Below, in pieces: positions 1 through 46,858 of a stretch of DNA of 46,858 bases (positions are counted from its first letter, which is position 1; every line of letters begins with the position of its first letter). The notes under the pieces are model-generated. The model saw only the letters and a program-made list of their open reading frames with translations, was not told the DNA's origin and searched no databases. The stretch lies in the IMG/VR virus record IMGVR_UViG_3300018013_000015, positions 1-46,858 of that record, one strand, 5' to 3'. Origin of the DNA: a virus. A program made the position numbers and the translations under genes.

Positions 1-123
1 CTCAAACTTAGATTCGCGGCCCTCTTTCACTTCGATTTTTTTCTTCCCGTTGCAGGTCTTACACTCGAAGCCGGTGAGAGGTATGTCGATGCTTACTAGT
101 ATCTTCTCGCCGATGGCTCTGAA
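1..123. repeat. Terminal direct repeat (circular assembly overlap), copy 1
   Basis: Bases 1-123 are identical to bases 46736-46858. A gene reading frame (the GroES-like protein) runs without interruption through the join, so the repeat most simply marks a circular or circularly permuted genome of 46,735 bp rather than a biological terminal repeat. Confidence 0.95.
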
Positions 124-288
124 AGTGTAGGGAAAGCCTGGAAAGTTCACTTCGTTGGTTTGGTCAAGAACGATGCTTTCGATAGAGCCAGTATCGTACT
201 TGCTGGCATCGTCGGCTTCTTTGAGACGCTCACCCAGTTTGATCTGCTCTGCGGTACGGAAATCTGTCATTATCTCATGCGGTGGCAT
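1..288 (-). CDS. GroES-like co-chaperonin with zinc motif, N-terminal part (continues at 46735)
   Basis: First 96 codons of a 192-residue protein that continues at 46735..46445 across the circular join. The ATG at 288 overlaps the stop of the DUF3987 gene (TAATG), with GGGAGAG upstream. Residues 1-55 are an extra N-terminal region. Residues 57-68 (RAIGEKILVSID) match the first strand of GroES. Then, where GroES has its GroEL-binding mobile loop, there is CKTCNG (C76, C79) followed by a second pair in CPTCKGQG (C98, C101). These resemble half of the four-motif DnaJ zinc domain. This is the last gene of the leftward replication operon. The GroES assignment rests on motif order seen by eye. The zinc insertion is what the sequence shows; its function is unknown. 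Confidence 0.75.
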   Translation of the reverse strand, partial: MPPHEIMTDFRTAEQIKLGERLKEADDASKYDTGSIESIVLDQTNEVNFPGFPYTFRAIGEKILVSIDIPLTGFECKTCNGKKKIEVKEGRESKFE

Positions 289-1529
289 TACGGCACTCTC
301 CCATTCTTAGGTTGTGATGCTGCGTGTTGATAGTATGTTGGCACTCCAGAACTCTTTATGCAGAAGCCTATAGTCTCTAGAACATATAGAATTCTGTTCA
401 AAGTCTCTGGAGAGTTGATATGTTCGTGCAAAGCTCTGTAGATCTCTTTCTCCGTAGTTCGGCCTGTCTTTTCTATAAAGTCCTGAATCTTCGCCGTAGT
501 CGCGGAGTCCATACCCTCGCCGGCGCCTCTAAAGAGTTTGCCAAGTTGTGTGAACATCTTGCTTACTTCTGCAATGGCGTTGGCCATATCGACCTGGCTT
601 ATAACTAGAGAGTCGCCTCTCGAAGCGGAGAAGATCATCGCTAGTTTCAGCGTGTTCGCTTTGATACGAGCACGAGAGTTCTGTAAAACCTCGGAGTACT
701 CAGACTTAGCAATCTGCTGCTGCGTCTTAAGGAACTGTTCAAAGATAATACGAGCCGCAGTGTCTACAGTAAACTTACCATGAAGCAAAGCTATGTTTTT
801 TAAGTCGATGATTAAGTTATCATAAAGCGCTTTAGACTTAGGATTATCCTGAATAGGCTCAAGAAAAGGCACAAACCTAGACGGCGCATCAGCATAAGCA
901 AAGAAGCATCTACTTGTAAAGCCACCAGTGATAATCATCTTCGAGTTACGCATCTTGTCTACGTCGCGCATGAAAGATGGTACCGAAGCGGCGAGGAGAG
1001 AGAAGCACATCTCCTTGATCTTAATGGTGCCTTTATTCTTGGTCTTGTTTCCAAACGTCGTCTCAGACCACGCTTCTTCCAAAAAGATCAGCATCCACTC
1101 TGATGCTCCTAGCAGAGTTCTTATCTCAGTGCTGAGGCACAGGCAACTATGATCCGTGCCTCCGATGACAAGTTGCTGATTCTTTATCTGCGGCGCCTTA
1201 GCCCAGCCTTGCTCAATGTCGATAAGAATCGACTCAGTAGTATTACGGTATGAGATCAAGTTCACCACAGGATTAGGCTCAGTCTCTTCGATCAGTTTGT
1301 CTACGATGTGTAGAATAGCTCCCTTACCTATACCAGGAGGAGCTACAAGTATCACAAAGATGTTTGGATAGATCGTATAGGTTCCAGATTCAAAAAACAC
1401 GTTGTCTTTCAGCACAGCGCCGATTAGCGATAGCGCACCCCATGTCAGAAAGTTGACTGGGATGTCAGTATGTGGCGCGTAGCAATCAAGAAATGCTTCG
1501 TGAAAAGGTTTGTGCAAAATCCTGCTCAA
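288..1529 (-). CDS. DUF3987-like replicative helicase/ATPase
   Basis: A 413-residue protein with an N-terminal helical region (FLTWGALSLIGAVL) followed by a P-loop, APPGIGKG, at about residues 63-70, and a Walker B-like stretch (WMLIFLEEAW) near 145-154. This order is typical of DUF3987 and YfjI-like primase/helicase-associated ATPases that phages carry beside their polymerase, so a role as replication helicase is inferred. The start is a TTG 11 bases after the polymerase stop, with an AAGG element before it; no better ATG is available without losing the conserved N-terminus. The stop overlaps the GroES-like start (TAATG), so the two are probably translationally coupled. Confidence 0.7.
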   Translation of the reverse strand: MSRILHKPFHEAFLDCYAPHTDIPVNFLTWGALSLIGAVLKDNVFFESGTYTIYPNIFVILVAPPGIGKGAILHIVDKLIEETEPNPVVNLISYRNTTESILIDIEQGWAKAPQIKNQQLVIGGTDHSCLCLSTEIRTLLGASEWMLIFLEEAWSETTFGNKTKNKGTIKIKEMCFSLLAASVPSFMRDVDKMRNSKMIITGGFTSRCFFAYADAPSRFVPFLEPIQDNPKSKALYDNLIIDLKNIALLHGKFTVDTAARIIFEQFLKTQQQIAKSEYSEVLQNSRARIKANTLKLAMIFSASRGDSLVISQVDMANAIAEVSKMFTQLGKLFRGAGEGMDSATTAKIQDFIEKTGRTTEKEIYRALHEHINSPETLNRILYVLETIGFCIKSSGVPTYYQHAASQPKNGRVP

Positions 1530-1540
1530 GGTGGCCCTTC

Positions 1541-3019
1541 TTACACTGTGACTAACTTCTTGTCCTGCACCGCAACTTTAGCTCTGAGTTTCTCGATTGC
1601 TTCTTTGACTCCGGCGCGACTTACTTCTTTGATTTTGACCGTAGTTTGGAAGTCGTAGCCAATTTCTGCTTCGATGGGAATCTCGACTTCAATGCCATTG
1701 TGAAACTTGATAACCCTTCTAAATGCGGAATCAGTTCTGAGAAGGTATTTATAGATTGTCTCAACGTCATCGGCGATGTCCTGGACAATAGAATCATGGC
1801 CTTCTTGGACGATTTTACGTTCTTGAACTTCATAATCAGTTTCGAGTCTGAGCAAAGCAAAGCCTGTATTATCTCCCACTGTAGACTGTGGGATATAAGC
1901 ATATGCTTCTTTGAACACGCTTGAATTGTTGTCATTTGGCCTAGCTCCTAGGAATTGCCTCTCACGTCCAAACGGCGTGACAAGCACTCTGTTTTTTGAG
2001 ATTTCGTTTTGGACGTACTTGTGGAAGACCGCTCTGATAGCAGGATCGATCTTTGCAGCTTTGTCTAGCAATATCTGGCAAGCAGCCTCTGAGTATGACT
2101 TGCCTTCTTGTGCTAGGGCGTCACTCATTCTACCAGCTTTCATATCGTAATTGCTGGCGTGACGTATCTTCTTACCTAGGTATCGGTAGTCCTCATACTT
2201 CACATCATCCCAGTCAGGCTCGTTTTTACCAGGGATGTGCATATTAAACACTAGGGAAGCTAGTTTGGAATGCCGATCAATTACACCAGAACGCAATTCC
2301 TCCAATGCGTGCGTATTCTGAGACAACGCCGACACAGGCCAATCTTCGGCACTTACTTGGTCAACCATCAGCAGTATGTTCCCCGGTCTAGCAACCAAGC
2401 ACCGACGATACATCTGTGCTACGTCTGAATGTTTTGGGAAGTTCTGCGCATTATTTCCAAATCCAAAAGTATGGCGTCTACTGGAGCGTCGTCCAGTGAG
2501 AGTTCCTGCAACGTTGTAGTTAGAGAGAAAAAAACTCTGTCCTCCTCGACTGAGTAATCGAGCATTAAGATAAGAGGAGTAGAGCTTTCCGAGTTCACGC
2601 ACTTTGAGAATCGCTCTAAGAGCTGGATCACCGCCGGGATAGTTAAATTGGTTCTTACTAAGCATCTTTTGCAGAGCAAGTTCTCCGGCACTGTAGTTCT
2701 GTTCATAGTTACCCTCCGCGTTTTTCTTGGTTATTTTGACGATCTCGTAACCAAGAGTCTTGAGGCCAGCTAGGAGAGCATACTTACCCTGAGTGGCGTT
2801 GATGTTGATAGAACCTTCCGGCGCTTTAGCATCTGCGCCGGCGAAGACTTTGACACCCCACTGGTTTGTAGCGATTGCAAGCTGTCGAGCAACCTCTGCT
2901 TTGACTATAGCTTTAGCCTCTGCTATACGGTCTGTGTTGATACAGATACCGCGGTTGCCTATATCGAAGTAGGCAGCTTGTAGAGCGTGCTCGTACGAAC
3001 TGGAGACTCGTTCTAGCAT
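1541..3019 (-). CDS. DNA polymerase family A, polymerase domain only
   Basis: A 492-residue protein with polymerase motif A (LLMVDQVSAEDWPV, D220 and E225 at the places of Pol I D705 and E710), motif B (RYLGKKIRHASNYD, R279 and K283) and motif C (EGHDSI, H408-D409). No 3'-5' exonuclease lies on this chain; that activity is encoded separately at 3673-4761. The position of Pol I F762 is a histidine, and motif C has GHDS rather than VHDE. An AAGGAG lies 6 bases before the ATG. It replicates phage DNA together with the neighbouring helicase-like, exonuclease and SSB-like proteins. Confidence 0.9.
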   Translation of the reverse strand: MLERVSSSYEHALQAAYFDIGNRGICINTDRIAEAKAIVKAEVARQLAIATNQWGVKVFAGADAKAPEGSININATQGKYALLAGLKTLGYEIVKITKKNAEGNYEQNYSAGELALQKMLSKNQFNYPGGDPALRAILKVRELGKLYSSYLNARLLSRGGQSFFLSNYNVAGTLTGRRSSRRHTFGFGNNAQNFPKHSDVAQMYRRCLVARPGNILLMVDQVSAEDWPVSALSQNTHALEELRSGVIDRHSKLASLVFNMHIPGKNEPDWDDVKYEDYRYLGKKIRHASNYDMKAGRMSDALAQEGKSYSEAACQILLDKAAKIDPAIRAVFHKYVQNEISKNRVLVTPFGRERQFLGARPNDNNSSVFKEAYAYIPQSTVGDNTGFALLRLETDYEVQERKIVQEGHDSIVQDIADDVETIYKYLLRTDSAFRRVIKFHNGIEVEIPIEAEIGYDFQTTVKIKEVSRAGVKEAIEKLRAKVAVQDKKLVTV

Positions 3020-3083
3020 TTAACTCTCCTTGTAGTATAAAGAGCGCTTTCTCTGGCTCTAGCAGTCATAATCTGGTCGGCTC

Positions 3084-3203
3084 CTACCTTCCATGTGTGC
3101 AAAATCCTGTATGTACTCCTGGCACACTTCTTAGTCGTCTGCCACATTTAGGGCACTTATTTAATATGAAATAAGTGTGTAGCCAATGAAATAGCTTTCT
3201 CAT
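3084..3203 (-). CDS. 39-residue zinc-ribbon-like protein
   Basis: Short gene not recognised by family. It has a strong site (GAGAAGGAGATGAA before ATG) and its start overlaps the stop of the upstream gene as ATGA, which supports translation by coupling. The protein contains a CPKCG motif followed by a Cys and His near the C-terminus (TGFCTHG), suggesting one metal site. It sits in a chain of overlapping genes leading into the polymerase. Function unknown. Confidence 0.6.
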   Translation of the reverse strand: MRKLFHWLHTYFILNKCPKCGRRLRSVPGVHTGFCTHGR

Positions 3204-3340
3204 TTCATCTCCTTCTCCAACGCCACAGCTTCATCGATGATCTCATCCAACTTATGCTGCACTGCACGAAGATAGCAGATTGGCACCACCTCTCTTAGAA
3301 AGAGAGCGATTTCTTTAATCTTTGCGAGATGTTTGTTCAT
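3200..3340 (-). CDS. 46-residue helical hypothetical protein
   Basis: Encodes a short, charged, mostly helical protein (ends EAVALEKEMK) with no recognised domain. GAGGAAAAGAA precedes the ATG, and both ends overlap neighbours by ATGA (upstream stop at 3337, downstream start at 3203). The two overlaps are the main evidence that it is real. Function unknown. Confidence 0.6.
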   Translation of the reverse strand: MNKHLAKIKEIALFLREVVPICYLRAVQHKLDEIIDEAVALEKEMK

Positions 3341-3663
3341 TTCTTTTCCTCTTTGAAACAATCAACCATCGTATTCGGTCCGTAATGTTCGTTTATCCAA
3401 GAAGCCGGAGGATCGACATTTCTATACTCTGGATCAAGATCTGGAACATCATTATTATGGACATAACATAGAGGACTAGTCAAAAACACTCCAACTCTAT
3501 CGTCTCGCTGACACTTACAAGAGTATTTTTCTCTTCGATACGCAGTAGGATCGGCTAAATACCTTAGTCTCGCAGCCTCTCTCAAAGCAGGTATTTTTTC
3601 TATCGTTGCTTTTATACCAGGTCGAAGTAGTTCTGCAAAATTGACATTTCCAAATCTCGTCAT
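3337..3663 (-). CDS. Hypothetical protein, 108 residues
   Basis: Not recognised. The basic N-terminal half has predicted helices (ALREAARLRYLADPTAYRREK), followed by a CKC pair and an acidic or aromatic tail. GTAGGAGAATGAG precedes the ATG, giving a clear ribosome site. It lies directly downstream of the exonuclease fusion gene (9 bases between them) in the replication operon, so a nucleic-acid role is possible but not shown. Confidence 0.6.
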   Translation of the reverse strand: MTRFGNVNFAELLRPGIKATIEKIPALREAARLRYLADPTAYRREKYSCKCQRDDRVGVFLTSPLCYVHNNDVPDLDPEYRNVDPPASWINEHYGPNTMVDCFKEEKK

Positions 3664-3672
3664 CTCATTCTC

Positions 3673-4761
3673 CTACCGCAGTTGCGGTCTTTGTTTAAAT
3701 TCTTCTTCTTGTCCTTCGTATACTTCAAACGTTACACAAGCATCAAGACAGTTATACCGCCGATACTTGTCCATGTGCTTGATGTTCCACCCGTGACCCT
3801 CGTCCTTATAGTAAGGCTCTCTCGTATACTGACGGGTCATGAATTGTAGTTTATGACTTAACTCAGGCCACAAAATGTGATGGCGTATGAGCGTATCCTG
3901 TACCCGGTCCAGTCGTATCCTAAAGCCCAGCATATTATGAAATAAGGCGTCGTAATTGAAAAAATTCTGTCCGAGTAGCACTGGTACATTGTAGTAGAGA
4001 TAGTCGAGCCTCTTCCATAACTCCCTGTTCTCACTTGGCTTATCACGGAACAGCCTAAAGCTGACTCCGAAGTTACTGGAGTCAGCTAAGCCCATCAGTA
4101 GAGGATACCCAGGATGCGGCGAGTACATAACGCTCTTGTACGTGGGATTCTCAATGTCGTCAGACAGAATCTGCGCGCTTTTGAATCGTTCAAGATATGT
4201 TATAAGTTCATCCATCTCCATATCTTGATACTTCATCACACGCTCAGGCAACGGCCTGAGACTACCATTCTTTTTCCAATACTCAAGCTCGTCCCGTAAC
4301 TTCTGCAGATCGATATACGTAGTGACATTTCTTTCTGTCCAGTCGGCCACGCACCTGTCAGGCGCGTAGAGTGGCATCATGTAATGCGGATACGGCAACG
4401 ATGGACATTGAAGCAGAGAACCAGAATACTTCTGTAGCTGGCCTGCTGAAGTTTCTACAGACTTCGGCTCTCGTAGCGGCGGCAAGAACCATCCTGCTAC
4501 ATCGCCAAGAACGCACACAAGCGGTGGATGATACTGATTAAGCTCACCATCCAGATTAGCATAGGCACTAGAATCAGAATTATTGGGGCAGCGACAAGTA
4601 TAATAACAGTCTGCCAAGTTAATCCTTGCTTCTTTGAGCATACGTTCCAGTACATAACCCATACCTCCGCTTAGTAGTGTCGTGATATCTGAGGAGTACG
4701 GCTTCGCTAGAATGAACCAGATTGGAGCCTTTGGTGAACCTTTTGGTGGAATGTAGGGCAT
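3673..4761 (-). CDS. UDG-like domain fused to DnaQ-type 3'-5' exonuclease (split Pol A partner)
   Basis: A 362-residue protein from the ATG at 4761, which overlaps the upstream stop as TAATG; an alternative TTG lies 4 codons earlier. Residues about 10-150 resemble a uracil-DNA-glycosylase superfamily fold (GGMGYVLERMLKEARI, then a YYTCRC segment and LVCVLGDVAGW). Residues about 195-350 carry the three exonuclease motifs: SDDIE (Exo I), GQNFFNYDALF (Exo II), and YNCLDA (Exo III, YxxxD), with VQDTLI in between. In many phage Pol A proteins this exonuclease is on the same chain as the polymerase; here it is separate and two genes with small spacers away. Proofreading for the polymerase at 1541-3019 is inferred. 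The UDG part may be catalytically inactive. Confidence 0.7.
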   Translation of the reverse strand: MPYIPPKGSPKAPIWFILAKPYSSDITTLLSGGMGYVLERMLKEARINLADCYYTCRCPNNSDSSAYANLDGELNQYHPPLVCVLGDVAGWFLPPLREPKSVETSAGQLQKYSGSLLQCPSLPYPHYMMPLYAPDRCVADWTERNVTTYIDLQKLRDELEYWKKNGSLRPLPERVMKYQDMEMDELITYLERFKSAQILSDDIENPTYKSVMYSPHPGYPLLMGLADSSNFGVSFRLFRDKPSENRELWKRLDYLYYNVPVLLGQNFFNYDALFHNMLGFRIRLDRVQDTLIRHHILWPELSHKLQFMTRQYTREPYYKDEGHGWNIKHMDKYRRYNCLDACVTFEVYEGQEEEFKQRPQLR

Positions 4762-5108
4762 TAGTCTTTCCAATCCGCTCTTTTACCGGTGTTGGGGATA
4801 ACTTGAACACATCTGTCATCCCATAACTCAATCATCTTATGATCTTTCTTACAGACAACGCGAAGTTGTTTTCCTACGTGCAAAATACACCAGTGATGTA
4901 TCGCACTCGTTACAGCTTCTAAATCGTCAGGATGTGCAACACGCGCTGTAAAGATACGGACTTCTTTTCCCTCGGCGAGCCACTTCTTCACACGCTGCAC
5001 CATCAGTGGCACAGGCTCGCCTATCTGTGTCTCGCCGGTGAACTCTGTGTACTTGGCTAAAGTACCATCTAAGTCTACGCCAATCCAGCCGTCGTGTCCA
5101 TTAGTCAT
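4761..5108 (-). CDS. HAD-superfamily phosphatase-like protein
   Basis: A 115-residue protein with HAD motif I (GVDLDGTLAKY, D12 and D14), a motif II-like IFTAR at 52-56, and motif IV WDDRC with D97-D98. There is no cap domain, so it is a minimal HAD fold. Such phage proteins are usually nucleotidase or polynucleotide phosphatase candidates; the substrate cannot be read here. Start and stop overlap both neighbours (ATGA with the upstream gene, TAATG with the exonuclease gene). CGGAG lies 5 bases before the ATG. Confidence 0.75.
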   Translation of the reverse strand: MTNGHDGWIGVDLDGTLAKYTEFTGETQIGEPVPLMVQRVKKWLAEGKEVRIFTARVAHPDDLEAVTSAIHHWCILHVGKQLRVVCKKDHKMIELWDDRCVQVIPNTGKRADWKD

Positions 5109-5377
5109 ACAATCTCCGGTTTAGTATCTGGCATACATACTGTTAAACAGACTGGTGTGAAATGACCTGAGGTAAGCTCGTTCAAAAGTATATCTGCACC
5201 TTCAGAAATAGCTTTTCTCTCATCATCTGAAAGTCTAAAACGAACGATATTAGCAACTGAGCCGTCTGTACGAGTGCCATGCATGACTGCTATTGGCAAA
5301 TATTCTGGCTGATCGAGAGCTATAATCTGCTCATACTCAACCTCAGCATCTGTAAAAACTGGTGACACTGATTGCAT
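5105..5377 (-). CDS. Hypothetical protein, 90 residues
   Basis: Not recognised. The sequence looks like a compact alpha/beta protein (YLPIAVMHGTRTDGSVANIV, then RLSDDERKAISEGADILL). An AGGAG sits 5 bases before the ATG. Its stop overlaps the HAD gene start as ATGA. A 160-base gap holding an 11-bp inverted repeat lies upstream. Confidence 0.55.
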   Translation of the reverse strand: MQSVSPVFTDAEVEYEQIIALDQPEYLPIAVMHGTRTDGSVANIVRFRLSDDERKAISEGADILLNELTSGHFTPVCLTVCMPDTKPEIV

Positions 5378-5459
5378 ATACTCTCCTAGAAAACTCTGTA
5401 TTCCTCAAGATGCGCTTCGCATACATCAGCATGATCGAACGGATGATCCGAAGCAAAAT

Positions 5460-5495
5460 GTAAACGGTGTAAGGCTTCATTCTCACACCGTTTAC
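5460..5495. repeat. 11-bp perfect inverted repeat, 14-nt loop
   Basis: Arms GTAAACGGTGT (5460-5470) and ACACCGTTTAC (5485-5495). It lies in the 5378-5538 gap between the SSB-like gene and the 90-residue gene. No U-tract follows on either strand, so it is not a standard terminator; a dyad operator or an RNA hairpin is possible. No gene with a credible start was found in this gap. Confidence 0.6.
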
Positions 5496-5538
5496 CATGT
5501 GAATCAACGTATTGACATTGTCAGCGCAAGCTGCGCTC

Positions 5539-6039
5539 CTAGCCCTTGATAAGATTAGTCGAATGCTTCTCCGTGCATCCCGGCACGGCGCAGAAGAACT
5601 GCCGAATTTCGTTTCTTTTCTTACCTTGGTATTCCGTTTCTGCAAGCTCTACTTCGAGCGTTTTGTTAGTGAGCGGCCCCTGGTACTTCCACTGTGTCGG
5701 ATCGTCCGGGTGCGCATCAGAACCATCGAACACGCCGGGAGGTGTGAGATTCGCCTTCTCAGTACCAGCGAACTCATCCTGTACTTCTTCCATTTGCAGG
5801 CCGCAAGCGTGTACAAAGTCGAAGATGATAAATCCCGCGCCGCTGTTCAAACTATGAAACACTCTCCGATGCTCATACTCTGGCGCTCCGATAATCTCAA
5901 ACTCAGCATTGAGATTAACACTCTTCCCGTCCTTTGAAGCCTTGGGACGGAAACCTTTCAGTTGCAGTGTATAACGTCCTGCTGGTACTGGTGGTGCTCC
6001 AGAAAGCTCATCCTTCTGCCAGCTCATTTGAAATGCCAT
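5539..6039 (-). CDS. SSB-like / DUF669-type protein
   Basis: A 166-residue protein beginning with a beta-rich core (VPAGRYTLQLKGFRPK, then VNLNAEFEIIGAPEY and HRRVFHSLN). This is the pattern of DUF669-type phage proteins thought to act as single-stranded DNA-binding proteins. It lies directly downstream of the Sak4-like ATPase, and in known phages Sak4 works with a neighbouring SSB. AAGGAG is 7 bases before the ATG, and a GCGGC-GTG-GCCGC hairpin (6055-6067) ends 2 bases upstream of it. Assignment by fold pattern and context, not by exact motif. Confidence 0.55.
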   Translation of the reverse strand: MAFQMSWQKDELSGAPPVPAGRYTLQLKGFRPKASKDGKSVNLNAEFEIIGAPEYEHRRVFHSLNSGAGFIIFDFVHACGLQMEEVQDEFAGTEKANLTPPGVFDGSDAHPDDPTQWKYQGPLTNKTLEVELAETEYQGKKRNEIRQFFCAVPGCTEKHSTNLIKG

Positions 6040-6054
6040 TGTTCTGCTCCTTCT

Positions 6055-6067
6055 GCGGCGTGGCCGC
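6055..6067 (-). promoter_or_regulatory. Small hairpin next to the SSB-like gene ribosome site
   Basis: GCGGC-GTG-GCCGC, ending 2 bases upstream of AAGGAG (6052-6047) on the minus strand. Confidence 0.6.
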
Positions 6068-6069
6068 TC

Positions 6070-6885
6070 TTACTTAGAAACTGTTGTCAGCGTATTCTTA
6101 GGCAACGCCGCACGCTTCGCCTTGTGCTTCGAGATCATGTCCATGATGTTCGGTTTTTCCTCAGCGTCCAGCAACATGGTAGTCGAAGCGAGAACATCAT
6201 TATTCGGTTTGCAAGTCACTTTGTAAACTTGCTGATTTGGTCTTGTTGCGTCAACTGTGATGCGATAAACCTCGTTAAAGAGGCTGAGGCTGTTTTCGAG
6301 GTATTGTGGATCAGTCGTAACGAGTCCTGTGTATTTTGTTTCTGTAGCTGTGGACTCGCCTTTGTCTTTCTGGTCTTTTTCGTGGAAGACAAAGATGATA
6401 TTAACTCCAAGGCCGCTAAACTCTGCAACAAGGTATTCCACGTATCGCTGGATTCCATTTATCACATCCCATGAGTTACGGAGCTTCATGCTGGTGCTGT
6501 TACCGACACGAATAATGCGATAGAGCTTGGCATCTTGTCGAAAGATTTCCTCTTCCATCGCACGATTCATGTAGGTTACAGAATCGAAGACTACTGTTGC
6601 AGGTAGTGGCAGACCTTTTGTCTTGTTTGCTTTCATAACCGAGAGATCTGTTTCTACCTGCAACATCGTAGGCTTCGAGAGGATGAAAAGATTTGGCTTG
6701 CCTTCTAGCGATTCGGACCTATCGTCGAAGTCATAGTATCTGATAGGTCCTGGCGCCGTTGCAGCAAGCCAACTCTTTCCAGTTTTGGGTTTTCCCATTA
6801 TGGCAATTTTGAGTCGATCAGTGGAAGAAATCTCCTCAGATCGTATCCCTGCCATATTATTGAATGGATTCGGTTGTGTAGCCAT
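6070..6885 (-). CDS. Sak4-like RecA-type ATPase (phage recombinase)
   Basis: A 271-residue protein with Walker A GKPKTGKS at 31-38 directly after a short N-terminus, a DFDDR segment, a Walker B-like TVVFDSVTY near 97-105 and NIIFVFHEKD further on. This matches the AAA_24/Sak4 family, single-strand annealing or recombination ATPases of phages. It is next to a DUF669-type SSB candidate and a Cas4/RecB-like nuclease, a set expected for recombination-dependent replication. GGGGGAAAG precedes the ATG. Confidence 0.75.
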   Translation of the reverse strand: MATQPNPFNNMAGIRSEEISSTDRLKIAIMGKPKTGKSWLAATAPGPIRYYDFDDRSESLEGKPNLFILSKPTMLQVETDLSVMKANKTKGLPLPATVVFDSVTYMNRAMEEEIFRQDAKLYRIIRVGNSTSMKLRNSWDVINGIQRYVEYLVAEFSGLGVNIIFVFHEKDQKDKGESTATETKYTGLVTTDPQYLENSLSLFNEVYRITVDATRPNQQVYKVTCKPNNDVLASTTMLLDAEEKPNIMDMISKHKAKRAALPKNTLTTVSK

Positions 6886-6909
6886 TGCTTTCCCCCTGCT
6901 CTCTTTGAG

Positions 6910-7224
6910 TTACTTCGCTGCGGCTTTGTCTTTAGCAACAGCGTCTTGTGCTGCGGCTAAAGCTGCCTCGTCCGTAGCTTCCTGCGCTACCTCAGCCACC
7001 GCGGCGTCGTCAGCAGCCTTTTCGAGCTGTGCATGGTAACGGCACTTCTGATACGAGGTCGTCGTTGGCTCTGTTTGGCCTTCTGCTGGAGGCGTCGTCA
7101 CAGTAATCACAAAGTCTCCAGCTTTCCAGCACTGTAGGTGGTTTGGCAGCATCTCGGTACATTTTCCAATCGCCACATTTTGAATCGCGGAAACTGGTGT
7201 GTAGGTTTTTGTTGAAGTTGACAT
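6910..7224 (-). CDS. Hypothetical protein, 104 residues, Ala/Asp-rich C-terminus
   Basis: Not recognised. The N-terminal half is beta-rich with three cysteines (GKCTEML, LQCWKAG, YQKCRYH) that could bind a metal. Residues about 67-104 are a low-complexity Ala/Asp/Glu/Lys helix. AAGGAG lies 9 bases before the ATG. It sits between the nuclease and the Sak4-like gene and may be an accessory of that set. Confidence 0.55.
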   Translation of the reverse strand: MSTSTKTYTPVSAIQNVAIGKCTEMLPNHLQCWKAGDFVITVTTPPAEGQTEPTTTSYQKCRYHAQLEKAADDAAVAEVAQEATDEAALAAAQDAVAKDKAAAK

Positions 7225-7248
7225 TACTTAGGACTCCTTCTCCTGCTC

Positions 7249-8307
7249 TTAAAACGTTGTAGGTTGAACGGCTTCTGTATCCCAGATAGGCAATTTGACG
7301 AAGCCGTTGTTTAGAGTGGCAATCTCGGCGTCTCTAGAACCTTGCCGACATACATCTCTGAAAGCGCAAGTGCTCATGTGCCAGTTTGCGCAAGCTGTTG
7401 TGTTACGCACAGTTGAACAATTATGTAGCCATCGTTCCATGTCTGAGATAAGATGACCCACTGTTCCTATCATCCTATCCTCGTAGTCTAAAAGCTGTTG
7501 TGAAGTTTTCCTTACTGGCACACGCTTGAACCGTTCCTGCGGCACCGACGTGGGCTTTTTCTGAATGAGGTTCATCAGAATCTTTGAGCAATCTCGTTTT
7601 AGAATCTGCTCCTCCGGCACGATCTGCGGAATAATCTTAGACAGCGCATAGATGTAGCCTGTCGGACCTTCTTCTGTTTCAAATTGCAGTCCAGGGTCGC
7701 CACGAAAAGCTCCCATTGTTTTGTGATCCATCGGACAGATGAAGTATCCGTCATCTACGATAAGGTCTATACGACCAGCGAGATAAATTTCTAAGTCTTC
7801 GCCGATGAAGAGTGGAACCTCGCCATTTCGTCCGAAGGATACCTCTGTACCAAGAACTCGCAACTTCTCATTCAGCGGCGTCATTACAATGGCATATTGC
7901 ATCAGAAGTCCAGTGAAGCCGAATTGACCGCCGATGACGTTATACTCTTTGTGAGTAGAATGCTCATCCATCTTCATCTCTTGCCACTCGGCCACAGCAC
8001 GATCAATAGCCCACTTAGACACATCGAAGCTAGGGTTACGAAACTCTTGGTAGTAGATTTCCAGCATCTTGTGAAGTATGATACCAAAGTCCAAGTACCA
8101 TGCACGTTCTTTTTCACCTTCTCTAACGCCGGACTTCTTCTGGTAGCCTTGTACGTTGGCATAGAAGAAATGCTGAGGACAGTTTCGATACGTGCTGAGC
8201 ATGTGGTTGTCGATTACGACAATGAGCTTCTGCTTCTGCTCATCCCATCGAATCCACGGAAGCGTGTTCGATTGAAGAAACTCAATCAACTGACTGCTTG
8301 ACTTCAT
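7249..8307 (-). CDS. Cas4/RecB-like PD-(D/E)XK exonuclease with Fe-S type cysteines
   Basis: A 352-residue protein with the PD-(D/E)XK core: H79 (GIILHKMLE), E155 (GTEVSF), D181 (GRIDLIVDDG) and D194-H-K196 (CPMDHKTM). One cysteine lies early (C43, YRNCPQHFF) and C297, C306, C314 and C320 lie late, the arrangement that holds a 4Fe-4S cluster in Cas4 and AddB. Likely a DNA exonuclease making single strands for the Sak4/SSB pair. No CRISPR array or other cas genes are present. Its start overlaps the stop of the preceding 52-residue gene (TAATG). Confidence 0.8.
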   Translation of the reverse strand: MKSSSQLIEFLQSNTLPWIRWDEQKQKLIVVIDNHMLSTYRNCPQHFFYANVQGYQKKSGVREGEKERAWYLDFGIILHKMLEIYYQEFRNPSFDVSKWAIDRAVAEWQEMKMDEHSTHKEYNVIGGQFGFTGLLMQYAIVMTPLNEKLRVLGTEVSFGRNGEVPLFIGEDLEIYLAGRIDLIVDDGYFICPMDHKTMGAFRGDPGLQFETEEGPTGYIYALSKIIPQIVPEEQILKRDCSKILMNLIQKKPTSVPQERFKRVPVRKTSQQLLDYEDRMIGTVGHLISDMERWLHNCSTVRNTTACANWHMSTCAFRDVCRQGSRDAEIATLNNGFVKLPIWDTEAVQPTTF

Positions 8308-8465
8308 TATTCTTCCTCCAGTTCTTGAATATGTTTCTGCGCTTCACTACAGAAATTCTCAGCCAACCCAGGAGTTCTAAACGGTCCATCGGCTTGCAGC
8401 TTTGTTACTAACTGCACAGCCCACGTTAGAAACTGAATGAGTTTCATCTTCTGGAATTCCGTCAT
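8307..8465 (-). CDS. 52-residue helical hypothetical protein
   Basis: Encodes a short helical protein (MTEFQKMKLIQFLTWAVQLV at the start, an acidic LEEE end). Both ends overlap neighbours: the ATG overlaps the upstream stop as ATGA, and the stop overlaps the nuclease start as TAATG. This tight packing supports translation. No family recognised. Confidence 0.6.
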   Translation of the reverse strand: MTEFQKMKLIQFLTWAVQLVTKLQADGPFRTPGLAENFCSEAQKHIQELEEE

Positions 8466-9250
8466 TTCTTTCCCACCATCTTCGCTATGTCTTCTGGCTT
8501 CAAGCCCTTAGCAAGTAAATCCTTTAGTAAGGCATTCAGTTGCTCCGTAGCTTTCTGCTTTGAGACTGTGCGAGTTTTCTTTACTGTCGTTGTGGTTGTG
8601 CTAGTGACTCCGGCGGCGGGAGTTGAAGCGAAGTGGACCTTCACTCCGGCGTTTCGATGTAGATACGCCGCGTGCTTCTTCTCCTGCTCCGCGATCATAA
8701 GCTGTAGGATGTTACGATGATACTCAATCGTTAGATCAAGCTCTGCGTCGGATAGTTCGGGAATCTTACGCTGTGCAAACAGCCAGTCTAAGCCATCGAT
8801 CTTGATTTCACGAGCACGGCGTCTGTAGTATGAGAGCTGCCCCGTCTCTTCGTTTCTGTGTTCGTAGGACTTCGTAATCACGCTCTTTGATACAGATACG
8901 TCACTCATACAGTTGACGCAGTATTGCACGTCAATGTTCGATGCGTAGTGTAGGCAGAATGACTTACCACAGCCTGCACATTCGATAGATGACTTGTGAG
9001 TGAGATTTAGTTCAAGGCAGGAATCGCATACTAGGGAGGTTAAGTGACCTGGGTCTTCGTCGATAGGACTATCTGATGGCAGGGGAATCGTCGTTGCGGT
9101 TGCTTCTTCTGGTGTGATCTCTTCTGGCTCATCTGTTGGTATCGGAGGTTCTTCCTCGATTGGACTATCCGTAGACTCTGGGAACACATTGTCGGCTGCT
9201 TCATCTTCTATGGACCAGCCGTTAATACCATCATCCATGCACTCTGGCAT
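8462..9250 (-). CDS. Zinc-finger protein, 262 residues, acidic N-terminus
   Basis: Residues 1-70 are strongly acidic and Pro/Thr-rich. Residues about 73-118 hold a RING- or ribbon-like set of cysteines (CDSC, CAGCGKSFC, a His, CVNC), probably two zinc sites. A helical middle, a Thr-rich linker (TSTTTTTVKKTRT) and a C-terminal helix follow. AAGGAG lies 8 bases before the ATG. The function is not recognised; the DNA-replication neighbourhood suggests a nucleic-acid or protein adaptor. Confidence 0.6.
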   Translation of the reverse strand: MPECMDDGINGWSIEDEAADNVFPESTDSPIEEEPPIPTDEPEEITPEEATATTIPLPSDSPIDEDPGHLTSLVCDSCLELNLTHKSSIECAGCGKSFCLHYASNIDVQYCVNCMSDVSVSKSVITKSYEHRNEETGQLSYYRRRAREIKIDGLDWLFAQRKIPELSDAELDLTIEYHRNILQLMIAEQEKKHAAYLHRNAGVKVHFASTPAAGVTSTTTTTVKKTRTVSKQKATEQLNALLKDLLAKGLKPEDIAKMVGKK

Positions 9251-9283
9251 TGCTAAAGCTCCTTCACTCTTAGATTGGACTGC

Positions 9284-9520
9284 TTATGCTACTAAACTTT
9301 GTTTTTTACAGTTGCTCCTCTGCGCTTCTTTAGCGCGGGCCATTTCCTCCAGAGCTAGAGGGTAGATTTCTACGGGGAGTTTCTTAGATATGAAGTAGTG
9401 TAATAGCACACGCATCAGAGCACTCATTGACAGCATTGGATATTCTGTCTTCAAAGCCTCTGCCTGCGCTCGGAAAATTCGGACGGTCGAAGTGACGGTC
9501 AAGGCGCTTTGTCTAGGCAT
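9284..9520 (-). CDS. Ribbon-helix-helix-like regulator, first gene of replication operon
   Basis: A 78-residue protein with a short beta strand (ALTVTSTVRI) followed by two helices with a turn (ALKTEYPMLSMSALMRVLLH), the layout of Arc/MetJ ribbon-helix-helix DNA-binding proteins. It is the first gene after a near-consensus promoter (TTGACA, 17, TAAAAT). There is no Shine-Dalgarno sequence: only 6 bases separate the -10 box from the ATG, so the mRNA is probably leaderless. An autoregulatory role is inferred. Confidence 0.55.
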   Translation of the reverse strand: MPRQSALTVTSTVRIFRAQAEALKTEYPMLSMSALMRVLLHYFISKKLPVEIYPLALEEMARAKEAQRSNCKKQSLVA

Positions 9521-9526
9521 GAGTCC

Positions 9527-9555
9527 ATTTTACCGTTGTTTACACCCCTTGTCAA
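9527..9555 (-). promoter_or_regulatory. Consensus-like sigma70 promoter of the replication operon
   Basis: TTGACA at 9555-9550 and TAAAAT at 9532-9527, spacer 17. The next bases are GGACTC and then the ATG at 9520, so initiation 7 bases after the -10 would fall on the A of the start codon. Confidence 0.8.
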
Positions 9556-9582
9556 GAGGGGCGAAAACCGACCTAAGTCGTT

Positions 9583-9622
9583 GAAAACAAAGGGACCAGC
9601 CCGATTTTCGGGGCCGGCCCCT
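9583..9622 (-). terminator. Rho-independent terminator
   Basis: On the minus strand an imperfect GC-rich stem (AGGGGCCGGCCCCGA ... TCGGGCTGGTCCCT, loop AAA) is followed by TTTGTTTT. It lies downstream of the candidate lysin gene and just upstream of the replication promoter, so it separates two leftward transcription units. Confidence 0.75.
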
Positions 9623-9629
9623 CAGCATG

Positions 9630-9654
9630 GCTGTAGCATAAGAAATGCTACAGC
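9630..9654 (-). repeat. 10-bp perfect hairpin over the lysin stop codon
   Basis: GCTGTAGCAT, loop AAGAA, ATGCTACAGC on the plus strand. It covers the stop codon (9648-9650) of the candidate lysin and precedes the terminator; it may protect the mRNA 3' end. Confidence 0.6.
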
Positions 9655-10061
9655 ACCTCCAAAATGTCACCATCTGTCCACAACATACGTACCCAGTGCG
9701 GACTTACGATACAGCCGTCGCTGGCATCATGTGACATATCGTCAGTATCGCCATGGTTCAAGAAAGCACAGCGCCCGTACATTCTGTTCGTTGGCTCTGG
9801 CTCTAGTCGCCAGCACTGAGGACCACGTTTTGGGTCTTTATAGGGGCCGCGAAAAGTATAAGTCCCCGCTGGAATTGGACCTTGGTCAGCAATGTTTTGT
9901 GAGTGGATGTCGTTGAGCATACCAGGATGGCCGCTATAGCCAACGCCGATAAGCTCTAGGTCGGTGGGTTTTATACCATTGTCGAGAGTTGCTGGACCGG
10001 TGCCATTTTCGATGGAACGTTTGAAAAAGCAGCCCCAGTAGCGATCGTAGTAGTATTTCAT
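9648..10061 (-). CDS. L,D-transpeptidase-like (DUF2778/Tlde1-type) protein, candidate lysin
   Basis: A 137-residue protein with YSGHPGMLN, then GPIPAGTYTF, then H103 in LNHGD and C117 in ASDGCIV. The His...SxGC pair is the catalytic signature of YkuD/Tlde1-type L,D-transpeptidase-fold enzymes acting on peptidoglycan peptides. No other lysin candidate is evident, so a role in host lysis is inferred, although it lies in the leftward arm rather than with virion genes. No signal peptide, so it would need a holin. GAGGTG precedes the ATG, which overlaps the preceding stop by 4 bases. Confidence 0.65.
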   Translation of the reverse strand: MKYYYDRYWGCFFKRSIENGTGPATLDNGIKPTDLELIGVGYSGHPGMLNDIHSQNIADQGPIPAGTYTFRGPYKDPKRGPQCWRLEPEPTNRMYGRCAFLNHGDTDDMSHDASDGCIVSPHWVRMLWTDGDILEVL

Positions 10062-10567
10062 AGATTCACCTCAAATACATGAAGTACAAGGTTGCCTTCA
10101 AAGAAGAGTGCTGTTCCGATAAACTTTCCAGGTTTTGTTATCAGCCATCCAGTACCTAGGCTACGAAAATAACGTGATTCTATCACGCCTATTTCAGTGT
10201 CTATGAGTGCCCACAAATAAAGCTGGCTATTTTGTGTGCCAACGCTCAGTATTTGAGCGTTGCGTGGAAGTTCAAGAGTTGTATCGCCGTCCATGGTTAG
10301 CGGATACTTGAATATTTTGAGTTTCATTTCTGGCTCCTTGAAATGAAGACATTCGCAGTTAACTTCGCTACAATCTTCGGTATAGTCAACGTGAGATTCT
10401 CTCATATGAGCACAATTAGCACAAAGATCAGCAATATGCTCATACCAATAGGATTCATCAGCTTGCTCTTCATCAGGATCAGCCAAGCCTGCATCTTGAG
10501 GAGACACATAATCTCCTCCGTAATGCTGCTGCTCCATCAAATGCTCAGCTTCTGCTTTGGTTTGCAT
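10058..10567 (-). CDS. Zinc-motif domain fused to DUF7352-like domain
   Basis: A 169-residue protein. Residues 49-75 carry Cys/His ligands (CANCAH, then a His, C66, C71 and C73, H75). Residues 81-169 (beginning MKLKIFKYPL, then LELPRNAQILSVGTQN and ending HVFEV) resemble the small stand-alone phage DUF7352 family. AAGGAGG lies 4 bases before the ATG. A second AAGGAG stands 6 bases before M81 (base 10327), so the C-terminal domain may also be made alone. Function unknown. Confidence 0.6.
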   Translation of the reverse strand: MQTKAEAEHLMEQQHYGGDYVSPQDAGLADPDEEQADESYWYEHIADLCANCAHMRESHVDYTEDCSEVNCECLHFKEPEMKLKIFKYPLTMDGDTTLELPRNAQILSVGTQNSQLYLWALIDTEIGVIESRYFRSLGTGWLITKPGKFIGTALFFEGNLVLHVFEVNL

Positions 10568-11717
10568 ACTGCCTCCTTATCACCTCATTCTGATCGATGA
10601 TAGTTGCTATGTCTTTGATGGATACGAACGCGCTGTGCGCTCGCTTTGTGGTGTCCGAGCCGGCGATTTTGTACAAGTAATCTCCCATACCGAGTAAATT
10701 CTCTGCACCGTTTTCGTCCAGAACTACGCGAGAGTCCACACTGGATGGAAGCTTAAAGCACACACGCGCCGGGAAGTTTGCTTTGATGTCACCACTCAGG
10801 ATTTTGACCGATGGACGTTGCGTAGCTAGAATAAGATGCACTCCAGCGGCGCGACTAATCTGAGCGATGGTCTTAAGCAATGAGTGAATTGACGGTGGGC
10901 GCATCTTGCGCTCTATCTGAGAGAGAAATCCAGCATCTTGATCCAGCACATCTGCTAGCTCGTCGATGACAAGAACTTTGTACTTCATAGGTTTGTCGTC
11001 GTTCATGCTGTTCCACTCTCTGATATTACGACACAGCCCACTCATTTGCTGGTTTCGCAATCGCACTTCTTCGAGCAAGAGCAACAGCGCGGCGCGTAGG
11101 TCACTGATGTTGTCGAGGACGTACTTGACATGTCCAAGTCCTCTAAAAAGTACGAGATCAAGGTTTTTTGTGTCCACAAGTATAAACTCCAGCTCATCTT
11201 CGTTACGGAATAAAGCAAGCGAACATATAAGCTGGGCGGTGTAGACACTCTTACCACTATTAGTCGCGCCTGCAATGAGGAGGTGAGGTTGTACTGCCAA
11301 GTCGGCATAGAGATGTTCTCCTACTGTGGATTGGCCCATTAAGAGAGGCAGAGCCATGCCTGCTGTGACGGGTGAGATCATCATTTTGTGAAGGCACTCG
11401 TCGAATTTAATAAGCTGCCTGTCGCTTCGCGGGACAGATATGGTAAGCTCGCCGAGAAAGCGTTCAATGCGAACGGATTCTACAGCGAGCGAACCAGCAA
11501 GTTCTTCTTCTTTGTTTAAGATGCTTGAGAATTTTGGCTCGCCTAGGGGTCTAAAGTAGAATGTTCGTACTACTGGCCCCTCGACCATGCGAGTAAAAAG
11601 CGCACCAAAACCTAAGACAAGCATCTTACGTGTGAGAATAGCAACTTGCTTCTGTACCAGCGGTGGATAGGCAGCGAGGAGAGCTGATTGTGCTTGAGCT
11701 GCTTCACTTGGAAGCAT
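10545..11717 (-). CDS. FtsK/SpoIIIE-family DNA translocase
   Basis: A 390-residue protein with Walker A GATNSGKS at 150-157, FILVDTKNLDL, Walker B YKVLVIDELADV (D252, E253) and the family motif LILATQRPSV, then FPARVCFKLPSSVDSRVVLD. No transmembrane N-terminus and no gamma DNA-reading domain are evident, so it is a soluble motor core. FtsK-type proteins pump double-stranded DNA; here a role in DNA entry, replication or conflict with host DNA is possible but not shown. The packaging motor is encoded separately. ACAAGGAG precedes the ATG. Confidence 0.85.
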   Translation of the reverse strand: MLPSEAAQAQSALLAAYPPLVQKQVAILTRKMLVLGFGALFTRMVEGPVVRTFYFRPLGEPKFSSILNKEEELAGSLAVESVRIERFLGELTISVPRSDRQLIKFDECLHKMMISPVTAGMALPLLMGQSTVGEHLYADLAVQPHLLIAGATNSGKSVYTAQLICSLALFRNEDELEFILVDTKNLDLVLFRGLGHVKYVLDNISDLRAALLLLLEEVRLRNQQMSGLCRNIREWNSMNDDKPMKYKVLVIDELADVLDQDAGFLSQIERKMRPPSIHSLLKTIAQISRAAGVHLILATQRPSVKILSGDIKANFPARVCFKLPSSVDSRVVLDENGAENLLGMGDYLYKIAGSDTTKRAHSAFVSIKDIATIIDQNEVIRRQYANQSRS

Positions 11718-11910
11718 TGTTGCGCTCCTTGTAGTATTCTAACTGCTTTTCCATGCAATGATCGCCTAGTTCCAAGTGGCACAGAGAATTATAGTGAACA
11801 TAGACTGCGTTAATACGAAACTTGCTCTTTGAAGCTGGCACTTTGCTGTAGGCCAAGCTGGTTACTTTGACTAGTTTCAGCAGCTTGCTCTCAAACTCGA
11901 TTTGTTTCAT
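11704..11910 (-). CDS. Hypothetical protein, 68 residues
   Basis: Not recognised. Basic and lysine-rich with two cysteines (SLCHLELGDHCM). AAAGGAG precedes the ATG by 7 bases. It overlaps the FtsK-like gene start by 14 bases and the upstream gene end by 20, consistent with a coupled operon. Confidence 0.55.
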   Translation of the reverse strand: MKQIEFESKLLKLVKVTSLAYSKVPASKSKFRINAVYVHYNSLCHLELGDHCMEKQLEYYKERNNASK

Positions 11911-12091
11911 TGCTCCGCTCCTTTTTCTGTCTGCGTTCGTAAAAATTCAAACCAGCTTTATTAGCCGCTTGAAGAGCTTCCCACATACGTTCTCTGAAAT
12001 CTTCCGATGCAGATTCTGTGCGGTGTCTTGAGGTAGAAGTAAACCAAGCCTCCACCATTACGAAAAGAAGCTCGCTTGATGGACGCTTCAT
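11891..12091 (-). CDS. Hypothetical protein, 66 residues
   Basis: Not recognised. The chosen ATG at 12091 has GGGGAGG 5 bases upstream and overlaps the preceding stop as ATGA; an earlier in-frame start lacks such a site. The protein has a helical region (DFRERMWEALQAANKAGLNF) and a very basic tail. Confidence 0.55.
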   Translation of the reverse strand: MKRPSSELLFVMVEAWFTSTSRHRTESASEDFRERMWEALQAANKAGLNFYERRQKKERSNETNRV

Positions 12092-12240
12092 TTCCGCCTC
12101 CCCACATTCTTCGCCCACTCGTCAAAAGAATCGAAGAAGTCCTCAAACCACTCTTCATAACGAGAGGCTAAAAAGAGTGTAATGAAGGCGACGAAAAATC
12201 CAAAGCCTACGCCACTGACTATTACTAAGAAAGTTCTCAT
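12088..12240 (-). CDS. 50-residue single-pass membrane protein
   Basis: The N-terminus is one hydrophobic segment (FLVIVSGVGFGFFVAFITLF) followed by an acidic aromatic stretch (YEEWFEDFFDSF) and a basic end. This suggests an inner-membrane protein with a charged cytoplasmic tail. Both ends overlap neighbours by 4 bases (VWA gene stop upstream, 66-residue gene downstream). Function unknown; proximity to the VWA and FtsK-like genes is noted. Confidence 0.6.
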   Translation of the reverse strand: MRTFLVIVSGVGFGFFVAFITLFLASRYEEWFEDFFDSFDEWAKNVGRRK

Positions 12241-13061
12241 TTCTGCGCCCCGCTTTCTACTTGCGCTCTAAAGCTACTAGAGGCGAGCATCAATCTGTGG
12301 CACGGCGCCAAGTATTTGAACGCCGTAGCAAAGTTGACTTTCTGCGGATCAAAATGTAGGAAGTATCCGCCGGTTTTATCGGAGAGATACTTTAGCAACG
12401 CCATCTCTCCTTCTCTGAAGGCAGAGCCGAAGAATACTGTGTCGATTGGAATGCAAGGTCCATGCGCTCCGCTAGTCTTAGAGACATAGCCACCGGATAA
12501 AGATTGGTCGCCTATAGCGTACGCGATCTTGATGATAACGTCAGCGCTGGCTATCCAAGTATCTGGAGCGTTCGCACTAAAAACATAAATCTCGTCACTG
12601 TTCTCTGGCGACAGTTGGTCCGTCGGCGCGCCGTCTGTGAAAGCGATCAAGCGAGTTAGTGTAGGCTTCGCCTCAAGTGCTTTCTTGAGTGTGTTAAAGA
12701 ATGGCGTGCTGCCGGAAGAGAGCTGGGATTCTTGAATGTCCGCGGCCAGCTCCAAGAGGTTGCTACGAAGCTCAGTGCCCCATCTTGCCGTATTCATGAA
12801 GTGCACCGCTACAGCACTCTGGTTAGGAATGCAGTTGCGTAGGAATTCTACTACGCCGCGCTTTGCATTCTCGATTTGTTCGTTCATGCTACCGCTATCG
12901 TCAAAGACTATGCGGTTCCGATCTGGACACTCGCCGGGTGGCAGATAGCGTATAAGAGCGCTACGCTCCGCTCCGGCAGGTAACGCTTTTGCCCTAGCAG
13001 CTTCTATCGCTGCTCGCTTAGCGTCTACGGCGTTTCTATGGTTTTGGATTTGAAAGACCAT
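12237..13061 (-). CDS. von Willebrand factor A (VWA) domain protein with intact MIDAS
   Basis: A 274-residue protein with a VWA domain: VFDDSGSM (MIDAS D54, S56, S58), a GSTPFF threonine near 119 and the FTDGAPTD aspartate near 146. The metal-dependent ligand site therefore looks intact. VWA proteins in bacteria act as protein-binding partners, often of AAA+ ATPases such as MoxR; no MoxR is encoded here. AAGGAG lies 7 bases before the ATG. It lies in the same overlapping block as the J-domain and FtsK-like proteins. Confidence 0.85.
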   Translation of the reverse strand: MVFQIQNHRNAVDAKRAAIEAARAKALPAGAERSALIRYLPPGECPDRNRIVFDDSGSMNEQIENAKRGVVEFLRNCIPNQSAVAVHFMNTARWGTELRSNLLELAADIQESQLSSGSTPFFNTLKKALEAKPTLTRLIAFTDGAPTDQLSPENSDEIYVFSANAPDTWIASADVIIKIAYAIGDQSLSGGYVSKTSGAHGPCIPIDTVFFGSAFREGEMALLKYLSDKTGGYFLHFDPQKVNFATAFKYLAPCHRLMLASSSFRAQVESGAQK

Positions 13062-13353
13062 TACAGTTCTCCTTGATTTTGTTGATGTAGTACATAAGTT
13101 TCAGCAATACTTCAGGCTCGAAGTATATCACAACCTTCTCGCGGTAACAATGGTGAGAACCTGTCGAAAGGATCAGAGGAAAAGCTTCTGACTGCTGCGC
13201 ATAAACTCCATCACCGAGATACTCTGGCTCAAGCATTGTTATTCTCCATACAGGAGGATCATTTATCGCACAATGATCTTCGTATGCTTTTTCAGGAGTT
13301 ATGTACTCTGCAAAATCTTGAGGACCGTGCGAATGGCGCTGTTTCTTAGGCAT
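13036..13353 (-). CDS. Hypothetical protein, 105 residues
   Basis: Not recognised. The ATG at 13353 is chosen because AAAAGGAG lies 9 bases upstream; an in-frame ATG 9 codons earlier has no such site. The N-terminus is basic and His-rich (PKKQRHSHGPQDF). A beta-rich middle and a helix (PEVLLKLMYYINKIKEN) follow. Overlaps the VWA gene start by 26 bases. Confidence 0.55.
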   Translation of the reverse strand: MPKKQRHSHGPQDFAEYITPEKAYEDHCAINDPPVWRITMLEPEYLGDGVYAQQSEAFPLILSTGSHHCYREKVVIYFEPEVLLKLMYYINKIKENCNGLSNPKP

Positions 13354-13546
13354 TGTTAGTTCTCCTTTTAAAACATTCATGTCTTAACCAGTTGCGTAAC
13401 TGCGCAGGTGTGGTAATTTCTCTCTCCAAGTTACAGCGTTGACAACTAACAGAGACATAATCGAATGTTGTGATATTCTCTTTGTCGTGTATCATAACTT
13501 GAGTGAGGAATTGTAATAAGCCAAGCGCTTGACCAATCTTAGGCAT
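13346..13546 (-). CDS. 66-residue zinc-finger-like protein
   Basis: The ATG at 13546 has GGAG 8 bases upstream; another ATG lies 3 codons earlier. The C-terminal half has CQRC and a later HEC set about 20 residues on, enough for one zinc site. The N-terminal half is helical (GQALGLLQFLTQVM). It overlaps the end of the J-domain gene by 8 bases. Function unknown. Confidence 0.55.
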   Translation of the reverse strand: MPKIGQALGLLQFLTQVMIHDKENITTFDYVSVSCQRCNLEREITTPAQLRNWLRHECFKRRTNNA

Positions 13547-14108
13547 TGTACACACTCCAGAGTGAGTTTAACTCAGTCATTTTTGTACCGTCGCCGTTAT
13601 TACGATCAGGATGATACCTGAGTGCAGCGCGGCGATAGGCCGACTTGTCAAGCACATCTCCCATTAGGGCTTTGAGCTTCTGCTCAAGCGTTTCCTTCGT
13701 CATCGGCACTGCTGCTACAGGCTTGCCGTAGTTATAGAAAAAGTCTTCCGGCTTCAGCCTCTGGCTATGGCCGTTGAATGTGATTCGATTGTTTAGTGCT
13801 TGCGCTGCGAGGTCTTCTACTTCAAAGCACTGAATCTCACTTTGAATAGCTTTTGTAACATCCTTGAGTGCTTGTATAACTTTCGCGCCCCAGTCGTCAA
13901 AATAGCTCCAGACTTTGTTTGTTTCGTCGTAGCTTCGCTGTGCTACAGGAGGATACTTCAAGACTTCCTTGCACATTTCGAAAGCAATCTGCTCTTTGGG
14001 GTTGCGAAAGTTTATGGCGAGGTGGCCATCGCCGTAGGAAGAGAGACGCATCTCAGTCAGAATGATTTTGCCAGTGGCGTCTTTGTGCTGTTCGTAGTAT
14101 AAGTACAC
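13539..14108 (-). CDS. J-domain (DnaJ-like) protein with unrelated N-terminal domain
   Basis: A 189-residue protein with a J-domain at the very C-terminus: YRRAALRYHPDRNNGDG with HPD at 166-168, preceded by helix I (KLKALMGDVL) and followed by a helix ending SLWSVYN. J-domains stimulate DnaK ATPase; no DnaK is encoded, so the host one would be the target. Residues 1-120 contain RSYDETNKVWSYF, which recalls small substrate-binding segments, but no family is certain. The start is GTG with AAAGGA 10 bases upstream and a GCAGC-GCTGC hairpin just before that. Inverted placement (J-domain last) is known in some phage proteins. Confidence 0.75.
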   Translation of the reverse strand: MYLYYEQHKDATGKIILTEMRLSSYGDGHLAINFRNPKEQIAFEMCKEVLKYPPVAQRSYDETNKVWSYFDDWGAKVIQALKDVTKAIQSEIQCFEVEDLAAQALNNRITFNGHSQRLKPEDFFYNYGKPVAAVPMTKETLEQKLKALMGDVLDKSAYRRAALRYHPDRNNGDGTKMTELNSLWSVYNA

Positions 14109-14127
14109 GGCTTCGCTGTCCTTTCCC

Positions 14128-14140
14128 GCAGCAACGCTGC
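14128..14140 (-). promoter_or_regulatory. Small hairpin next to the J-domain gene ribosome site
   Basis: GCAGC-AAC-GCTGC, ending 3 bases upstream of AAAGGA (14124-14119) on the minus strand. Confidence 0.6.
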
Positions 14141-14152
14141 TAAGAAGTTAGA

Positions 14153-14238
14153 GGTTTTGCAAAATTCATAGGAGCATCCGCCCGGAGGTTTTTAGGCGTC
14201 CCCAGATGCTCCTATGTGTGGAATTTGCACCACAAACC
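14153..14238. repeat. Imperfect long inverted repeat in the J-domain gene leader
   Basis: A perfect core of 12 bp (CATAGGAGCATC 14167-14178, GATGCTCCTATG 14205-14216) is extended outward by matching TGCAAA(A)TT and GGTTT blocks to 14153 and 14238, with bulges. An inner CGCC/GGCG stem lies in the loop. It fills most of the 14109-14251 gap, which holds no gene. Confidence 0.7.
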
Positions 14239-14251
14239 GCTCAGCTATAGC

Positions 14252-14878
14252 CTAGGCTTCGACTTCTTCCGTCTCGGCGTCGGCGGTGCCAGCCTTCTGC
14301 ATTGCAGAGATCAGACTCAGCACAGCGGTAGCAGCCGCATCCTCACTGTAGCCCGCGGCGACCAGTTGCTTGAGCAGCTTATCCTCAAGCGACAAACCGC
14401 GCTTCGACGGCAGCGTGGAGATGCTGTAAGTGCCGTTCTCGTCCACACCGACACGAAGGTCGATATTCTGTCCGTCGAGTTCTGGTGTAGGCTCGGCCTC
14501 GCCGTCCTTGTTCGCCTTCATAGCAGCCTGAATGACCTGAGTCTGCCATGCGGAGTGGCCCTTCTGGATGATGTAGAGCTGCTGCTTCGGATCGGGATAC
14601 AGCAGAGCGAAGCCATCCAGCGACTTGATGTCGTAAGTGGTAAATTCGTTCTCGTTGAAGAGATTCAAACCTGCGGCTTCGGCGTTGGCCCAGTTCACCG
14701 GCTTGCCATCCTTGTCTTTCTTTTCGGATTCGACAAGAATGCTCTGCGTCTTGATCACCGTGGTTGTGTTACTGTTAGCATCGGTGACAGTTTCAAAGCT
14801 AACATACCGACGCGCCATATCTTTCCGTTGAGAGATGGCGCCTACGGCATCTGCGAGTGTTGCTGTGGAAGTACCCAT
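14252..14878 (-). CDS. Hypothetical protein, 208 residues
   Basis: Not recognised. It has a beta-rich centre (SFETVTDANSNTTTVIKTQS) and an acidic C-terminus (ADAETEEVEA). A region near 100-120 (QQLYIIQKGHSAWQTQVIQ) could be a small alpha/beta fold. AAAGGAG precedes the ATG by 10 bases, and the 226-base leader before it is strongly structured. It is probably an abundant early protein given its clean start site, but this is inference. Confidence 0.6.
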   Translation of the reverse strand: MGTSTATLADAVGAISQRKDMARRYVSFETVTDANSNTTTVIKTQSILVESEKKDKDGKPVNWANAEAAGLNLFNENEFTTYDIKSLDGFALLYPDPKQQLYIIQKGHSAWQTQVIQAAMKANKDGEAEPTPELDGQNIDLRVGVDENGTYSISTLPSKRGLSLEDKLLKQLVAAGYSEDAAATAVLSLISAMQKAGTADAETEEVEA

Positions 14879-14947
14879 GTTTGTACTGCTCCTTTGGTGA
14901 ATCAGATTCTCCGTTTAAGGAGAGTTTGAGTAGCACCGATTCGGTGC

Positions 14948-15091
14948 GTGTACTCTTTAGGACGGAGGAAAAGAGGGGAGAATGGTCTAGTAGAAGCAAG
15001 CTGTTACGCCGGTCTACTAGCGCCCAAGAGTCTCTTCGGCTCCGTCCTAAAGAATACACTCTCAGTCTATGCTGAGATTGAGTGTATTCTT
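14948..15091 (-). promoter_or_regulatory. Overlapping alternative RNA hairpins upstream of the 208-residue gene
   Basis: Stem A pairs 14948-14967 with 15040-15059 (20 bp, one G-U-type mismatch) and encloses an 8-bp hairpin (CTAGTAGA/TCTACTAG, 14987-15020). Stem B pairs 15050-15061 with 15080-15091 (12 bp, perfect) around CTCAG/CTGAG. The two stems share 15050-15059, so they cannot form together. A further hairpin GCACCG-ATT-CGGTGC lies at 14933-14947. No gene is supported in 14879-15104. Confidence 0.65.
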
Positions 15092-15104
15092 CGGGGTTGC
15101 CGCG

Positions 15105-15371
15105 TTAAGTTCGTGCTTGGAGAATTGCTTGAAGCTGTGCTTTGGTGAAGTTGTTGATGCTGTTGATGGGGCTGTAGTTGATATCAAAGATATCAAACAC
15201 ATCCGCCAGAGCATCAGGCTTGATTACAAAGGTTCCTGGTTCAAGCCATTCGTCACGCTCGTCTTGATCTTCTACTGTGAGCTTCAGCACAAGCGTTACT
15301 TCGATTTCTTGCGGAAACGTCGTAGATACTACGGCAGGTGCTGGATGTGGAACGTTGATTGATTCGGGCAT
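15105..15371 (-). CDS. Hypothetical protein, 88 residues
   Basis: Not recognised. It has Pro-rich N-terminal residues, then a beta segment (EIEVTLVLKLTVEDQ), an acidic loop (DERDEWLEPGTF) and a helix ending TKAQLQAILQ. AAGGAG lies 7 bases before the ATG. A strong promoter directly upstream would give a leader of only about 19 bases. Confidence 0.6.
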   Translation of the reverse strand: MPESINVPHPAPAVVSTTFPQEIEVTLVLKLTVEDQDERDEWLEPGTFVIKPDALADVFDIFDINYSPINSINNFTKAQLQAILQART

Positions 15372-15396
15372 TTGAATTCTCCTTGGCCATTCTTCA

Positions 15397-15426
15397 ATTG
15401 TACGCCTTGCGGCGGCGGGTTGTCAA
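15397..15426 (-). promoter_or_regulatory. Sigma70-like promoter
   Basis: TTGACA at 15426-15421 and TACAAT at 15402-15397, spacer 18. It drives the 88-residue gene and probably the genes below it. Initiation 7 bases after the -10 would fall on the A of an ATG at 15390 that is not in frame with the gene. Confidence 0.75.
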
Positions 15427-15429
15427 GGG

Positions 15430-15457
15430 CTAAAGCCCTGTTTTTGCAGGGCTTTAG
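15430..15457. repeat. 11-bp perfect hairpin between two early genes
   Basis: CTAAAGCCCTG, 6-nt loop, CAGGGCTTTAG. It lies between the stop of the 187-residue gene and the promoter at 15397-15426. No U-tract follows on the minus strand, so a weak or factor-dependent terminator is the most that can be said. Confidence 0.6.
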
Positions 15458-15470
15458 GGCATAAAACGAG

Positions 15471-16034
15471 TCACTGCACCGTGTCAGTCGGCGCAGGCGT
15501 TTGCGCTATTTCTGGAACGGCGGCGCTCAAGAGAGAGAGCACATCTTCTATGCAATTGCAATGTGCTCTTTCGTGTACGAATTGCTCGAAGTCCTTGTCG
15601 GTTGAAGAAGGTGACAGCTTGTCGTAGCTAACGCCCATCAGATAATGCGCAGCGTTGTGAAAATTCAGCACTGCGTCCATAGCTACGACACCGATATTGC
15701 AGAACAGATTCTCCGAAGGCGTCGCAATGGTCATAGATTCGAGCGAGTTTTTGTTCGTGGGATGGCTGACCTCGCTAAGCATGTAGCTGAGGAGCATATC
15801 AGATAAGTGCTCAATAGCTTTGATGTAGTAGTATTGAGCTATCTCCTCCTTGCTCGCAGCTGGGTCGTCGAAGAACTCAGCTTTGGTGCGTGCCATCGTA
15901 CGATTCAGCACTTCTGCCAGCTCAGTAGTACATCTGCCTAGCGCTTGGCTGAATTCGTGGTAACGTTCCGGTTGAAAAATCTCATGAACAGAGGGTATTT
16001 TTCTGTCCACAGCTTCGGTATTTTCATCAAGCAT
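15471..16034 (-). CDS. Hypothetical protein, 187 residues
   Basis: Not recognised. Mostly helical with YYYIKAIEHLSDMLLSYMLS, a His-rich stretch (NFHNAAHYLMG) and a late HERAHCNC motif that could bind a metal ion. AAGGAG stands 7 bases before the ATG, and a CGGC-TTC-GCCG hairpin ends 3 bases upstream of it. The leader contains a compact three-way-junction fold. Confidence 0.6.
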   Translation of the reverse strand: MLDENTEAVDRKIPSVHEIFQPERYHEFSQALGRCTTELAEVLNRTMARTKAEFFDDPAASKEEIAQYYYIKAIEHLSDMLLSYMLSEVSHPTNKNSLESMTIATPSENLFCNIGVVAMDAVLNFHNAAHYLMGVSYDKLSPSSTDKDFEQFVHERAHCNCIEDVLSLLSAAVPEIAQTPAPTDTVQ

Positions 16035-16074
16035 CTTAATTCTCCTTTTTCGGCTTCGCCGGTAGAGCCTTAGC

Positions 16075-16163
16075 TCTGTGAGCTAGAGGTAGCATTATAG
16101 GCTGTCGAATTTATGCTACGGTATAGAGAAGTTTCCCCTACTTCTCTAGCTCTAGCTCACAGA
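16075..16163 (-). promoter_or_regulatory. Three-way-junction RNA fold in the leader of the 187-residue gene
   Basis: The outer stem is 14 bp and perfect (16075-16088 with 16150-16163). Inside are two hairpins: GTAGCAT/ATGCTAC (16089-16095, 16113-16119) and TAGAGAAGT/ACTTCTCTA (16124-16132, 16140-16148). Joining strands are 0, 4 and 1 bases. Two more small hairpins lie between it and the start site (16064-16077 and 16051-16061). Confidence 0.7.
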
Positions 16164-16185
16164 ACCGAGGGTTTGGATGAAGTGC

Positions 16186-16308
16186 TTAGACTTTCTCCTT
16201 CGTAAGACGTGCGCTGTTTACTGAATCAATCGCATCTGCTAGATTACGGTCGATCATGTCGCAGTAAGCGTTCCCTGCTTTTTCTCGTAATTCCTTCGTC
16301 AGTTCCAT
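16186..16308 (-). CDS. 40-residue hypothetical protein
   Basis: Short gene with an excellent start: AGGAGG 5 bases before the ATG. The protein is helical and charged (MELTKELREKAGNAYCDMID at the start). A GTAGC-GCG-GCTAC hairpin lies 6 bases upstream of the ribosome site. Function unknown. Confidence 0.55.
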   Translation of the reverse strand: MELTKELREKAGNAYCDMIDRNLADAIDSVNSARLTKEKV

Positions 16309-16339
16309 CTCATCCTCCTGCGCCTGTAGCGCGGCTACC

Positions 16340-16555
16340 TCAATCTGTGATAGAAAGTCTGTCAATAACCTTTATCTTCCCTGCTATGTGTCCAGCGTGA
16401 TACGAGAGATCGAGAGTTTGGTCGATGTACTTAATAGCATCGCTGTCGATAGCAAAGCGTAGCTGTAGCAGATGGATCAGCAAGTCACGACTTTCGGAGA
16501 TGTGCGGATCTTTTTGAAAATTGTATGCGATGATTGGTACTGTCGGTGTGGACAT
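16340..16555 (-). CDS. 71-residue hypothetical protein
   Basis: The ATG at 16555 is chosen for the AAAAGGAG 8 bases upstream. An in-frame ATG at 16621 lies within a folded leader and has no such site. The protein is helical (SESRDLLIHLLQLRFAIDSD, then HAGHIAGKIKVIDRL). Not recognised. Confidence 0.55.
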   Translation of the reverse strand: MSTPTVPIIAYNFQKDPHISESRDLLIHLLQLRFAIDSDAIKYIDQTLDLSYHAGHIAGKIKVIDRLSITD

Positions 16556-16602
16556 TGCAGATTCTCCTTTTAGAGCATCAAAACTGCTTGCTTCGTGCTC
16601 TC

Positions 16603-16747
16603 TTCCCTGTAGGAACTCCATCGACCAGAGTCTATTGAGTAGTTTTATTCTACTCGCATCCTGTCGATGAGTTCGCGCATTTTGGTTGGCCTAGTAAGAC
16701 CATGCTCTACAGGAAAGAGAACCGAAGTTCTCTCGCACCGAAGGTGC
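16603..16747 (-). promoter_or_regulatory. Nested hairpins in the leader of the 71-residue gene
   Basis: Stems: TTCCCTGTAG/CTACAGGAA (16603-16612, 16707-16715, one bulge); GAACTCCATCGAC/GTCGATGAGTTC (16613-16625, 16663-16674, one bulge); GAGTAG/CTACTC (16637-16655); AGAGAAC-CGAA-GTTCTCT (16716-16733); GCACC-GAA-GGTGC (16735-16747). On the minus-strand RNA the fourth has a UUCG loop. No promoter or gene seen in this gap. Confidence 0.6.
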
Positions 16748-16953
16748 TATGCTTGCGCTTGCTGAAGCTGTTGCTTTAGCTTTCGCGCTGCGCGATAGCG
16801 TTTAGCATGGCTCACAAACGTAGGTTGTTTGACATGCTGCAGCGTCGGCGTCAAACGCATCCGCGCTGCGTCTACACGAGGGGTTGAGTCAGCAAAACGC
16901 CACGTTGCTTCTAACTCGTCGGCGCTTACGTCGTGGAATTGGGTGCTTCGCAT
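16747..16953 (-). CDS. 68-residue basic hypothetical protein
   Basis: The ATG at 16953 has AAGGAG 9 bases upstream; a GCGCC-GAA-GGCGC hairpin (16971-16983) ends 2 bases before that. The C-terminus is strongly basic and Gln-rich (KRYRAARKLKQQLQQAQA), which suits nucleic-acid or ribosome binding, but no family is recognised. Confidence 0.55.
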   Translation of the reverse strand: MRSTQFHDVSADELEATWRFADSTPRVDAARMRLTPTLQHVKQPTFVSHAKRYRAARKLKQQLQQAQA

Positions 16954-16970
16954 TTTCGGATTCTCCTTGT

Positions 16971-16983
16971 GCGCCGAAGGCGC
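16971..16983 (-). promoter_or_regulatory. Small hairpin next to the 68-residue gene ribosome site
   Basis: GCGCC-GAA-GGCGC, ending 2 bases upstream of AAGGAG (16968-16963) on the minus strand. Confidence 0.6.
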
Positions 16984-17113
16984 TGCTGCTTCTGTAGCTG
17001 TAGCTCTGTTACGTACCGCGGCGACTTGTCGCCGTAGCTGTACTGCGCAGTAACTGCTACTACAACACATGCGCTAATGCAGTCCACGGCGCCTCCGGCG
17101 CTGCGGCGTTGGT

Positions 17114-17263
17114 TTATTCAAATACGATCATGCCGAACATAGCAGCTAACGTCAACATCACGATACGGATGATACGGCTGATACGACGTGGGTATGTGCG
17201 CTCTGCGAATGAGAGCAATGTAGCTGTGAGGAGCAGAAAGAGGGTTGCTGAAGCATATTTCAT
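17114..17263 (-). CDS. 49-residue two-segment membrane protein
   Basis: Two hydrophobic stretches (ATLFLLLTATLLSFA and IVMLTLAAMFGMIVF) flank a basic loop (ERTYPRRISRIIRI). This suggests a small inner-membrane hairpin protein. AGGAG lies 8 bases before the ATG, with a GGAGC-TTGC-GCTCC hairpin 2 bases upstream. Function unknown. The gap below it (16954-17113) holds a nested hairpin at 16995-17060 and no gene. Confidence 0.55.
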   Translation of the reverse strand: MKYASATLFLLLTATLLSFAERTYPRRISRIIRIVMLTLAAMFGMIVFE

Positions 17264-17278
17264 CTCATATTCTCCTAC

Positions 17279-17381
17279 GGAGCTTGCGCTCCCATAGCCG
17301 CATCAAGCAACACTGTGACGTTATAATTGATCTACTGTGTCAGTGCAACCTAGTGCGGCTATGGCAGAGCAAGGTCTGCCA
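17279..17381 (-). promoter_or_regulatory. Hairpin series between two small membrane-protein genes
   Basis: GGAGC/GCTCC (17279-17292), CCATAGCCGC/GCGGCTATGG (17292-17301, 17355-17364) enclosing CACTG/CAGTG around the same centre, and TGGCAGA/TCTGCCA (17362-17381). No gene is supported in 17264-17411. Confidence 0.6.
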
Positions 17382-17411
17382 GCGTGGCTTCGTCGCTACA
17401 GTGCTACGTCG

Positions 17412-17549
17412 CTACAGCTTCAGTAGCCACGCCGCGAGCCAGCAGCCTACTGTGATGATTGCCAGAATGTACGCTGCTTTCTCTGCTTTGTAAAGCCAAT
17501 GCAGCGACGTGTGTGAGATGTTACCTTCTTTGGTCCAGTGATAGGGCAT
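17412..17549 (-). CDS. 45-residue C-tail-anchored membrane protein
   Basis: The ATG at 17549 has AAAGGAG about 10 bases upstream. The N-terminal half is polar (PYHWTKEGNISHTSLHWL). The C-terminal half is one hydrophobic segment (AYILAIITVGCWLAAWLLKL) running to the end. Function unknown. Confidence 0.5.
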   Translation of the reverse strand: MPYHWTKEGNISHTSLHWLYKAEKAAYILAIITVGCWLAAWLLKL

Positions 17550-17577
17550 TGCTGGTGTTCTCCTTTGTGCTACGGTT

Positions 17578-18051
17578 CTACAGAGGTGAAAAGTCCTCAA
17601 ACGTGGGATCAGTAGCGTTATCTACTTCTTCAAGAGGCGCGTACTCTCTTCCCTCTCTAGCAGCCCAGACTTCTCTAGCGTCCTCAAGATCATCTTGCGT
17701 AACGGAACGTGCTAGAGAATCCTCTCTGATCTGTGCTGTGATAGCTTTCTTATTAGTTTCCACAGATATAGAGAGCAACTCCTTATTCGTTACTGTCGGC
17801 AGTTTCAAAGCTACGGCGCGTACAGAGGATATGTACTCAGCTCTTGCATCATTATACGCTCTGCACTCTACTTTGAACTTATCCCTATGTCTAGCATACT
17901 GCAACACCGCCGCGTCTGATGCCGTCGGTCCTGTAGCAGCAAGTCTTAATCTCGTATTATACGAACACGCACTCTGATACCTAAGTTGTGCCTCAGCAAA
18001 CCTCAACACTGCCTCAGCATTAGTATTTTGTATAGCCTTCGCAAAACTCAT
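17578..18051 (-). CDS. Hypothetical helical protein, 157 residues
   Basis: Not recognised. Almost entirely helical and charged, with coiled-coil-like stretches (FAEAQLRYQSACSYNTRLRL). The ATG at 18051 has GGAGG 5 bases upstream. A near-consensus promoter lies 19 bases further up, so this is probably the first gene of an early unit. Confidence 0.6.
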   Translation of the reverse strand: MSFAKAIQNTNAEAVLRFAEAQLRYQSACSYNTRLRLAATGPTASDAAVLQYARHRDKFKVECRAYNDARAEYISSVRAVALKLPTVTNKELLSISVETNKKAITAQIREDSLARSVTQDDLEDAREVWAAREGREYAPLEEVDNATDPTFEDFSPL

Positions 18052-18069
18052 TCTGTCCTCCACTTGACT

Positions 18070-18098
18070 ATTCTATCCCATCGAAGGGTGGTTGTCAA
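18070..18098 (-). promoter_or_regulatory. Near-consensus sigma70 promoter
   Basis: TTGACA at 18098-18093 and TAGAAT at 18075-18070, spacer 17. Drives the 157-residue gene, with a normal leader holding GGAGG. Its -35 region lies at the outer edge of the large inverted repeat. Confidence 0.8.
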
Positions 18099-18431
18099 GT
18101 CTGGAGCCGAGGCTAAAGTCTTTGTTTTGTGTCTTTTACACGACCCACCCTAGCGTCACGATTTTTTTCGACCCGATGTGGGCTTTGTGCGCAGGCGCGG
18201 GCGAAGCCGTGCAAAGAGAAAGTGTAAGAGAGTTCTTAGTATATGTATATATTATTATATATATATTTATTCACTATAAGAACTACCCCTTTCTACAGCT
18301 TTTCATAACCGCCCCTTTCTCCCTTCCAACCGCGCATCGGGTAGAGCAAAAACAGTGACGGTAGGGTAGCCGAGCAAAACGAGAGAAAACAAAGGACTTC
18401 GCCGAGTCTGACGGGCATAGACCCACCCTTC
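18083..18431. repeat. 349-bp degenerate inverted repeat with AT-only centre
   Basis: Matching blocks lie at equal distance from a centre at about 18257: GAAGGGTGG (18083)/CCACCCTTC (18431); AAGTCTTTGTTTT (18116)/AAAACAAAGGACTT (18399); ACCCTAGCGTCAC (18147)/GTGACGGTAGGGT (18367, 12 of 13); ACCCGATG (18171)/CATCGGGT (18342); AGTTCTTA (18231)/TAAGAACT (18284). The core 18240-18271 is almost only A and T. The 18099-18558 stretch holds no credible gene; a 7-bp hairpin GACAGGG/CCCTGTC lies near 18506-18526. Confidence 0.75.
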
Positions 18432-18558
18432 CTTCTTACAGAATAAACCCGCAAGCCAGAAGAGAGAGAAAGCATACACTCCACACACGCACACGCAGAG
18501 CTAGACAGGGATATTCTCCCTGTCCGCTCTGTTGCTACGGCACACTGATGCGCTTGCG

Positions 18559-19068
18559 CTACTTGATCATGTTCTTATCGAATCCGTAGAACCTGCACAC
18601 TGCGCGGAACCCGGATTCCATCTGCTCTGGCATAAAAGTACGTTTGTCGAGCAGTTTCGCTTTCAATGCGCTCAGCAATGTAGCAAGCTGACCGCCGGTG
18701 CAAGTGTCCTTCAGCGTCTCAAGCTGTTGCTCGGCAAACTTGCGGAGCACATCCTCTTTGCTGGTCAGCGTCATATAGTTTGATAACAGTGTCAACACAT
18801 ACGACGCACGCATATCGCTGAAAATCTTTGTCGATGCTTCTTGCTTCAAGCTGTAGATCGCATACAACGTGGCGCTGTCCAAGCCTTGCGCTGCATACTC
18901 TACTAGGTCATCGCGCTCTGCATCCTTGAGTGCTGCCCACCGTGAGGTTAGTGCAATTTTCTCACGCTCTGTAAACACTGACAGCGGATTGAATTCTGTT
19001 CCCGCTGTCGCTCTGGAGTCTGTAACCTTCACAGACTTCAACTCTGTTGCATTGGTTTCTTGTGACAT
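18559..19068 (-). CDS. Hypothetical protein, 169 residues, first leftward gene
   Basis: Not recognised. Helical, soluble protein (FTEREKIALTSRWAALKDAE, then LSALKAKLLDKRTFM). AGGAG lies 6 bases before the ATG, and an ACAGGGT/ACCCTGT hairpin (19082-19100) ends 2 bases upstream. It is the gene nearest the divergent control region, so probably expressed very early. No clear promoter could be placed for it. Confidence 0.6.
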   Translation of the reverse strand: MSQETNATELKSVKVTDSRATAGTEFNPLSVFTEREKIALTSRWAALKDAERDDLVEYAAQGLDSATLYAIYSLKQEASTKIFSDMRASYVLTLLSNYMTLTSKEDVLRKFAEQQLETLKDTCTGGQLATLLSALKAKLLDKRTFMPEQMESGFRAVCRFYGFDKNMIK

Positions 19069-19081
19069 ATCATTCTCCTGT

Positions 19082-19100
19082 ACAGGGTTTCATACCCTGT
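19082..19100 (-). promoter_or_regulatory. Small hairpin next to the 169-residue gene ribosome site
   Basis: ACAGGGT-TTCAT-ACCCTGT, ending 2 bases upstream of AGGAG (19079-19075) on the minus strand. Confidence 0.6.
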
Positions 19101-19854
19101 GCGAGTGGCTGTCTCTATATAGATAAGCTGCCTCAGCAGCATAGAGTGGTATGAAGTAGCTGGCCAGTAGCGCATCGTCTGTACTAGACTATGCGGAGCC
19201 GCTATGTTCATCCAAGCCACTCACACAAGGTATAAACCTTGTGTGTCTAGACGTGTGCGAGTGTCACCACATAAGCGTTATGCTTCCCACACTCCCTAGA
19301 CTCTAGCACGCTGCGCATAGTTATACGCTGGCGTGCAATGCCTAATCAGTTGTCAATCGCACACTGTCACTGTGCTACAGCTCTCAGTATTCCGGCGGCC
19401 TTGGTCGCGCTCTGTTCTTACTGTCTCAATTATCGGCTTATGCTACCCTGGTGACTACATCACGGAAGTAACTAAACGCTAAGTCTTTAGTACCCAGTAT
19501 TTCAGTTACTATTATTCCGTTGACAGTACTTGCCTCTCTGTGCTACGTATCTGCACTATGTACTTCAATGCTATTAACTCTCTAGTAACTACCGCCTCCG
19601 GCGCCCTCCGCCTCAAAAAATAAATTCTCGTGCGCGACGGTGGGGGGGACCCTCCTTACAATTTTTTCAGAAATTTCACTGCCTAGGCTGTTAGTATAAG
19701 AATAACTTGTGCTGTAGTGCCGAAGCACTGTAGCGCTGTAGTGCTGTGGTGATATAGTATGGGGCTGTAGAAGCAGCGGCGGCGAGGCGCTGGCGGCGCG
19801 GTGTGTACGCCAGAGGCGGCGGTATTTTTAGGGCGCAAATTAGCGCATACACCC

Positions 19855-19883
19855 TTGACACGCCAGCGGCGGCGTAGTAGACT
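19855..19883 (+). promoter_or_regulatory. Promoter of the rightward packaging/virion operon
   Basis: TTGACA (19855-19860), spacer 17, TAGACT (19878-19883), then TGAAGC and the ATG at 19890. The start point expected 7 bases after the -10 is the A of the ATG, so the first gene is probably read from a leaderless mRNA. Confidence 0.75.
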
Positions 19884-19889
19884 TGAAGC

Positions 19890-20084
19890 ATGGATACGTG
19901 TACCAGCGCGGCGGCAGCGTCAGCGGTGGCCGACACTACGTACATCGATGTTTCTAAGACCGTGGCGGCTTTGCAGGAGCTGGTCGAAGACACTTCGCCA
20001 CTGCGGCGAGCACTTCGTGCGCACTTCGCATCTTACGGCGGCCTCTTAGAATCTCGTGACAGGCTACAAGGAGATGATCTCTAA
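19890..20084 (+). CDS. 64-residue hypothetical protein, first rightward gene
   Basis: Not recognised. Helical protein (VSKTVAALQELVEDTSPLRR) with an Ala-rich N-terminus. There is no Shine-Dalgarno sequence; the promoter -10 lies 6 bases before the ATG, which suggests leaderless translation. Its stop overlaps the next start as TAATG. Confidence 0.5.
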   Translation: MDTCTSAAAASAVADTTYIDVSKTVAALQELVEDTSPLRRALRAHFASYGGLLESRDRLQGDDL

Positions 20085-20335
20085 TGGCACAAAGCGGTAG
20101 TTCTCTAGTTGATTCAGTAGTTGGTGCTGCGAACAAGGTGCGTGACTTTATTGAGCACATCCCTACACCGTCGTTGAAGAAAGACACTACAGATCGTGCC
20201 TATGCTGACAAGCAAGTGCAAGATGCAAACGCTTCTTTTCGTAGGCAAGCGGCTTCTACGGCCGCAGCGAAGAAACAGGGACACTCGTACAAAGCAGCTC
20301 AAGCAGAGCATTCTAAGCAAGCGGCGAGGAAGTAG
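20084..20335 (+). CDS. 83-residue basic hypothetical protein
   Basis: Not recognised. After an N-terminal SSLVDSVVGAANKVRDFIEH helix the sequence is basic, Ala- and Gln-rich (ASTAAAKKQGHSYKAAQAEH), perhaps a DNA-binding tail. AAGGAG lies about 11 bases before the ATG. It is upstream of the small terminase candidate. Confidence 0.5.
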   Translation: MAQSGSSLVDSVVGAANKVRDFIEHIPTPSLKKDTTDRAYADKQVQDANASFRRQAASTAAAKKQGHSYKAAQAEHSKQAARK

Positions 20336-20340
20336 CATAG

Positions 20341-21087
20341 ATGGCGTCAGCAAATAGTGGTTTTGCATCTCTTCACTACGGCGGCTCGATCAGTACTAAG
20401 ACTTCTCGTCTTGGTGCGAAGCCGTCGAAGGGAAACAGCTTTCGGAAGCTTCGTCGTTTCGAGGATATAGTACGCTTAGAGAATGCTCAGTTTACCCCCA
20501 CTCAGATTGGTGCTATGCTCTGTATCTCCGCCACCCGCGTGAAGACGATACAGAGATCTCCTGACTACCTCATAGCTAGGATGAAGATCACACACGGCAT
20601 CATACTCGATCACGAAGCTAATCTCGCTATGATAAAAGAACAACGCCGTGAGATGCTCACGCAGCTTCTACCTCCGGCGTTGCAGATTTTGGCGAATGAA
20701 CTCCAACGACCAGCCACAACTCTCGCAGAGCGCAAGCATCAAACTGCTTTGACTCTGGAGCTGATGGATCGTGAAGGTACATTCGCCAAAGTTTCTCGTA
20801 CTGAAGTGAAGCCTGTAGATAGCTTTGACTTTGAGACTAAGGATGCTGAATCTCGTAGCATCATTAGCGCCATTCGTGCTGTATCCCCTCCCCCACTTCT
20901 GGGCGCCGCGAAAGGTGGCGAACACACCGCTATCTCCATTGCGGCGAATGCAGAGTTCTCGAACTCGCATACTCTTAGTGCTGTAGACCAACAGAAAGCA
21001 TTGGACTCTCTAGAGAAAGCCGCACTCTCCTCCGAAGACGGCACAGAACTGCTTGAAGCAATGCCTACAGATGGGACGGTGAGTTAG
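20341..21087 (+). CDS. Putative small terminase subunit (HTH protein)
   Basis: A 248-residue protein with a helix-turn-helix at about 51-72 (FTPTQIGAMLCISATRVKTI) after a basic N-terminus, then a long helical region (HGIILDHEANLAMIKEQRRE) and an acidic tail. In phages such a protein three genes before the large terminase is usually the small terminase that recognises packaging sites. A GAGGAAG lies 8-11 bases before the ATG. The assignment is mainly from context and the HTH; a regulator is the alternative. Confidence 0.5.
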   Translation: MASANSGFASLHYGGSISTKTSRLGAKPSKGNSFRKLRRFEDIVRLENAQFTPTQIGAMLCISATRVKTIQRSPDYLIARMKITHGIILDHEANLAMIKEQRREMLTQLLPPALQILANELQRPATTLAERKHQTALTLELMDREGTFAKVSRTEVKPVDSFDFETKDAESRSIISAIRAVSPPPLLGAAKGGEHTAISIAANAEFSNSHTLSAVDQQKALDSLEKAALSSEDGTELLEAMPTDGTVS

Positions 21088-21088
21088 T

Positions 21089-21469
21089 ATGCAACCGATC
21101 ACTATTCAAACAATTCCGCATGTAAATCATCGGTATCCTACTGTAGGAGACTACTACGAAGGTGCCAACGGCGCTCTTAACATAGTAGTTTCAGATATGC
21201 AAAACGAGAACTACGAATTTCTTGTAGCTCTGCATGAACTTATTGAATCTCATCTCTGTAAGCAGCGTAGTATCACAGAATTCGCCATTACAGAATTCGA
21301 CATCGCATTTGAAGAACAGCGTCCGGCAGGTAACACAGATGAACCTGGTGACAGTCCTCGTGCACCGTATCAGAAGGAGCATCAGTTCGCTACTAAGATC
21401 GAGCAGCAAGTTGCCGCAGAGCTTGGGGTGGATTGGGATGCTTATGACAAAGTGGTTATCAACCTCTAA
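21089..21469 (+). CDS. Hypothetical phage protein with HELIE motif, 126 residues
   Basis: Contains FLVALHELIESHLCKQRSIT and, near the end, FATKIEQQVAAELGVDWDAY. I have seen this pair of segments in phage proteins near terminases, but no function is established. HELIE resembles a metal-binding HExxE helix; enzyme activity is not claimed. Start immediately follows the small terminase candidate. Confidence 0.55.
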   Translation: MQPITIQTIPHVNHRYPTVGDYYEGANGALNIVVSDMQNENYEFLVALHELIESHLCKQRSITEFAITEFDIAFEEQRPAGNTDEPGDSPRAPYQKEHQFATKIEQQVAAELGVDWDAYDKVVINL

Positions 21470-21479
21470 GGAGCAGAAA

Positions 21480-21890
21480 ATGGCAAATAAGTTTATCACG
21501 TGGATCGAGAAAGTGCCGGCGGATTTGAAGAAGTTCTTCACGAATCCTACTGTAGATGCTGTAATCACCAGTGGCCTCGGTATCGTGGCGCTGGTTGATC
21601 CAGCATTGTCTCCGTTGCTGAATGGTATTACCGCTGCCGTAGCCAAGGCCGAAGCGCTTGCTGCCGCAGCGAATGTTCAGAATGGCAGCGGCGCACAGAA
21701 ACTTGCCCTTGCTCTCGCAGATGCACAGGCGGCTTTTACAGCATACGAAACCGCTACTGGCGCGACCATCGAATCAGCACAGCAGACTGCAATTATTAAC
21801 AGCATCGTAGCGCTGCTTAACAACATTCCAGCTTCGACAACTACTACGACCACGACTACTGCTACTGTAGCTACTCCCGCAGCGGCGTGA
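21480..21890 (+). CDS. 136-residue Ala-rich protein with Thr tail
   Basis: The ATG at 21480 has AAGGAG 8 bases upstream; a longer reading frame upstream is not used. The sequence KKFFTNPTVDAVITSGLGIV has a mildly hydrophobic helix, then Ala-rich helices, then a low-complexity Thr run before TPAAA. Similar phage proteins are often annotated as hypothetical or holin-like; one weak hydrophobic segment is not enough to call a holin. Confidence 0.55.
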   Translation: MANKFITWIEKVPADLKKFFTNPTVDAVITSGLGIVALVDPALSPLLNGITAAVAKAEALAAAANVQNGSGAQKLALALADAQAAFTAYETATGATIESAQQTAIINSIVALLNNIPASTTTTTTTTATVATPAAA

Positions 21891-21933
21891 AGCGCCGCAG
21901 GAAGCGTCAGTATATTCTTCTAAGGAGTCTGCC

Positions 21934-22062
21934 ATACCTAAAGCCGCCGAGCGCCGTCTGAAACGTGAGGCTAAGAAGCAAGGTCTTACTGGAAAGCACG
22001 CGGCGGCTTATGTCTACGGCACTCTTCGTAAAATGGGCTGGAAGCCAAAGAGGGAAAAGTAA
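21934..22062 (+). CDS. 42-residue basic protein with apparent ATA start
   Basis: An open frame ending just before the terminase encodes PKAAERRLKREAKKQGLTGK and ends AAAYVYGTLRKMGWKPKREK, a form I know from small phage proteins (YVYGTLRK). A strong TAAGGAG lies 6 bases before an ATA codon exactly where ATG would be expected. No in-frame ATG, GTG or TTG exists between the site and the conserved part. Either ATA is the start, or the base is a sequence variant. Confidence 0.5.
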   Translation: MPKAAERRLKREAKKQGLTGKHAAAYVYGTLRKMGWKPKREK

Positions 22063-24681
22063 TTGAGTCAACGTGAGATAGAACAGAAGGTACGAGATGT
22101 ACTTCGTAGCTTAGAAGTTGGAGCTACTGGGGATACTTTCGTACCTCGTTCTACTGTGCTAGGCTATAATCTTATTCCTACGGATACAGCAAAGACTGGT
22201 GCTGAGAAGAAGCTCATCTATCGTGCAAACTCTCTGATGGATCTGTACTACTTTAGCACTGTAGTAATGGGCAAGAATCGCTTCTCCAAGAACCCAGACA
22301 AAGCAAAGAATCTTCACTACCAGATGTGCCTCACTGTAATGAAAGACGGCCTCAAGGAAGGAATCGAGATTCCACGTGACCACTTCAAAAGCACAGTCTA
22401 CAGCGAGTGTTTTCCGATCTGGCGAGCATTACCTTTTGGCAAACGGGAAGAAGATTTCTTTAGCTCAGTTGGATACTCTGATCTCTATATTGAGTGGATG
22501 CGTCGAACCCACAGCCAGGACATACGCATACTACTGGTCAGTGAAACCATCAAGAACGCAATCAAACTGGGTATCCGAATCTCAAACCACTACGAAAACA
22601 ATGCATTCTTCCGGCATCTTTTTCCTGAGCTAATGCCTACTGAGAAGGAGACGTGGACTAATGAATCTCTGCACCAGCGACGGACTCCTGCCGGTAGAGG
22701 TCAAGGAGAAGGTACTTACGATTTCATTGGAGTTGGAGCTGCCTTACAATCTCGGCACTACAACGTCGTCGTACAAGACGATCTTGTCGGGAGAGAAGCT
22801 CGGAAATCTTCAATTGTTATGGCGGATACTATTGACTACCATCAGATTCTGGTGGGCGCTACGGACAGCGATCCCAACAATCCCGGTAGAGACTTTGACG
22901 AAATCGTAGTAGCAAACCGCTGGTCCCACGATGATCTCAATTCACACATTCGGCAGGAAGAGCCTTATTTTAGTTGGACTACTCACTCCGCTTTGGGTGG
23001 TTGCTGTTCTCTTCATCCTTTCGGTACACCTATTTTCCCAGAGGCTTTCACTGCCGAAAAGCTCCTCCGCTGGAAGCATCGTCTTGGGAGTTATCATTTT
23101 TCTTGTTTTGCTGCTGGCACTTCTGTACTTATGGCTGATTACTCCGAGAAGCCTATTGAAGCTCTTCAAGTAGGAGATGAGATCGTAGGTTATACGACGG
23201 ATAACTATCTAACACTTCAGAAAGCCACTGTACAAGCTGTCAATGTTAGAAATGCAGATGTTTTTGAATTTACAACCGCTTCGGGAAGAGTGCTAAATTG
23301 TACAGCAGATCATAAGTTTCTAAAGACTTCACATAGGACTGATGATCGTGGCGGACCCTATGCTGCTATAGTAGATTTTAGCAGACGTAAAAATCCATTT
23401 ATGGAGCTTGCTTCTGTCTATACTCCGATCAAGCCGCCTTCTACTGAGCAACTTGCACTACTAAGTTGGCTTGGTGGTATGATGGATGGCGAGGGATCAT
23501 GCGGAGTGAATGGTCAGTTATGTATATCGCAATCTCCTAGAATAAATCCACTGGTTTGTGCAAGACTAGAGGAGGTTTTAAAAAAGCTTGAGATTCCTTA
23601 CGTTTACAGAGCTGACTCAGAGCAATACTTCTTGCATGGTGGAAGATCATTGAAAGTATGGCTATTGGCTTATGCTTCTATGGCTAAGCATCAACGTGTT
23701 CGTGATAGTTTATGGAATAAGCCAGGTAGAGTAATGGAAGATAGAGGTATTGACCAGGTTATAGGATTGAAACATCTTGGAACGTTGCCTGTATATAATA
23801 TTCAAAGTAGTACAGGAAATTATATAGCTGCTGGTTACGCAACTAAGAACTGCCAGTTTCTTAACTACCCTATTGATCCTTCTAAAGCCAAGTTTAACAT
23901 GGCGGATTTTCGGTACTTTCACTTCGAGAAAGTAACCGGCGCGTTGTCGATTCCAAAGGAAAGTCCAGTTATAAATCGCTTATTCGAGGTTTCGCAGCCG
24001 CAGCAATATCGCATCGTCATACGTCATCACGTCGCCGATGGAGATGTAGAGAAAGATATCTTCCCTCGCAATCTTGATCGTTACATGGTTGTTGATCCTA
24101 ATCATGGCGGTTCACACTTAGGACAAGAAGTCGGAAAAGATGGGCGCTGTCGTCATGCTATCGCCGTGACTGGAGTAATGCGCGACCCACGTCGTGTCTA
24201 CTTACTCGATCAGTGGGCTAAAGCCTGTCCTATAGACGACTTCGTGAAGAAGATCTTCTTCTACGCTATCAAATGGAAGCTTCGTACAGTCTACGTCGAA
24301 GCTGTAGCAGCTCAGAAGTATCTTCTCTATCACTTGAACTACTTCGTCGAAGAGCATAAAGATTCTCATCCAGAGATTGCTGGAATACAGTTTCTTCCTC
24401 TGAAAACTCCGCAGAATGCCAATGCTAAAGCAGAACGTATTGAGAATTTTATTCCAATCGTCGAGCGGCATGAGCTTTGGCTTGACGTAAACAACTGCGT
24501 AGAGACTAAGGAAGAAGCTGAGCAGTACGGACAGCGCAAAGGTTTAATCGATCTTCTCGATGTACTTAGCTACGGTCCTCAAGTATGGAAATTCGATACT
24601 GTATCTAAAGAGAAGGTCGATGACTTCATGGCTTTACAGAAAGTGCGGTTTGCTAGACGTATGGCAGCCGCGGCGGCCTAG
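22063..24681 (+). CDS. terL: Large terminase subunit (TerL) interrupted by an intein
   Basis: An 872-residue precursor; exteins total 623 residues. The N-extein ATPase has a P-loop-like IPRDHFKST (103-111) and Walker B VVVQDD (235-240). The C-extein has the RNase H-fold nuclease starting RYMVVDPNHGG and continuing with VYLLDQWAKACPIDDF. The extein join HFS/CQFLNYPIDPSKAKF restores a conserved terminase segment between the ATPase and nuclease. TTG start, directly after the preceding stop, with AGAGGG about 10 bases upstream. It powers DNA packaging through the portal at 25172-27142. Confidence 0.9.
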   Translation: MSQREIEQKVRDVLRSLEVGATGDTFVPRSTVLGYNLIPTDTAKTGAEKKLIYRANSLMDLYYFSTVVMGKNRFSKNPDKAKNLHYQMCLTVMKDGLKEGIEIPRDHFKSTVYSECFPIWRALPFGKREEDFFSSVGYSDLYIEWMRRTHSQDIRILLVSETIKNAIKLGIRISNHYENNAFFRHLFPELMPTEKETWTNESLHQRRTPAGRGQGEGTYDFIGVGAALQSRHYNVVVQDDLVGREARKSSIVMADTIDYHQILVGATDSDPNNPGRDFDEIVVANRWSHDDLNSHIRQEEPYFSWTTHSALGGCCSLHPFGTPIFPEAFTAEKLLRWKHRLGSYHFSCFAAGTSVLMADYSEKPIEALQVGDEIVGYTTDNYLTLQKATVQAVNVRNADVFEFTTASGRVLNCTADHKFLKTSHRTDDRGGPYAAIVDFSRRKNPFMELASVYTPIKPPSTEQLALLSWLGGMMDGEGSCGVNGQLCISQSPRINPLVCARLEEVLKKLEIPYVYRADSEQYFLHGGRSLKVWLLAYASMAKHQRVRDSLWNKPGRVMEDRGIDQVIGLKHLGTLPVYNIQSSTGNYIAAGYATKNCQFLNYPIDPSKAKFNMADFRYFHFEKVTGALSIPKESPVINRLFEVSQPQQYRIVIRHHVADGDVEKDIFPRNLDRYMVVDPNHGGSHLGQEVGKDGRCRHAIAVTGVMRDPRRVYLLDQWAKACPIDDFVKKIFFYAIKWKLRTVYVEAVAAQKYLLYHLNYFVEEHKDSHPEIAGIQFLPLKTPQNANAKAERIENFIPIVERHELWLDVNNCVETKEEAEQYGQRKGLIDLLDVLSYGPQVWKFDTVSKEKVDDFMALQKVRFARRMAAAAA
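23104..23850 (+). mobile_element. Intein with LAGLIDADG-type homing domain inside terL
   Basis: Residues 348-596 of the precursor (249 residues). It starts with C348 in CFAAGTSVLMADYSEKPIEA, then LQVGDEIVGY; a TADHKFL block B-like segment follows near 414-420. It ends VYNIQSSTGNYIAAGYATKN (N596) before C597 of the C-extein. The penultimate residue is Lys rather than the common His. A single LAGLIDADG-like motif, WLGGMMDGEGS (469-479), indicates a homing endonuclease domain. The DNA looks more AT-rich than its flanks, which fits later acquisition. Confidence 0.9.
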
Positions 24682-24696
24682 TGAAAGGGAGCGGAA

Positions 24697-24918
24697 ATGG
24701 GAGACGTCTGTACGACTGTATCTTGTCAGCTTGTTAAGGATATAGAAAAAGATGTAATAACTCTCAAGCGCGTTGTTATCGAGGGAAACGGAGAACCATC
24801 CCTAGTGTCGAGAATGACAAGCGCCGAGACTAAACTCGCACTCATTGTGTGGCTGAGCGGCTCAACATTGCTGGCTGTTCTTGCTACCCTGACCGCAGTT
24901 GTAGCAAAGCATTTCTAG
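24697..24918 (+). CDS. 73-residue C-tail-anchored membrane protein (XhlA/holin-like)
   Basis: A helical charged N-terminus (VKDIEKDVITLKRVVIEGNG) is followed by a single transmembrane segment at the C-terminus (LALIVWLSGSTLLAVLATLT). This is the layout of haemolysin XhlA-like phage proteins linked to lysis. GGGAG precedes the ATG. A second protein of the same layout follows. Confidence 0.5.
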   Translation: MGDVCTTVSCQLVKDIEKDVITLKRVVIEGNGEPSLVSRMTSAETKLALIVWLSGSTLLAVLATLTAVVAKHF

Positions 24919-24925
24919 GTGCTGT

Positions 24926-25156
24926 ATGACCACCGAAGTACACGACAATAGCGCCGGATGGACTTTCAATACATTGAGAATTCATCTTCTTGCTATTATG
25001 GACGAACGAGAGAAAGCGCATGAGAAAGCTCTGAATGCAGCGCTGACCGCAGTAAAAGATGGCAAAACAAATGTACTTGCACTTTCTCTTGCTGGTTCGG
25101 CAGTGATAGCAACCATTGTAGCAATAGCAACATTCTTTGCGATGATTCACAAATAG
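24926..25156 (+). CDS. 76-residue C-tail-anchored membrane protein
   Basis: The N-terminal half is helical and charged (MDEREKAHEKALNAALTAVK), followed by one transmembrane segment near the end (LALSLAGSAVIATIVAIATF). The ribosome site is weak (AGGTG). Together with the preceding gene it may form a lysis pair, or they may be virion-linked; neither is shown. Confidence 0.5.
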   Translation: MTTEVHDNSAGWTFNTLRIHLLAIMDEREKAHEKALNAALTAVKDGKTNVLALSLAGSAVIATIVAIATFFAMIHK

Positions 25157-25171
25157 GAGCGCATCCTCAAG

Positions 25172-27142
25172 ATGCCATATCAACCGCCTACTTTAGTAAC
25201 CGCAGATACGACAGGTCCAGGAGGTATCGGGCCTGCTAACTACGCGGAGATATGCGATTTCATCAAGGACAAGTGCGCTCACTTGGACAGGCGACTTCAG
25301 ACCTTTAGAATCGAAAAACTTCCAGAGTACGTCCGACTCTACAAAGCTCGCCCGAAGAATAAAGAAGCCGACTGGCCTTGGCCTGGCGCGGCGAACTTAG
25401 TTATTCCCATCATTGGCACTGCCTGTGACGAGCTTCTAGCTCGCGTCGTAGCTGGTAAGTGGATGTATGATCCACTATGGGCTGCGATTATGAGTGGCGA
25501 CTTGCCGGAGAAGGATGGTGAGGAGCTGAAAGCTGTGATTCAAGATTTCCTCATGGACATGGCTTATGCTCCAGAAGAGCTTGACCTCTACAGAGTAGAG
25601 CAGAGTGCCGATCACAGTGCGATCAAGTATGGCACGGGAGTTATCTACACTCCCTACGAGTTTGAGGAACAGGTTGAACAGATCTATAGAAGCGGCGGCG
25701 AGTCAGATGAAAGCTCTGTCATATCAGAGGAGCACATCTTTACAAAGCGTGATGGCCCACATCCTGAGCTGTTGCCTCTAAATCGCTTTATTTTTGATCC
25801 TTCTGTGCCGAAGCTAGAGAATATGAAACTCTTCGGTCATATCGAATCTCTTGATATGTGGGATGTAAAGGATCTAAAAGCAAAAAGCCCCTACTACAAG
25901 CAAGCCGACATTGACTATCTTCTAAACAGTCCTGATGCTGTGCAAGAGACAGAGATGGAGCGTGAGATTAATGAACAATTTTCTATCGACTCAAGCGGTG
26001 TGGATACTGGCGCTGCTCGCTGGTATGTTTATAATCTTTACTTTACATTCTTGCTTGGAGGAAAAACCTACTCCTTCAATGCCAGGTATCACAAGCGTTC
26101 AGAGCGTGTACTTTGGATAACATTCAATAATTATCCAAAGAACATGGTACCATATCAGGATATGAAGCTCGCATACGATGATGAATCCTACCTTGGCACC
26201 GGATTTGCTGAGATGATTCACATGGTGCAGAAGGAACTCTCGAACAACAATAACTGGCGCACGAATAATCGTAACATGGCGATGCTCGGAATGTTTCGCG
26301 CCGATCCAGAATGCAAACTTGGTTCAATGCTTGATGTATTTCCTGGTGTGTGTTTCCCAGGACGTAAGGATGAGATCGAGCACTTCAAGGCCGGCGCGGA
26401 TATTGGCTACAGCGATGGACCAGATCAATTTCACATGGCTATTGCTAAGGAGCGCACTGGAGTTGATCCCGCCTCTGGTGGTACAGGCGGTGGAATAGTA
26501 AATCCGAAGCGAGGAATCTATAGCGCTGCTGGTACATCAATGGTGATGATGCAGCAGAATAACAGAAATAATCTTCGTACTGGAGATCTACGTTCCGCAC
26601 ATGTAAAACTTGGCTGTAAATTTCTTACGATGTATTCACACTTTGGCATAGGCGAGAAGCTCAAGAAGTATGGAAGCAGAGCTGAGAAGCTAAAGAAAGC
26701 TCTCGAAGCATACAAAGATGGCACTCTAGGTCTTCGGCTTCGTCCTGCTTCGTCTTCTATGAATAAGGAGATGGATAAGCAAAATCTGATTCTTCTCTCC
26801 GACAGGTACGATCGCCTCTATCAAAGTCAGGCGCAGATTATTCAGGCAATAAATACCCCAGGCATCAGTCCAGATTTAAGACAGTATTATCTGGACATGC
26901 TTCTTGCGACAAGGGCAACAGGGCAAGCCTTGTCGCGTGCATTTAGTATAGACAATGTGGATACCGTACTTCCAGATGTATCTCACATTGTCGAAGCCGC
27001 AATGAAGCAGCTAGAACAAGCTGCTGGAGCAGGAGCAGGAAATGGAAATCAAAACAGTGGCAGATCTGGTGCCGTATCAGCAATCCCTACGGCGACTATG
27101 GGAGCAGGAGGAGTTCCAGCCGGTTCTGGAACTCTTACGTAA
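25172..27142 (+). CDS. Portal protein
   Basis: A 656-residue protein two genes after terL with the pattern of phage portals: an N-terminal DWPWPGAANLVIPIIGT segment, AGKWMYDPLW, a beta-rich clip-like middle and a long helical region (WITFNNYPKNMVPYQDMKLA, then FAEMIHMVQKELSNNNNWRT). The C-terminus is Gly/Ala-rich. It forms the dodecameric ring for DNA passage and docks TerL. Its last 101 bases overlap the next gene in another frame. Confidence 0.75.
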   Translation: MPYQPPTLVTADTTGPGGIGPANYAEICDFIKDKCAHLDRRLQTFRIEKLPEYVRLYKARPKNKEADWPWPGAANLVIPIIGTACDELLARVVAGKWMYDPLWAAIMSGDLPEKDGEELKAVIQDFLMDMAYAPEELDLYRVEQSADHSAIKYGTGVIYTPYEFEEQVEQIYRSGGESDESSVISEEHIFTKRDGPHPELLPLNRFIFDPSVPKLENMKLFGHIESLDMWDVKDLKAKSPYYKQADIDYLLNSPDAVQETEMEREINEQFSIDSSGVDTGAARWYVYNLYFTFLLGGKTYSFNARYHKRSERVLWITFNNYPKNMVPYQDMKLAYDDESYLGTGFAEMIHMVQKELSNNNNWRTNNRNMAMLGMFRADPECKLGSMLDVFPGVCFPGRKDEIEHFKAGADIGYSDGPDQFHMAIAKERTGVDPASGGTGGGIVNPKRGIYSAAGTSMVMMQQNNRNNLRTGDLRSAHVKLGCKFLTMYSHFGIGEKLKKYGSRAEKLKKALEAYKDGTLGLRLRPASSSMNKEMDKQNLILLSDRYDRLYQSQAQIIQAINTPGISPDLRQYYLDMLLATRATGQALSRAFSIDNVDTVLPDVSHIVEAAMKQLEQAAGAGAGNGNQNSGRSGAVSAIPTATMGAGGVPAGSGTLT

Positions 27143-27359
27143 TATCAAAGAGGATCGTATCAACTGGCTAGCGAGTGTGCCAGTGAAAGGGACGCCGGAT
27201 GATGTAAAGACGGCGACGGCGATTCAAGGGGCTGAGTTGAGATTTGCACTTCTGCTGCTTGACTTGCCTACGGCTATTAAGAAGTTCGACGAGCAGTTCA
27301 AAGCGCAAGAGGCGCTCAAAGAAAAGATGCGGCAGGCAGCGGAAGGAGGTAGCATCTAA
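27042..27359 (+). CDS. Hypothetical 105-residue protein overlapping the portal gene
   Basis: Starts inside the portal gene with GCAGGAGCAGGAA before the ATG and ends overlapping the next start (TAATG). Helical protein (SLRRLWEQEEFQPVLELLRN). Such a small helical protein between portal and scaffold is frequent in phages; its role is not known. Confidence 0.6.
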   Translation: MEIKTVADLVPYQQSLRRLWEQEEFQPVLELLRNIKEDRINWLASVPVKGTPDDVKTATAIQGAELRFALLLLDLPTAIKKFDEQFKAQEALKEKMRQAAEGGSI

Positions 27360-28111
27360 TGGCAAAGTTTCCATGGCAACGAACTGAAAAGGAAGATGGA
27401 GCGACAGAGCTTACTCTTCCTGATGAGCTTCAGCAACAGATTAAGGCTGGTGCTGAGGCTGCGGCGGCGCTTCCAAAGATCACCGAGATGCTGGAAGGCT
27501 TGGCCAAAACTCAGCAGGAAGATGCGGCGGCACGGAAGAAGGAAAAGGACGATACTGCGGCTGCGGCGGCCAGAAAGCAAGCTGAGGAGACTCAGGGAAC
27601 AGTGCAGGAGCGTGTAGAAGCTCTTATGCTGGAGGGTCGTACCGCTGAAGCTATAGCACTCGTTAACCAACCTCTGACAAATGAGGTCCTACTTAGTCGC
27701 TTCGATCGCACTAAGCGTGAGGTCTTTGAGGATGACAAGTCCTTTGAATATTACCACGGCGACATCAAGCGAGAAGTCGATGCTCTGCTTGATGCGCAGT
27801 CTCTGCAATTTAAGGCTGACCCGAAGTTCGCTCGCGAGAATATCAAGAACTGCTACGACACTGTAGTAGGTCGTCATCACAAAGAAATTCTCGATGGCAA
27901 GATCAAAACTCGCTTTGCTTCTGGCGAGAGCGGCTCCAGAGGCACTTCGAGTGGCAGTGCTGGAGATTCTAGCGCGTCGCAGGCGGAGAAAGATAAACTT
28001 CTTGCTGGCCTCATGAGCGATCCAAACGTACTCAAAGCAGCTCGTCAAACTGGCATTCCGGTTGCGGAATATGCTAAGATGCTAGACGAAGAAGGGATTG
28101 GGTATGTATAA
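27359..28111 (+). CDS. Putative scaffold-like protein, 250 residues
   Basis: Highly charged and Ala/Gln/Glu/Lys-rich helical N-terminal half (AAARKKEKDDTAAAAARKQA), then a more ordered segment and a Gly/Ser-rich linker before a final helix (LLAGLMSDPNVLKAARQTGI). Composition and position between portal and capsid suggest a scaffolding protein. AAGGAGG lies about 9 bases before the ATG. Confidence 0.45.
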   Translation: MAKFPWQRTEKEDGATELTLPDELQQQIKAGAEAAAALPKITEMLEGLAKTQQEDAAARKKEKDDTAAAAARKQAEETQGTVQERVEALMLEGRTAEAIALVNQPLTNEVLLSRFDRTKREVFEDDKSFEYYHGDIKREVDALLDAQSLQFKADPKFARENIKNCYDTVVGRHHKEILDGKIKTRFASGESGSRGTSSGSAGDSSASQAEKDKLLAGLMSDPNVLKAARQTGIPVAEYAKMLDEEGIGYV

Positions 28112-28728
28112 TGCCTACTATTGATCACAAGGACCAACCTGCTATTGTCGGAGCGCCGAAGCCTTTAGCGGCCGCGCAAGTAGAGACTAAGTCTCCTACT
28201 GTAGACGCTGCAACCCTACAGAAGGCTGTCGAGCTGGCGCTAAAGAACCTCAATGCCAAACGTGTAGAGGCCGCGAAGCCCAAGGAACCAGATTGGGCTA
28301 CAATCACCGAGGCGGAGGCTTCTAATCCCGCCGTCTATATTCCTGTAATCGAGCACGAGATTCCTGAGTACATGAATATAAAACTGAAAGATCCTGAGTA
28401 TGCAGTCGTATGGGCTTCTAAAGACCAGCGTAGGATCGGACAGCTTCAGGCTGAAGGCTACGAATTCGTAAAGAAAGAGCATATGCACCCTGATTTCAAG
28501 ATTCCTCTGGTGTTTGATTCAGAGGGTCTGTATTGCTATGAGGATGTTATAGCAATGCGAGTGCATAAGCGAATTCTCTTCGGCAAACGTCGTAGAATGC
28601 TTGAGCTTTCACAGAGGCAACTCAGCAATAATCGTCGGCCTCCGTCAAGCAGAATCAAGGATACGCTCGATCTCTTTAGCATTCCTTCTGAGCCAGAAGT
28701 CGGCTCGTTCTATGAACCAGTTCTCTAG
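28111..28728 (+). CDS. Hypothetical head-region protein, 205 residues
   Basis: Not recognised. Ala/Lys-rich N-terminus, then a folded part (EYMNIKLKDPEYAVVWASKD, QAEGYEFVKKEHM) and a basic segment (RILFGKRRRM). Located between scaffold and decoration genes, start overlapping the preceding stop (TAATG). Assumed to be a head-assembly or minor head protein from context only. Confidence 0.5.
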   Translation: MPTIDHKDQPAIVGAPKPLAAAQVETKSPTVDAATLQKAVELALKNLNAKRVEAAKPKEPDWATITEAEASNPAVYIPVIEHEIPEYMNIKLKDPEYAVVWASKDQRRIGQLQAEGYEFVKKEHMHPDFKIPLVFDSEGLYCYEDVIAMRVHKRILFGKRRRMLELSQRQLSNNRRPPSSRIKDTLDLFSIPSEPEVGSFYEPVL

Positions 28729-28790
28729 CTAGTTTTCTAACCTCAACTGTGGTGAAGCAGGCACCACCTCAACAGAAATAAGGAGAGTAT

Positions 28791-29414
28791 ATGGCTGGTG
28801 CTAATCTAACCACACATCTGCCTATTTTACAAGTGCTGGAGAAGGCGGGTACTACGCCATATACCAGCGCTCAGCCGGAAGCGGCAGGGCAGACATTTCT
28901 TTCTGGCTCACCGGTGCAGTTAAACGCAAGCGGCTATGTCCAGCAATGGGATGGCACAACTGTGACGGCGGGGATTCTAGGAGTTTCGGAATCCTTTGGT
29001 CTTAACCTTGGCACTGCGGGTGCGGGTGCTCCTACTCCTCCGTTTGGAGGCATCACTGGTACGGATGCTATTCAGACCTACGGCTCGGTAGTTAATCAGC
29101 CGCTCGGTGTGAATATTGCTCTGGGCACGCCAGTTTCTGATGGGCGCACACTCTATATGGAGCCGAATCAAGATAATGTTTTCCAGGCTCTATACGACAA
29201 CTCCACTGGTACCGTAACCGCCAACTGGACTACCACACAGGCAACTGTTGGTGCAATCCTTGGTTTGACTAAGGACGCCAACGGCTACTGGTACGTAGAC
29301 GGCGGCAAGACTGGCGCTTCTGCTGTAGTGCAGGTTGTCGGTCTTCCTAATGGTCCTGGCCTCAACTCACTCGTCAACTTTGTCTTTCTAGCCGCTGCTA
29401 TTCAAGTAGCCTAA
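28791..29414 (+). CDS. Putative head decoration protein, 207 residues
   Basis: Beta-rich, Gly/Thr/Ala-rich sequence (QTFLSGSPVQLNASGYVQQW, then ITGTDAIQTYGSVV) just before the capsid gene, as in phage cement or decoration proteins. AAGGAG lies 5-6 bases before the ATG. A GTGGTG/CACCAC hairpin lies in its short leader. Confidence 0.5.
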   Translation: MAGANLTTHLPILQVLEKAGTTPYTSAQPEAAGQTFLSGSPVQLNASGYVQQWDGTTVTAGILGVSESFGLNLGTAGAGAPTPPFGGITGTDAIQTYGSVVNQPLGVNIALGTPVSDGRTLYMEPNQDNVFQALYDNSTGTVTANWTTTQATVGAILGLTKDANGYWYVDGGKTGASAVVQVVGLPNGPGLNSLVNFVFLAAAIQVA

Positions 29415-29430
29415 CCGAAGGAGATTATCT

Positions 29431-30390
29431 ATGCCTCAAGTAAGAGCGAAATTCCCACAGTTGATGCAGCCGGGGCTGAGAAAAATCTACTTCGACAGTC
29501 TCGATAACCAGCTCAAAGCATCAGACTATCCCAAGGTGTTTCACGAGGTAGATTCTGACTCTGAGTACGAACAAGAACTTGAGATGGCAGGCATCTCAAT
29601 TCTGCAGGAAAAACCTGAAAATGCTTCTACTGCATACACTGAGATGAAGCAAGGCGCTTCAAAGCGCGTGGAGCCGTTGACTTACTCTTTGGGTATTCGT
29701 ACCTCGAAGGAACTTTACGACGATGATAAGTATGGCCTCGTCGGAAAGAAAGGTCCGACGCTGCTCGCACGCTCCGCGGCGTTTACCAAGGAGATGATCG
29801 CATGGAACGTATTTAACCTTGGCTTTACTTCCTCGGTTACTACGTTCGATGGGAATCCTCTGTTCTATAATCAGCACGCTCTGCTTGGCGGTGCGCAGGC
29901 TACGTCGATCGCTCCGGGTGCAGCGGGAGTTATCTCCGCTGCTGGTACATATCCTAACCGTCCTTCGGTGGATGTGGACTTCTCGGTAGCAGGGCTTCAA
30001 CTCGCTACCAACCACGCGGCGCGTATGATCGATAACATGGGATTTCCCATCCGGCTTCGGTGGGTGAGTCTCATCACACCTCCTGAGTTGCGGTTCCTTG
30101 TGAGAGAGATTCTTGGTTCTCCTGGCAAGCCGTATACTGGAGATAACACCATCAACTCTCTGTTACCGGAGGACTACAAGAACATTGAGGTTCCTTGGCT
30201 TAACAATCCTTCTGCTTGGTTCCTTGCTGCAGAAAAGCAAGACCATGCACTTGAAGTTATCGATAGGGAAAAGCCTACTACAGACTTTGATGATGACTTC
30301 GACACCGATGCTATCAAGCAAAAGACTCGTATGCGCGTTGCTGCTTGGTGCCCACGGTGGCAGGGAGTGTGGGGAACTCAGGGACCGTAG
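29431..30390 (+). CDS. Major capsid protein
   Basis: A 319-residue protein after the decoration gene with the alternation expected of an HK97-fold capsid: an N-terminal arm (FPQLMQPGLRKIYFDSLDNQ), a core with AAFTKEMIAWNVFNLGFTSS, FDGNPLFYNQHALLGG, and a C-terminal part with VIDREKPTTDFDDDFDTDAI. The sequence recalls Mu gpT-type heads. No protease is seen and no long delta domain is present, so maturation cleavage is unlikely. GAAGGAG lies before the ATG. A structured 3' region follows. Confidence 0.75.
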   Translation: MPQVRAKFPQLMQPGLRKIYFDSLDNQLKASDYPKVFHEVDSDSEYEQELEMAGISILQEKPENASTAYTEMKQGASKRVEPLTYSLGIRTSKELYDDDKYGLVGKKGPTLLARSAAFTKEMIAWNVFNLGFTSSVTTFDGNPLFYNQHALLGGAQATSIAPGAAGVISAAGTYPNRPSVDVDFSVAGLQLATNHAARMIDNMGFPIRLRWVSLITPPELRFLVREILGSPGKPYTGDNTINSLLPEDYKNIEVPWLNNPSAWFLAAEKQDHALEVIDREKPTTDFDDDFDTDAIKQKTRMRVAAWCPRWQGVWGTQGP

Positions 30391-30473
30391 AAGTTCAGGC
30401 TTCGTAGCAAAGTATCGCTACGATAGTGAGGGGTGCGACTCGCCCACCTGCTCCGGTCGCACCCTAAACTTCT
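30389..30473 (+). promoter_or_regulatory. Three-way-junction RNA fold after the capsid gene
   Basis: Outer stem AGAAGTT/AACTTCT (30389-30395, 30467-30473) encloses CGTAGC/GCTACG (30403-30408, 30417-30422) and GGGTGCGAC/GTCGCACCC (30431-30439, 30456-30464). It begins over the capsid stop codon and ends one base before the GAGG site of the next gene. A 3'-end protector, partial terminator or translation control element are all possible. Confidence 0.6.
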
Positions 30474-30485
30474 TGAGGATTTAGA

Positions 30486-30767
30486 ATGAGTTTCTTCGCA
30501 CAAACCGGATTACGGCACACACACTGGACAGGTCCGTGGCACTACTGTGATAGATGCGATAAGAAAGTTAAGATCGCGGATTGCAAGCGGGAGCGCGGGT
30601 TATTGCTAGGACCGGAGTGTCAAGATGCTGGGGGCAGACTTGGACTTATCGGAGAACGGGATGTTAAGATAGCACAAGTTCTCGGAGACGGCAAAGAAGA
30701 GTTTGCTCCAGTAGAAAAGCTACGTAATCCAGATTTTGAAGAAGAACTTGAAGATTTTCTGCTGTAA
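30486..30767 (+). CDS. Zinc-ribbon phage protein, 93 residues
   Basis: HYCDRCDKKVKIADCKRERG followed by GPECQD gives a CxxC...C...C ribbon, a type common in phages next to capsid genes. The C-terminus is acidic (PDFEEELEDFLL). GAGG lies 7 bases before the ATG. Role unknown, possibly head completion. Confidence 0.6.
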   Translation: MSFFAQTGLRHTHWTGPWHYCDRCDKKVKIADCKRERGLLLGPECQDAGGRLGLIGERDVKIAQVLGDGKEEFAPVEKLRNPDFEEELEDFLL

Positions 30768-30781
30768 AGCGCCGAGGCGCT
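30768..30781 (+). promoter_or_regulatory. Small hairpin abutting the 230-residue gene ribosome site
   Basis: AGCGC-CGAG-GCGCT, directly abutting AGGAG (30782-30786). Confidence 0.6.
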
Positions 30782-30792
30782 AGGAGATTGAT

Positions 30793-31485
30793 ATGAGCCA
30801 AACAGATGGACGTTATACGCAAGACGTATCCGTTCCAGATTTACAATTCTTCATCGGCGCGTCGGAGTTCTTTGATACGGCAAATCTTGCTGCTAGATCT
30901 TCCGCTGGCGCCGGTCTTTTCGAACTTAACCTTGCAGCCACTCAAGCTGGTACGTTCTTTGCGAATCTTGAGACGTACATTCGTACAGGAGTGTATGGAA
31001 CAACTGCATACGATCAAGAACAGTATGGAACGGCTGCATCTGTGCCAGGACCGTCACTTGTAGCGAATACTAACGATCCCGAAGCAATTACAGGTTTTCC
31101 ACCTCTTCTTGCTGCGAATATGCCTACACTTGGTGGTATTCAACGTGGCCCAGTGCCGAAGGGAACTCAGGTAGACTCAATAGATTTAATCTATGGAGTC
31201 TATACAGTTGCGGCTACTCTGGCTACGGTTGGACTCACTTCTACGGTGTTTGCAAACAATGCAGCTCCGGTAGTCAGCAACTTGATTGCTCTTGGAGCCA
31301 ATGGACTTACTACGACAGTCAACACGGCGGGACAAGTAAAGGTTATCAACGTGCCTGTTTCGACGCCTGCGATGACCATCACAGCAGATACGGAGCTTGT
31401 CCTTAACTTTAACCTCACCGCTGGTTCTGGTGGCACGGCGACATTTTACGGTGCTGTCGTTCGCTGCCACTACAACTTCAACTAG
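30793..31485 (+). CDS. Hypothetical virion protein, 230 residues
   Basis: Beta-rich, Ala/Thr-rich sequence with no recognised domain (PVPKGTQVDSIDLIYGVYTV). Located between capsid and tail-region genes; probably a virion component. AGGAG is 6 bases before the ATG, directly preceded by an AGCGC-CGAG-GCGCT hairpin (30768-30781). Confidence 0.5.
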   Translation: MSQTDGRYTQDVSVPDLQFFIGASEFFDTANLAARSSAGAGLFELNLAATQAGTFFANLETYIRTGVYGTTAYDQEQYGTAASVPGPSLVANTNDPEAITGFPPLLAANMPTLGGIQRGPVPKGTQVDSIDLIYGVYTVAATLATVGLTSTVFANNAAPVVSNLIALGANGLTTTVNTAGQVKVINVPVSTPAMTITADTELVLNFNLTAGSGGTATFYGAVVRCHYNFN

Positions 31486-31499
31486 GAAAGGAGTTTGAG

Positions 31500-31775
31500 A
31501 TGGCAAATGATTTCTCAGGACGTATTTGGAGAATCACCGGAGCTGGAACAACTCCTTTCGGTACACTGAATGTGAAGATCAAAGGTGGTTCTTGGACCGG
31601 CGGTACTTCAGGAAATACCTTTACAATAACAGATGCAGATGGTAGAGTCTACACTTCGACCTGGGGCGCATCTTCACAGCAAATAACCTTCGGCGAACTT
31701 GGTTGGCTTGAAAGTCCTATCACTTTCGGCGGGACTTTCACCGGAGAAGTTGATCTGTATCTTGGCACTAAGTAG
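31500..31775 (+). CDS. Hypothetical virion protein, 91 residues
   Basis: Small beta-rich protein (RIWRITGAGTTPFGTLNVKI, then WLESPITFGGTFTGEVDLYL). AAAGGAG precedes the ATG. Not recognised; structural role inferred from the operon. Confidence 0.5.
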   Translation: MANDFSGRIWRITGAGTTPFGTLNVKIKGGSWTGGTSGNTFTITDADGRVYTSTWGASSQQITFGELGWLESPITFGGTFTGEVDLYLGTK

Positions 31776-31781
31776 GTAGAC

Positions 31782-34745
31782 ATGGGAGCTATCAAAGCAA
31801 CAGAACTCGCTAATGGTAACATTGGGTTAGAGATTACCTACGGCGGAAAAGAATCCCCTTTCGGCGGCGTGGATACTTCTGCGCCGCCGGCTTATATTGA
31901 TCCGAAGTGCTTTACGCAGTGTGATGGATTTATAGTCGTAAATGGCACTCTAACTGCGGCCTCGCTTAGATCCGTTACTATACCTGTGTTGTGGAATTCT
32001 ACAGCAGGTGTAACTCTTATCGGGTTTGGGAATTTTTACAGTCCTAAGTTTGGTACACTTAACTATGCGCTTGGGTATACCGCAAGCGCAGTGACAGGTA
32101 CTCCAACAGGTGTTACATATACGTTTTACATGACTTCATGGAGTCCCTCTTCTATCACAGCAGTATGGGATGATACTCTCGTTTACACTTTATATAATAG
32201 TCTGACGCCTGCGACAGCAGCATCTATCACAACTGCATTGCAGACTACTAGCATCGCAACTCCTGGAAGTGGAGCAGTTATTGAAGTAGCTTCTGTTACT
32301 TCTTTAGGTTCTTCTGATACGTCTGCTCTGGGCGGTGGTTATTTTGATCTAACTGGTATTCCAGTTACGCTTACTATTACTACTCCTGGACTTAACTATG
32401 TCGTAGGAACAACTTATTGGCTTGTTCAGGGTAGTAATATTACAGCTCAGGTTACTATTACCGGAGTTGGTGCTGGAGGCTCGATCACAGCGCTTGAACT
32501 TCTGCCGAGTTCATATACTACTCAGGCCAGCAACGCTAACAACAGCACACCAAATCTTGGTACGGTAGTCACTGAGTTAATATCGGTCGCTGGATGGGGC
32601 TATTCAATAGGACCTGCGAGTTTGTATTATTCAGTACAGAGCAACGTTGTATTAGATATTAAAGGACCGGCTGGCGAGGCAGAATATGCTGTGATTAGCA
32701 ACGGTGCTACGATGATCGATCCAGGTTCTGTTGGATCTGGTGGCGTTGCAGTAGCTATGGCTTATAATGATAATGGAGTTTACAAGGAATTTGCAGGTTG
32801 GTCTTATACTACAATAACCGGAACTATTGTTTTGGCAGGTATGACTGATATCTCTTCCTCTTCTTATCCAAATCCAACCGGTACTGGTTATTCAGTTGGT
32901 GAGGTATATTATCTTGATATGCCTTATGTAGATGCTACAGTCAGTCAGGTAAACAGTGCAGGTAATTACACAAGTTTTCTTACCAATCCTCCTACGACTG
33001 TCAAAGAAGGTACGGCGCAGGTCCTAGTTGCTGCTATAGGCGCAGGAGGTTCAATTGCAAAATTAGTGATACTAAACTCTGGCTTAGACTCTGATGGTTA
33101 TGGTACAATAAACACATCCAATGCTCCAGGAGATACCTTCATAGGTTATCAATCGGGAATATTCGTACTGACAAGGCCAGTTCCAGTATTGACTATAACT
33201 GGAAGTGTTTCAGATATTCTTAATACGATGGCTAACGAGATAAATGGAACGGCTGATGCGCCATATAATATCGCCGATCTTAATGTAACCGCGACAGTAA
33301 ACACTCTGGCTAGTTCTCTGACACTCACGGCTATCATCCCAGGTACAGTAGGAAATAGCATCTCAGTGCAGGATCTTTCTACGATTACTGGTCCCGATTT
33401 GTATTATTACTACTTTCCAGTACGCACACTTACCTATTTAACAGGGGGTGATGATGGAACAGGTGTAGGTACGACGCTTTCAACTTTGTTGCCGTCTCAG
33501 GCTTCTATAGCTTCAGTAGGTGGTACGCTATACATTGGAAACATCGGACCAGCTATTATAAAATTTTCTGGACATGGAGAATTTGTAGTTTCGACAACCT
33601 CACAAGGCGTGCGGGTGCTGAGGAAATTTGCGGGTTCTCTTATTGGTCTTGGGCTTGTTCCAACACCAGGTACAATAGTAGATTCTGTAGACATGATACT
33701 GGCATGGAGCGCAGCAAATGCTCTTGATGTATGGGCACCACTTAATCTAGCAGGTAACATAACAGGGGCAGGTTATGAAATGCTCGCTGATATCGGAGAT
33801 TATCTTACCGGCTTGATTGTGACAAATGCTACTGCTTTTATTGTACGTTCTCGTGGTGTGAGTTATGCAACTGCTACTGGGAATGCAACCTCACCTTTTA
33901 CGATAAGTCATATCGAACTCGGCGATGAGGGAGAAGGCGCGCAGATAAAGGCTCTCGTTTGTCAGTATGGTCAGATGGGTTGCTATGTAGGAAATTCGGA
34001 TGTATATCAGCTCTCTAACTCATTTACCGCTATCGGAGAGAAAATAAAAAAACAGCTTTTCTCTACTCTTTTGGATAATCCATATAGTTTATACGGGGCT
34101 GCTGCGTGTGCTATTTATATAATTGACGAGATTCCAGTAGTAGTTTTTATTGTTGGGACAACCTTCTTTATCTACAATACCGTAAGTAGAGCTTGGCAAA
34201 CTGCTACATTGACTATACCTGCGGTAGATATTCAGTACCTCCTTGCAGGAGTGTTTGCAACCACGAATACAACGGCTTTGGTGAATTTGTACAATCAAGA
34301 TCTTCTTACGGTTGTAGTAGAAGTGGCGGGGAAATATTCTTTTTATTCCTACGAAGCTGGTATTCCATCTTCGCAGTTGTCCACTTCTAAGCCAAGCACT
34401 GTGATCTTTCCAGTGGAAGAAGTGTCTTTTGGTAGAGATGTTACAATAGATGCTCTATATGTCAGTGTTGTTGCTCAACTTGCAGAAGATGTGACGTTAA
34501 CTTTTAGCTTTGGTGACGTTCTGTTCGGTCAACTTATTCTAAAAGTTGCCGACTATACTTCAATGAATGTGCCTCCTATCGAATCTCAAGTTTTTCCTTT
34601 GAACTCTACACCAGGTGCTGTAACTGTTCGAGCACCTCAGCTTAAAGTAGAGCTGTCTCAAACTACTAGTATATTAAGCAGCCAACTTTCGATTGCTAAG
34701 ATAGCGACTTTCGCATCTTACGACTCAAAACAGAGGCCAGTATAA
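31782..34745 (+). CDS. Large virion protein, 987 residues (tail or connector candidate)
   Basis: Longest gene. The N-terminal half is Gly/Thr/Ser/Ala-rich beta sequence with repeated GSGAVIEVASVTSL-like stretches. The C-terminal third has ordered segments (HGEFVVSTTSQGVRVL, LVCQYGQMGCYVGNSDVYQL, PVVVFIVGTTFFIYNTVSRA) that recall beta-propeller stabilisation proteins of podovirus tails. No coiled-coil tape-measure character. The DNA looks more AT-rich than its neighbours. AGGTAG lies before the ATG; the stop overlaps the next start (TAATG). Confidence 0.45.
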   Translation: MGAIKATELANGNIGLEITYGGKESPFGGVDTSAPPAYIDPKCFTQCDGFIVVNGTLTAASLRSVTIPVLWNSTAGVTLIGFGNFYSPKFGTLNYALGYTASAVTGTPTGVTYTFYMTSWSPSSITAVWDDTLVYTLYNSLTPATAASITTALQTTSIATPGSGAVIEVASVTSLGSSDTSALGGGYFDLTGIPVTLTITTPGLNYVVGTTYWLVQGSNITAQVTITGVGAGGSITALELLPSSYTTQASNANNSTPNLGTVVTELISVAGWGYSIGPASLYYSVQSNVVLDIKGPAGEAEYAVISNGATMIDPGSVGSGGVAVAMAYNDNGVYKEFAGWSYTTITGTIVLAGMTDISSSSYPNPTGTGYSVGEVYYLDMPYVDATVSQVNSAGNYTSFLTNPPTTVKEGTAQVLVAAIGAGGSIAKLVILNSGLDSDGYGTINTSNAPGDTFIGYQSGIFVLTRPVPVLTITGSVSDILNTMANEINGTADAPYNIADLNVTATVNTLASSLTLTAIIPGTVGNSISVQDLSTITGPDLYYYYFPVRTLTYLTGGDDGTGVGTTLSTLLPSQASIASVGGTLYIGNIGPAIIKFSGHGEFVVSTTSQGVRVLRKFAGSLIGLGLVPTPGTIVDSVDMILAWSAANALDVWAPLNLAGNITGAGYEMLADIGDYLTGLIVTNATAFIVRSRGVSYATATGNATSPFTISHIELGDEGEGAQIKALVCQYGQMGCYVGNSDVYQLSNSFTAIGEKIKKQLFSTLLDNPYSLYGAAACAIYIIDEIPVVVFIVGTTFFIYNTVSRAWQTATLTIPAVDIQYLLAGVFATTNTTALVNLYNQDLLTVVVEVAGKYSFYSYEAGIPSSQLSTSKPSTVIFPVEEVSFGRDVTIDALYVSVVAQLAEDVTLTFSFGDVLFGQLILKVADYTSMNVPPIESQVFPLNSTPGAVTVRAPQLKVELSQTTSILSSQLSIAKIATFASYDSKQRPV

Positions 34746-35161
34746 TGCGACCATACGACCCTAATACGTTTGCCCATACCTTACCAGATGCTCATCGTCA
34801 ATGGACGCAAACTGTACAGCAGACGCTGACTGGTAATGTAGATATGGGCACAGCTAAGGGAAGTGCCCCATCCAGTGCTGGGGTGAACGCTGGAGTGTAT
34901 ACGCAATTCGACAAAGGGAACGGCTCTGGTACATTGATTCGGATTGCTGCAACTGGCTCAACTGATACAGGTGCGGCATATAGTTGGCCTGCTTCCGGCT
35001 CGCTCGTGATAAATCATGGTCTTCTGCGTCAGCCGATAGGCTTTCACGTCGTAGATCAGGACAAGAATGCACCTGTTCATAGAACAGCGGCGCCGGATAA
35101 TAATCAGATCACTCTCACAACAACCGACCCAACAGCATCACATACGATTTACGTATTCTAA
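34745..35161 (+). CDS. Hypothetical virion protein, 138 residues
   Basis: Not recognised. A polar N-terminus, then a beta-rich half (SWPASGSLVINHGLLRQPIG, then NNQITLTTTDPTASHTIYVF). Start overlaps the preceding stop. Possibly a small connector or fibre-attachment protein; context only. Confidence 0.45.
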   Translation: MRPYDPNTFAHTLPDAHRQWTQTVQQTLTGNVDMGTAKGSAPSSAGVNAGVYTQFDKGNGSGTLIRIAATGSTDTGAAYSWPASGSLVINHGLLRQPIGFHVVDQDKNAPVHRTAAPDNNQITLTTTDPTASHTIYVF

Positions 35162-35170
35162 GGAGTCCAC

Positions 35171-35935
35171 ATGAGTTTTCTAGCTGGTGATTGTGTTACG
35201 GGTATTCAGGGACTTCTGATGAATCGGTCTGTGGCTTCTATGGTAATGATGGAGGCTATTCGTAAGGCTGTGCTTGAGCTTACGTCTGACTATAAGCACC
35301 CATTGCTTGAAGATACAGGCCCAACTTTTAACTTCGTGCCCTTTCAGAATAACTATGCGCCGAGTTTCTTTTTGAACACTCCAGAGGCTGCTCTGGACGT
35401 AACGAAAGTAAACTCGTTCTTCGTCTACATCGGCGGCTACTCAACGCCGTCGGTGTCAAACAACGCTTCTAATGCTGGCTACGATCTCAAGTTTAGAAGT
35501 TTCGATGCTATCGAGGTGCTGTGGAATATTCCTGGCGTGCCGATATACTGGACGCGGCATAATAATCAGATCTATATCGCTTCGATGCCTGATCAGAATT
35601 ATCCTGGCTATATGCGCTATCAGACGCAGCACCCGCTGACGCAGAATGTCATCAATACGGATGCTCTAGCTACGACGTTCTCAGCGCAGCAAATCATGAT
35701 GGCTGATGAGTGGCAAGAGATTCTAGAGTATGCCGCAGCTCTTAGGATAGCGCCTCAGGTAAACTTAGCTGATAAGAAGACAGAACTTCAAACTTCTCTC
35801 TATGGAGATCAGAAGTTCCAAACCAGCAGCGGTACCGAAGGAGCGCCGGGCTTAATCTTTCAGCGTACCTCACAACGCAATAGAGATCAAGGCACTACCA
35901 CACGAAGAATGCGTCTCAGAATGGGGAGGGTGTAA
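35171..35935 (+). CDS. Putative head-tail adaptor or tail tubular protein, 254 residues
   Basis: Begins with a helical part (GIQGLLMNRSVASMVMMEAI, RKAVLELTSDY) and continues with beta segments (FDAIEVLWNIPGVPIYWTRH, NNQIYIASMP). It ends in a very basic tail (TTTRRMRLRMGRV). The helix-then-beta order and place resemble podovirus adaptors. AAGGAG lies before the ATG. Confidence is limited. Confidence 0.4.
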   Translation: MSFLAGDCVTGIQGLLMNRSVASMVMMEAIRKAVLELTSDYKHPLLEDTGPTFNFVPFQNNYAPSFFLNTPEAALDVTKVNSFFVYIGGYSTPSVSNNASNAGYDLKFRSFDAIEVLWNIPGVPIYWTRHNNQIYIASMPDQNYPGYMRYQTQHPLTQNVINTDALATTFSAQQIMMADEWQEILEYAAALRIAPQVNLADKKTELQTSLYGDQKFQTSSGTEGAPGLIFQRTSQRNRDQGTTTRRMRLRMGRV

Positions 35936-36561
35936 TGGCTACAAACAGTATGGTTCCGTACTCAAATACCGCAGGGAATAATCAAACAACTCCTGGCGCA
36001 GCGGCGACCTCTACAGCAAAACAAGCTCTTCCTGGATCGTCAACATCCACATCAACTTCTGGACTTGCAACTTCTGCTAATCCTTTAGTTCCTACAGGAA
36101 CAGCGACAAGTTCTGTTCCTTCATCAACTTCGACAGCCGAATCTAGTGAGTTAGATAGTATTTTCGGTGCTGGTGTAGGAAGTGAAGTGAGTAGCTTCCT
36201 TGGCTCTATAAGTGGTACGCAGTCAACGGTGCTCAACGACTATATCAAATCTCTTGCTCCTCAGATGGCTACAGCGCAAGCGCAGACCAATGCTACACTC
36301 GGTGCTGGAGGAGTGTCTGCGAATAGTAGTGTAGCGGCGCTTGCAGATGCGAGTCTCAATGCTCAAGAAGAAACTTCTATCGCAAGTGAGAGCGCTTCGC
36401 TCACTGAGTCAGGTTTGCAGATGCAGGAAAGTATGATTCAATCTATGCTTGGCCCGGCAGAGAATTACAATCTCGAAGAAAGCATGATGCCTTATCAACT
36501 AGCTGGCGCTGGCATAGGTGCGGGTAGTAGTATTGCGTCATCACTGATTGCGAAAGGTTAA
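35935..36561 (+). CDS. Small Ser/Thr/Ala-rich internal-protein candidate, 208 residues
   Basis: Residues 1-70 are low-complexity (PGSSTSTSTSGLATSANPLV). The rest is helical and Ala/Ser/Gln-rich with glycine-rich membrane-like end (YQLAGAGIGAGSSIASSLIA). This recalls small ejection proteins placed before larger ones in podoviruses. GGGGAGG precedes the ATG. Confidence 0.4.
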   Translation: MATNSMVPYSNTAGNNQTTPGAAATSTAKQALPGSSTSTSTSGLATSANPLVPTGTATSSVPSSTSTAESSELDSIFGAGVGSEVSSFLGSISGTQSTVLNDYIKSLAPQMATAQAQTNATLGAGGVSANSSVAALADASLNAQEETSIASESASLTESGLQMQESMIQSMLGPAENYNLEESMMPYQLAGAGIGAGSSIASSLIAKG

Positions 36562-36575
36562 CCAAGGAGCTTGAG

Positions 36576-38012
36576 ATGAGTAAAGCAGATGGCAATACAT
36601 TAGCTTGGCCGACTCCGCAGGGAGCTGTTCCTACTTCGGTAGGAGTGCTGTCAAGTGGTAGTGGAGTAGATGAGATCTTAAAAAATCTCGCTACCGATCA
36701 GACTTTGGTGCGCCAAGCCATTACTCCTATAGCTGGCCAGCATGTAGGACAGATTCCTACAGCGCTTACAAAGCAAACTGGGTCCGCTCCGCAAACACCG
36801 ACGCCATATGAACGACCTCGTAGTAAAGGAGAGGCTATCGCCAATATGATCAACTCTGCTGGAAATGCAGTCAGTCAGGTTATAACAGCGGGGAAACAAC
36901 AGAAGCAAACGCATCTTACAGATGCGGCGACGAAACTCTTCACTTCACAGCAAGCCTTGGACGAGGCTCAGCAGATGAAGGATTCTACTAATGCAATGTT
37001 AACGAACGCTACTGGCGAGGAGGCGAAGGGTTATCAAGCCACTATTGCGCAAGCAGACAAGCTGATTAAGCAGAACACTGATGTTCGTAATGGGGTGCTT
37101 GCTGACTCTAAAATGCGAAAGGCTTTAGCAAAGGGACTTAACATTAACTACATCGACCCTTCTGAGAACAAGACCGAAGAGCATCAAGCTGTGCAAGCGG
37201 CGCTGAAGAATGCGAAAACGATTCAAGAGAAGCGCGAGGCCGCTAAGAAAGTGCAGGCTGAACGTAATCAGCAAGGTGCGTCGAACTTCGGCGAGGCTTT
37301 CGCTAAGTCTCAGCCGCAGACTGTGGCACCGAATGTTATAGCACAGCAAAAGCTTGCCGCTTTTCAGAAGACTCAGAAAGCTAACCTTGCTGCTACCAGA
37401 GCTTTGATTCCACTTCTTTCAGCTCAGGTACGTGCGAACTCCGCGGCATCTACGGAAGAACGGCGTGAAGCGCATACTGATAATCTTGCTTTTATGCGCA
37501 GTCAAGATGCTTGGGACAGAATGCAAGCACAGATAAATGCGAGAGCATCGGCTCTGAAGACAGAGCATGGCTACAGACTCGGTGAGATCGCGGCGCGTGG
37601 TTCACAGGAGCTTGCTACTTTTAAGGCGAAGCTCACTGAGAAGGACGCCGACCCTCTCACCTCTGTGAAAGCATTTCAGGATTTCCAGTCTAAAACTACA
37701 GTCACGCAAGCAAACTTGGCAAAGACTGTTTCCGAACTTCAGATACAGCGAGATGCAGCAGCTAAGCAGAAGCCTTACAATGCTTCTATGGTTTCTAATC
37801 TTGACGCTCAGTTAGAGACTGCGAAGCAAGCGCAGGTAAGCTATGGTCAAGCTGTAGGCGGAATACAAACATGGTACAAGAAGATTGCCGGAGTGCAGGA
37901 AGGAGGTTCTTCTAGTGAATCAAAATCAAGCTCAAGTACCGACCGCAGCGCAGCCTCTACCTATCTCACAGATACAGCAGCCGATCCAGACGAAGAGGAC
38001 GACAACTACTAA
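36576..38012 (+). CDS. Putative internal virion (ejection) protein 1, 478 residues
   Basis: Long alpha-helical, Gln/Ala/Lys-rich protein with coiled-coil stretches (KNAKTIQEKREAAKKVQAER, then RDAAAKQKPYNASMVSNLDA) and an acidic end. Composition and position match the ejection proteins stored in podovirus heads. AAGGAG lies before the ATG. The last 98 bases overlap the next gene. Confidence 0.45.
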   Translation: MSKADGNTLAWPTPQGAVPTSVGVLSSGSGVDEILKNLATDQTLVRQAITPIAGQHVGQIPTALTKQTGSAPQTPTPYERPRSKGEAIANMINSAGNAVSQVITAGKQQKQTHLTDAATKLFTSQQALDEAQQMKDSTNAMLTNATGEEAKGYQATIAQADKLIKQNTDVRNGVLADSKMRKALAKGLNINYIDPSENKTEEHQAVQAALKNAKTIQEKREAAKKVQAERNQQGASNFGEAFAKSQPQTVAPNVIAQQKLAAFQKTQKANLAATRALIPLLSAQVRANSAASTEERREAHTDNLAFMRSQDAWDRMQAQINARASALKTEHGYRLGEIAARGSQELATFKAKLTEKDADPLTSVKAFQDFQSKTTVTQANLAKTVSELQIQRDAAAKQKPYNASMVSNLDAQLETAKQAQVSYGQAVGGIQTWYKKIAGVQEGGSSSESKSSSSTDRSAASTYLTDTAADPDEEDDNY

Positions 38013-40488
38013 TCCGCTTCGTGAGGTCATAGAAAGTGGCGAGGCAGCAGAGCATCAAGCTACCAGGGAAGCGGCGCTGAAGCAGAAGTACTCTTCGATT
38101 GATTCCATGGCTCGTGCACAGAAGATCGAGGCGCTGAAGAATCCTCATCTGAATCCGTACAAACTAATCGATCCCTACGATGGGTTGGCTAACTCACTAC
38201 ATCGGTGGAAGACGGTTGCTAATGATGCGACGTTATCACACTATACAGAAGAGCAAAAGACTGCCGTAGCTTCACACTATTACGATAAGATGATTGCTCC
38301 GATGTACGGTGGGATGAAGATCGCGCCGATGAGCAAGGAGTTATGGCTCAAGCAAGCATACAAGGAGGCTACGAATTATAATATAGAAGACTCCTATAAC
38401 AACTCCATCGTACACAGTCTTGCACATGGATGGAATGAGGGATTGCCAAGTCTTGCTAGAGCGGGGCAGTATGTGTATAATACGCTTGGTAACGCTATTC
38501 CAGATGCAGTACAGTTGTATAAGAATCAAGTAGCAGAACGCGCGCTTCCTGACACACAGCGGAAGGCACTTCTTGCACGACCTTGGCATGAACAAGCAGC
38601 AGATTTACACAATCAGATTACTGCCGTGAGGCATGATTCTAAGCTAAGTGAGCTTGTCAATAAAGGTACCCAGCGTCAGACAGATGAGCACGAATTCTGG
38701 GCAGCGGCGTTGCCAAACTACGACGGCTGGCTTAATCATGCGACCTCTTTTGTAGCAGAGCAAGCTGCTCAGTTGCCAATGTATGTTGCTATGGGAGAGG
38801 GCAGCGGCGTAGCAAAGGGCAGTAATCTGACTGCCGAGTTGATGGCTACAACTGCTGGCAAACGAGTATTCGGATACTTGATGGCAGGAACCGAAGGTTA
38901 TGCTTATGGCAAAGCCACGCGTAAGCAAGAAGACAAAGCTCAAGCGTGGCAAGATGCTGTAGGTTTCTCGGTGTTTCATGGCTTATTCAATGTAGCGGGA
39001 ATGGGAACCAAGAAACTCGGCGACGTTGTTCAAGGTGTCGCAAAGGATGCAGTAGAACGTCGTGCTGCAAAACTAGAACTGGCGCAGCAAGGACTTCGAC
39101 CTGCTACGGATGCAGAGAGATACGAAGATCATAAGAAAGAGGTTGGCAACAATCTCATCGTCGCCGGAGTACCGGGGCAGCAAGCTATCTATGTAGAAGC
39201 GCTTCGCCATGTAGGTGAGATGCAGGATTCTGGTCTGAGCCGCGCTGCTGTTAAAGAACATGAGCTGAAATTGATGAACGAAGACCCTGCTCGGTATGGA
39301 CCGGTTCTTTCAGCGGCGAAGTTTATTCGTTCGATACTTGGTGATAAGAAACTAAGTGCCATTGAAGCTGGAAGTGAGGATTTTAAGTTTCTTTCTGCGA
39401 GGCTTAATCAGCTTATCATGGACGCTGGAAGTTCTCTCAACACACACGTAGAAGGAGTCCAAGAACAAGCGGCAACAAAGATTGCTAAAGAAGCATCGAC
39501 TCCTGGTACAAAGCGTACGCTCGAATTCTACAAAGCGAAAGTAATGGCAGAACTTGCTAAAGATCCTGCCGCTGCGAAGATGGTAAAGCCAGAGCAAGTA
39601 GAGAAGATGGCTCAGCAAAAGATGGCAAAGGATCAGGTTAGAGCGGCAGCGCAAGCGGAGAAACAACTGACACAGAATCCAGTTAAAAAAGTTACATCCA
39701 TTGCTTTGAAGGACAAGACCATTCCTGCGATTGAGACGCGTACTGAGTATAAGACAGATCGCTTCGGTCAGCGATCTGTGCGGTATGACAAAGTGCCCGA
39801 CTACAAAGTACGTCTCAAGCAATATATGGCAACTGCAAAGAGTCAGGGTAAGACTCTCACTCAGTTCTTTGAAGGCATGAGTGACAAAGATTTTAAGGAC
39901 GATCTTTCTAACCACTTCTATCCAAAAGCTCTTCGAGATGCCGGAGTATTCTTTGAAGGTCAGAATACTCGCGAAGGAGTGCAGAATCCTAACTTTCTTG
40001 CTTTCATGTACAACTACATTCACTTGATGCCACGTGAGTTTGGCAAGGAGCTTGAGCAACGGCTTTCGGATACTATGAAGGTTCAGAAATTTATGAACGG
40101 TAGGAAACCTTCTGAGCCGCAACTTATGTACTATGCCAAAGCTATGTATAACCACATGGATAACTTTCTCGGCTCCGGTAGATGGCCGAAGGAGTCTAAC
40201 ATCTTCCGTAGCACTCAGGATGACATGTGGAATTCTACTGAGTGGCAACGAGAGCTTCTTGAGGAGAAACATCTACAGGAAAAGCGGAATCTCAAGGACA
40301 TGTTCGCAGCTGATCCTGAAGCACAGCGTGCTGCATTGATGGCACATAAGATGCTTCATGCGCAGCGTCTAGCAGAGTATGCCAAAGGTCCAAAGGACTT
40401 CAGTTCTCAGGGGCGTATCTCAGATATTGACACGATGATCTCCGATCTTCAAACTCAGACTGGCGCGTATGAAAGGATACTATTCTAA
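37915..40488 (+). CDS. Putative internal virion (ejection) protein 2, 857 residues
   Basis: GTG start at 37915 with AGGAGG 9 bases upstream; an upstream TTG has no such site. Very Ala/Lys/Gln-rich helical protein with a more hydrophobic middle (FVAEQAAQLPMYVAMGEGSG, VFGYLMAGTEGYAYGKATRK). No lysozyme motif recognised. Probably ejected into the host with DNA, as inferred from size, helicity and neighbours. Confidence 0.45.
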   Translation: MNQNQAQVPTAAQPLPISQIQQPIQTKRTTTTNPLREVIESGEAAEHQATREAALKQKYSSIDSMARAQKIEALKNPHLNPYKLIDPYDGLANSLHRWKTVANDATLSHYTEEQKTAVASHYYDKMIAPMYGGMKIAPMSKELWLKQAYKEATNYNIEDSYNNSIVHSLAHGWNEGLPSLARAGQYVYNTLGNAIPDAVQLYKNQVAERALPDTQRKALLARPWHEQAADLHNQITAVRHDSKLSELVNKGTQRQTDEHEFWAAALPNYDGWLNHATSFVAEQAAQLPMYVAMGEGSGVAKGSNLTAELMATTAGKRVFGYLMAGTEGYAYGKATRKQEDKAQAWQDAVGFSVFHGLFNVAGMGTKKLGDVVQGVAKDAVERRAAKLELAQQGLRPATDAERYEDHKKEVGNNLIVAGVPGQQAIYVEALRHVGEMQDSGLSRAAVKEHELKLMNEDPARYGPVLSAAKFIRSILGDKKLSAIEAGSEDFKFLSARLNQLIMDAGSSLNTHVEGVQEQAATKIAKEASTPGTKRTLEFYKAKVMAELAKDPAAAKMVKPEQVEKMAQQKMAKDQVRAAAQAEKQLTQNPVKKVTSIALKDKTIPAIETRTEYKTDRFGQRSVRYDKVPDYKVRLKQYMATAKSQGKTLTQFFEGMSDKDFKDDLSNHFYPKALRDAGVFFEGQNTREGVQNPNFLAFMYNYIHLMPREFGKELEQRLSDTMKVQKFMNGRKPSEPQLMYYAKAMYNHMDNFLGSGRWPKESNIFRSTQDDMWNSTEWQRELLEEKHLQEKRNLKDMFAADPEAQRAALMAHKMLHAQRLAEYAKGPKDFSSQGRISDIDTMISDLQTQTGAYERILF

Positions 40489-42371
40489 TGGGCGGTCTTC
40501 TAGCACCTCTTGGTGAGATGTGGGCGAAGAGTTTGGAGCATGAGGGCGGCGTCGGCTCTAAGTTGCTTTCTCTAGTTGGCAATAAAGAATGGGAACTAGA
40601 TGTATCTCCAGAAGGAAAAGCTGTGAAAGCACAGCTTGGAGAGTACCAGAGATTGAGGTCTATAGCTCTAGGAGAGCGCACCAAAGATTCTAAAGCTGTG
40701 CTTGACTGGCATCAAAGCTCGGATGCAACGAGAAATGCACTTCCTATTCACACGGCGACTGTCGCAGACCTTCATGCGCATGCACAAAAGATGGGGCATC
40801 CGATACAGAATGTAACTGCACGGATTCTTCAGCGCGGTGTTAATCCAGTATCGGGAGGTAATGAAAATGCTGGGCTGACGCTCAAAGAGCTAGATATTAA
40901 AAATCGCTCTCAAGCCAGACTCGCTGGATTAGAAGGCTCAGTCGGAGATAAGATGCAGAACGTGTCTCCGCTGATCGCTTCACTTCTAGATCATCCTGAT
41001 CCTAGGGTGCAGATGAATGGTCGTAGGATTGCGGATATAGTTTCAAACGAGTTGAAGGATACACGAGTCTTTCACGAGCGCAGCGGCGATGCTACAAAGT
41101 CCGCTGCCAAAATGGCAATGAACAAGACCTTCACGACAGTGAATAAGTTCCGCGCCGCCAGTGAAGAAAAGCCGGTTCCTTTGCTGAGTACTGATCCTAC
41201 TTACAAGCCGGTAGGAAATCCTGAGCGCGTGGCACATGAAGTCTTGAGACTTGTGCAGATTCCTTTCGTAGCTATACCACACGTCGGACAATACTTTCAT
41301 CTCGGTATGTCAGCACCACTTCAGTCCATAGGCAAAGCACTGCTTAGAATGAACGCCGACGAGATGAATTCTACACTTGAGGCTTCTGGAATTCTGGCGA
41401 ATACTGAGTGGGATGTAATACACTCTGAGGTTCTTGCGCGAAGTGGCAAGCTGGCCCAATGGACGAATCAGCCGACCGCTGCGGAGATTATACGAAAGAC
41501 TATTCACCAGCCGGGATTTAACTTTATGCGCACGAAGCAACTCGCTGCCGCGGCGGCTGTAGGCTTCCACTCTGCGCAGTTCTGGGCGACAAATGCTCTA
41601 CGCGGCGATAAGCGTGCTCTCGCTGAACTTGCTGAGATGGGCATCGACGTAGCAGATGTGCAGAAGCAAGGTGGTAAACTCACCGAAGCACAGCTTCAAA
41701 AAGGCGTGTACCACTTTGTAAATAATCGCTTCTTCGTCAATAAGACAATCGACCAGTCAATGTATGGCAATGCGAACTTCTTCATGCGCTCGGCTTTTAT
41801 GTATCACTCTTTTGTATCTTCGGAGGCGGCGTACATCGGTAGGGAGCTTCGGAAGCAGTGGAAGGCTGGAGATATCAAGGGACTGGCGCAGTTCGTAGGT
41901 ACGCTCGGTATTGTCTTCCCTTCGGTCGCGCCGATGCTAAAGAGTCTTGAGCTTCTTGCTCGAACAGGATCACTACAGCAAGCACAAGCATCAATGCAAA
42001 AGGATTATAAGAGTCTTACTCATCCTGATTCTTTCGGTGACTTTGCAGGCACTTATTTTGATATGCTTGCTCACATTGGTGCTATGGGTGCATACTATAA
42101 TTACACCCAAGCTATCAAAGGTAGTCGTCTTGCAAATGCTGTTGTCGGTCCTATGATTGGAATGGGCATCACAGATACAGAGGATGCTGCGAATGCACTG
42201 AGAGGAAAGTCAATAAATCCACTTGGCAGAGATGTCACTCAAATGATTCCAGTCATAGGCAAGCCACTCTCTCACAGACTTTTTCCGACCTTGAAGGAGC
42301 AAAAGGAAAATAATCCTAAGCCTTCAAGACTACGCAAACATTTCAGACTCAGCAGGAAAGGAGGTAACTAG
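40488..42371 (+). CDS. Putative internal virion (ejection) protein 3, 627 residues
   Basis: Helical protein with potential membrane-active stretches (LVQIPFVAIPHVGQYFHLGM, GLAQFVGTLGIVFPSVAPML, GAYYNYTQAIKGSRLANAVV). Third of three consecutive long helical proteins before the spike. AAAGGA precedes the ATG, which overlaps the preceding stop (TAATG). It ends in a basic tail. Confidence 0.45.
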   Translation: MGGLLAPLGEMWAKSLEHEGGVGSKLLSLVGNKEWELDVSPEGKAVKAQLGEYQRLRSIALGERTKDSKAVLDWHQSSDATRNALPIHTATVADLHAHAQKMGHPIQNVTARILQRGVNPVSGGNENAGLTLKELDIKNRSQARLAGLEGSVGDKMQNVSPLIASLLDHPDPRVQMNGRRIADIVSNELKDTRVFHERSGDATKSAAKMAMNKTFTTVNKFRAASEEKPVPLLSTDPTYKPVGNPERVAHEVLRLVQIPFVAIPHVGQYFHLGMSAPLQSIGKALLRMNADEMNSTLEASGILANTEWDVIHSEVLARSGKLAQWTNQPTAAEIIRKTIHQPGFNFMRTKQLAAAAAVGFHSAQFWATNALRGDKRALAELAEMGIDVADVQKQGGKLTEAQLQKGVYHFVNNRFFVNKTIDQSMYGNANFFMRSAFMYHSFVSSEAAYIGRELRKQWKAGDIKGLAQFVGTLGIVFPSVAPMLKSLELLARTGSLQQAQASMQKDYKSLTHPDSFGDFAGTYFDMLAHIGAMGAYYNYTQAIKGSRLANAVVGPMIGMGITDTEDAANALRGKSINPLGRDVTQMIPVIGKPLSHRLFPTLKEQKENNPKPSRLRKHFRLSRKGGN

Positions 42372-42560
42372 ATGGCAGGACAAAGTGCAATGCTCTCACT
42401 CAAAGAAGCCAAAGCAATGCAGGAGCGTGTGCAGTGTGGAACGCATCACGTTCACACTCACGGCGAAGGAGCTAAGGAAAGTACTGGCCCTACGGGAAAC
42501 AGGAAGAAACATCCTAAGAGCCAGCTCTTCGATCACTCAAACAACGAGCACCAAGACTAG
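42372..42560 (+). CDS. 62-residue His-rich small protein
   Basis: Contains CGTHHVHTHGEG, which could bind a metal, then a basic, polar tail (NRKKHPKSQLFDHSNNEHQD). AAAGGAGGT lies before the ATG. Not recognised; a minor virion protein or ATP-grasp partner are guesses from context. Confidence 0.5.
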   Translation: MAGQSAMLSLKEAKAMQERVQCGTHHVHTHGEGAKESTGPTGNRKKHPKSQLFDHSNNEHQD

Positions 42561-42569
42561 GAGCACGGC

Positions 42570-43877
42570 ATGAAAATAGCAATGTCCTCGTATAACGCAA
42601 TGGGAGCGTGGTTCGTACTTCGTCTCCTTGCAGAAGGTCATGATGTAGATTACTACCTCTCCAAAGAAGACTACGTGGACGTTCTTGGGGGACTTATTCC
42701 GTCCCCCAAGAAGCTATCGCTGGATCATAGAAGGACGGTGCAGGGATATGGGTATCCGTCGTATGAAGGATATGATCTCTCACTGTTTGATCTCACAGGT
42801 AGAGCACGACAGGCGGATGCGTCAAAGCAACAGGCTCCGACAATCGGAGACGGCACGTTTGAGCATACAATGGAAGATGATAGAAAAGCGGGCATTGAAG
42901 TAATGGAACAAGTGGGTATCAGAGTACCGCCGTACCAGGAGTTTACCGAGGTAGGTGCTGCAAAGGCTTTCATCAAGAAAGAAAATGCGCGGTACGTATA
43001 CAAACCCTACGAAGGTCCGGGCGGCTCAGAAGATAAGTCCATAACCTACGTAGCAAAAGATGCACCGGATATGCTCAAGGTCATTGACTTGCTGTACAAA
43101 CAGTCTAAGCAAATGCCTTTTCTACTTCAAGAGTTTGTCAAAGGCACAGAAGCTTCGGTAGCCGGATTCTTCAATGGTACCAACTTCTATATGCTGAGTT
43201 GCACTCTCGAAGAAAAGAAGTTTATGAACGACAACAAAGGACCGAATACTGGGTGCTCTGGTAATTTGGTCTTCGCTGTCTCTGAGGAGTCGAAGCTCTA
43301 TGGGGAAGGTCTGAAGAAGGTAATACCGATCCTCCAGAGTGTCGGCTTTACCGGCATGATTGATCTAAACACGATTCTAACTGAGGACCGAGCATACGGT
43401 CTTGAGTGGACGCCGCGCTTTGGATATCTCGCTGATCCTACTATAGCTCAGATGTATGGCCACGGCTATGCAGATATGCTGCGAAAGATTGCTTCTATGG
43501 GAGTGCCGGAGATTAAGTGGGAGGCGCCGTTTGGAGTTTCTGTGCTATTGTCGATACCGCCATATCCTACAGAGATACGAATTCCCAAAGCCAAAGACGT
43601 GCCTATCGAGGGGCTTAATCCCGAAGATTGCGAGCAGCTTTGTAGTACCTATATGTACGATGTAATGCTCGCGAAGGATAAGAAATCTCTCATAACTAGC
43701 GGTAACTATGGCTTTGTCTGTGCTCCAATAGGCGTTGGCTCCTCTATCGAAGAGGCTGCCGGAAGATGCGACAGGGCTATCGAAAAGATTCAACTCCCCA
43801 ACATGCAACTCCGTACCGACATCAACAAAGCAACTCTCAAGCGGTATCAATTTCTCGAAACTAACGGATGGCTCTAG
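42570..43877 (+). CDS. PurD-like ATP-grasp ligase, 435 residues
   Basis: Length and motif order match phosphoribosylamine-glycine ligase (GAR synthetase): an N-terminal domain (KIAMSSYNAMGAWFVLRLLA), an ATP-grasp core with VYKPYEGPGGSEDKS, LLQEFVKGTEASVAGFFNG, the PurD-type NDNKGPNTGCSGNLVF, and GLEWTPRFGYLADP. PurD joins an amine to glycine with ATP. Whether this copy acts in purine synthesis or modifies another amine (a base, protein or sugar) is open. It stands alone among virion genes; no other purine genes are present. TAGGAG precedes the ATG. Confidence 0.75.
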   Translation: MKIAMSSYNAMGAWFVLRLLAEGHDVDYYLSKEDYVDVLGGLIPSPKKLSLDHRRTVQGYGYPSYEGYDLSLFDLTGRARQADASKQQAPTIGDGTFEHTMEDDRKAGIEVMEQVGIRVPPYQEFTEVGAAKAFIKKENARYVYKPYEGPGGSEDKSITYVAKDAPDMLKVIDLLYKQSKQMPFLLQEFVKGTEASVAGFFNGTNFYMLSCTLEEKKFMNDNKGPNTGCSGNLVFAVSEESKLYGEGLKKVIPILQSVGFTGMIDLNTILTEDRAYGLEWTPRFGYLADPTIAQMYGHGYADMLRKIASMGVPEIKWEAPFGVSVLLSIPPYPTEIRIPKAKDVPIEGLNPEDCEQLCSTYMYDVMLAKDKKSLITSGNYGFVCAPIGVGSSIEEAAGRCDRAIEKIQLPNMQLRTDINKATLKRYQFLETNGWL

Positions 43878-43885
43878 GAGGAAGT

Positions 43886-46165
43886 ATGAAGAAGTGGCTT
43901 GGTTTTTTTGGTGCGCTGCTGTTCTCAGGCGTAGCTATCGCTCAGACAACCATAGTTGTCGGCGTTGCTACAGATTCAGATAGTACGCTATGGGCGAATG
44001 GGACGGTTTCTGTACAGTTTGTTCCTAATCCTTCACAGCCAAACCTGAATGTCTACCGTATTAACGGTGCTCCACTCTCTAGTGCTGTCACTATGCAAGG
44101 ACCAATCTCACTTGGTAGCGGTGGAAGCTTTTCTGTTACTGTGTATGATAATACTCAAGTCACACCTTCTGGAAGTCAGTGGCAGTTTACTATATGTCCT
44201 CAAGCTACTTCTAAATGCGGTAGCGTAACCACTCCGGTGTCAGGTTCAGGACAAAGTATTACTACATTGATCGACGCTGCTATTCCAGCGCCGCGTTTTC
44301 CTGCAACAGCTGGAAGTTATGGTTATACAGATGTAGAGGCTATTCTTACTTACCCCGTAGGTGGAACTTATTGGAATGTCGGTTCGCTTTGTCAACGATA
44401 CTACAATGGCAGTTCATGGGGTTGTGGAACTGTGCTCGGCTTGCCGATTAGTATTGCTAGTGGTGGCACGGGTGCAACTACAGCAGCAGGGGCGCTGGCG
44501 AACTTGGGCGGCGCGGCTCTCTCCGGCGCAACATTCACTGGGCCGGTGAGTGCACCGAGTCTGACACTTGGCACTCCACTGACTGTAACAAACGGCGGCA
44601 CGGGCGTAACCACAGCAGCATGGACCGATCCAAGGACATATGGGGCACAATGCAACGGCACTATAGATGATACAACTGCCATGCAAAATGCCATCAATGC
44701 TGTACCGTCAGGGGGCACACTCTATTTTCCTCAGAGTGGGCTTTGCTTAATATCATCGACGCTGACGATTGCCAATGCAATAACGATGGAGGGAGTTGGC
44801 TGGAATAGTGGCCTGCTTGTTGCTTCCACGATGCCAACCAATCAGGACGTTTTGCACGTTTACAACGCCACTAATCCTATTTCAGGCTTCACTGCAAGAG
44901 ACTTTGCAATACTTCCGCAGTCGGAAATTCCAGCGCAAAACGCCATTACCTTTGATGCCCAAGCGGGAACCAACACAATCTCGAACTTTGAAATTGACCA
45001 TCTCGAAATTGGACAGTTCCATGCGCAGGCTATCGCCATGTATGGCCCAAATCCCTCGCTTGCATTTGACGGGGTTTTCACTGGGTCTGTGCATGACAGC
45101 GTGCTTACTGGGGGAGCGAACCTTCAAAATGCCGGTGATTCTCTGCATTTTCAGAACAACACGATAACCGGAACGGGTATCTTTATCGTGAACCTAATTG
45201 GCTTAGGATCGAATACGGCTCACGGCTTTCTTTTCGACGGAAACAACGTGACTGTCAGCGGCGGCGTGCAAGTTATAAATGCGTGGTCTGGACAGTTCAC
45301 CAATAACAACATGGAGCTATATTCTGGCGCAACGGGCAGTGATGGAGCGGTGCTCGATCTTGCCGGAAATGCCACCATTCCACCAACAAATATCGTGATT
45401 CAAGGCAACACAATTTTGTCTGGTCCTTCCGTTAGTACTTGTATTCGGGTAAATCAAGTGGTTGGAACTTTCATCGGCCCGAACCGGCTGACCGTTGCGA
45501 CCGGAGGAGACTACACGGTTACCGTTACCTCGTTGGCAGATCGAACGATGCTATTTCTACCATGGACTGAGCCGAATGGAGAACTCCCCGGATCGTGGCT
45601 ATCTGATCCCGGTAACGTCGGCACGACGTTGGTATATCTTGATCCCACCACAAAAAAGTGGACCTTTAATCAACTAGTAAACTTCAACAATGGGATTTCG
45701 ATCAATGGATACTCCGCGTTGCTGACCACGCAGCAGACCGGCACGGGTAGTATTGTTATGTCGGGCAGTCCGACGATCAACACCCCCACGTTGAACACCC
45801 CAACAATCGTAGGTGGAGCTACCGGCGCGGGAAGCATCGTGCTGGCGAATAGTCCGACACTCGTAACCCCTACCCTCGGCAATGCGTCTTCAACCTCTGA
45901 AACCATTGGAGGCGGTCTGACTATCAGTAATTCAAGTCTGATTGTGCAGGTTTACGGATCTGTCACCACCACAGGATCAGAAACCTCAGATACTCTGAGC
46001 GATGCACGGTTGACAGCAAGCAGTCATTGTTGGGCTATGGCGACCAACCCATCTGCGGCGGCTTTCACTGGAGTTTACACGGCTACAGGAACGGGAGTAA
46101 TGAGTGTCATCCATTCGGCGGGTTCAGCGGGGGCGAGCTGGGCGATTTCCTGTAGTAAGAACTAG
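43886..46165 (+). CDS. Tail spike/fibre protein with Sec signal peptide, 759 residues
   Basis: The ATG at 43886 has AGGAGG 4 bases upstream; an earlier in-frame ATG at 43868 overlaps the previous gene. Residues 1-19 are a typical signal peptide (KKWLGFFGALLFSGVAIA) with an AIA/Q cleavage site. Then come beta segments, two SGGTGATTAAGALANLGGAA-type fibre repeats, and a right-handed beta-helix-like centre with a pectate-lyase-type opening (TDPRTYGAQCNGTIDDTTAM) and many NNT turns. The C-terminus has SPTINTPTLNTPTIVGG repeats and a small beta domain. Host binding or polysaccharide cleavage is inferred. Confidence 0.75.
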   Translation: MKKWLGFFGALLFSGVAIAQTTIVVGVATDSDSTLWANGTVSVQFVPNPSQPNLNVYRINGAPLSSAVTMQGPISLGSGGSFSVTVYDNTQVTPSGSQWQFTICPQATSKCGSVTTPVSGSGQSITTLIDAAIPAPRFPATAGSYGYTDVEAILTYPVGGTYWNVGSLCQRYYNGSSWGCGTVLGLPISIASGGTGATTAAGALANLGGAALSGATFTGPVSAPSLTLGTPLTVTNGGTGVTTAAWTDPRTYGAQCNGTIDDTTAMQNAINAVPSGGTLYFPQSGLCLISSTLTIANAITMEGVGWNSGLLVASTMPTNQDVLHVYNATNPISGFTARDFAILPQSEIPAQNAITFDAQAGTNTISNFEIDHLEIGQFHAQAIAMYGPNPSLAFDGVFTGSVHDSVLTGGANLQNAGDSLHFQNNTITGTGIFIVNLIGLGSNTAHGFLFDGNNVTVSGGVQVINAWSGQFTNNNMELYSGATGSDGAVLDLAGNATIPPTNIVIQGNTILSGPSVSTCIRVNQVVGTFIGPNRLTVATGGDYTVTVTSLADRTMLFLPWTEPNGELPGSWLSDPGNVGTTLVYLDPTTKKWTFNQLVNFNNGISINGYSALLTTQQTGTGSIVMSGSPTINTPTLNTPTIVGGATGAGSIVLANSPTLVTPTLGNASSTSETIGGGLTISNSSLIVQVYGSVTTTGSETSDTLSDARLTASSHCWAMATNPSAAAFTGVYTATGTGVMSVIHSAGSAGASWAISCSKN

Positions 46166-46179
46166 GCGCTGTAATTGAT

Positions 46180-46193
46180 GGCACTGCGGTGCC
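46180..46193 (+). promoter_or_regulatory. Small hairpin upstream of the 37-residue gene
   Basis: GGCAC-TGCG-GTGCC, 10 bases before the AGGAG of the next gene; one of a series of such hairpins before ribosome sites. Confidence 0.5.
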
Positions 46194-46212
46194 TGAACAA
46201 GTAGGAGAAATT

Positions 46213-46326
46213 ATGACGATTGTGATCGCAGGGGTAATTTTAGGGGTGGGAGTTTTACTGTGGGTGGTCTGTGCAACCCATCCTCCAGCAAACCCGAATT
46301 CTGAATGGTGGGACGAGGACGAGTGA
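46213..46326 (+). CDS. 37-residue membrane protein, last rightward gene
   Basis: One hydrophobic segment (TIVIAGVILGVGVLLWVVCA) followed by a short acidic tail (SEWWDEDE). TAGGAG stands 5 bases before the ATG. Position at the end of the virion operon and size would suit a small lysis or spanin-related membrane protein, but no motif proves it. Confidence 0.55.
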   Translation: MTIVIAGVILGVGVLLWVVCATHPPANPNSEWWDEDE

Positions 46327-46358
46327 TGGCTCCCGCGCAGTAAAGCAGGTGAAGAAAT

Positions 46359-46396
46359 GAAAAAGCCCCACTCAATCTTCCGAGTGGGGCTTCTTA
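46359..46396. terminator. Bidirectional rho-independent terminator
   Basis: An 11-bp perfect stem (AAGCCCCACTC 46363-46373, GAGTGGGGCTT 46382-46392) with an 8-base loop. On the minus strand it is followed by TTTTTC, on the plus strand by CTTCTTATAAAT. It separates the converging virion and replication operons. A second 7-bp hairpin (CTCGATG/CATCGAG) lies just to its right near 46402-46425. Confidence 0.85.
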
Positions 46397-46444
46397 TAAA
46401 TCTCGATGTGGTATCATCCATCGAGTTGATAAGACACCTCCTTT

Positions 46445-46858
46445 CTACTCTTCCGTACTGAGTACGAAATTAAACGCGCTCATAGCATCTGCTCCCTTAA
46501 TCTTCAGAATCGCATTATACCAATCCATGTACTTGAACATCAGACCAGCTTGCGTGGGAATCATAGTGCCGGCGTGCTGGCTAAAGAGTATGCGATCTCC
46601 TATGCGAATATCCTCCTTGGCTAGTTCCTCTCCTGCTTTCTTACCAGTGGACAGAATGATCCCAGTCGTGGGAAGGTTCTTAGAACTCTTCGGCACTATG
46701 ATCAAGCCGCCTTGACCTTTGCAGGTAGGGCATTCCTCAAACTTAGATTCGCGGCCCTCTTTCACTTCGATTTTTTTCTTCCCGTTGCAGGTCTTACACT
46801 CGAAGCCGGTGAGAGGTATGTCGATGCTTACTAGTATCTTCTCGCCGATGGCTCTGAA
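46445..46858 (-). CDS. GroES-like co-chaperonin with zinc motif, C-terminal part (continues from window base 1)
   Basis: C-terminal 96 codons of the 192-residue protein plus the 123-bp overlap. After the second cysteine pair the sequence resumes as GroES: GGLIIV at the place of the GroES GGIVL tripeptide, TTGIILSTGKK (like RGEVLAVGNG), IRIGDRILFSQHAGTMI (like VKVGDIVIFNDGYGVK) and a final strand near residues 162-176. GroES normally forms a seven-subunit lid on GroEL, and phage versions (T4 gp31) redirect GroEL to capsid protein. No GroEL is encoded here, so a host chaperonin would be the partner. The cytoplasm is the expected location. The gene ends about 50 bases before a bidirectional terminator. 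Confidence 0.75.
   Translation of the reverse strand, partial: FRAIGEKILVSIDIPLTGFECKTCNGKKKIEVKEGRESKFEECPTCKGQGGLIIVPKSSKNLPTTGIILSTGKKAGEELAKEDIRIGDRILFSQHAGTMIPTQAGLMFKYMDWYNAILKIKGADAMSAFNFVLSTEE
46736..46858. repeat. Terminal direct repeat (circular assembly overlap), copy 2
   Basis: Exact second copy of bases 1-123. A true short direct terminal repeat cannot be excluded from sequence alone. However, the position is in mid-gene and the length is like an assembler overlap, which argues for an artefact of circularity. Confidence 0.95.

Follow-up and report, generated by a model that had tools for sequence, protein, structure and literature searches.

The window, meaning the whole 46,858-nucleotide stretch of viral DNA analysed here (IMG/VR record IMGVR_UViG_3300018013_000015), carried an exact 123-bp terminal direct repeat (positions 1-123 = 46736-46858), showing that the genome is circular, with 46,735 bp, and that joining its two ends is legitimate. 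When the ends were joined, a stop-free open reading frame of 192 aa was obtained on the minus strand across the circular junction; the repeat and the uninterrupted frame bore out the joined protein proposed in the initial annotation. Residues 56-192 were readable without the join, at 46448-46858 (-). The four cysteines were found where that annotation had placed them (C76, C79, C98 and C101), forming two CxxC pairs that come after barrel strand 1 and before an IVL-like motif. The protein is referred to below as Zn-GroES, and its parts and the genes that bear on its role are listed in Table 1.

Table 1. Parts of the Zn-GroES gene and related genes in the window
Feature	Position	Strand	Basis or remark
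Zn-GroES gene, 5' part	1..288	-	start codon at 288; N-terminal extension, barrel strand 1, first CxxC; runs on over the junction
Zn-GroES gene, 3' part	46445..46858	-	residues 56-192 without the join; last 123 bp repeat 1-123
GroES barrel strand 1 (residues 57-68)	46820..46855, also 85-120	-	AF2 strand E7-12 of the fragment; hhalign with insert removed
Putative DnaJ-type zinc insert, C76-x2-C79 ... C98-x2-C101, 26 residues	46721..46798	-	N-terminal arm of mobile loop
GGLIIV, IVL-like hydrophobic GroEL-binding tripeptide region, kept	46694..46711	-	
Remaining mobile loop and GroES beta-barrel	46445..46693	-	short roof segment, 14 residues from conserved G to GD
DUF3987 ATPase, directly upstream, conserved neighbour of Zn-GroES	288..1529	-	PF13148 E=2.5e-18; synteny
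Family A DNA polymerase (DNAP)	1541..3019	-	PF00476 E=1.3e-19; conserved order DNAP - DUF3987 - Zn-GroES
J-domain (HPD) protein without zinc domain, candidate partner	13539..14108	-	PF00226 24.6 bits, below cut-off 27.8
Major capsid protein (Phage_capsid_4 / gpT-like), proposed client	29431..30390	+	PF25209 E=2.3e-9

GroES fold and position of the insert

Pfam Cpn10 (PF00166) matched residues 105-158 of the window protein with E=1.1e-7 and 32.2 bits against a cut-off of 21.1, and PHROG 3188 (co-chaperonin GroES) was the matching assignment. The AF2 model of the window fragment had a pLDDT of 82.5 and a pTM of 0.66. When this model was searched with Foldseek, the top 36 matches were all GroES/Cpn10 or co-chaperonin chains, T4 gp31 among them, with a probability of 1.00; against single-domain GroES chains the TM was 0.55-0.71 by target length, with a high rmsd. 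Three retrieval rounds from IMG/VR contigs gave 36 distinct viral proteins, window included, which were aligned. Cpn10 was matched by 32 of the 36 (Pfam, E<=0.01), and the family profile matched Cpn10 structures in the PDB with a best E of 1.2e-11. Both the profile match and the fold are those expected from the initial annotation.

When the insert was deleted, the family profile aligned with ordinary Cpn10 from strand 1 to the C-terminus (hhalign E=1.8e-14); when it was present, the alignment covered just the portion after it. The full-length match after deletion places the insert within the N-terminal arm of the mobile loop, directly before GGI(V)L. In the window protein, GGLIIVP and its following arm corresponded to the GroES tripeptide and the loop downstream of it, and the residues before the proline were mostly hydrophobic family-wide. 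The earlier description of the mobile loop as replaced was too strong, since the loop is interrupted, with the hydrophobic tripeptide within GGLIIVP and the following arm retained. The layout common to the family was strand 1, a SGYECKxC-like start, a second outer CxxCxG, the hydrophobic tripeptide, a proline, a PTTG-like turn and the GD strand. The roof segment (G to GD) had 8-14 residues in most members, compared with 16 in E. coli-type GroES, and was longer in some members. The fold and the insert position are well supported; alignments and predicted model together established the barrel, the place of the insert and the retained tripeptide.

A gene that crosses contig ends could be an ordinary artefact of chimeric assembly or frameshift fusion, and a GroES-like fold of the dehydrogenase type, with its structural zinc lobe, could look similar, ADH_N being matched, weakly, by 2 of the 36 members. 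However, residues 56-192 were contiguous without the join, the same layout recurred in dozens of independent contigs, and the 32 members with a Cpn10 match stand against the two with ADH_N. The dehydrogenase zinc lobe also comes after the 'GDxV' strand, unlike the mobile-loop position found here. Both the assembly artefact and the dehydrogenase lobe were ruled out by the homologues, and we regard any explanation of this kind as next to impossible.

Cysteine sites and likeness to DnaJ

C76, C79, C98 and C101 (C21, C24, C43 and C46 of the fragment) were invariant in all 36 distinct proteins at a mean column identity of 26%, which excludes chance. The search patterns used for the family had partly included the first cysteines; hence retrieval was repeated by barrel alone and by DUF3987 alone. 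When only the barrel sequence was used, both outer pairs were present in 26 of 26 proteins. When only the upstream DUF3987 gene was used, both were present in all 56 loci with a complete gene (41 distinct inserts); one more gene was cut by a contig end, and the other 23 loci, truncated or far more distant, gave no match. Search bias as the cause of the apparent conservation was rejected by these two retrievals, and homologues with conserved cysteines, to which the initial annotation had looked, were found in each. One candidate relative (L003) proved to be a chance CxxC match and was dropped. An absent Cpn10 match, a non-GroES fold and cysteine-less homologues had been named beforehand as outcomes contradicting the annotation; all three were examined and none occurred.

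The claimed DnaJ-type zinc motif stood at family level and fell short for the window alone. PF00684 (DnaJ_CXXCXGXG) covered residues 76-107 of the window protein with 19.8 bits, below the cut-off of 32.7, and two relatives (L001 and L002) were likewise under it. The same profile was matched by 22 of the 36 family members (E<=0.01), and the family profile retrieved DnaJ zinc domains from the PDB at E=0.0013-0.05, with 1exk at E=0.0013. The window protein has two CxxC pairs, compared with four in relatives such as L033. The AF2 model of this eight-cysteine member had a pLDDT of 72.6, with some blocks down to 46, and matched in Foldseek both GroES and, separately, BSD2 (DnaJ-type fold), the latter with a probability of 0.99 but E=0.09. 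The AF2 models also matched T4 gp31, 1g31 and 2cgt being among the Foldseek targets. The window model matched 2ctt (DnaJ-type zinc domain) with a probability of 0.57 and E=2.1, and the zinc part was predicted with less confidence than the barrel. No J-domain (PF00226) match was found by Pfam inside the Zn-GroES protein of the window.

Inserts in the family ranged from 24 to 104 residues, and their cysteine counts were mostly 4, 8, 9 or 12, with 11 in one; two inserts read by eye (L222 and L232) had eight each. Clustering at 4, 8 (or 9) and 12 is the pattern expected of one, two or three four-cysteine zinc sites, and the insert is predicted to bind metal. In one Zn-GroES (L035, 7662-8387), whose gene reaches the contig end, the 104-residue insert had 12 cysteines, which may form three zinc sites. 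A divergent Zn-GroES (L234, around 5139) had the 11 insert cysteines, at odds with whole four-cysteine sites.

Members with eight cysteines resemble, in sequence, the whole DnaJ cysteine-rich domain, of which the window would carry a reduced form. In a tree built without the insert columns, states with four cysteines and with eight or more switched at least six times, a count that does not separate losses from gains; the outer set was constant and never lost. The alignment established an invariant outer four-cysteine site and an optional inner one. Because the inner site changed at least six times and the outer set stayed constant, the 'half' domain of the window is, on this tree, one among several short forms.

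We take motifs 1 and 4 of DnaJ to belong to centre I and motifs 2 and 3 to centre II. From this assignment and the nesting order of the pairs, the invariant outer set would correspond to DnaJ centre I and the inner site to centre II. In DnaJ, centre I is reported to be required for the binding of substrate, whereas centre II has been linked with DnaK (PMC4428491). An outer set equivalent to the substrate-linked centre favours client binding over DnaK docking. A metal-rigidified or a substrate-binding loop is plausible, and the data lean to substrate binding.

It is possible, if clearly less than probable, that the zinc insert does no more than make the mobile loop longer and stiffer. It would then adjust the affinity for GroEL or, like the longer loop of gp31, give a larger cage, with no client binding by the insert. 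The location of the insert exactly in the GroEL-binding loop is consistent with such a structural clip, as is the sufficiency in several lineages of a minimal four-cysteine form, some 26 residues long. Most Zn-GroES members have a short roof segment, and gp31 too has a longer, flexible loop and no roof (PMC6318259). However, a clip leaves unexplained why inserts reach 104 residues and 12 cysteines, and it gives no reason for a putative DnaJ/BSD2-type fold with CxxCxGxG motifs.

Gene neighbourhood, proposed client and J-domain companion

In most members the genes ran in the order DNAP - DUF3987 ATPase - Zn-GroES, followed by convergent structural genes; the Zn-GroES gene in most members lies at the end of the replication operon, away from the capsid gene. 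This order would agree with a heptamer of GroES fold that has given up its service to GroEL and works in replication instead, for instance as a zinc-bearing ring around DNA or the polymerase. The HMO-2011-type phage DNA polymerase contains part of a DnaJ central domain, including two CXXCXGXG motifs (PMC9038755). Such a role is highly improbable in our judgement, as the GroEL-binding tripeptide is kept family-wide in the form of mostly hydrophobic residues before the proline, and in a second group (L031 and L036) the Zn-GroES gene lies upstream of a terminase-like gene. No chaperonin was encoded in any of the 29 Zn-GroES records, indicating that the lid must rely on host GroEL, if on any.

The PF25209 capsid protein was present in 19 of 22 Zn-GroES records. 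Among isolated or reference phages, those with a related capsid had an ordinary, insert-less Cpn10 in 5 of 5 tested, and Cpn10 was absent from 3 of 3 phages sharing DUF3987 only. In this small sample of few reference records, which are not phylogenetically independent, lid presence appears to follow capsid type. Such a pattern would be expected with the capsid protein as client, in parallel to T4 gp31, which serves the capsid protein gp23 (PMC6318259).

Our preferred reading, for and against which we find the chances about evenly balanced, is that Zn-GroES is a GroES-type lid supplied by the phage for the GroEL of its host. The lid would carry seven built-in zinc domains that are DnaJ/BSD2-like and bind clients, and its client would probably be the major capsid protein. 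The position of the gene apart from the capsid gene in most members counts against this reading. The protein would form the usual heptamer and bind host GroEL via the retained tripeptide, and seven zinc domains would thereby be placed at the interface of lid and chaperonin. Their most likely role would be that of client-holding arms (like gp31 plus BSD2) that catch a phage protein, most likely the major capsid protein, as it is encapsulated or released. The inner site, the putative equivalent of the DnaK-linked centre II, would be dispensable and is missing in the window.

A J-domain protein without a zinc domain was encoded in 19 of the 29 Zn-GroES records, most of the matches falling under the Pfam cut-off. 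None was found in 23 records with ordinary CRP-902-type GroES, many of these being shorter fragments, or in eight reference phages. The difference between 19/29 and 0/23 had a Fisher p=2.8e-7, for phages that are related and so not phylogenetically independent. When a contig (L312) was fetched by its J-protein alone, it again carried Zn-GroES; three J-protein contigs of 21-40 kb, possibly incomplete, were without it.

This co-occurrence (19/29 records vs 0/31 controls), together with the contig retrieved via its J-protein only, would suit an insert through which the lid docks either to the DnaK of the host or to the J-domain protein of the phage. Release from Hsp70 would then be coupled with encapsulation, and DnaJ would be split over two phage proteins. 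We consider this improbable. The presumed equivalent of the DnaK-linked centre II, the inner site, is the variable one and is absent in the window despite the J-protein there, and the co-occurrence may reflect shared ancestry only. In the preferred reading of a client-binding lid, the companion J-domain protein may pass clients on from host DnaK. A wider version, which we offer tentatively and judge unlikely, would have three chaperone activities in one polypeptide: a GroEL lid, DnaJ/BSD2-type zinc client binding at the lid-chaperonin contact, and a host DnaK link via the co-inherited J-domain protein. If so, the ring would both hold capsid subunits and pass them on, before their encapsulation as well as after it, as a client-binding chaperonin lid.

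The J-domain protein of the window has its HPD motif in the C-terminal part and an N-terminal domain without a name. A protein with a VWA-like DDSGSM motif is encoded nearby (12237-13061, -), and in L103 the gene next after that of the J-domain protein encodes a similar one.

Relation to known systems and further observations

GroES is one of the most thoroughly studied components of the chaperone machinery, and descriptions of its loop are of a flexible peptide in contact with GroEL. Zn-GroES shares with GroES/Cpn10 the barrel, the loop order, the IVL-like tripeptide before P and the G..GD signature; unlike GroES/Cpn10, it has a cysteine-rich mobile-loop insert of 24-104 residues, an N-terminal extension and, in most members, a short roof segment. 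T4 gp31 is likewise a phage-encoded GroES-fold lid with an altered loop, and its reduced roof may have a counterpart in the short roof segment of most Zn-GroES members, but to our knowledge its loop carries no metal domain. The CRP-902-type GroES also occurs in phages with a related capsid protein; it differs in its ordinary loop KTKTAGGILLPESS, with no cysteine pairs before the tripeptide. With the DnaJ central domain (PF00684) and BSD2, Zn-GroES shares the CxxCxGxG motifs, the nested outer and inner cysteine pairs and possibly, in the model of the eight-cysteine member, a BSD2-like fold. It is unlike them in that the zinc domain sits in a GroES loop and the inner site is optional, the window keeping half only. 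BSD2 is a J-less DnaJ-type zinc protein required for Rubisco assembly (PMC4428491, PMC7865324). The nearest phage precedent for the module is the DnaJ insert of the HMO-2011-type polymerase, where the two motifs are also inserted into an unrelated phage protein, the difference being that the carrier is a polymerase (PMC9038755). Engineered human Cpn10 has been used as a display scaffold with foreign peptides in the mobile loop and heptamers kept; by contrast, it is a man-made construct in which other sequence takes the place of the native Cpn60-binding loop (PMC5118791).

When 50,697 records of isolated phages were searched by single-protein tblastn, only weak matches to the Cpn10 half or the DnaJ half were obtained, none combined. 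Two pattern-based scans of 84,980 genomes (GTDB) found no relative, and rare divergent copies could escape such scans. No combination of GroES and a DnaJ zinc domain was present among the solved structures searched, and a zinc-containing GroES was not found in the open-licence literature. The statement of the initial annotation that no example is described therefore held across that literature and both collections. A natural family with a DnaJ-type zinc domain threaded through the GroES loop suggests that a lid can bear its own client- or partner-binding domain. The family offers a direct route to asking whether a co-chaperonin takes part in client selection. It also tests why some phages carry their own lid, as capsid type appears linked to lid presence across quite different lids.

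Three other genes of the window were recorded. A large terminase-like open reading frame (22063-24681, +) is split by an intein/Hint-like segment (Hom_end_hint E=4.1e-7, just under cut-off). A cysteine-rich protein (8462-9250, -) had a weak zf-CRD match (E=7.5e-4, under cut-off). An open reading frame at 42570-43877 (+) looked like an ATP-grasp ligase by eye, and similar frames were seen near Zn-GroES in two other contigs (L045 and L051).

Follow-up and report, generated by a model that had tools for sequence, protein, structure and literature searches.

In IMG/VR virus record IMGVR_UViG_3300018013_000015, the early operon is headed by an untranslated gap with a large imperfect palindrome that is conserved among related tailed phages by position and symmetry while its letters have changed. 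The symmetry of its arms is maintained, and it is maintained at the DNA level. Neither an RNA nor any known phage site among those tested accounts for the element, and we regard it as a DNA control site, most likely the place where copying of the genome starts. More specifically, we give nearly an even chance to its being the double-stranded DNA replication origin of this tailed-phage family, with the A+T-rich axis serving as the unwinding element. Because initiator sites differ, sequence rarely reveals where the origin of an uncultivated phage lies, and here symmetry and a duplex-stability minimum together point to one site per genome without alignable sequence. Throughout, the window means the whole 46,858-nucleotide stretch that was analyzed.

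The palindrome and its genomic setting

A preliminary description of this DNA had placed a degenerate palindrome of 349 bp between two genes. The palindrome is there, flanked by two leftward ORFs, g169 and g161, but gapped self-alignment and the inverted-repeat list give it a length of 377 bp, with the axis at ~18256. The features are as follows, with a strand given where one applies.

18069-18445: whole imperfect palindrome, from self-alignment, the inverted-repeat list and the top peak of the window
18069-18252: left arm, from self-alignment; the next gene's promoter has its -35 and -10 within reach of this arm, overlapping its outer end
18259-18445: right arm, from self-alignment
18069-18091/18423-18445: inverted arm pair, start plus end sum 36514
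18111-18137/18377-18403: inverted arm pair, sum 36514
18147-18166/18348-18367: inverted arm pair, sum 36514
18162-18185/18328-18351: inverted arm pair, sum 36513
18239-18276: A+T-rich axis, 34 of 38 bases A or T; least stable 50-bp duplex of the window, centered at 18259
18070-18098, minus strand: sigma-70-type promoter TTGACA-17-TAGAAT, matching 11 of 12 consensus positions and reading leftward, away from the axis
17578-18063, minus strand: g161, first gene after the promoter, ATG at 18051; predicted helical coiled protein with homologues found (model pLDDT 72)
18559-19068, minus strand: g169, conserved gene on the other side of the element, homologues found (model pLDDT 67)
22063-24681: TerL, on the rightward side

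When the two arms were aligned to each other, 129 of 197 columns were identities, giving a score of 103 that was reached by none of 1000 dinucleotide shuffles of each arm (mean 26.1, sd 4.7, maximum 44). The element is also the highest palindrome peak in a scan of the whole window, at 111, and the next peak scores 57. Symmetry no better than that of shuffled sequence had been named beforehand as grounds for giving up the proposal; the shuffle result, along with the recurrence of the element in relatives, instead bears out the view that the arms are two diverged inverted copies and not chance hairpins. The mirrored blocks reported around a common center are present as well, with start plus end sums of 36513-36514, and so is the strong promoter at the left edge, running from 18098 to 18070 on the minus strand. 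The center, which had been called AT-only, is A/T-rich, but the 38 bases between AGTTCTTA (18231-18238) and TAAGAACT (18277-18284) include two G and two C, and the longest pure A/T run in the core is 18246-18271. In both the sequence and the self-alignment the center is not a perfect palindrome. The inverted-repeat listing of the element contains no operator-like repeat family, and no conserved initiator-binding site was found in the arms among the lineages compared. The best arm motif, TGAAAACA/TTTGTTTTC-like, is enriched relative to shuffles; it is weak and present in some lineages only.

The ends of the record overlap by 123 bases, so that it closes into a circle. Genes are directed leftward from 1 to 19068 and rightward from about 20084 to 46165, and the early side encodes a DUF3987 primase-like protein, a family A polymerase, a Sak4-like protein, a PD-(D/E)XK exonuclease and an FtsK-like protein. 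TerS and TerL lie 2-4 kb from the element, and the stability minimum of the window is 2.1 kb before TerS. Fold searches with the structures predicted for g161 and g169 returned nothing significant, and a phage-collection search gave no match for g169, for the 248-aa ORF taken as TerS or for the portal. The TerL ORF has an intein region of the Hint/homing-endonuclease type, where the match of residues about 348-423 to Hom_end_hint falls short of the curated cut-off. The family A DNA polymerase is apparently split, its ORFs at 1541-3019 and 3673-4773 matching different parts of phrog_17. Also within the phage early region are an FtsK/SpoIIIE-like gene at 10545-11717 and, at 9648-10061 of the window, an ORF with a Tlde1 domain (Pfam PF10908) that is possibly a cell-wall-active protein.

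Conservation among relatives

For relatives, we used IMG/VR tailed-phage contigs, where a scan with the N-terminal part of TerL gave 80 loci of 110 matches, and we added further contigs by scans with g169 and g161 alignments. As queries, g161 alone found no relative among viral contigs, and g169 alignment A1 found none among genome contigs. Removal of near-duplicates (>90% identity) reduced 31 regions to 20 clusters, among which related clusters remain, and the counts are not counts of independent events. When the window and 25 loci were first scanned, the highest palindrome peak fell immediately upstream of g161 in most of the sequences that include this region. The preliminary description had called for such a comparison, and the symmetry does recur: an imperfect palindrome with a symmetric score of at least 49 is found at the same place in 18 of the 20 clusters, the exceptions being L056, which scores 45, and L049, which has its best score elsewhere. 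Local shuffles, scanned with steps twice as coarse as those used for the real sequences, reached the observed score in 0 of 150 trials for 20 of 22 regions, in 1 of 150 for L056 and in 13 of 150 for L049. In the genomes covered by the palindrome scan, the next peaks score 48-61, and there is no second palindrome of comparable size.

The element spans about 350-472 bp in relatives (354-455 bp in the clear cases), and its axis lies 175-283 bp before the g161 start, a distance that is not comparable for L065, without a recognized g161, or for L072, with a different reference. Outside the A+T core, the elements of many relatives do not align. All 21 of 21 regions (19 clusters, with L049 and L056 among them) have a TTGACA with a TATAAT-like partner at 35-67 bp before g161, a distance measured from an arbitrary point in L065, and this conserved promoter points away from the element. 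In L049 the A+T region, the promoter and an arm-type motif are retained (around 280 bp upstream of g161), but no palindrome could be detected. In G004, where neither g161 nor g169 is recognized, the element was located at the matching position from the stability minimum alone: the least stable site is 2.3 kb before TerS, a palindrome is there, and it is followed by TTGACA-18-TATACT and an ORF. The G004 palindrome scores 72 in a local search; when the whole genome is scanned more coarsely, it scores 56 and does not rank first. A literature search that covered few subscription journals found no description of such an element. L094, a contig of 99640 bases and thus twice the usual size, has one g161 homologue and the element; it could be either an assembly of another kind or a bigger virus. 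The relative L001 has an ORF at 6114-6473 that consists of almost pure Gly/Ser/Tyr/Asp repeats.

Duplex stability was profiled in 50-bp windows with nearest-neighbor energies from the standard table. The axis coincides with the least stable 50-bp duplex in 23 of 23 sequences scanned (seven long records plus sixteen shorter loci, with near-duplicates among them); when the window size is raised to 100 bp, a site elsewhere in G008 is slightly weaker. Thus an A+T-rich element, the unwinding component of theta-type phage and plasmid origins, is present. The same scan of lambda, T7, N15 and c2 put the least stable site somewhere other than the known origin, so a stability minimum alone is no proof of an origin. 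The second least stable site is in or near the origin in c2, where the origin is annotated, and in T7, where we assumed its position.

Arm symmetry at the DNA level and what the element may be

The preliminary description had offered three functions, and of these a replication origin is now the best reading, although unproven, while a giant RNA hairpin and a site for DNA ends or concatemer resolution have both been weakened. In the hairpin case, a leftward non-coding or leader transcript across the element would fold into a long rod. Both strands do give folds much more stable than those of shuffled sequence (minus strand, -140.8 kcal/mol, z -5.9; plus strand, -136.5 kcal/mol, z -6.4), which is true of any palindrome. 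RNA under selection would show an excess of G-U on its strand. Over 18 clusters, the arm mismatches (n=696) are 113 G-U, 114 A-C and 469 others, the same as in shuffled arms (17.1%, 16.5% and 66.4%, respectively), and there is no G-U excess on either strand; the distant phage MW202554, taken together with ten more loci, has 91 G-U, 75 A-C and 262 others, a small difference. From the lack of a G-U excess on either strand, we conclude that the symmetry is kept at the DNA level and not as an RNA hairpin. The strong promoter also starts beyond the element, a window scan found no promoter just upstream on the minus strand, and Rfam gave 0 matches at gathering score. The marks of a structured non-coding RNA, one-strand G-U with covariation or a described family, were not found, and we consider a functional RNA hairpin very unlikely.

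Arm pairs are kept above the permutation expectation in most comparisons of moderately related phages. Double changes restore complementarity in 9 of 14 cases from L035 to L025, 16 of 32 from L044 to L093 and 14 of 24 from L012 to L093; several comparisons, above all those from L078 (9 of 25 from L078 to L093), show little or no excess. The restoring changes exceed one third in many pairs, not all, where the expectation does not model uneven conservation along the arms. Such a pattern would also arise if a polymerase switched templates between inverted arms in the A+T-rich region upstream of the promoter and copied arm onto arm, with the symmetry itself unselected. Template switching homogenizes imperfect inverted repeats, as the accessible text of PMC8604942 describes, and the arms are alike within one genome while relatives diverge, with no wobble preference among the changes. 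Against this, palindromes of such size are not found elsewhere in the genomes, so the process would have to be confined to one place and persist there through deep divergence. Template switching can explain the likeness of the arms and could even be the whole story, but we think it unlikely that the element is simply its by-product; if it is, the element would be a clear example from nature of inverted arms evolving in concert over a long time.

The other reading to be taken seriously is an array of sites that regulate the promoter. Here the arms would be paired operator sites, and a phage or host protein would loop over the A+T centre to control the strong early g161 promoter, with no role in replication. 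This fits the placement of the element directly upstream of the promoter's gene, the promoter at the same end in all 21 regions, L049 with no palindrome and L056 with a borderline one among them, and the enrichment of the arm motif. However, some 350-470 bp are symmetric with little sequence conserved, unlike operator arrays, which keep their sites, and the lack of an operator-like repeat family likewise makes purely regulatory DNA distinctly unlikely. A telomere, concatemer-resolution or packaging site (protelomerase-like or pac-like) would resemble the N15 protelomerase target (tos/telRL), which is also a large imperfect palindrome in a phage intergenic region and gives a similar signal in our scan (score 109 at 24800). 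The N15 target differs in having a central cut-site inverted repeat and a protelomerase gene, and the element lacks both: protelomerase PF16684 was found in 0 of 7 records searched, and there is no perfect central palindrome. With the record closing into a circle and TerS/TerL 2-4 kb away, a site of this kind is highly improbable.

For the replication-origin reading, we count the symmetry above shuffles, the DNA-level mismatch pattern, the least stable axis in all 23 sequences, the promoter in all 21 regions, the location in an early-operon gap with replication genes, the like design in MW202554 and the published parallels given below; we count against it that no initiator was found, that the arm motif occurs in some lineages only, that DnaA boxes are not conserved, that the GC-skew minimum is off the axis, that L049 has no palindrome and L056 a borderline one, and that in four well-known phages the stability minimum is not at the origin. 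At such an origin, the A+T axis would melt as the unwinding element, and the inverted arms, if bound by an initiator, would look alike from either side to the initiation complex, or to a hairpin or cruciform that forms on melted DNA, allowing forks to leave in both directions. Since the strong early promoter at one end reads away, its transcription would be expected to leave negative supercoils in the element and help melting, by the twin-domain principle. We think it rather doubtful, if still conceivable, that the origin is recognized by its symmetric shape (a hairpin or cruciform formed as the axis melts) and not by fixed binding sequences, in which case evolution would preserve the mirror layout and its place in the genome while the letters drift. 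If what is kept is the shape rather than the sequence, phages would have a separate means of specifying an origin.

GC skew and DnaA boxes are not decisive for the origin reading. A skew minimum at the element had been raised in the preliminary description, and in the window it is near but not at the axis (19629 or, detrended, 23071 versus 18256). Where readable, the minimum is 1.3-6.5 kb to the right of the element, roughly at the change in gene direction, which confounds it. No DnaA box, of the kind that adjoins the unwinding element in a DnaA-dependent oriC, is conserved in the 20 cluster representatives of the window's group.

Herpes simplex virus OriS and OriL are much shorter than the element. 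Like it, they have inverted arms, in their case protein-binding, about an A+T spacer, and in OriS the boxes are inverted about a spacer that melts (PMC12543377, accessible text); they differ in belonging to a eukaryotic virus and carrying a known initiator's fixed boxes, whereas the element is about 400 bp and fixed boxes were not found in it. A less exact parallel than OriS is ori-lambda, where inverted iterons lie beside an A+T-rich region and transcription activates the origin, according to the portion of PMC5043065 available; the iterons are those of a known initiator inside a gene, with A+T on one side, and the element is intergenic with A+T at the axis. Bacterial oriC with gidA resembles the element in that an unwinding region adjoins a promoter reading away, and the available part of PMC6606810 argues that transcription-driven supercoiling helps origin opening there, but oriC is defined by DnaA boxes, which are not conserved in the element. 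Mycobacterial prophage origins are described as RNA-based, and the accessible text of PMC7157519 mentions no palindrome or A+T axis. Lactococcus phage c2 shares with the window its leftward early and rightward late genes and a putative origin is annotated in a gap of 611 bp that also holds early promoters, but that region differs in having no palindrome above background (peak 55 at 7310).

MW202554 and other TerL relatives

MW202554 (L158), whose TerL is 25% identical to that of the window, is built in the same way but with a stronger palindrome: this scores 135 and has its axis at 8456, and the stability minimum in 50-bp windows is at 8463. A perfect DnaA box, TTATCCACA, occurs once in this locus of 30.6 kb, 36 bp from the axis, and is absent from the close relatives of MW202554. 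We then scanned 46 of 68 loci of TerL relatives. Under a strict rule (top peak of at least 70 at the least stable site), 2 of the 46, L173 and L175, pass. Nine of the 46 have a TerL 60-71% identical to that of MW202554, and in eight of these (not L165) the highest or second-highest peak scores 60-105 and stands about 1.0-1.4 kb before TerL, with an A+T axis in five; L164, L166 and L167 are GC-rich without an A+T axis. Shuffles reached the L167 peak in 1 of 100 cases and the L186 peak in 7 of 100. Among loci with a TerL about 21-41% identical, peak and stability minimum do not coincide, except weakly in L184 and L186, and the TerL relatives MW202701, ANMV-1, PA11 and MEP402 are without the element. 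Bcep781 (63% GC) has peaks up to 91 that are apparently composition-driven and off its least stable site, so at high GC raw palindrome scores cannot be compared. Among named phages, the DNA of the region gave one 60-base match, in MW202701, which we rejected as a carrier of a comparable element because the top peak in its first 50 kb is 68 and its least stable site is elsewhere. In L158, a hypothetical protein (UOF78553.1, 8353-8664) is annotated across the palindrome and could be a false gene prediction.
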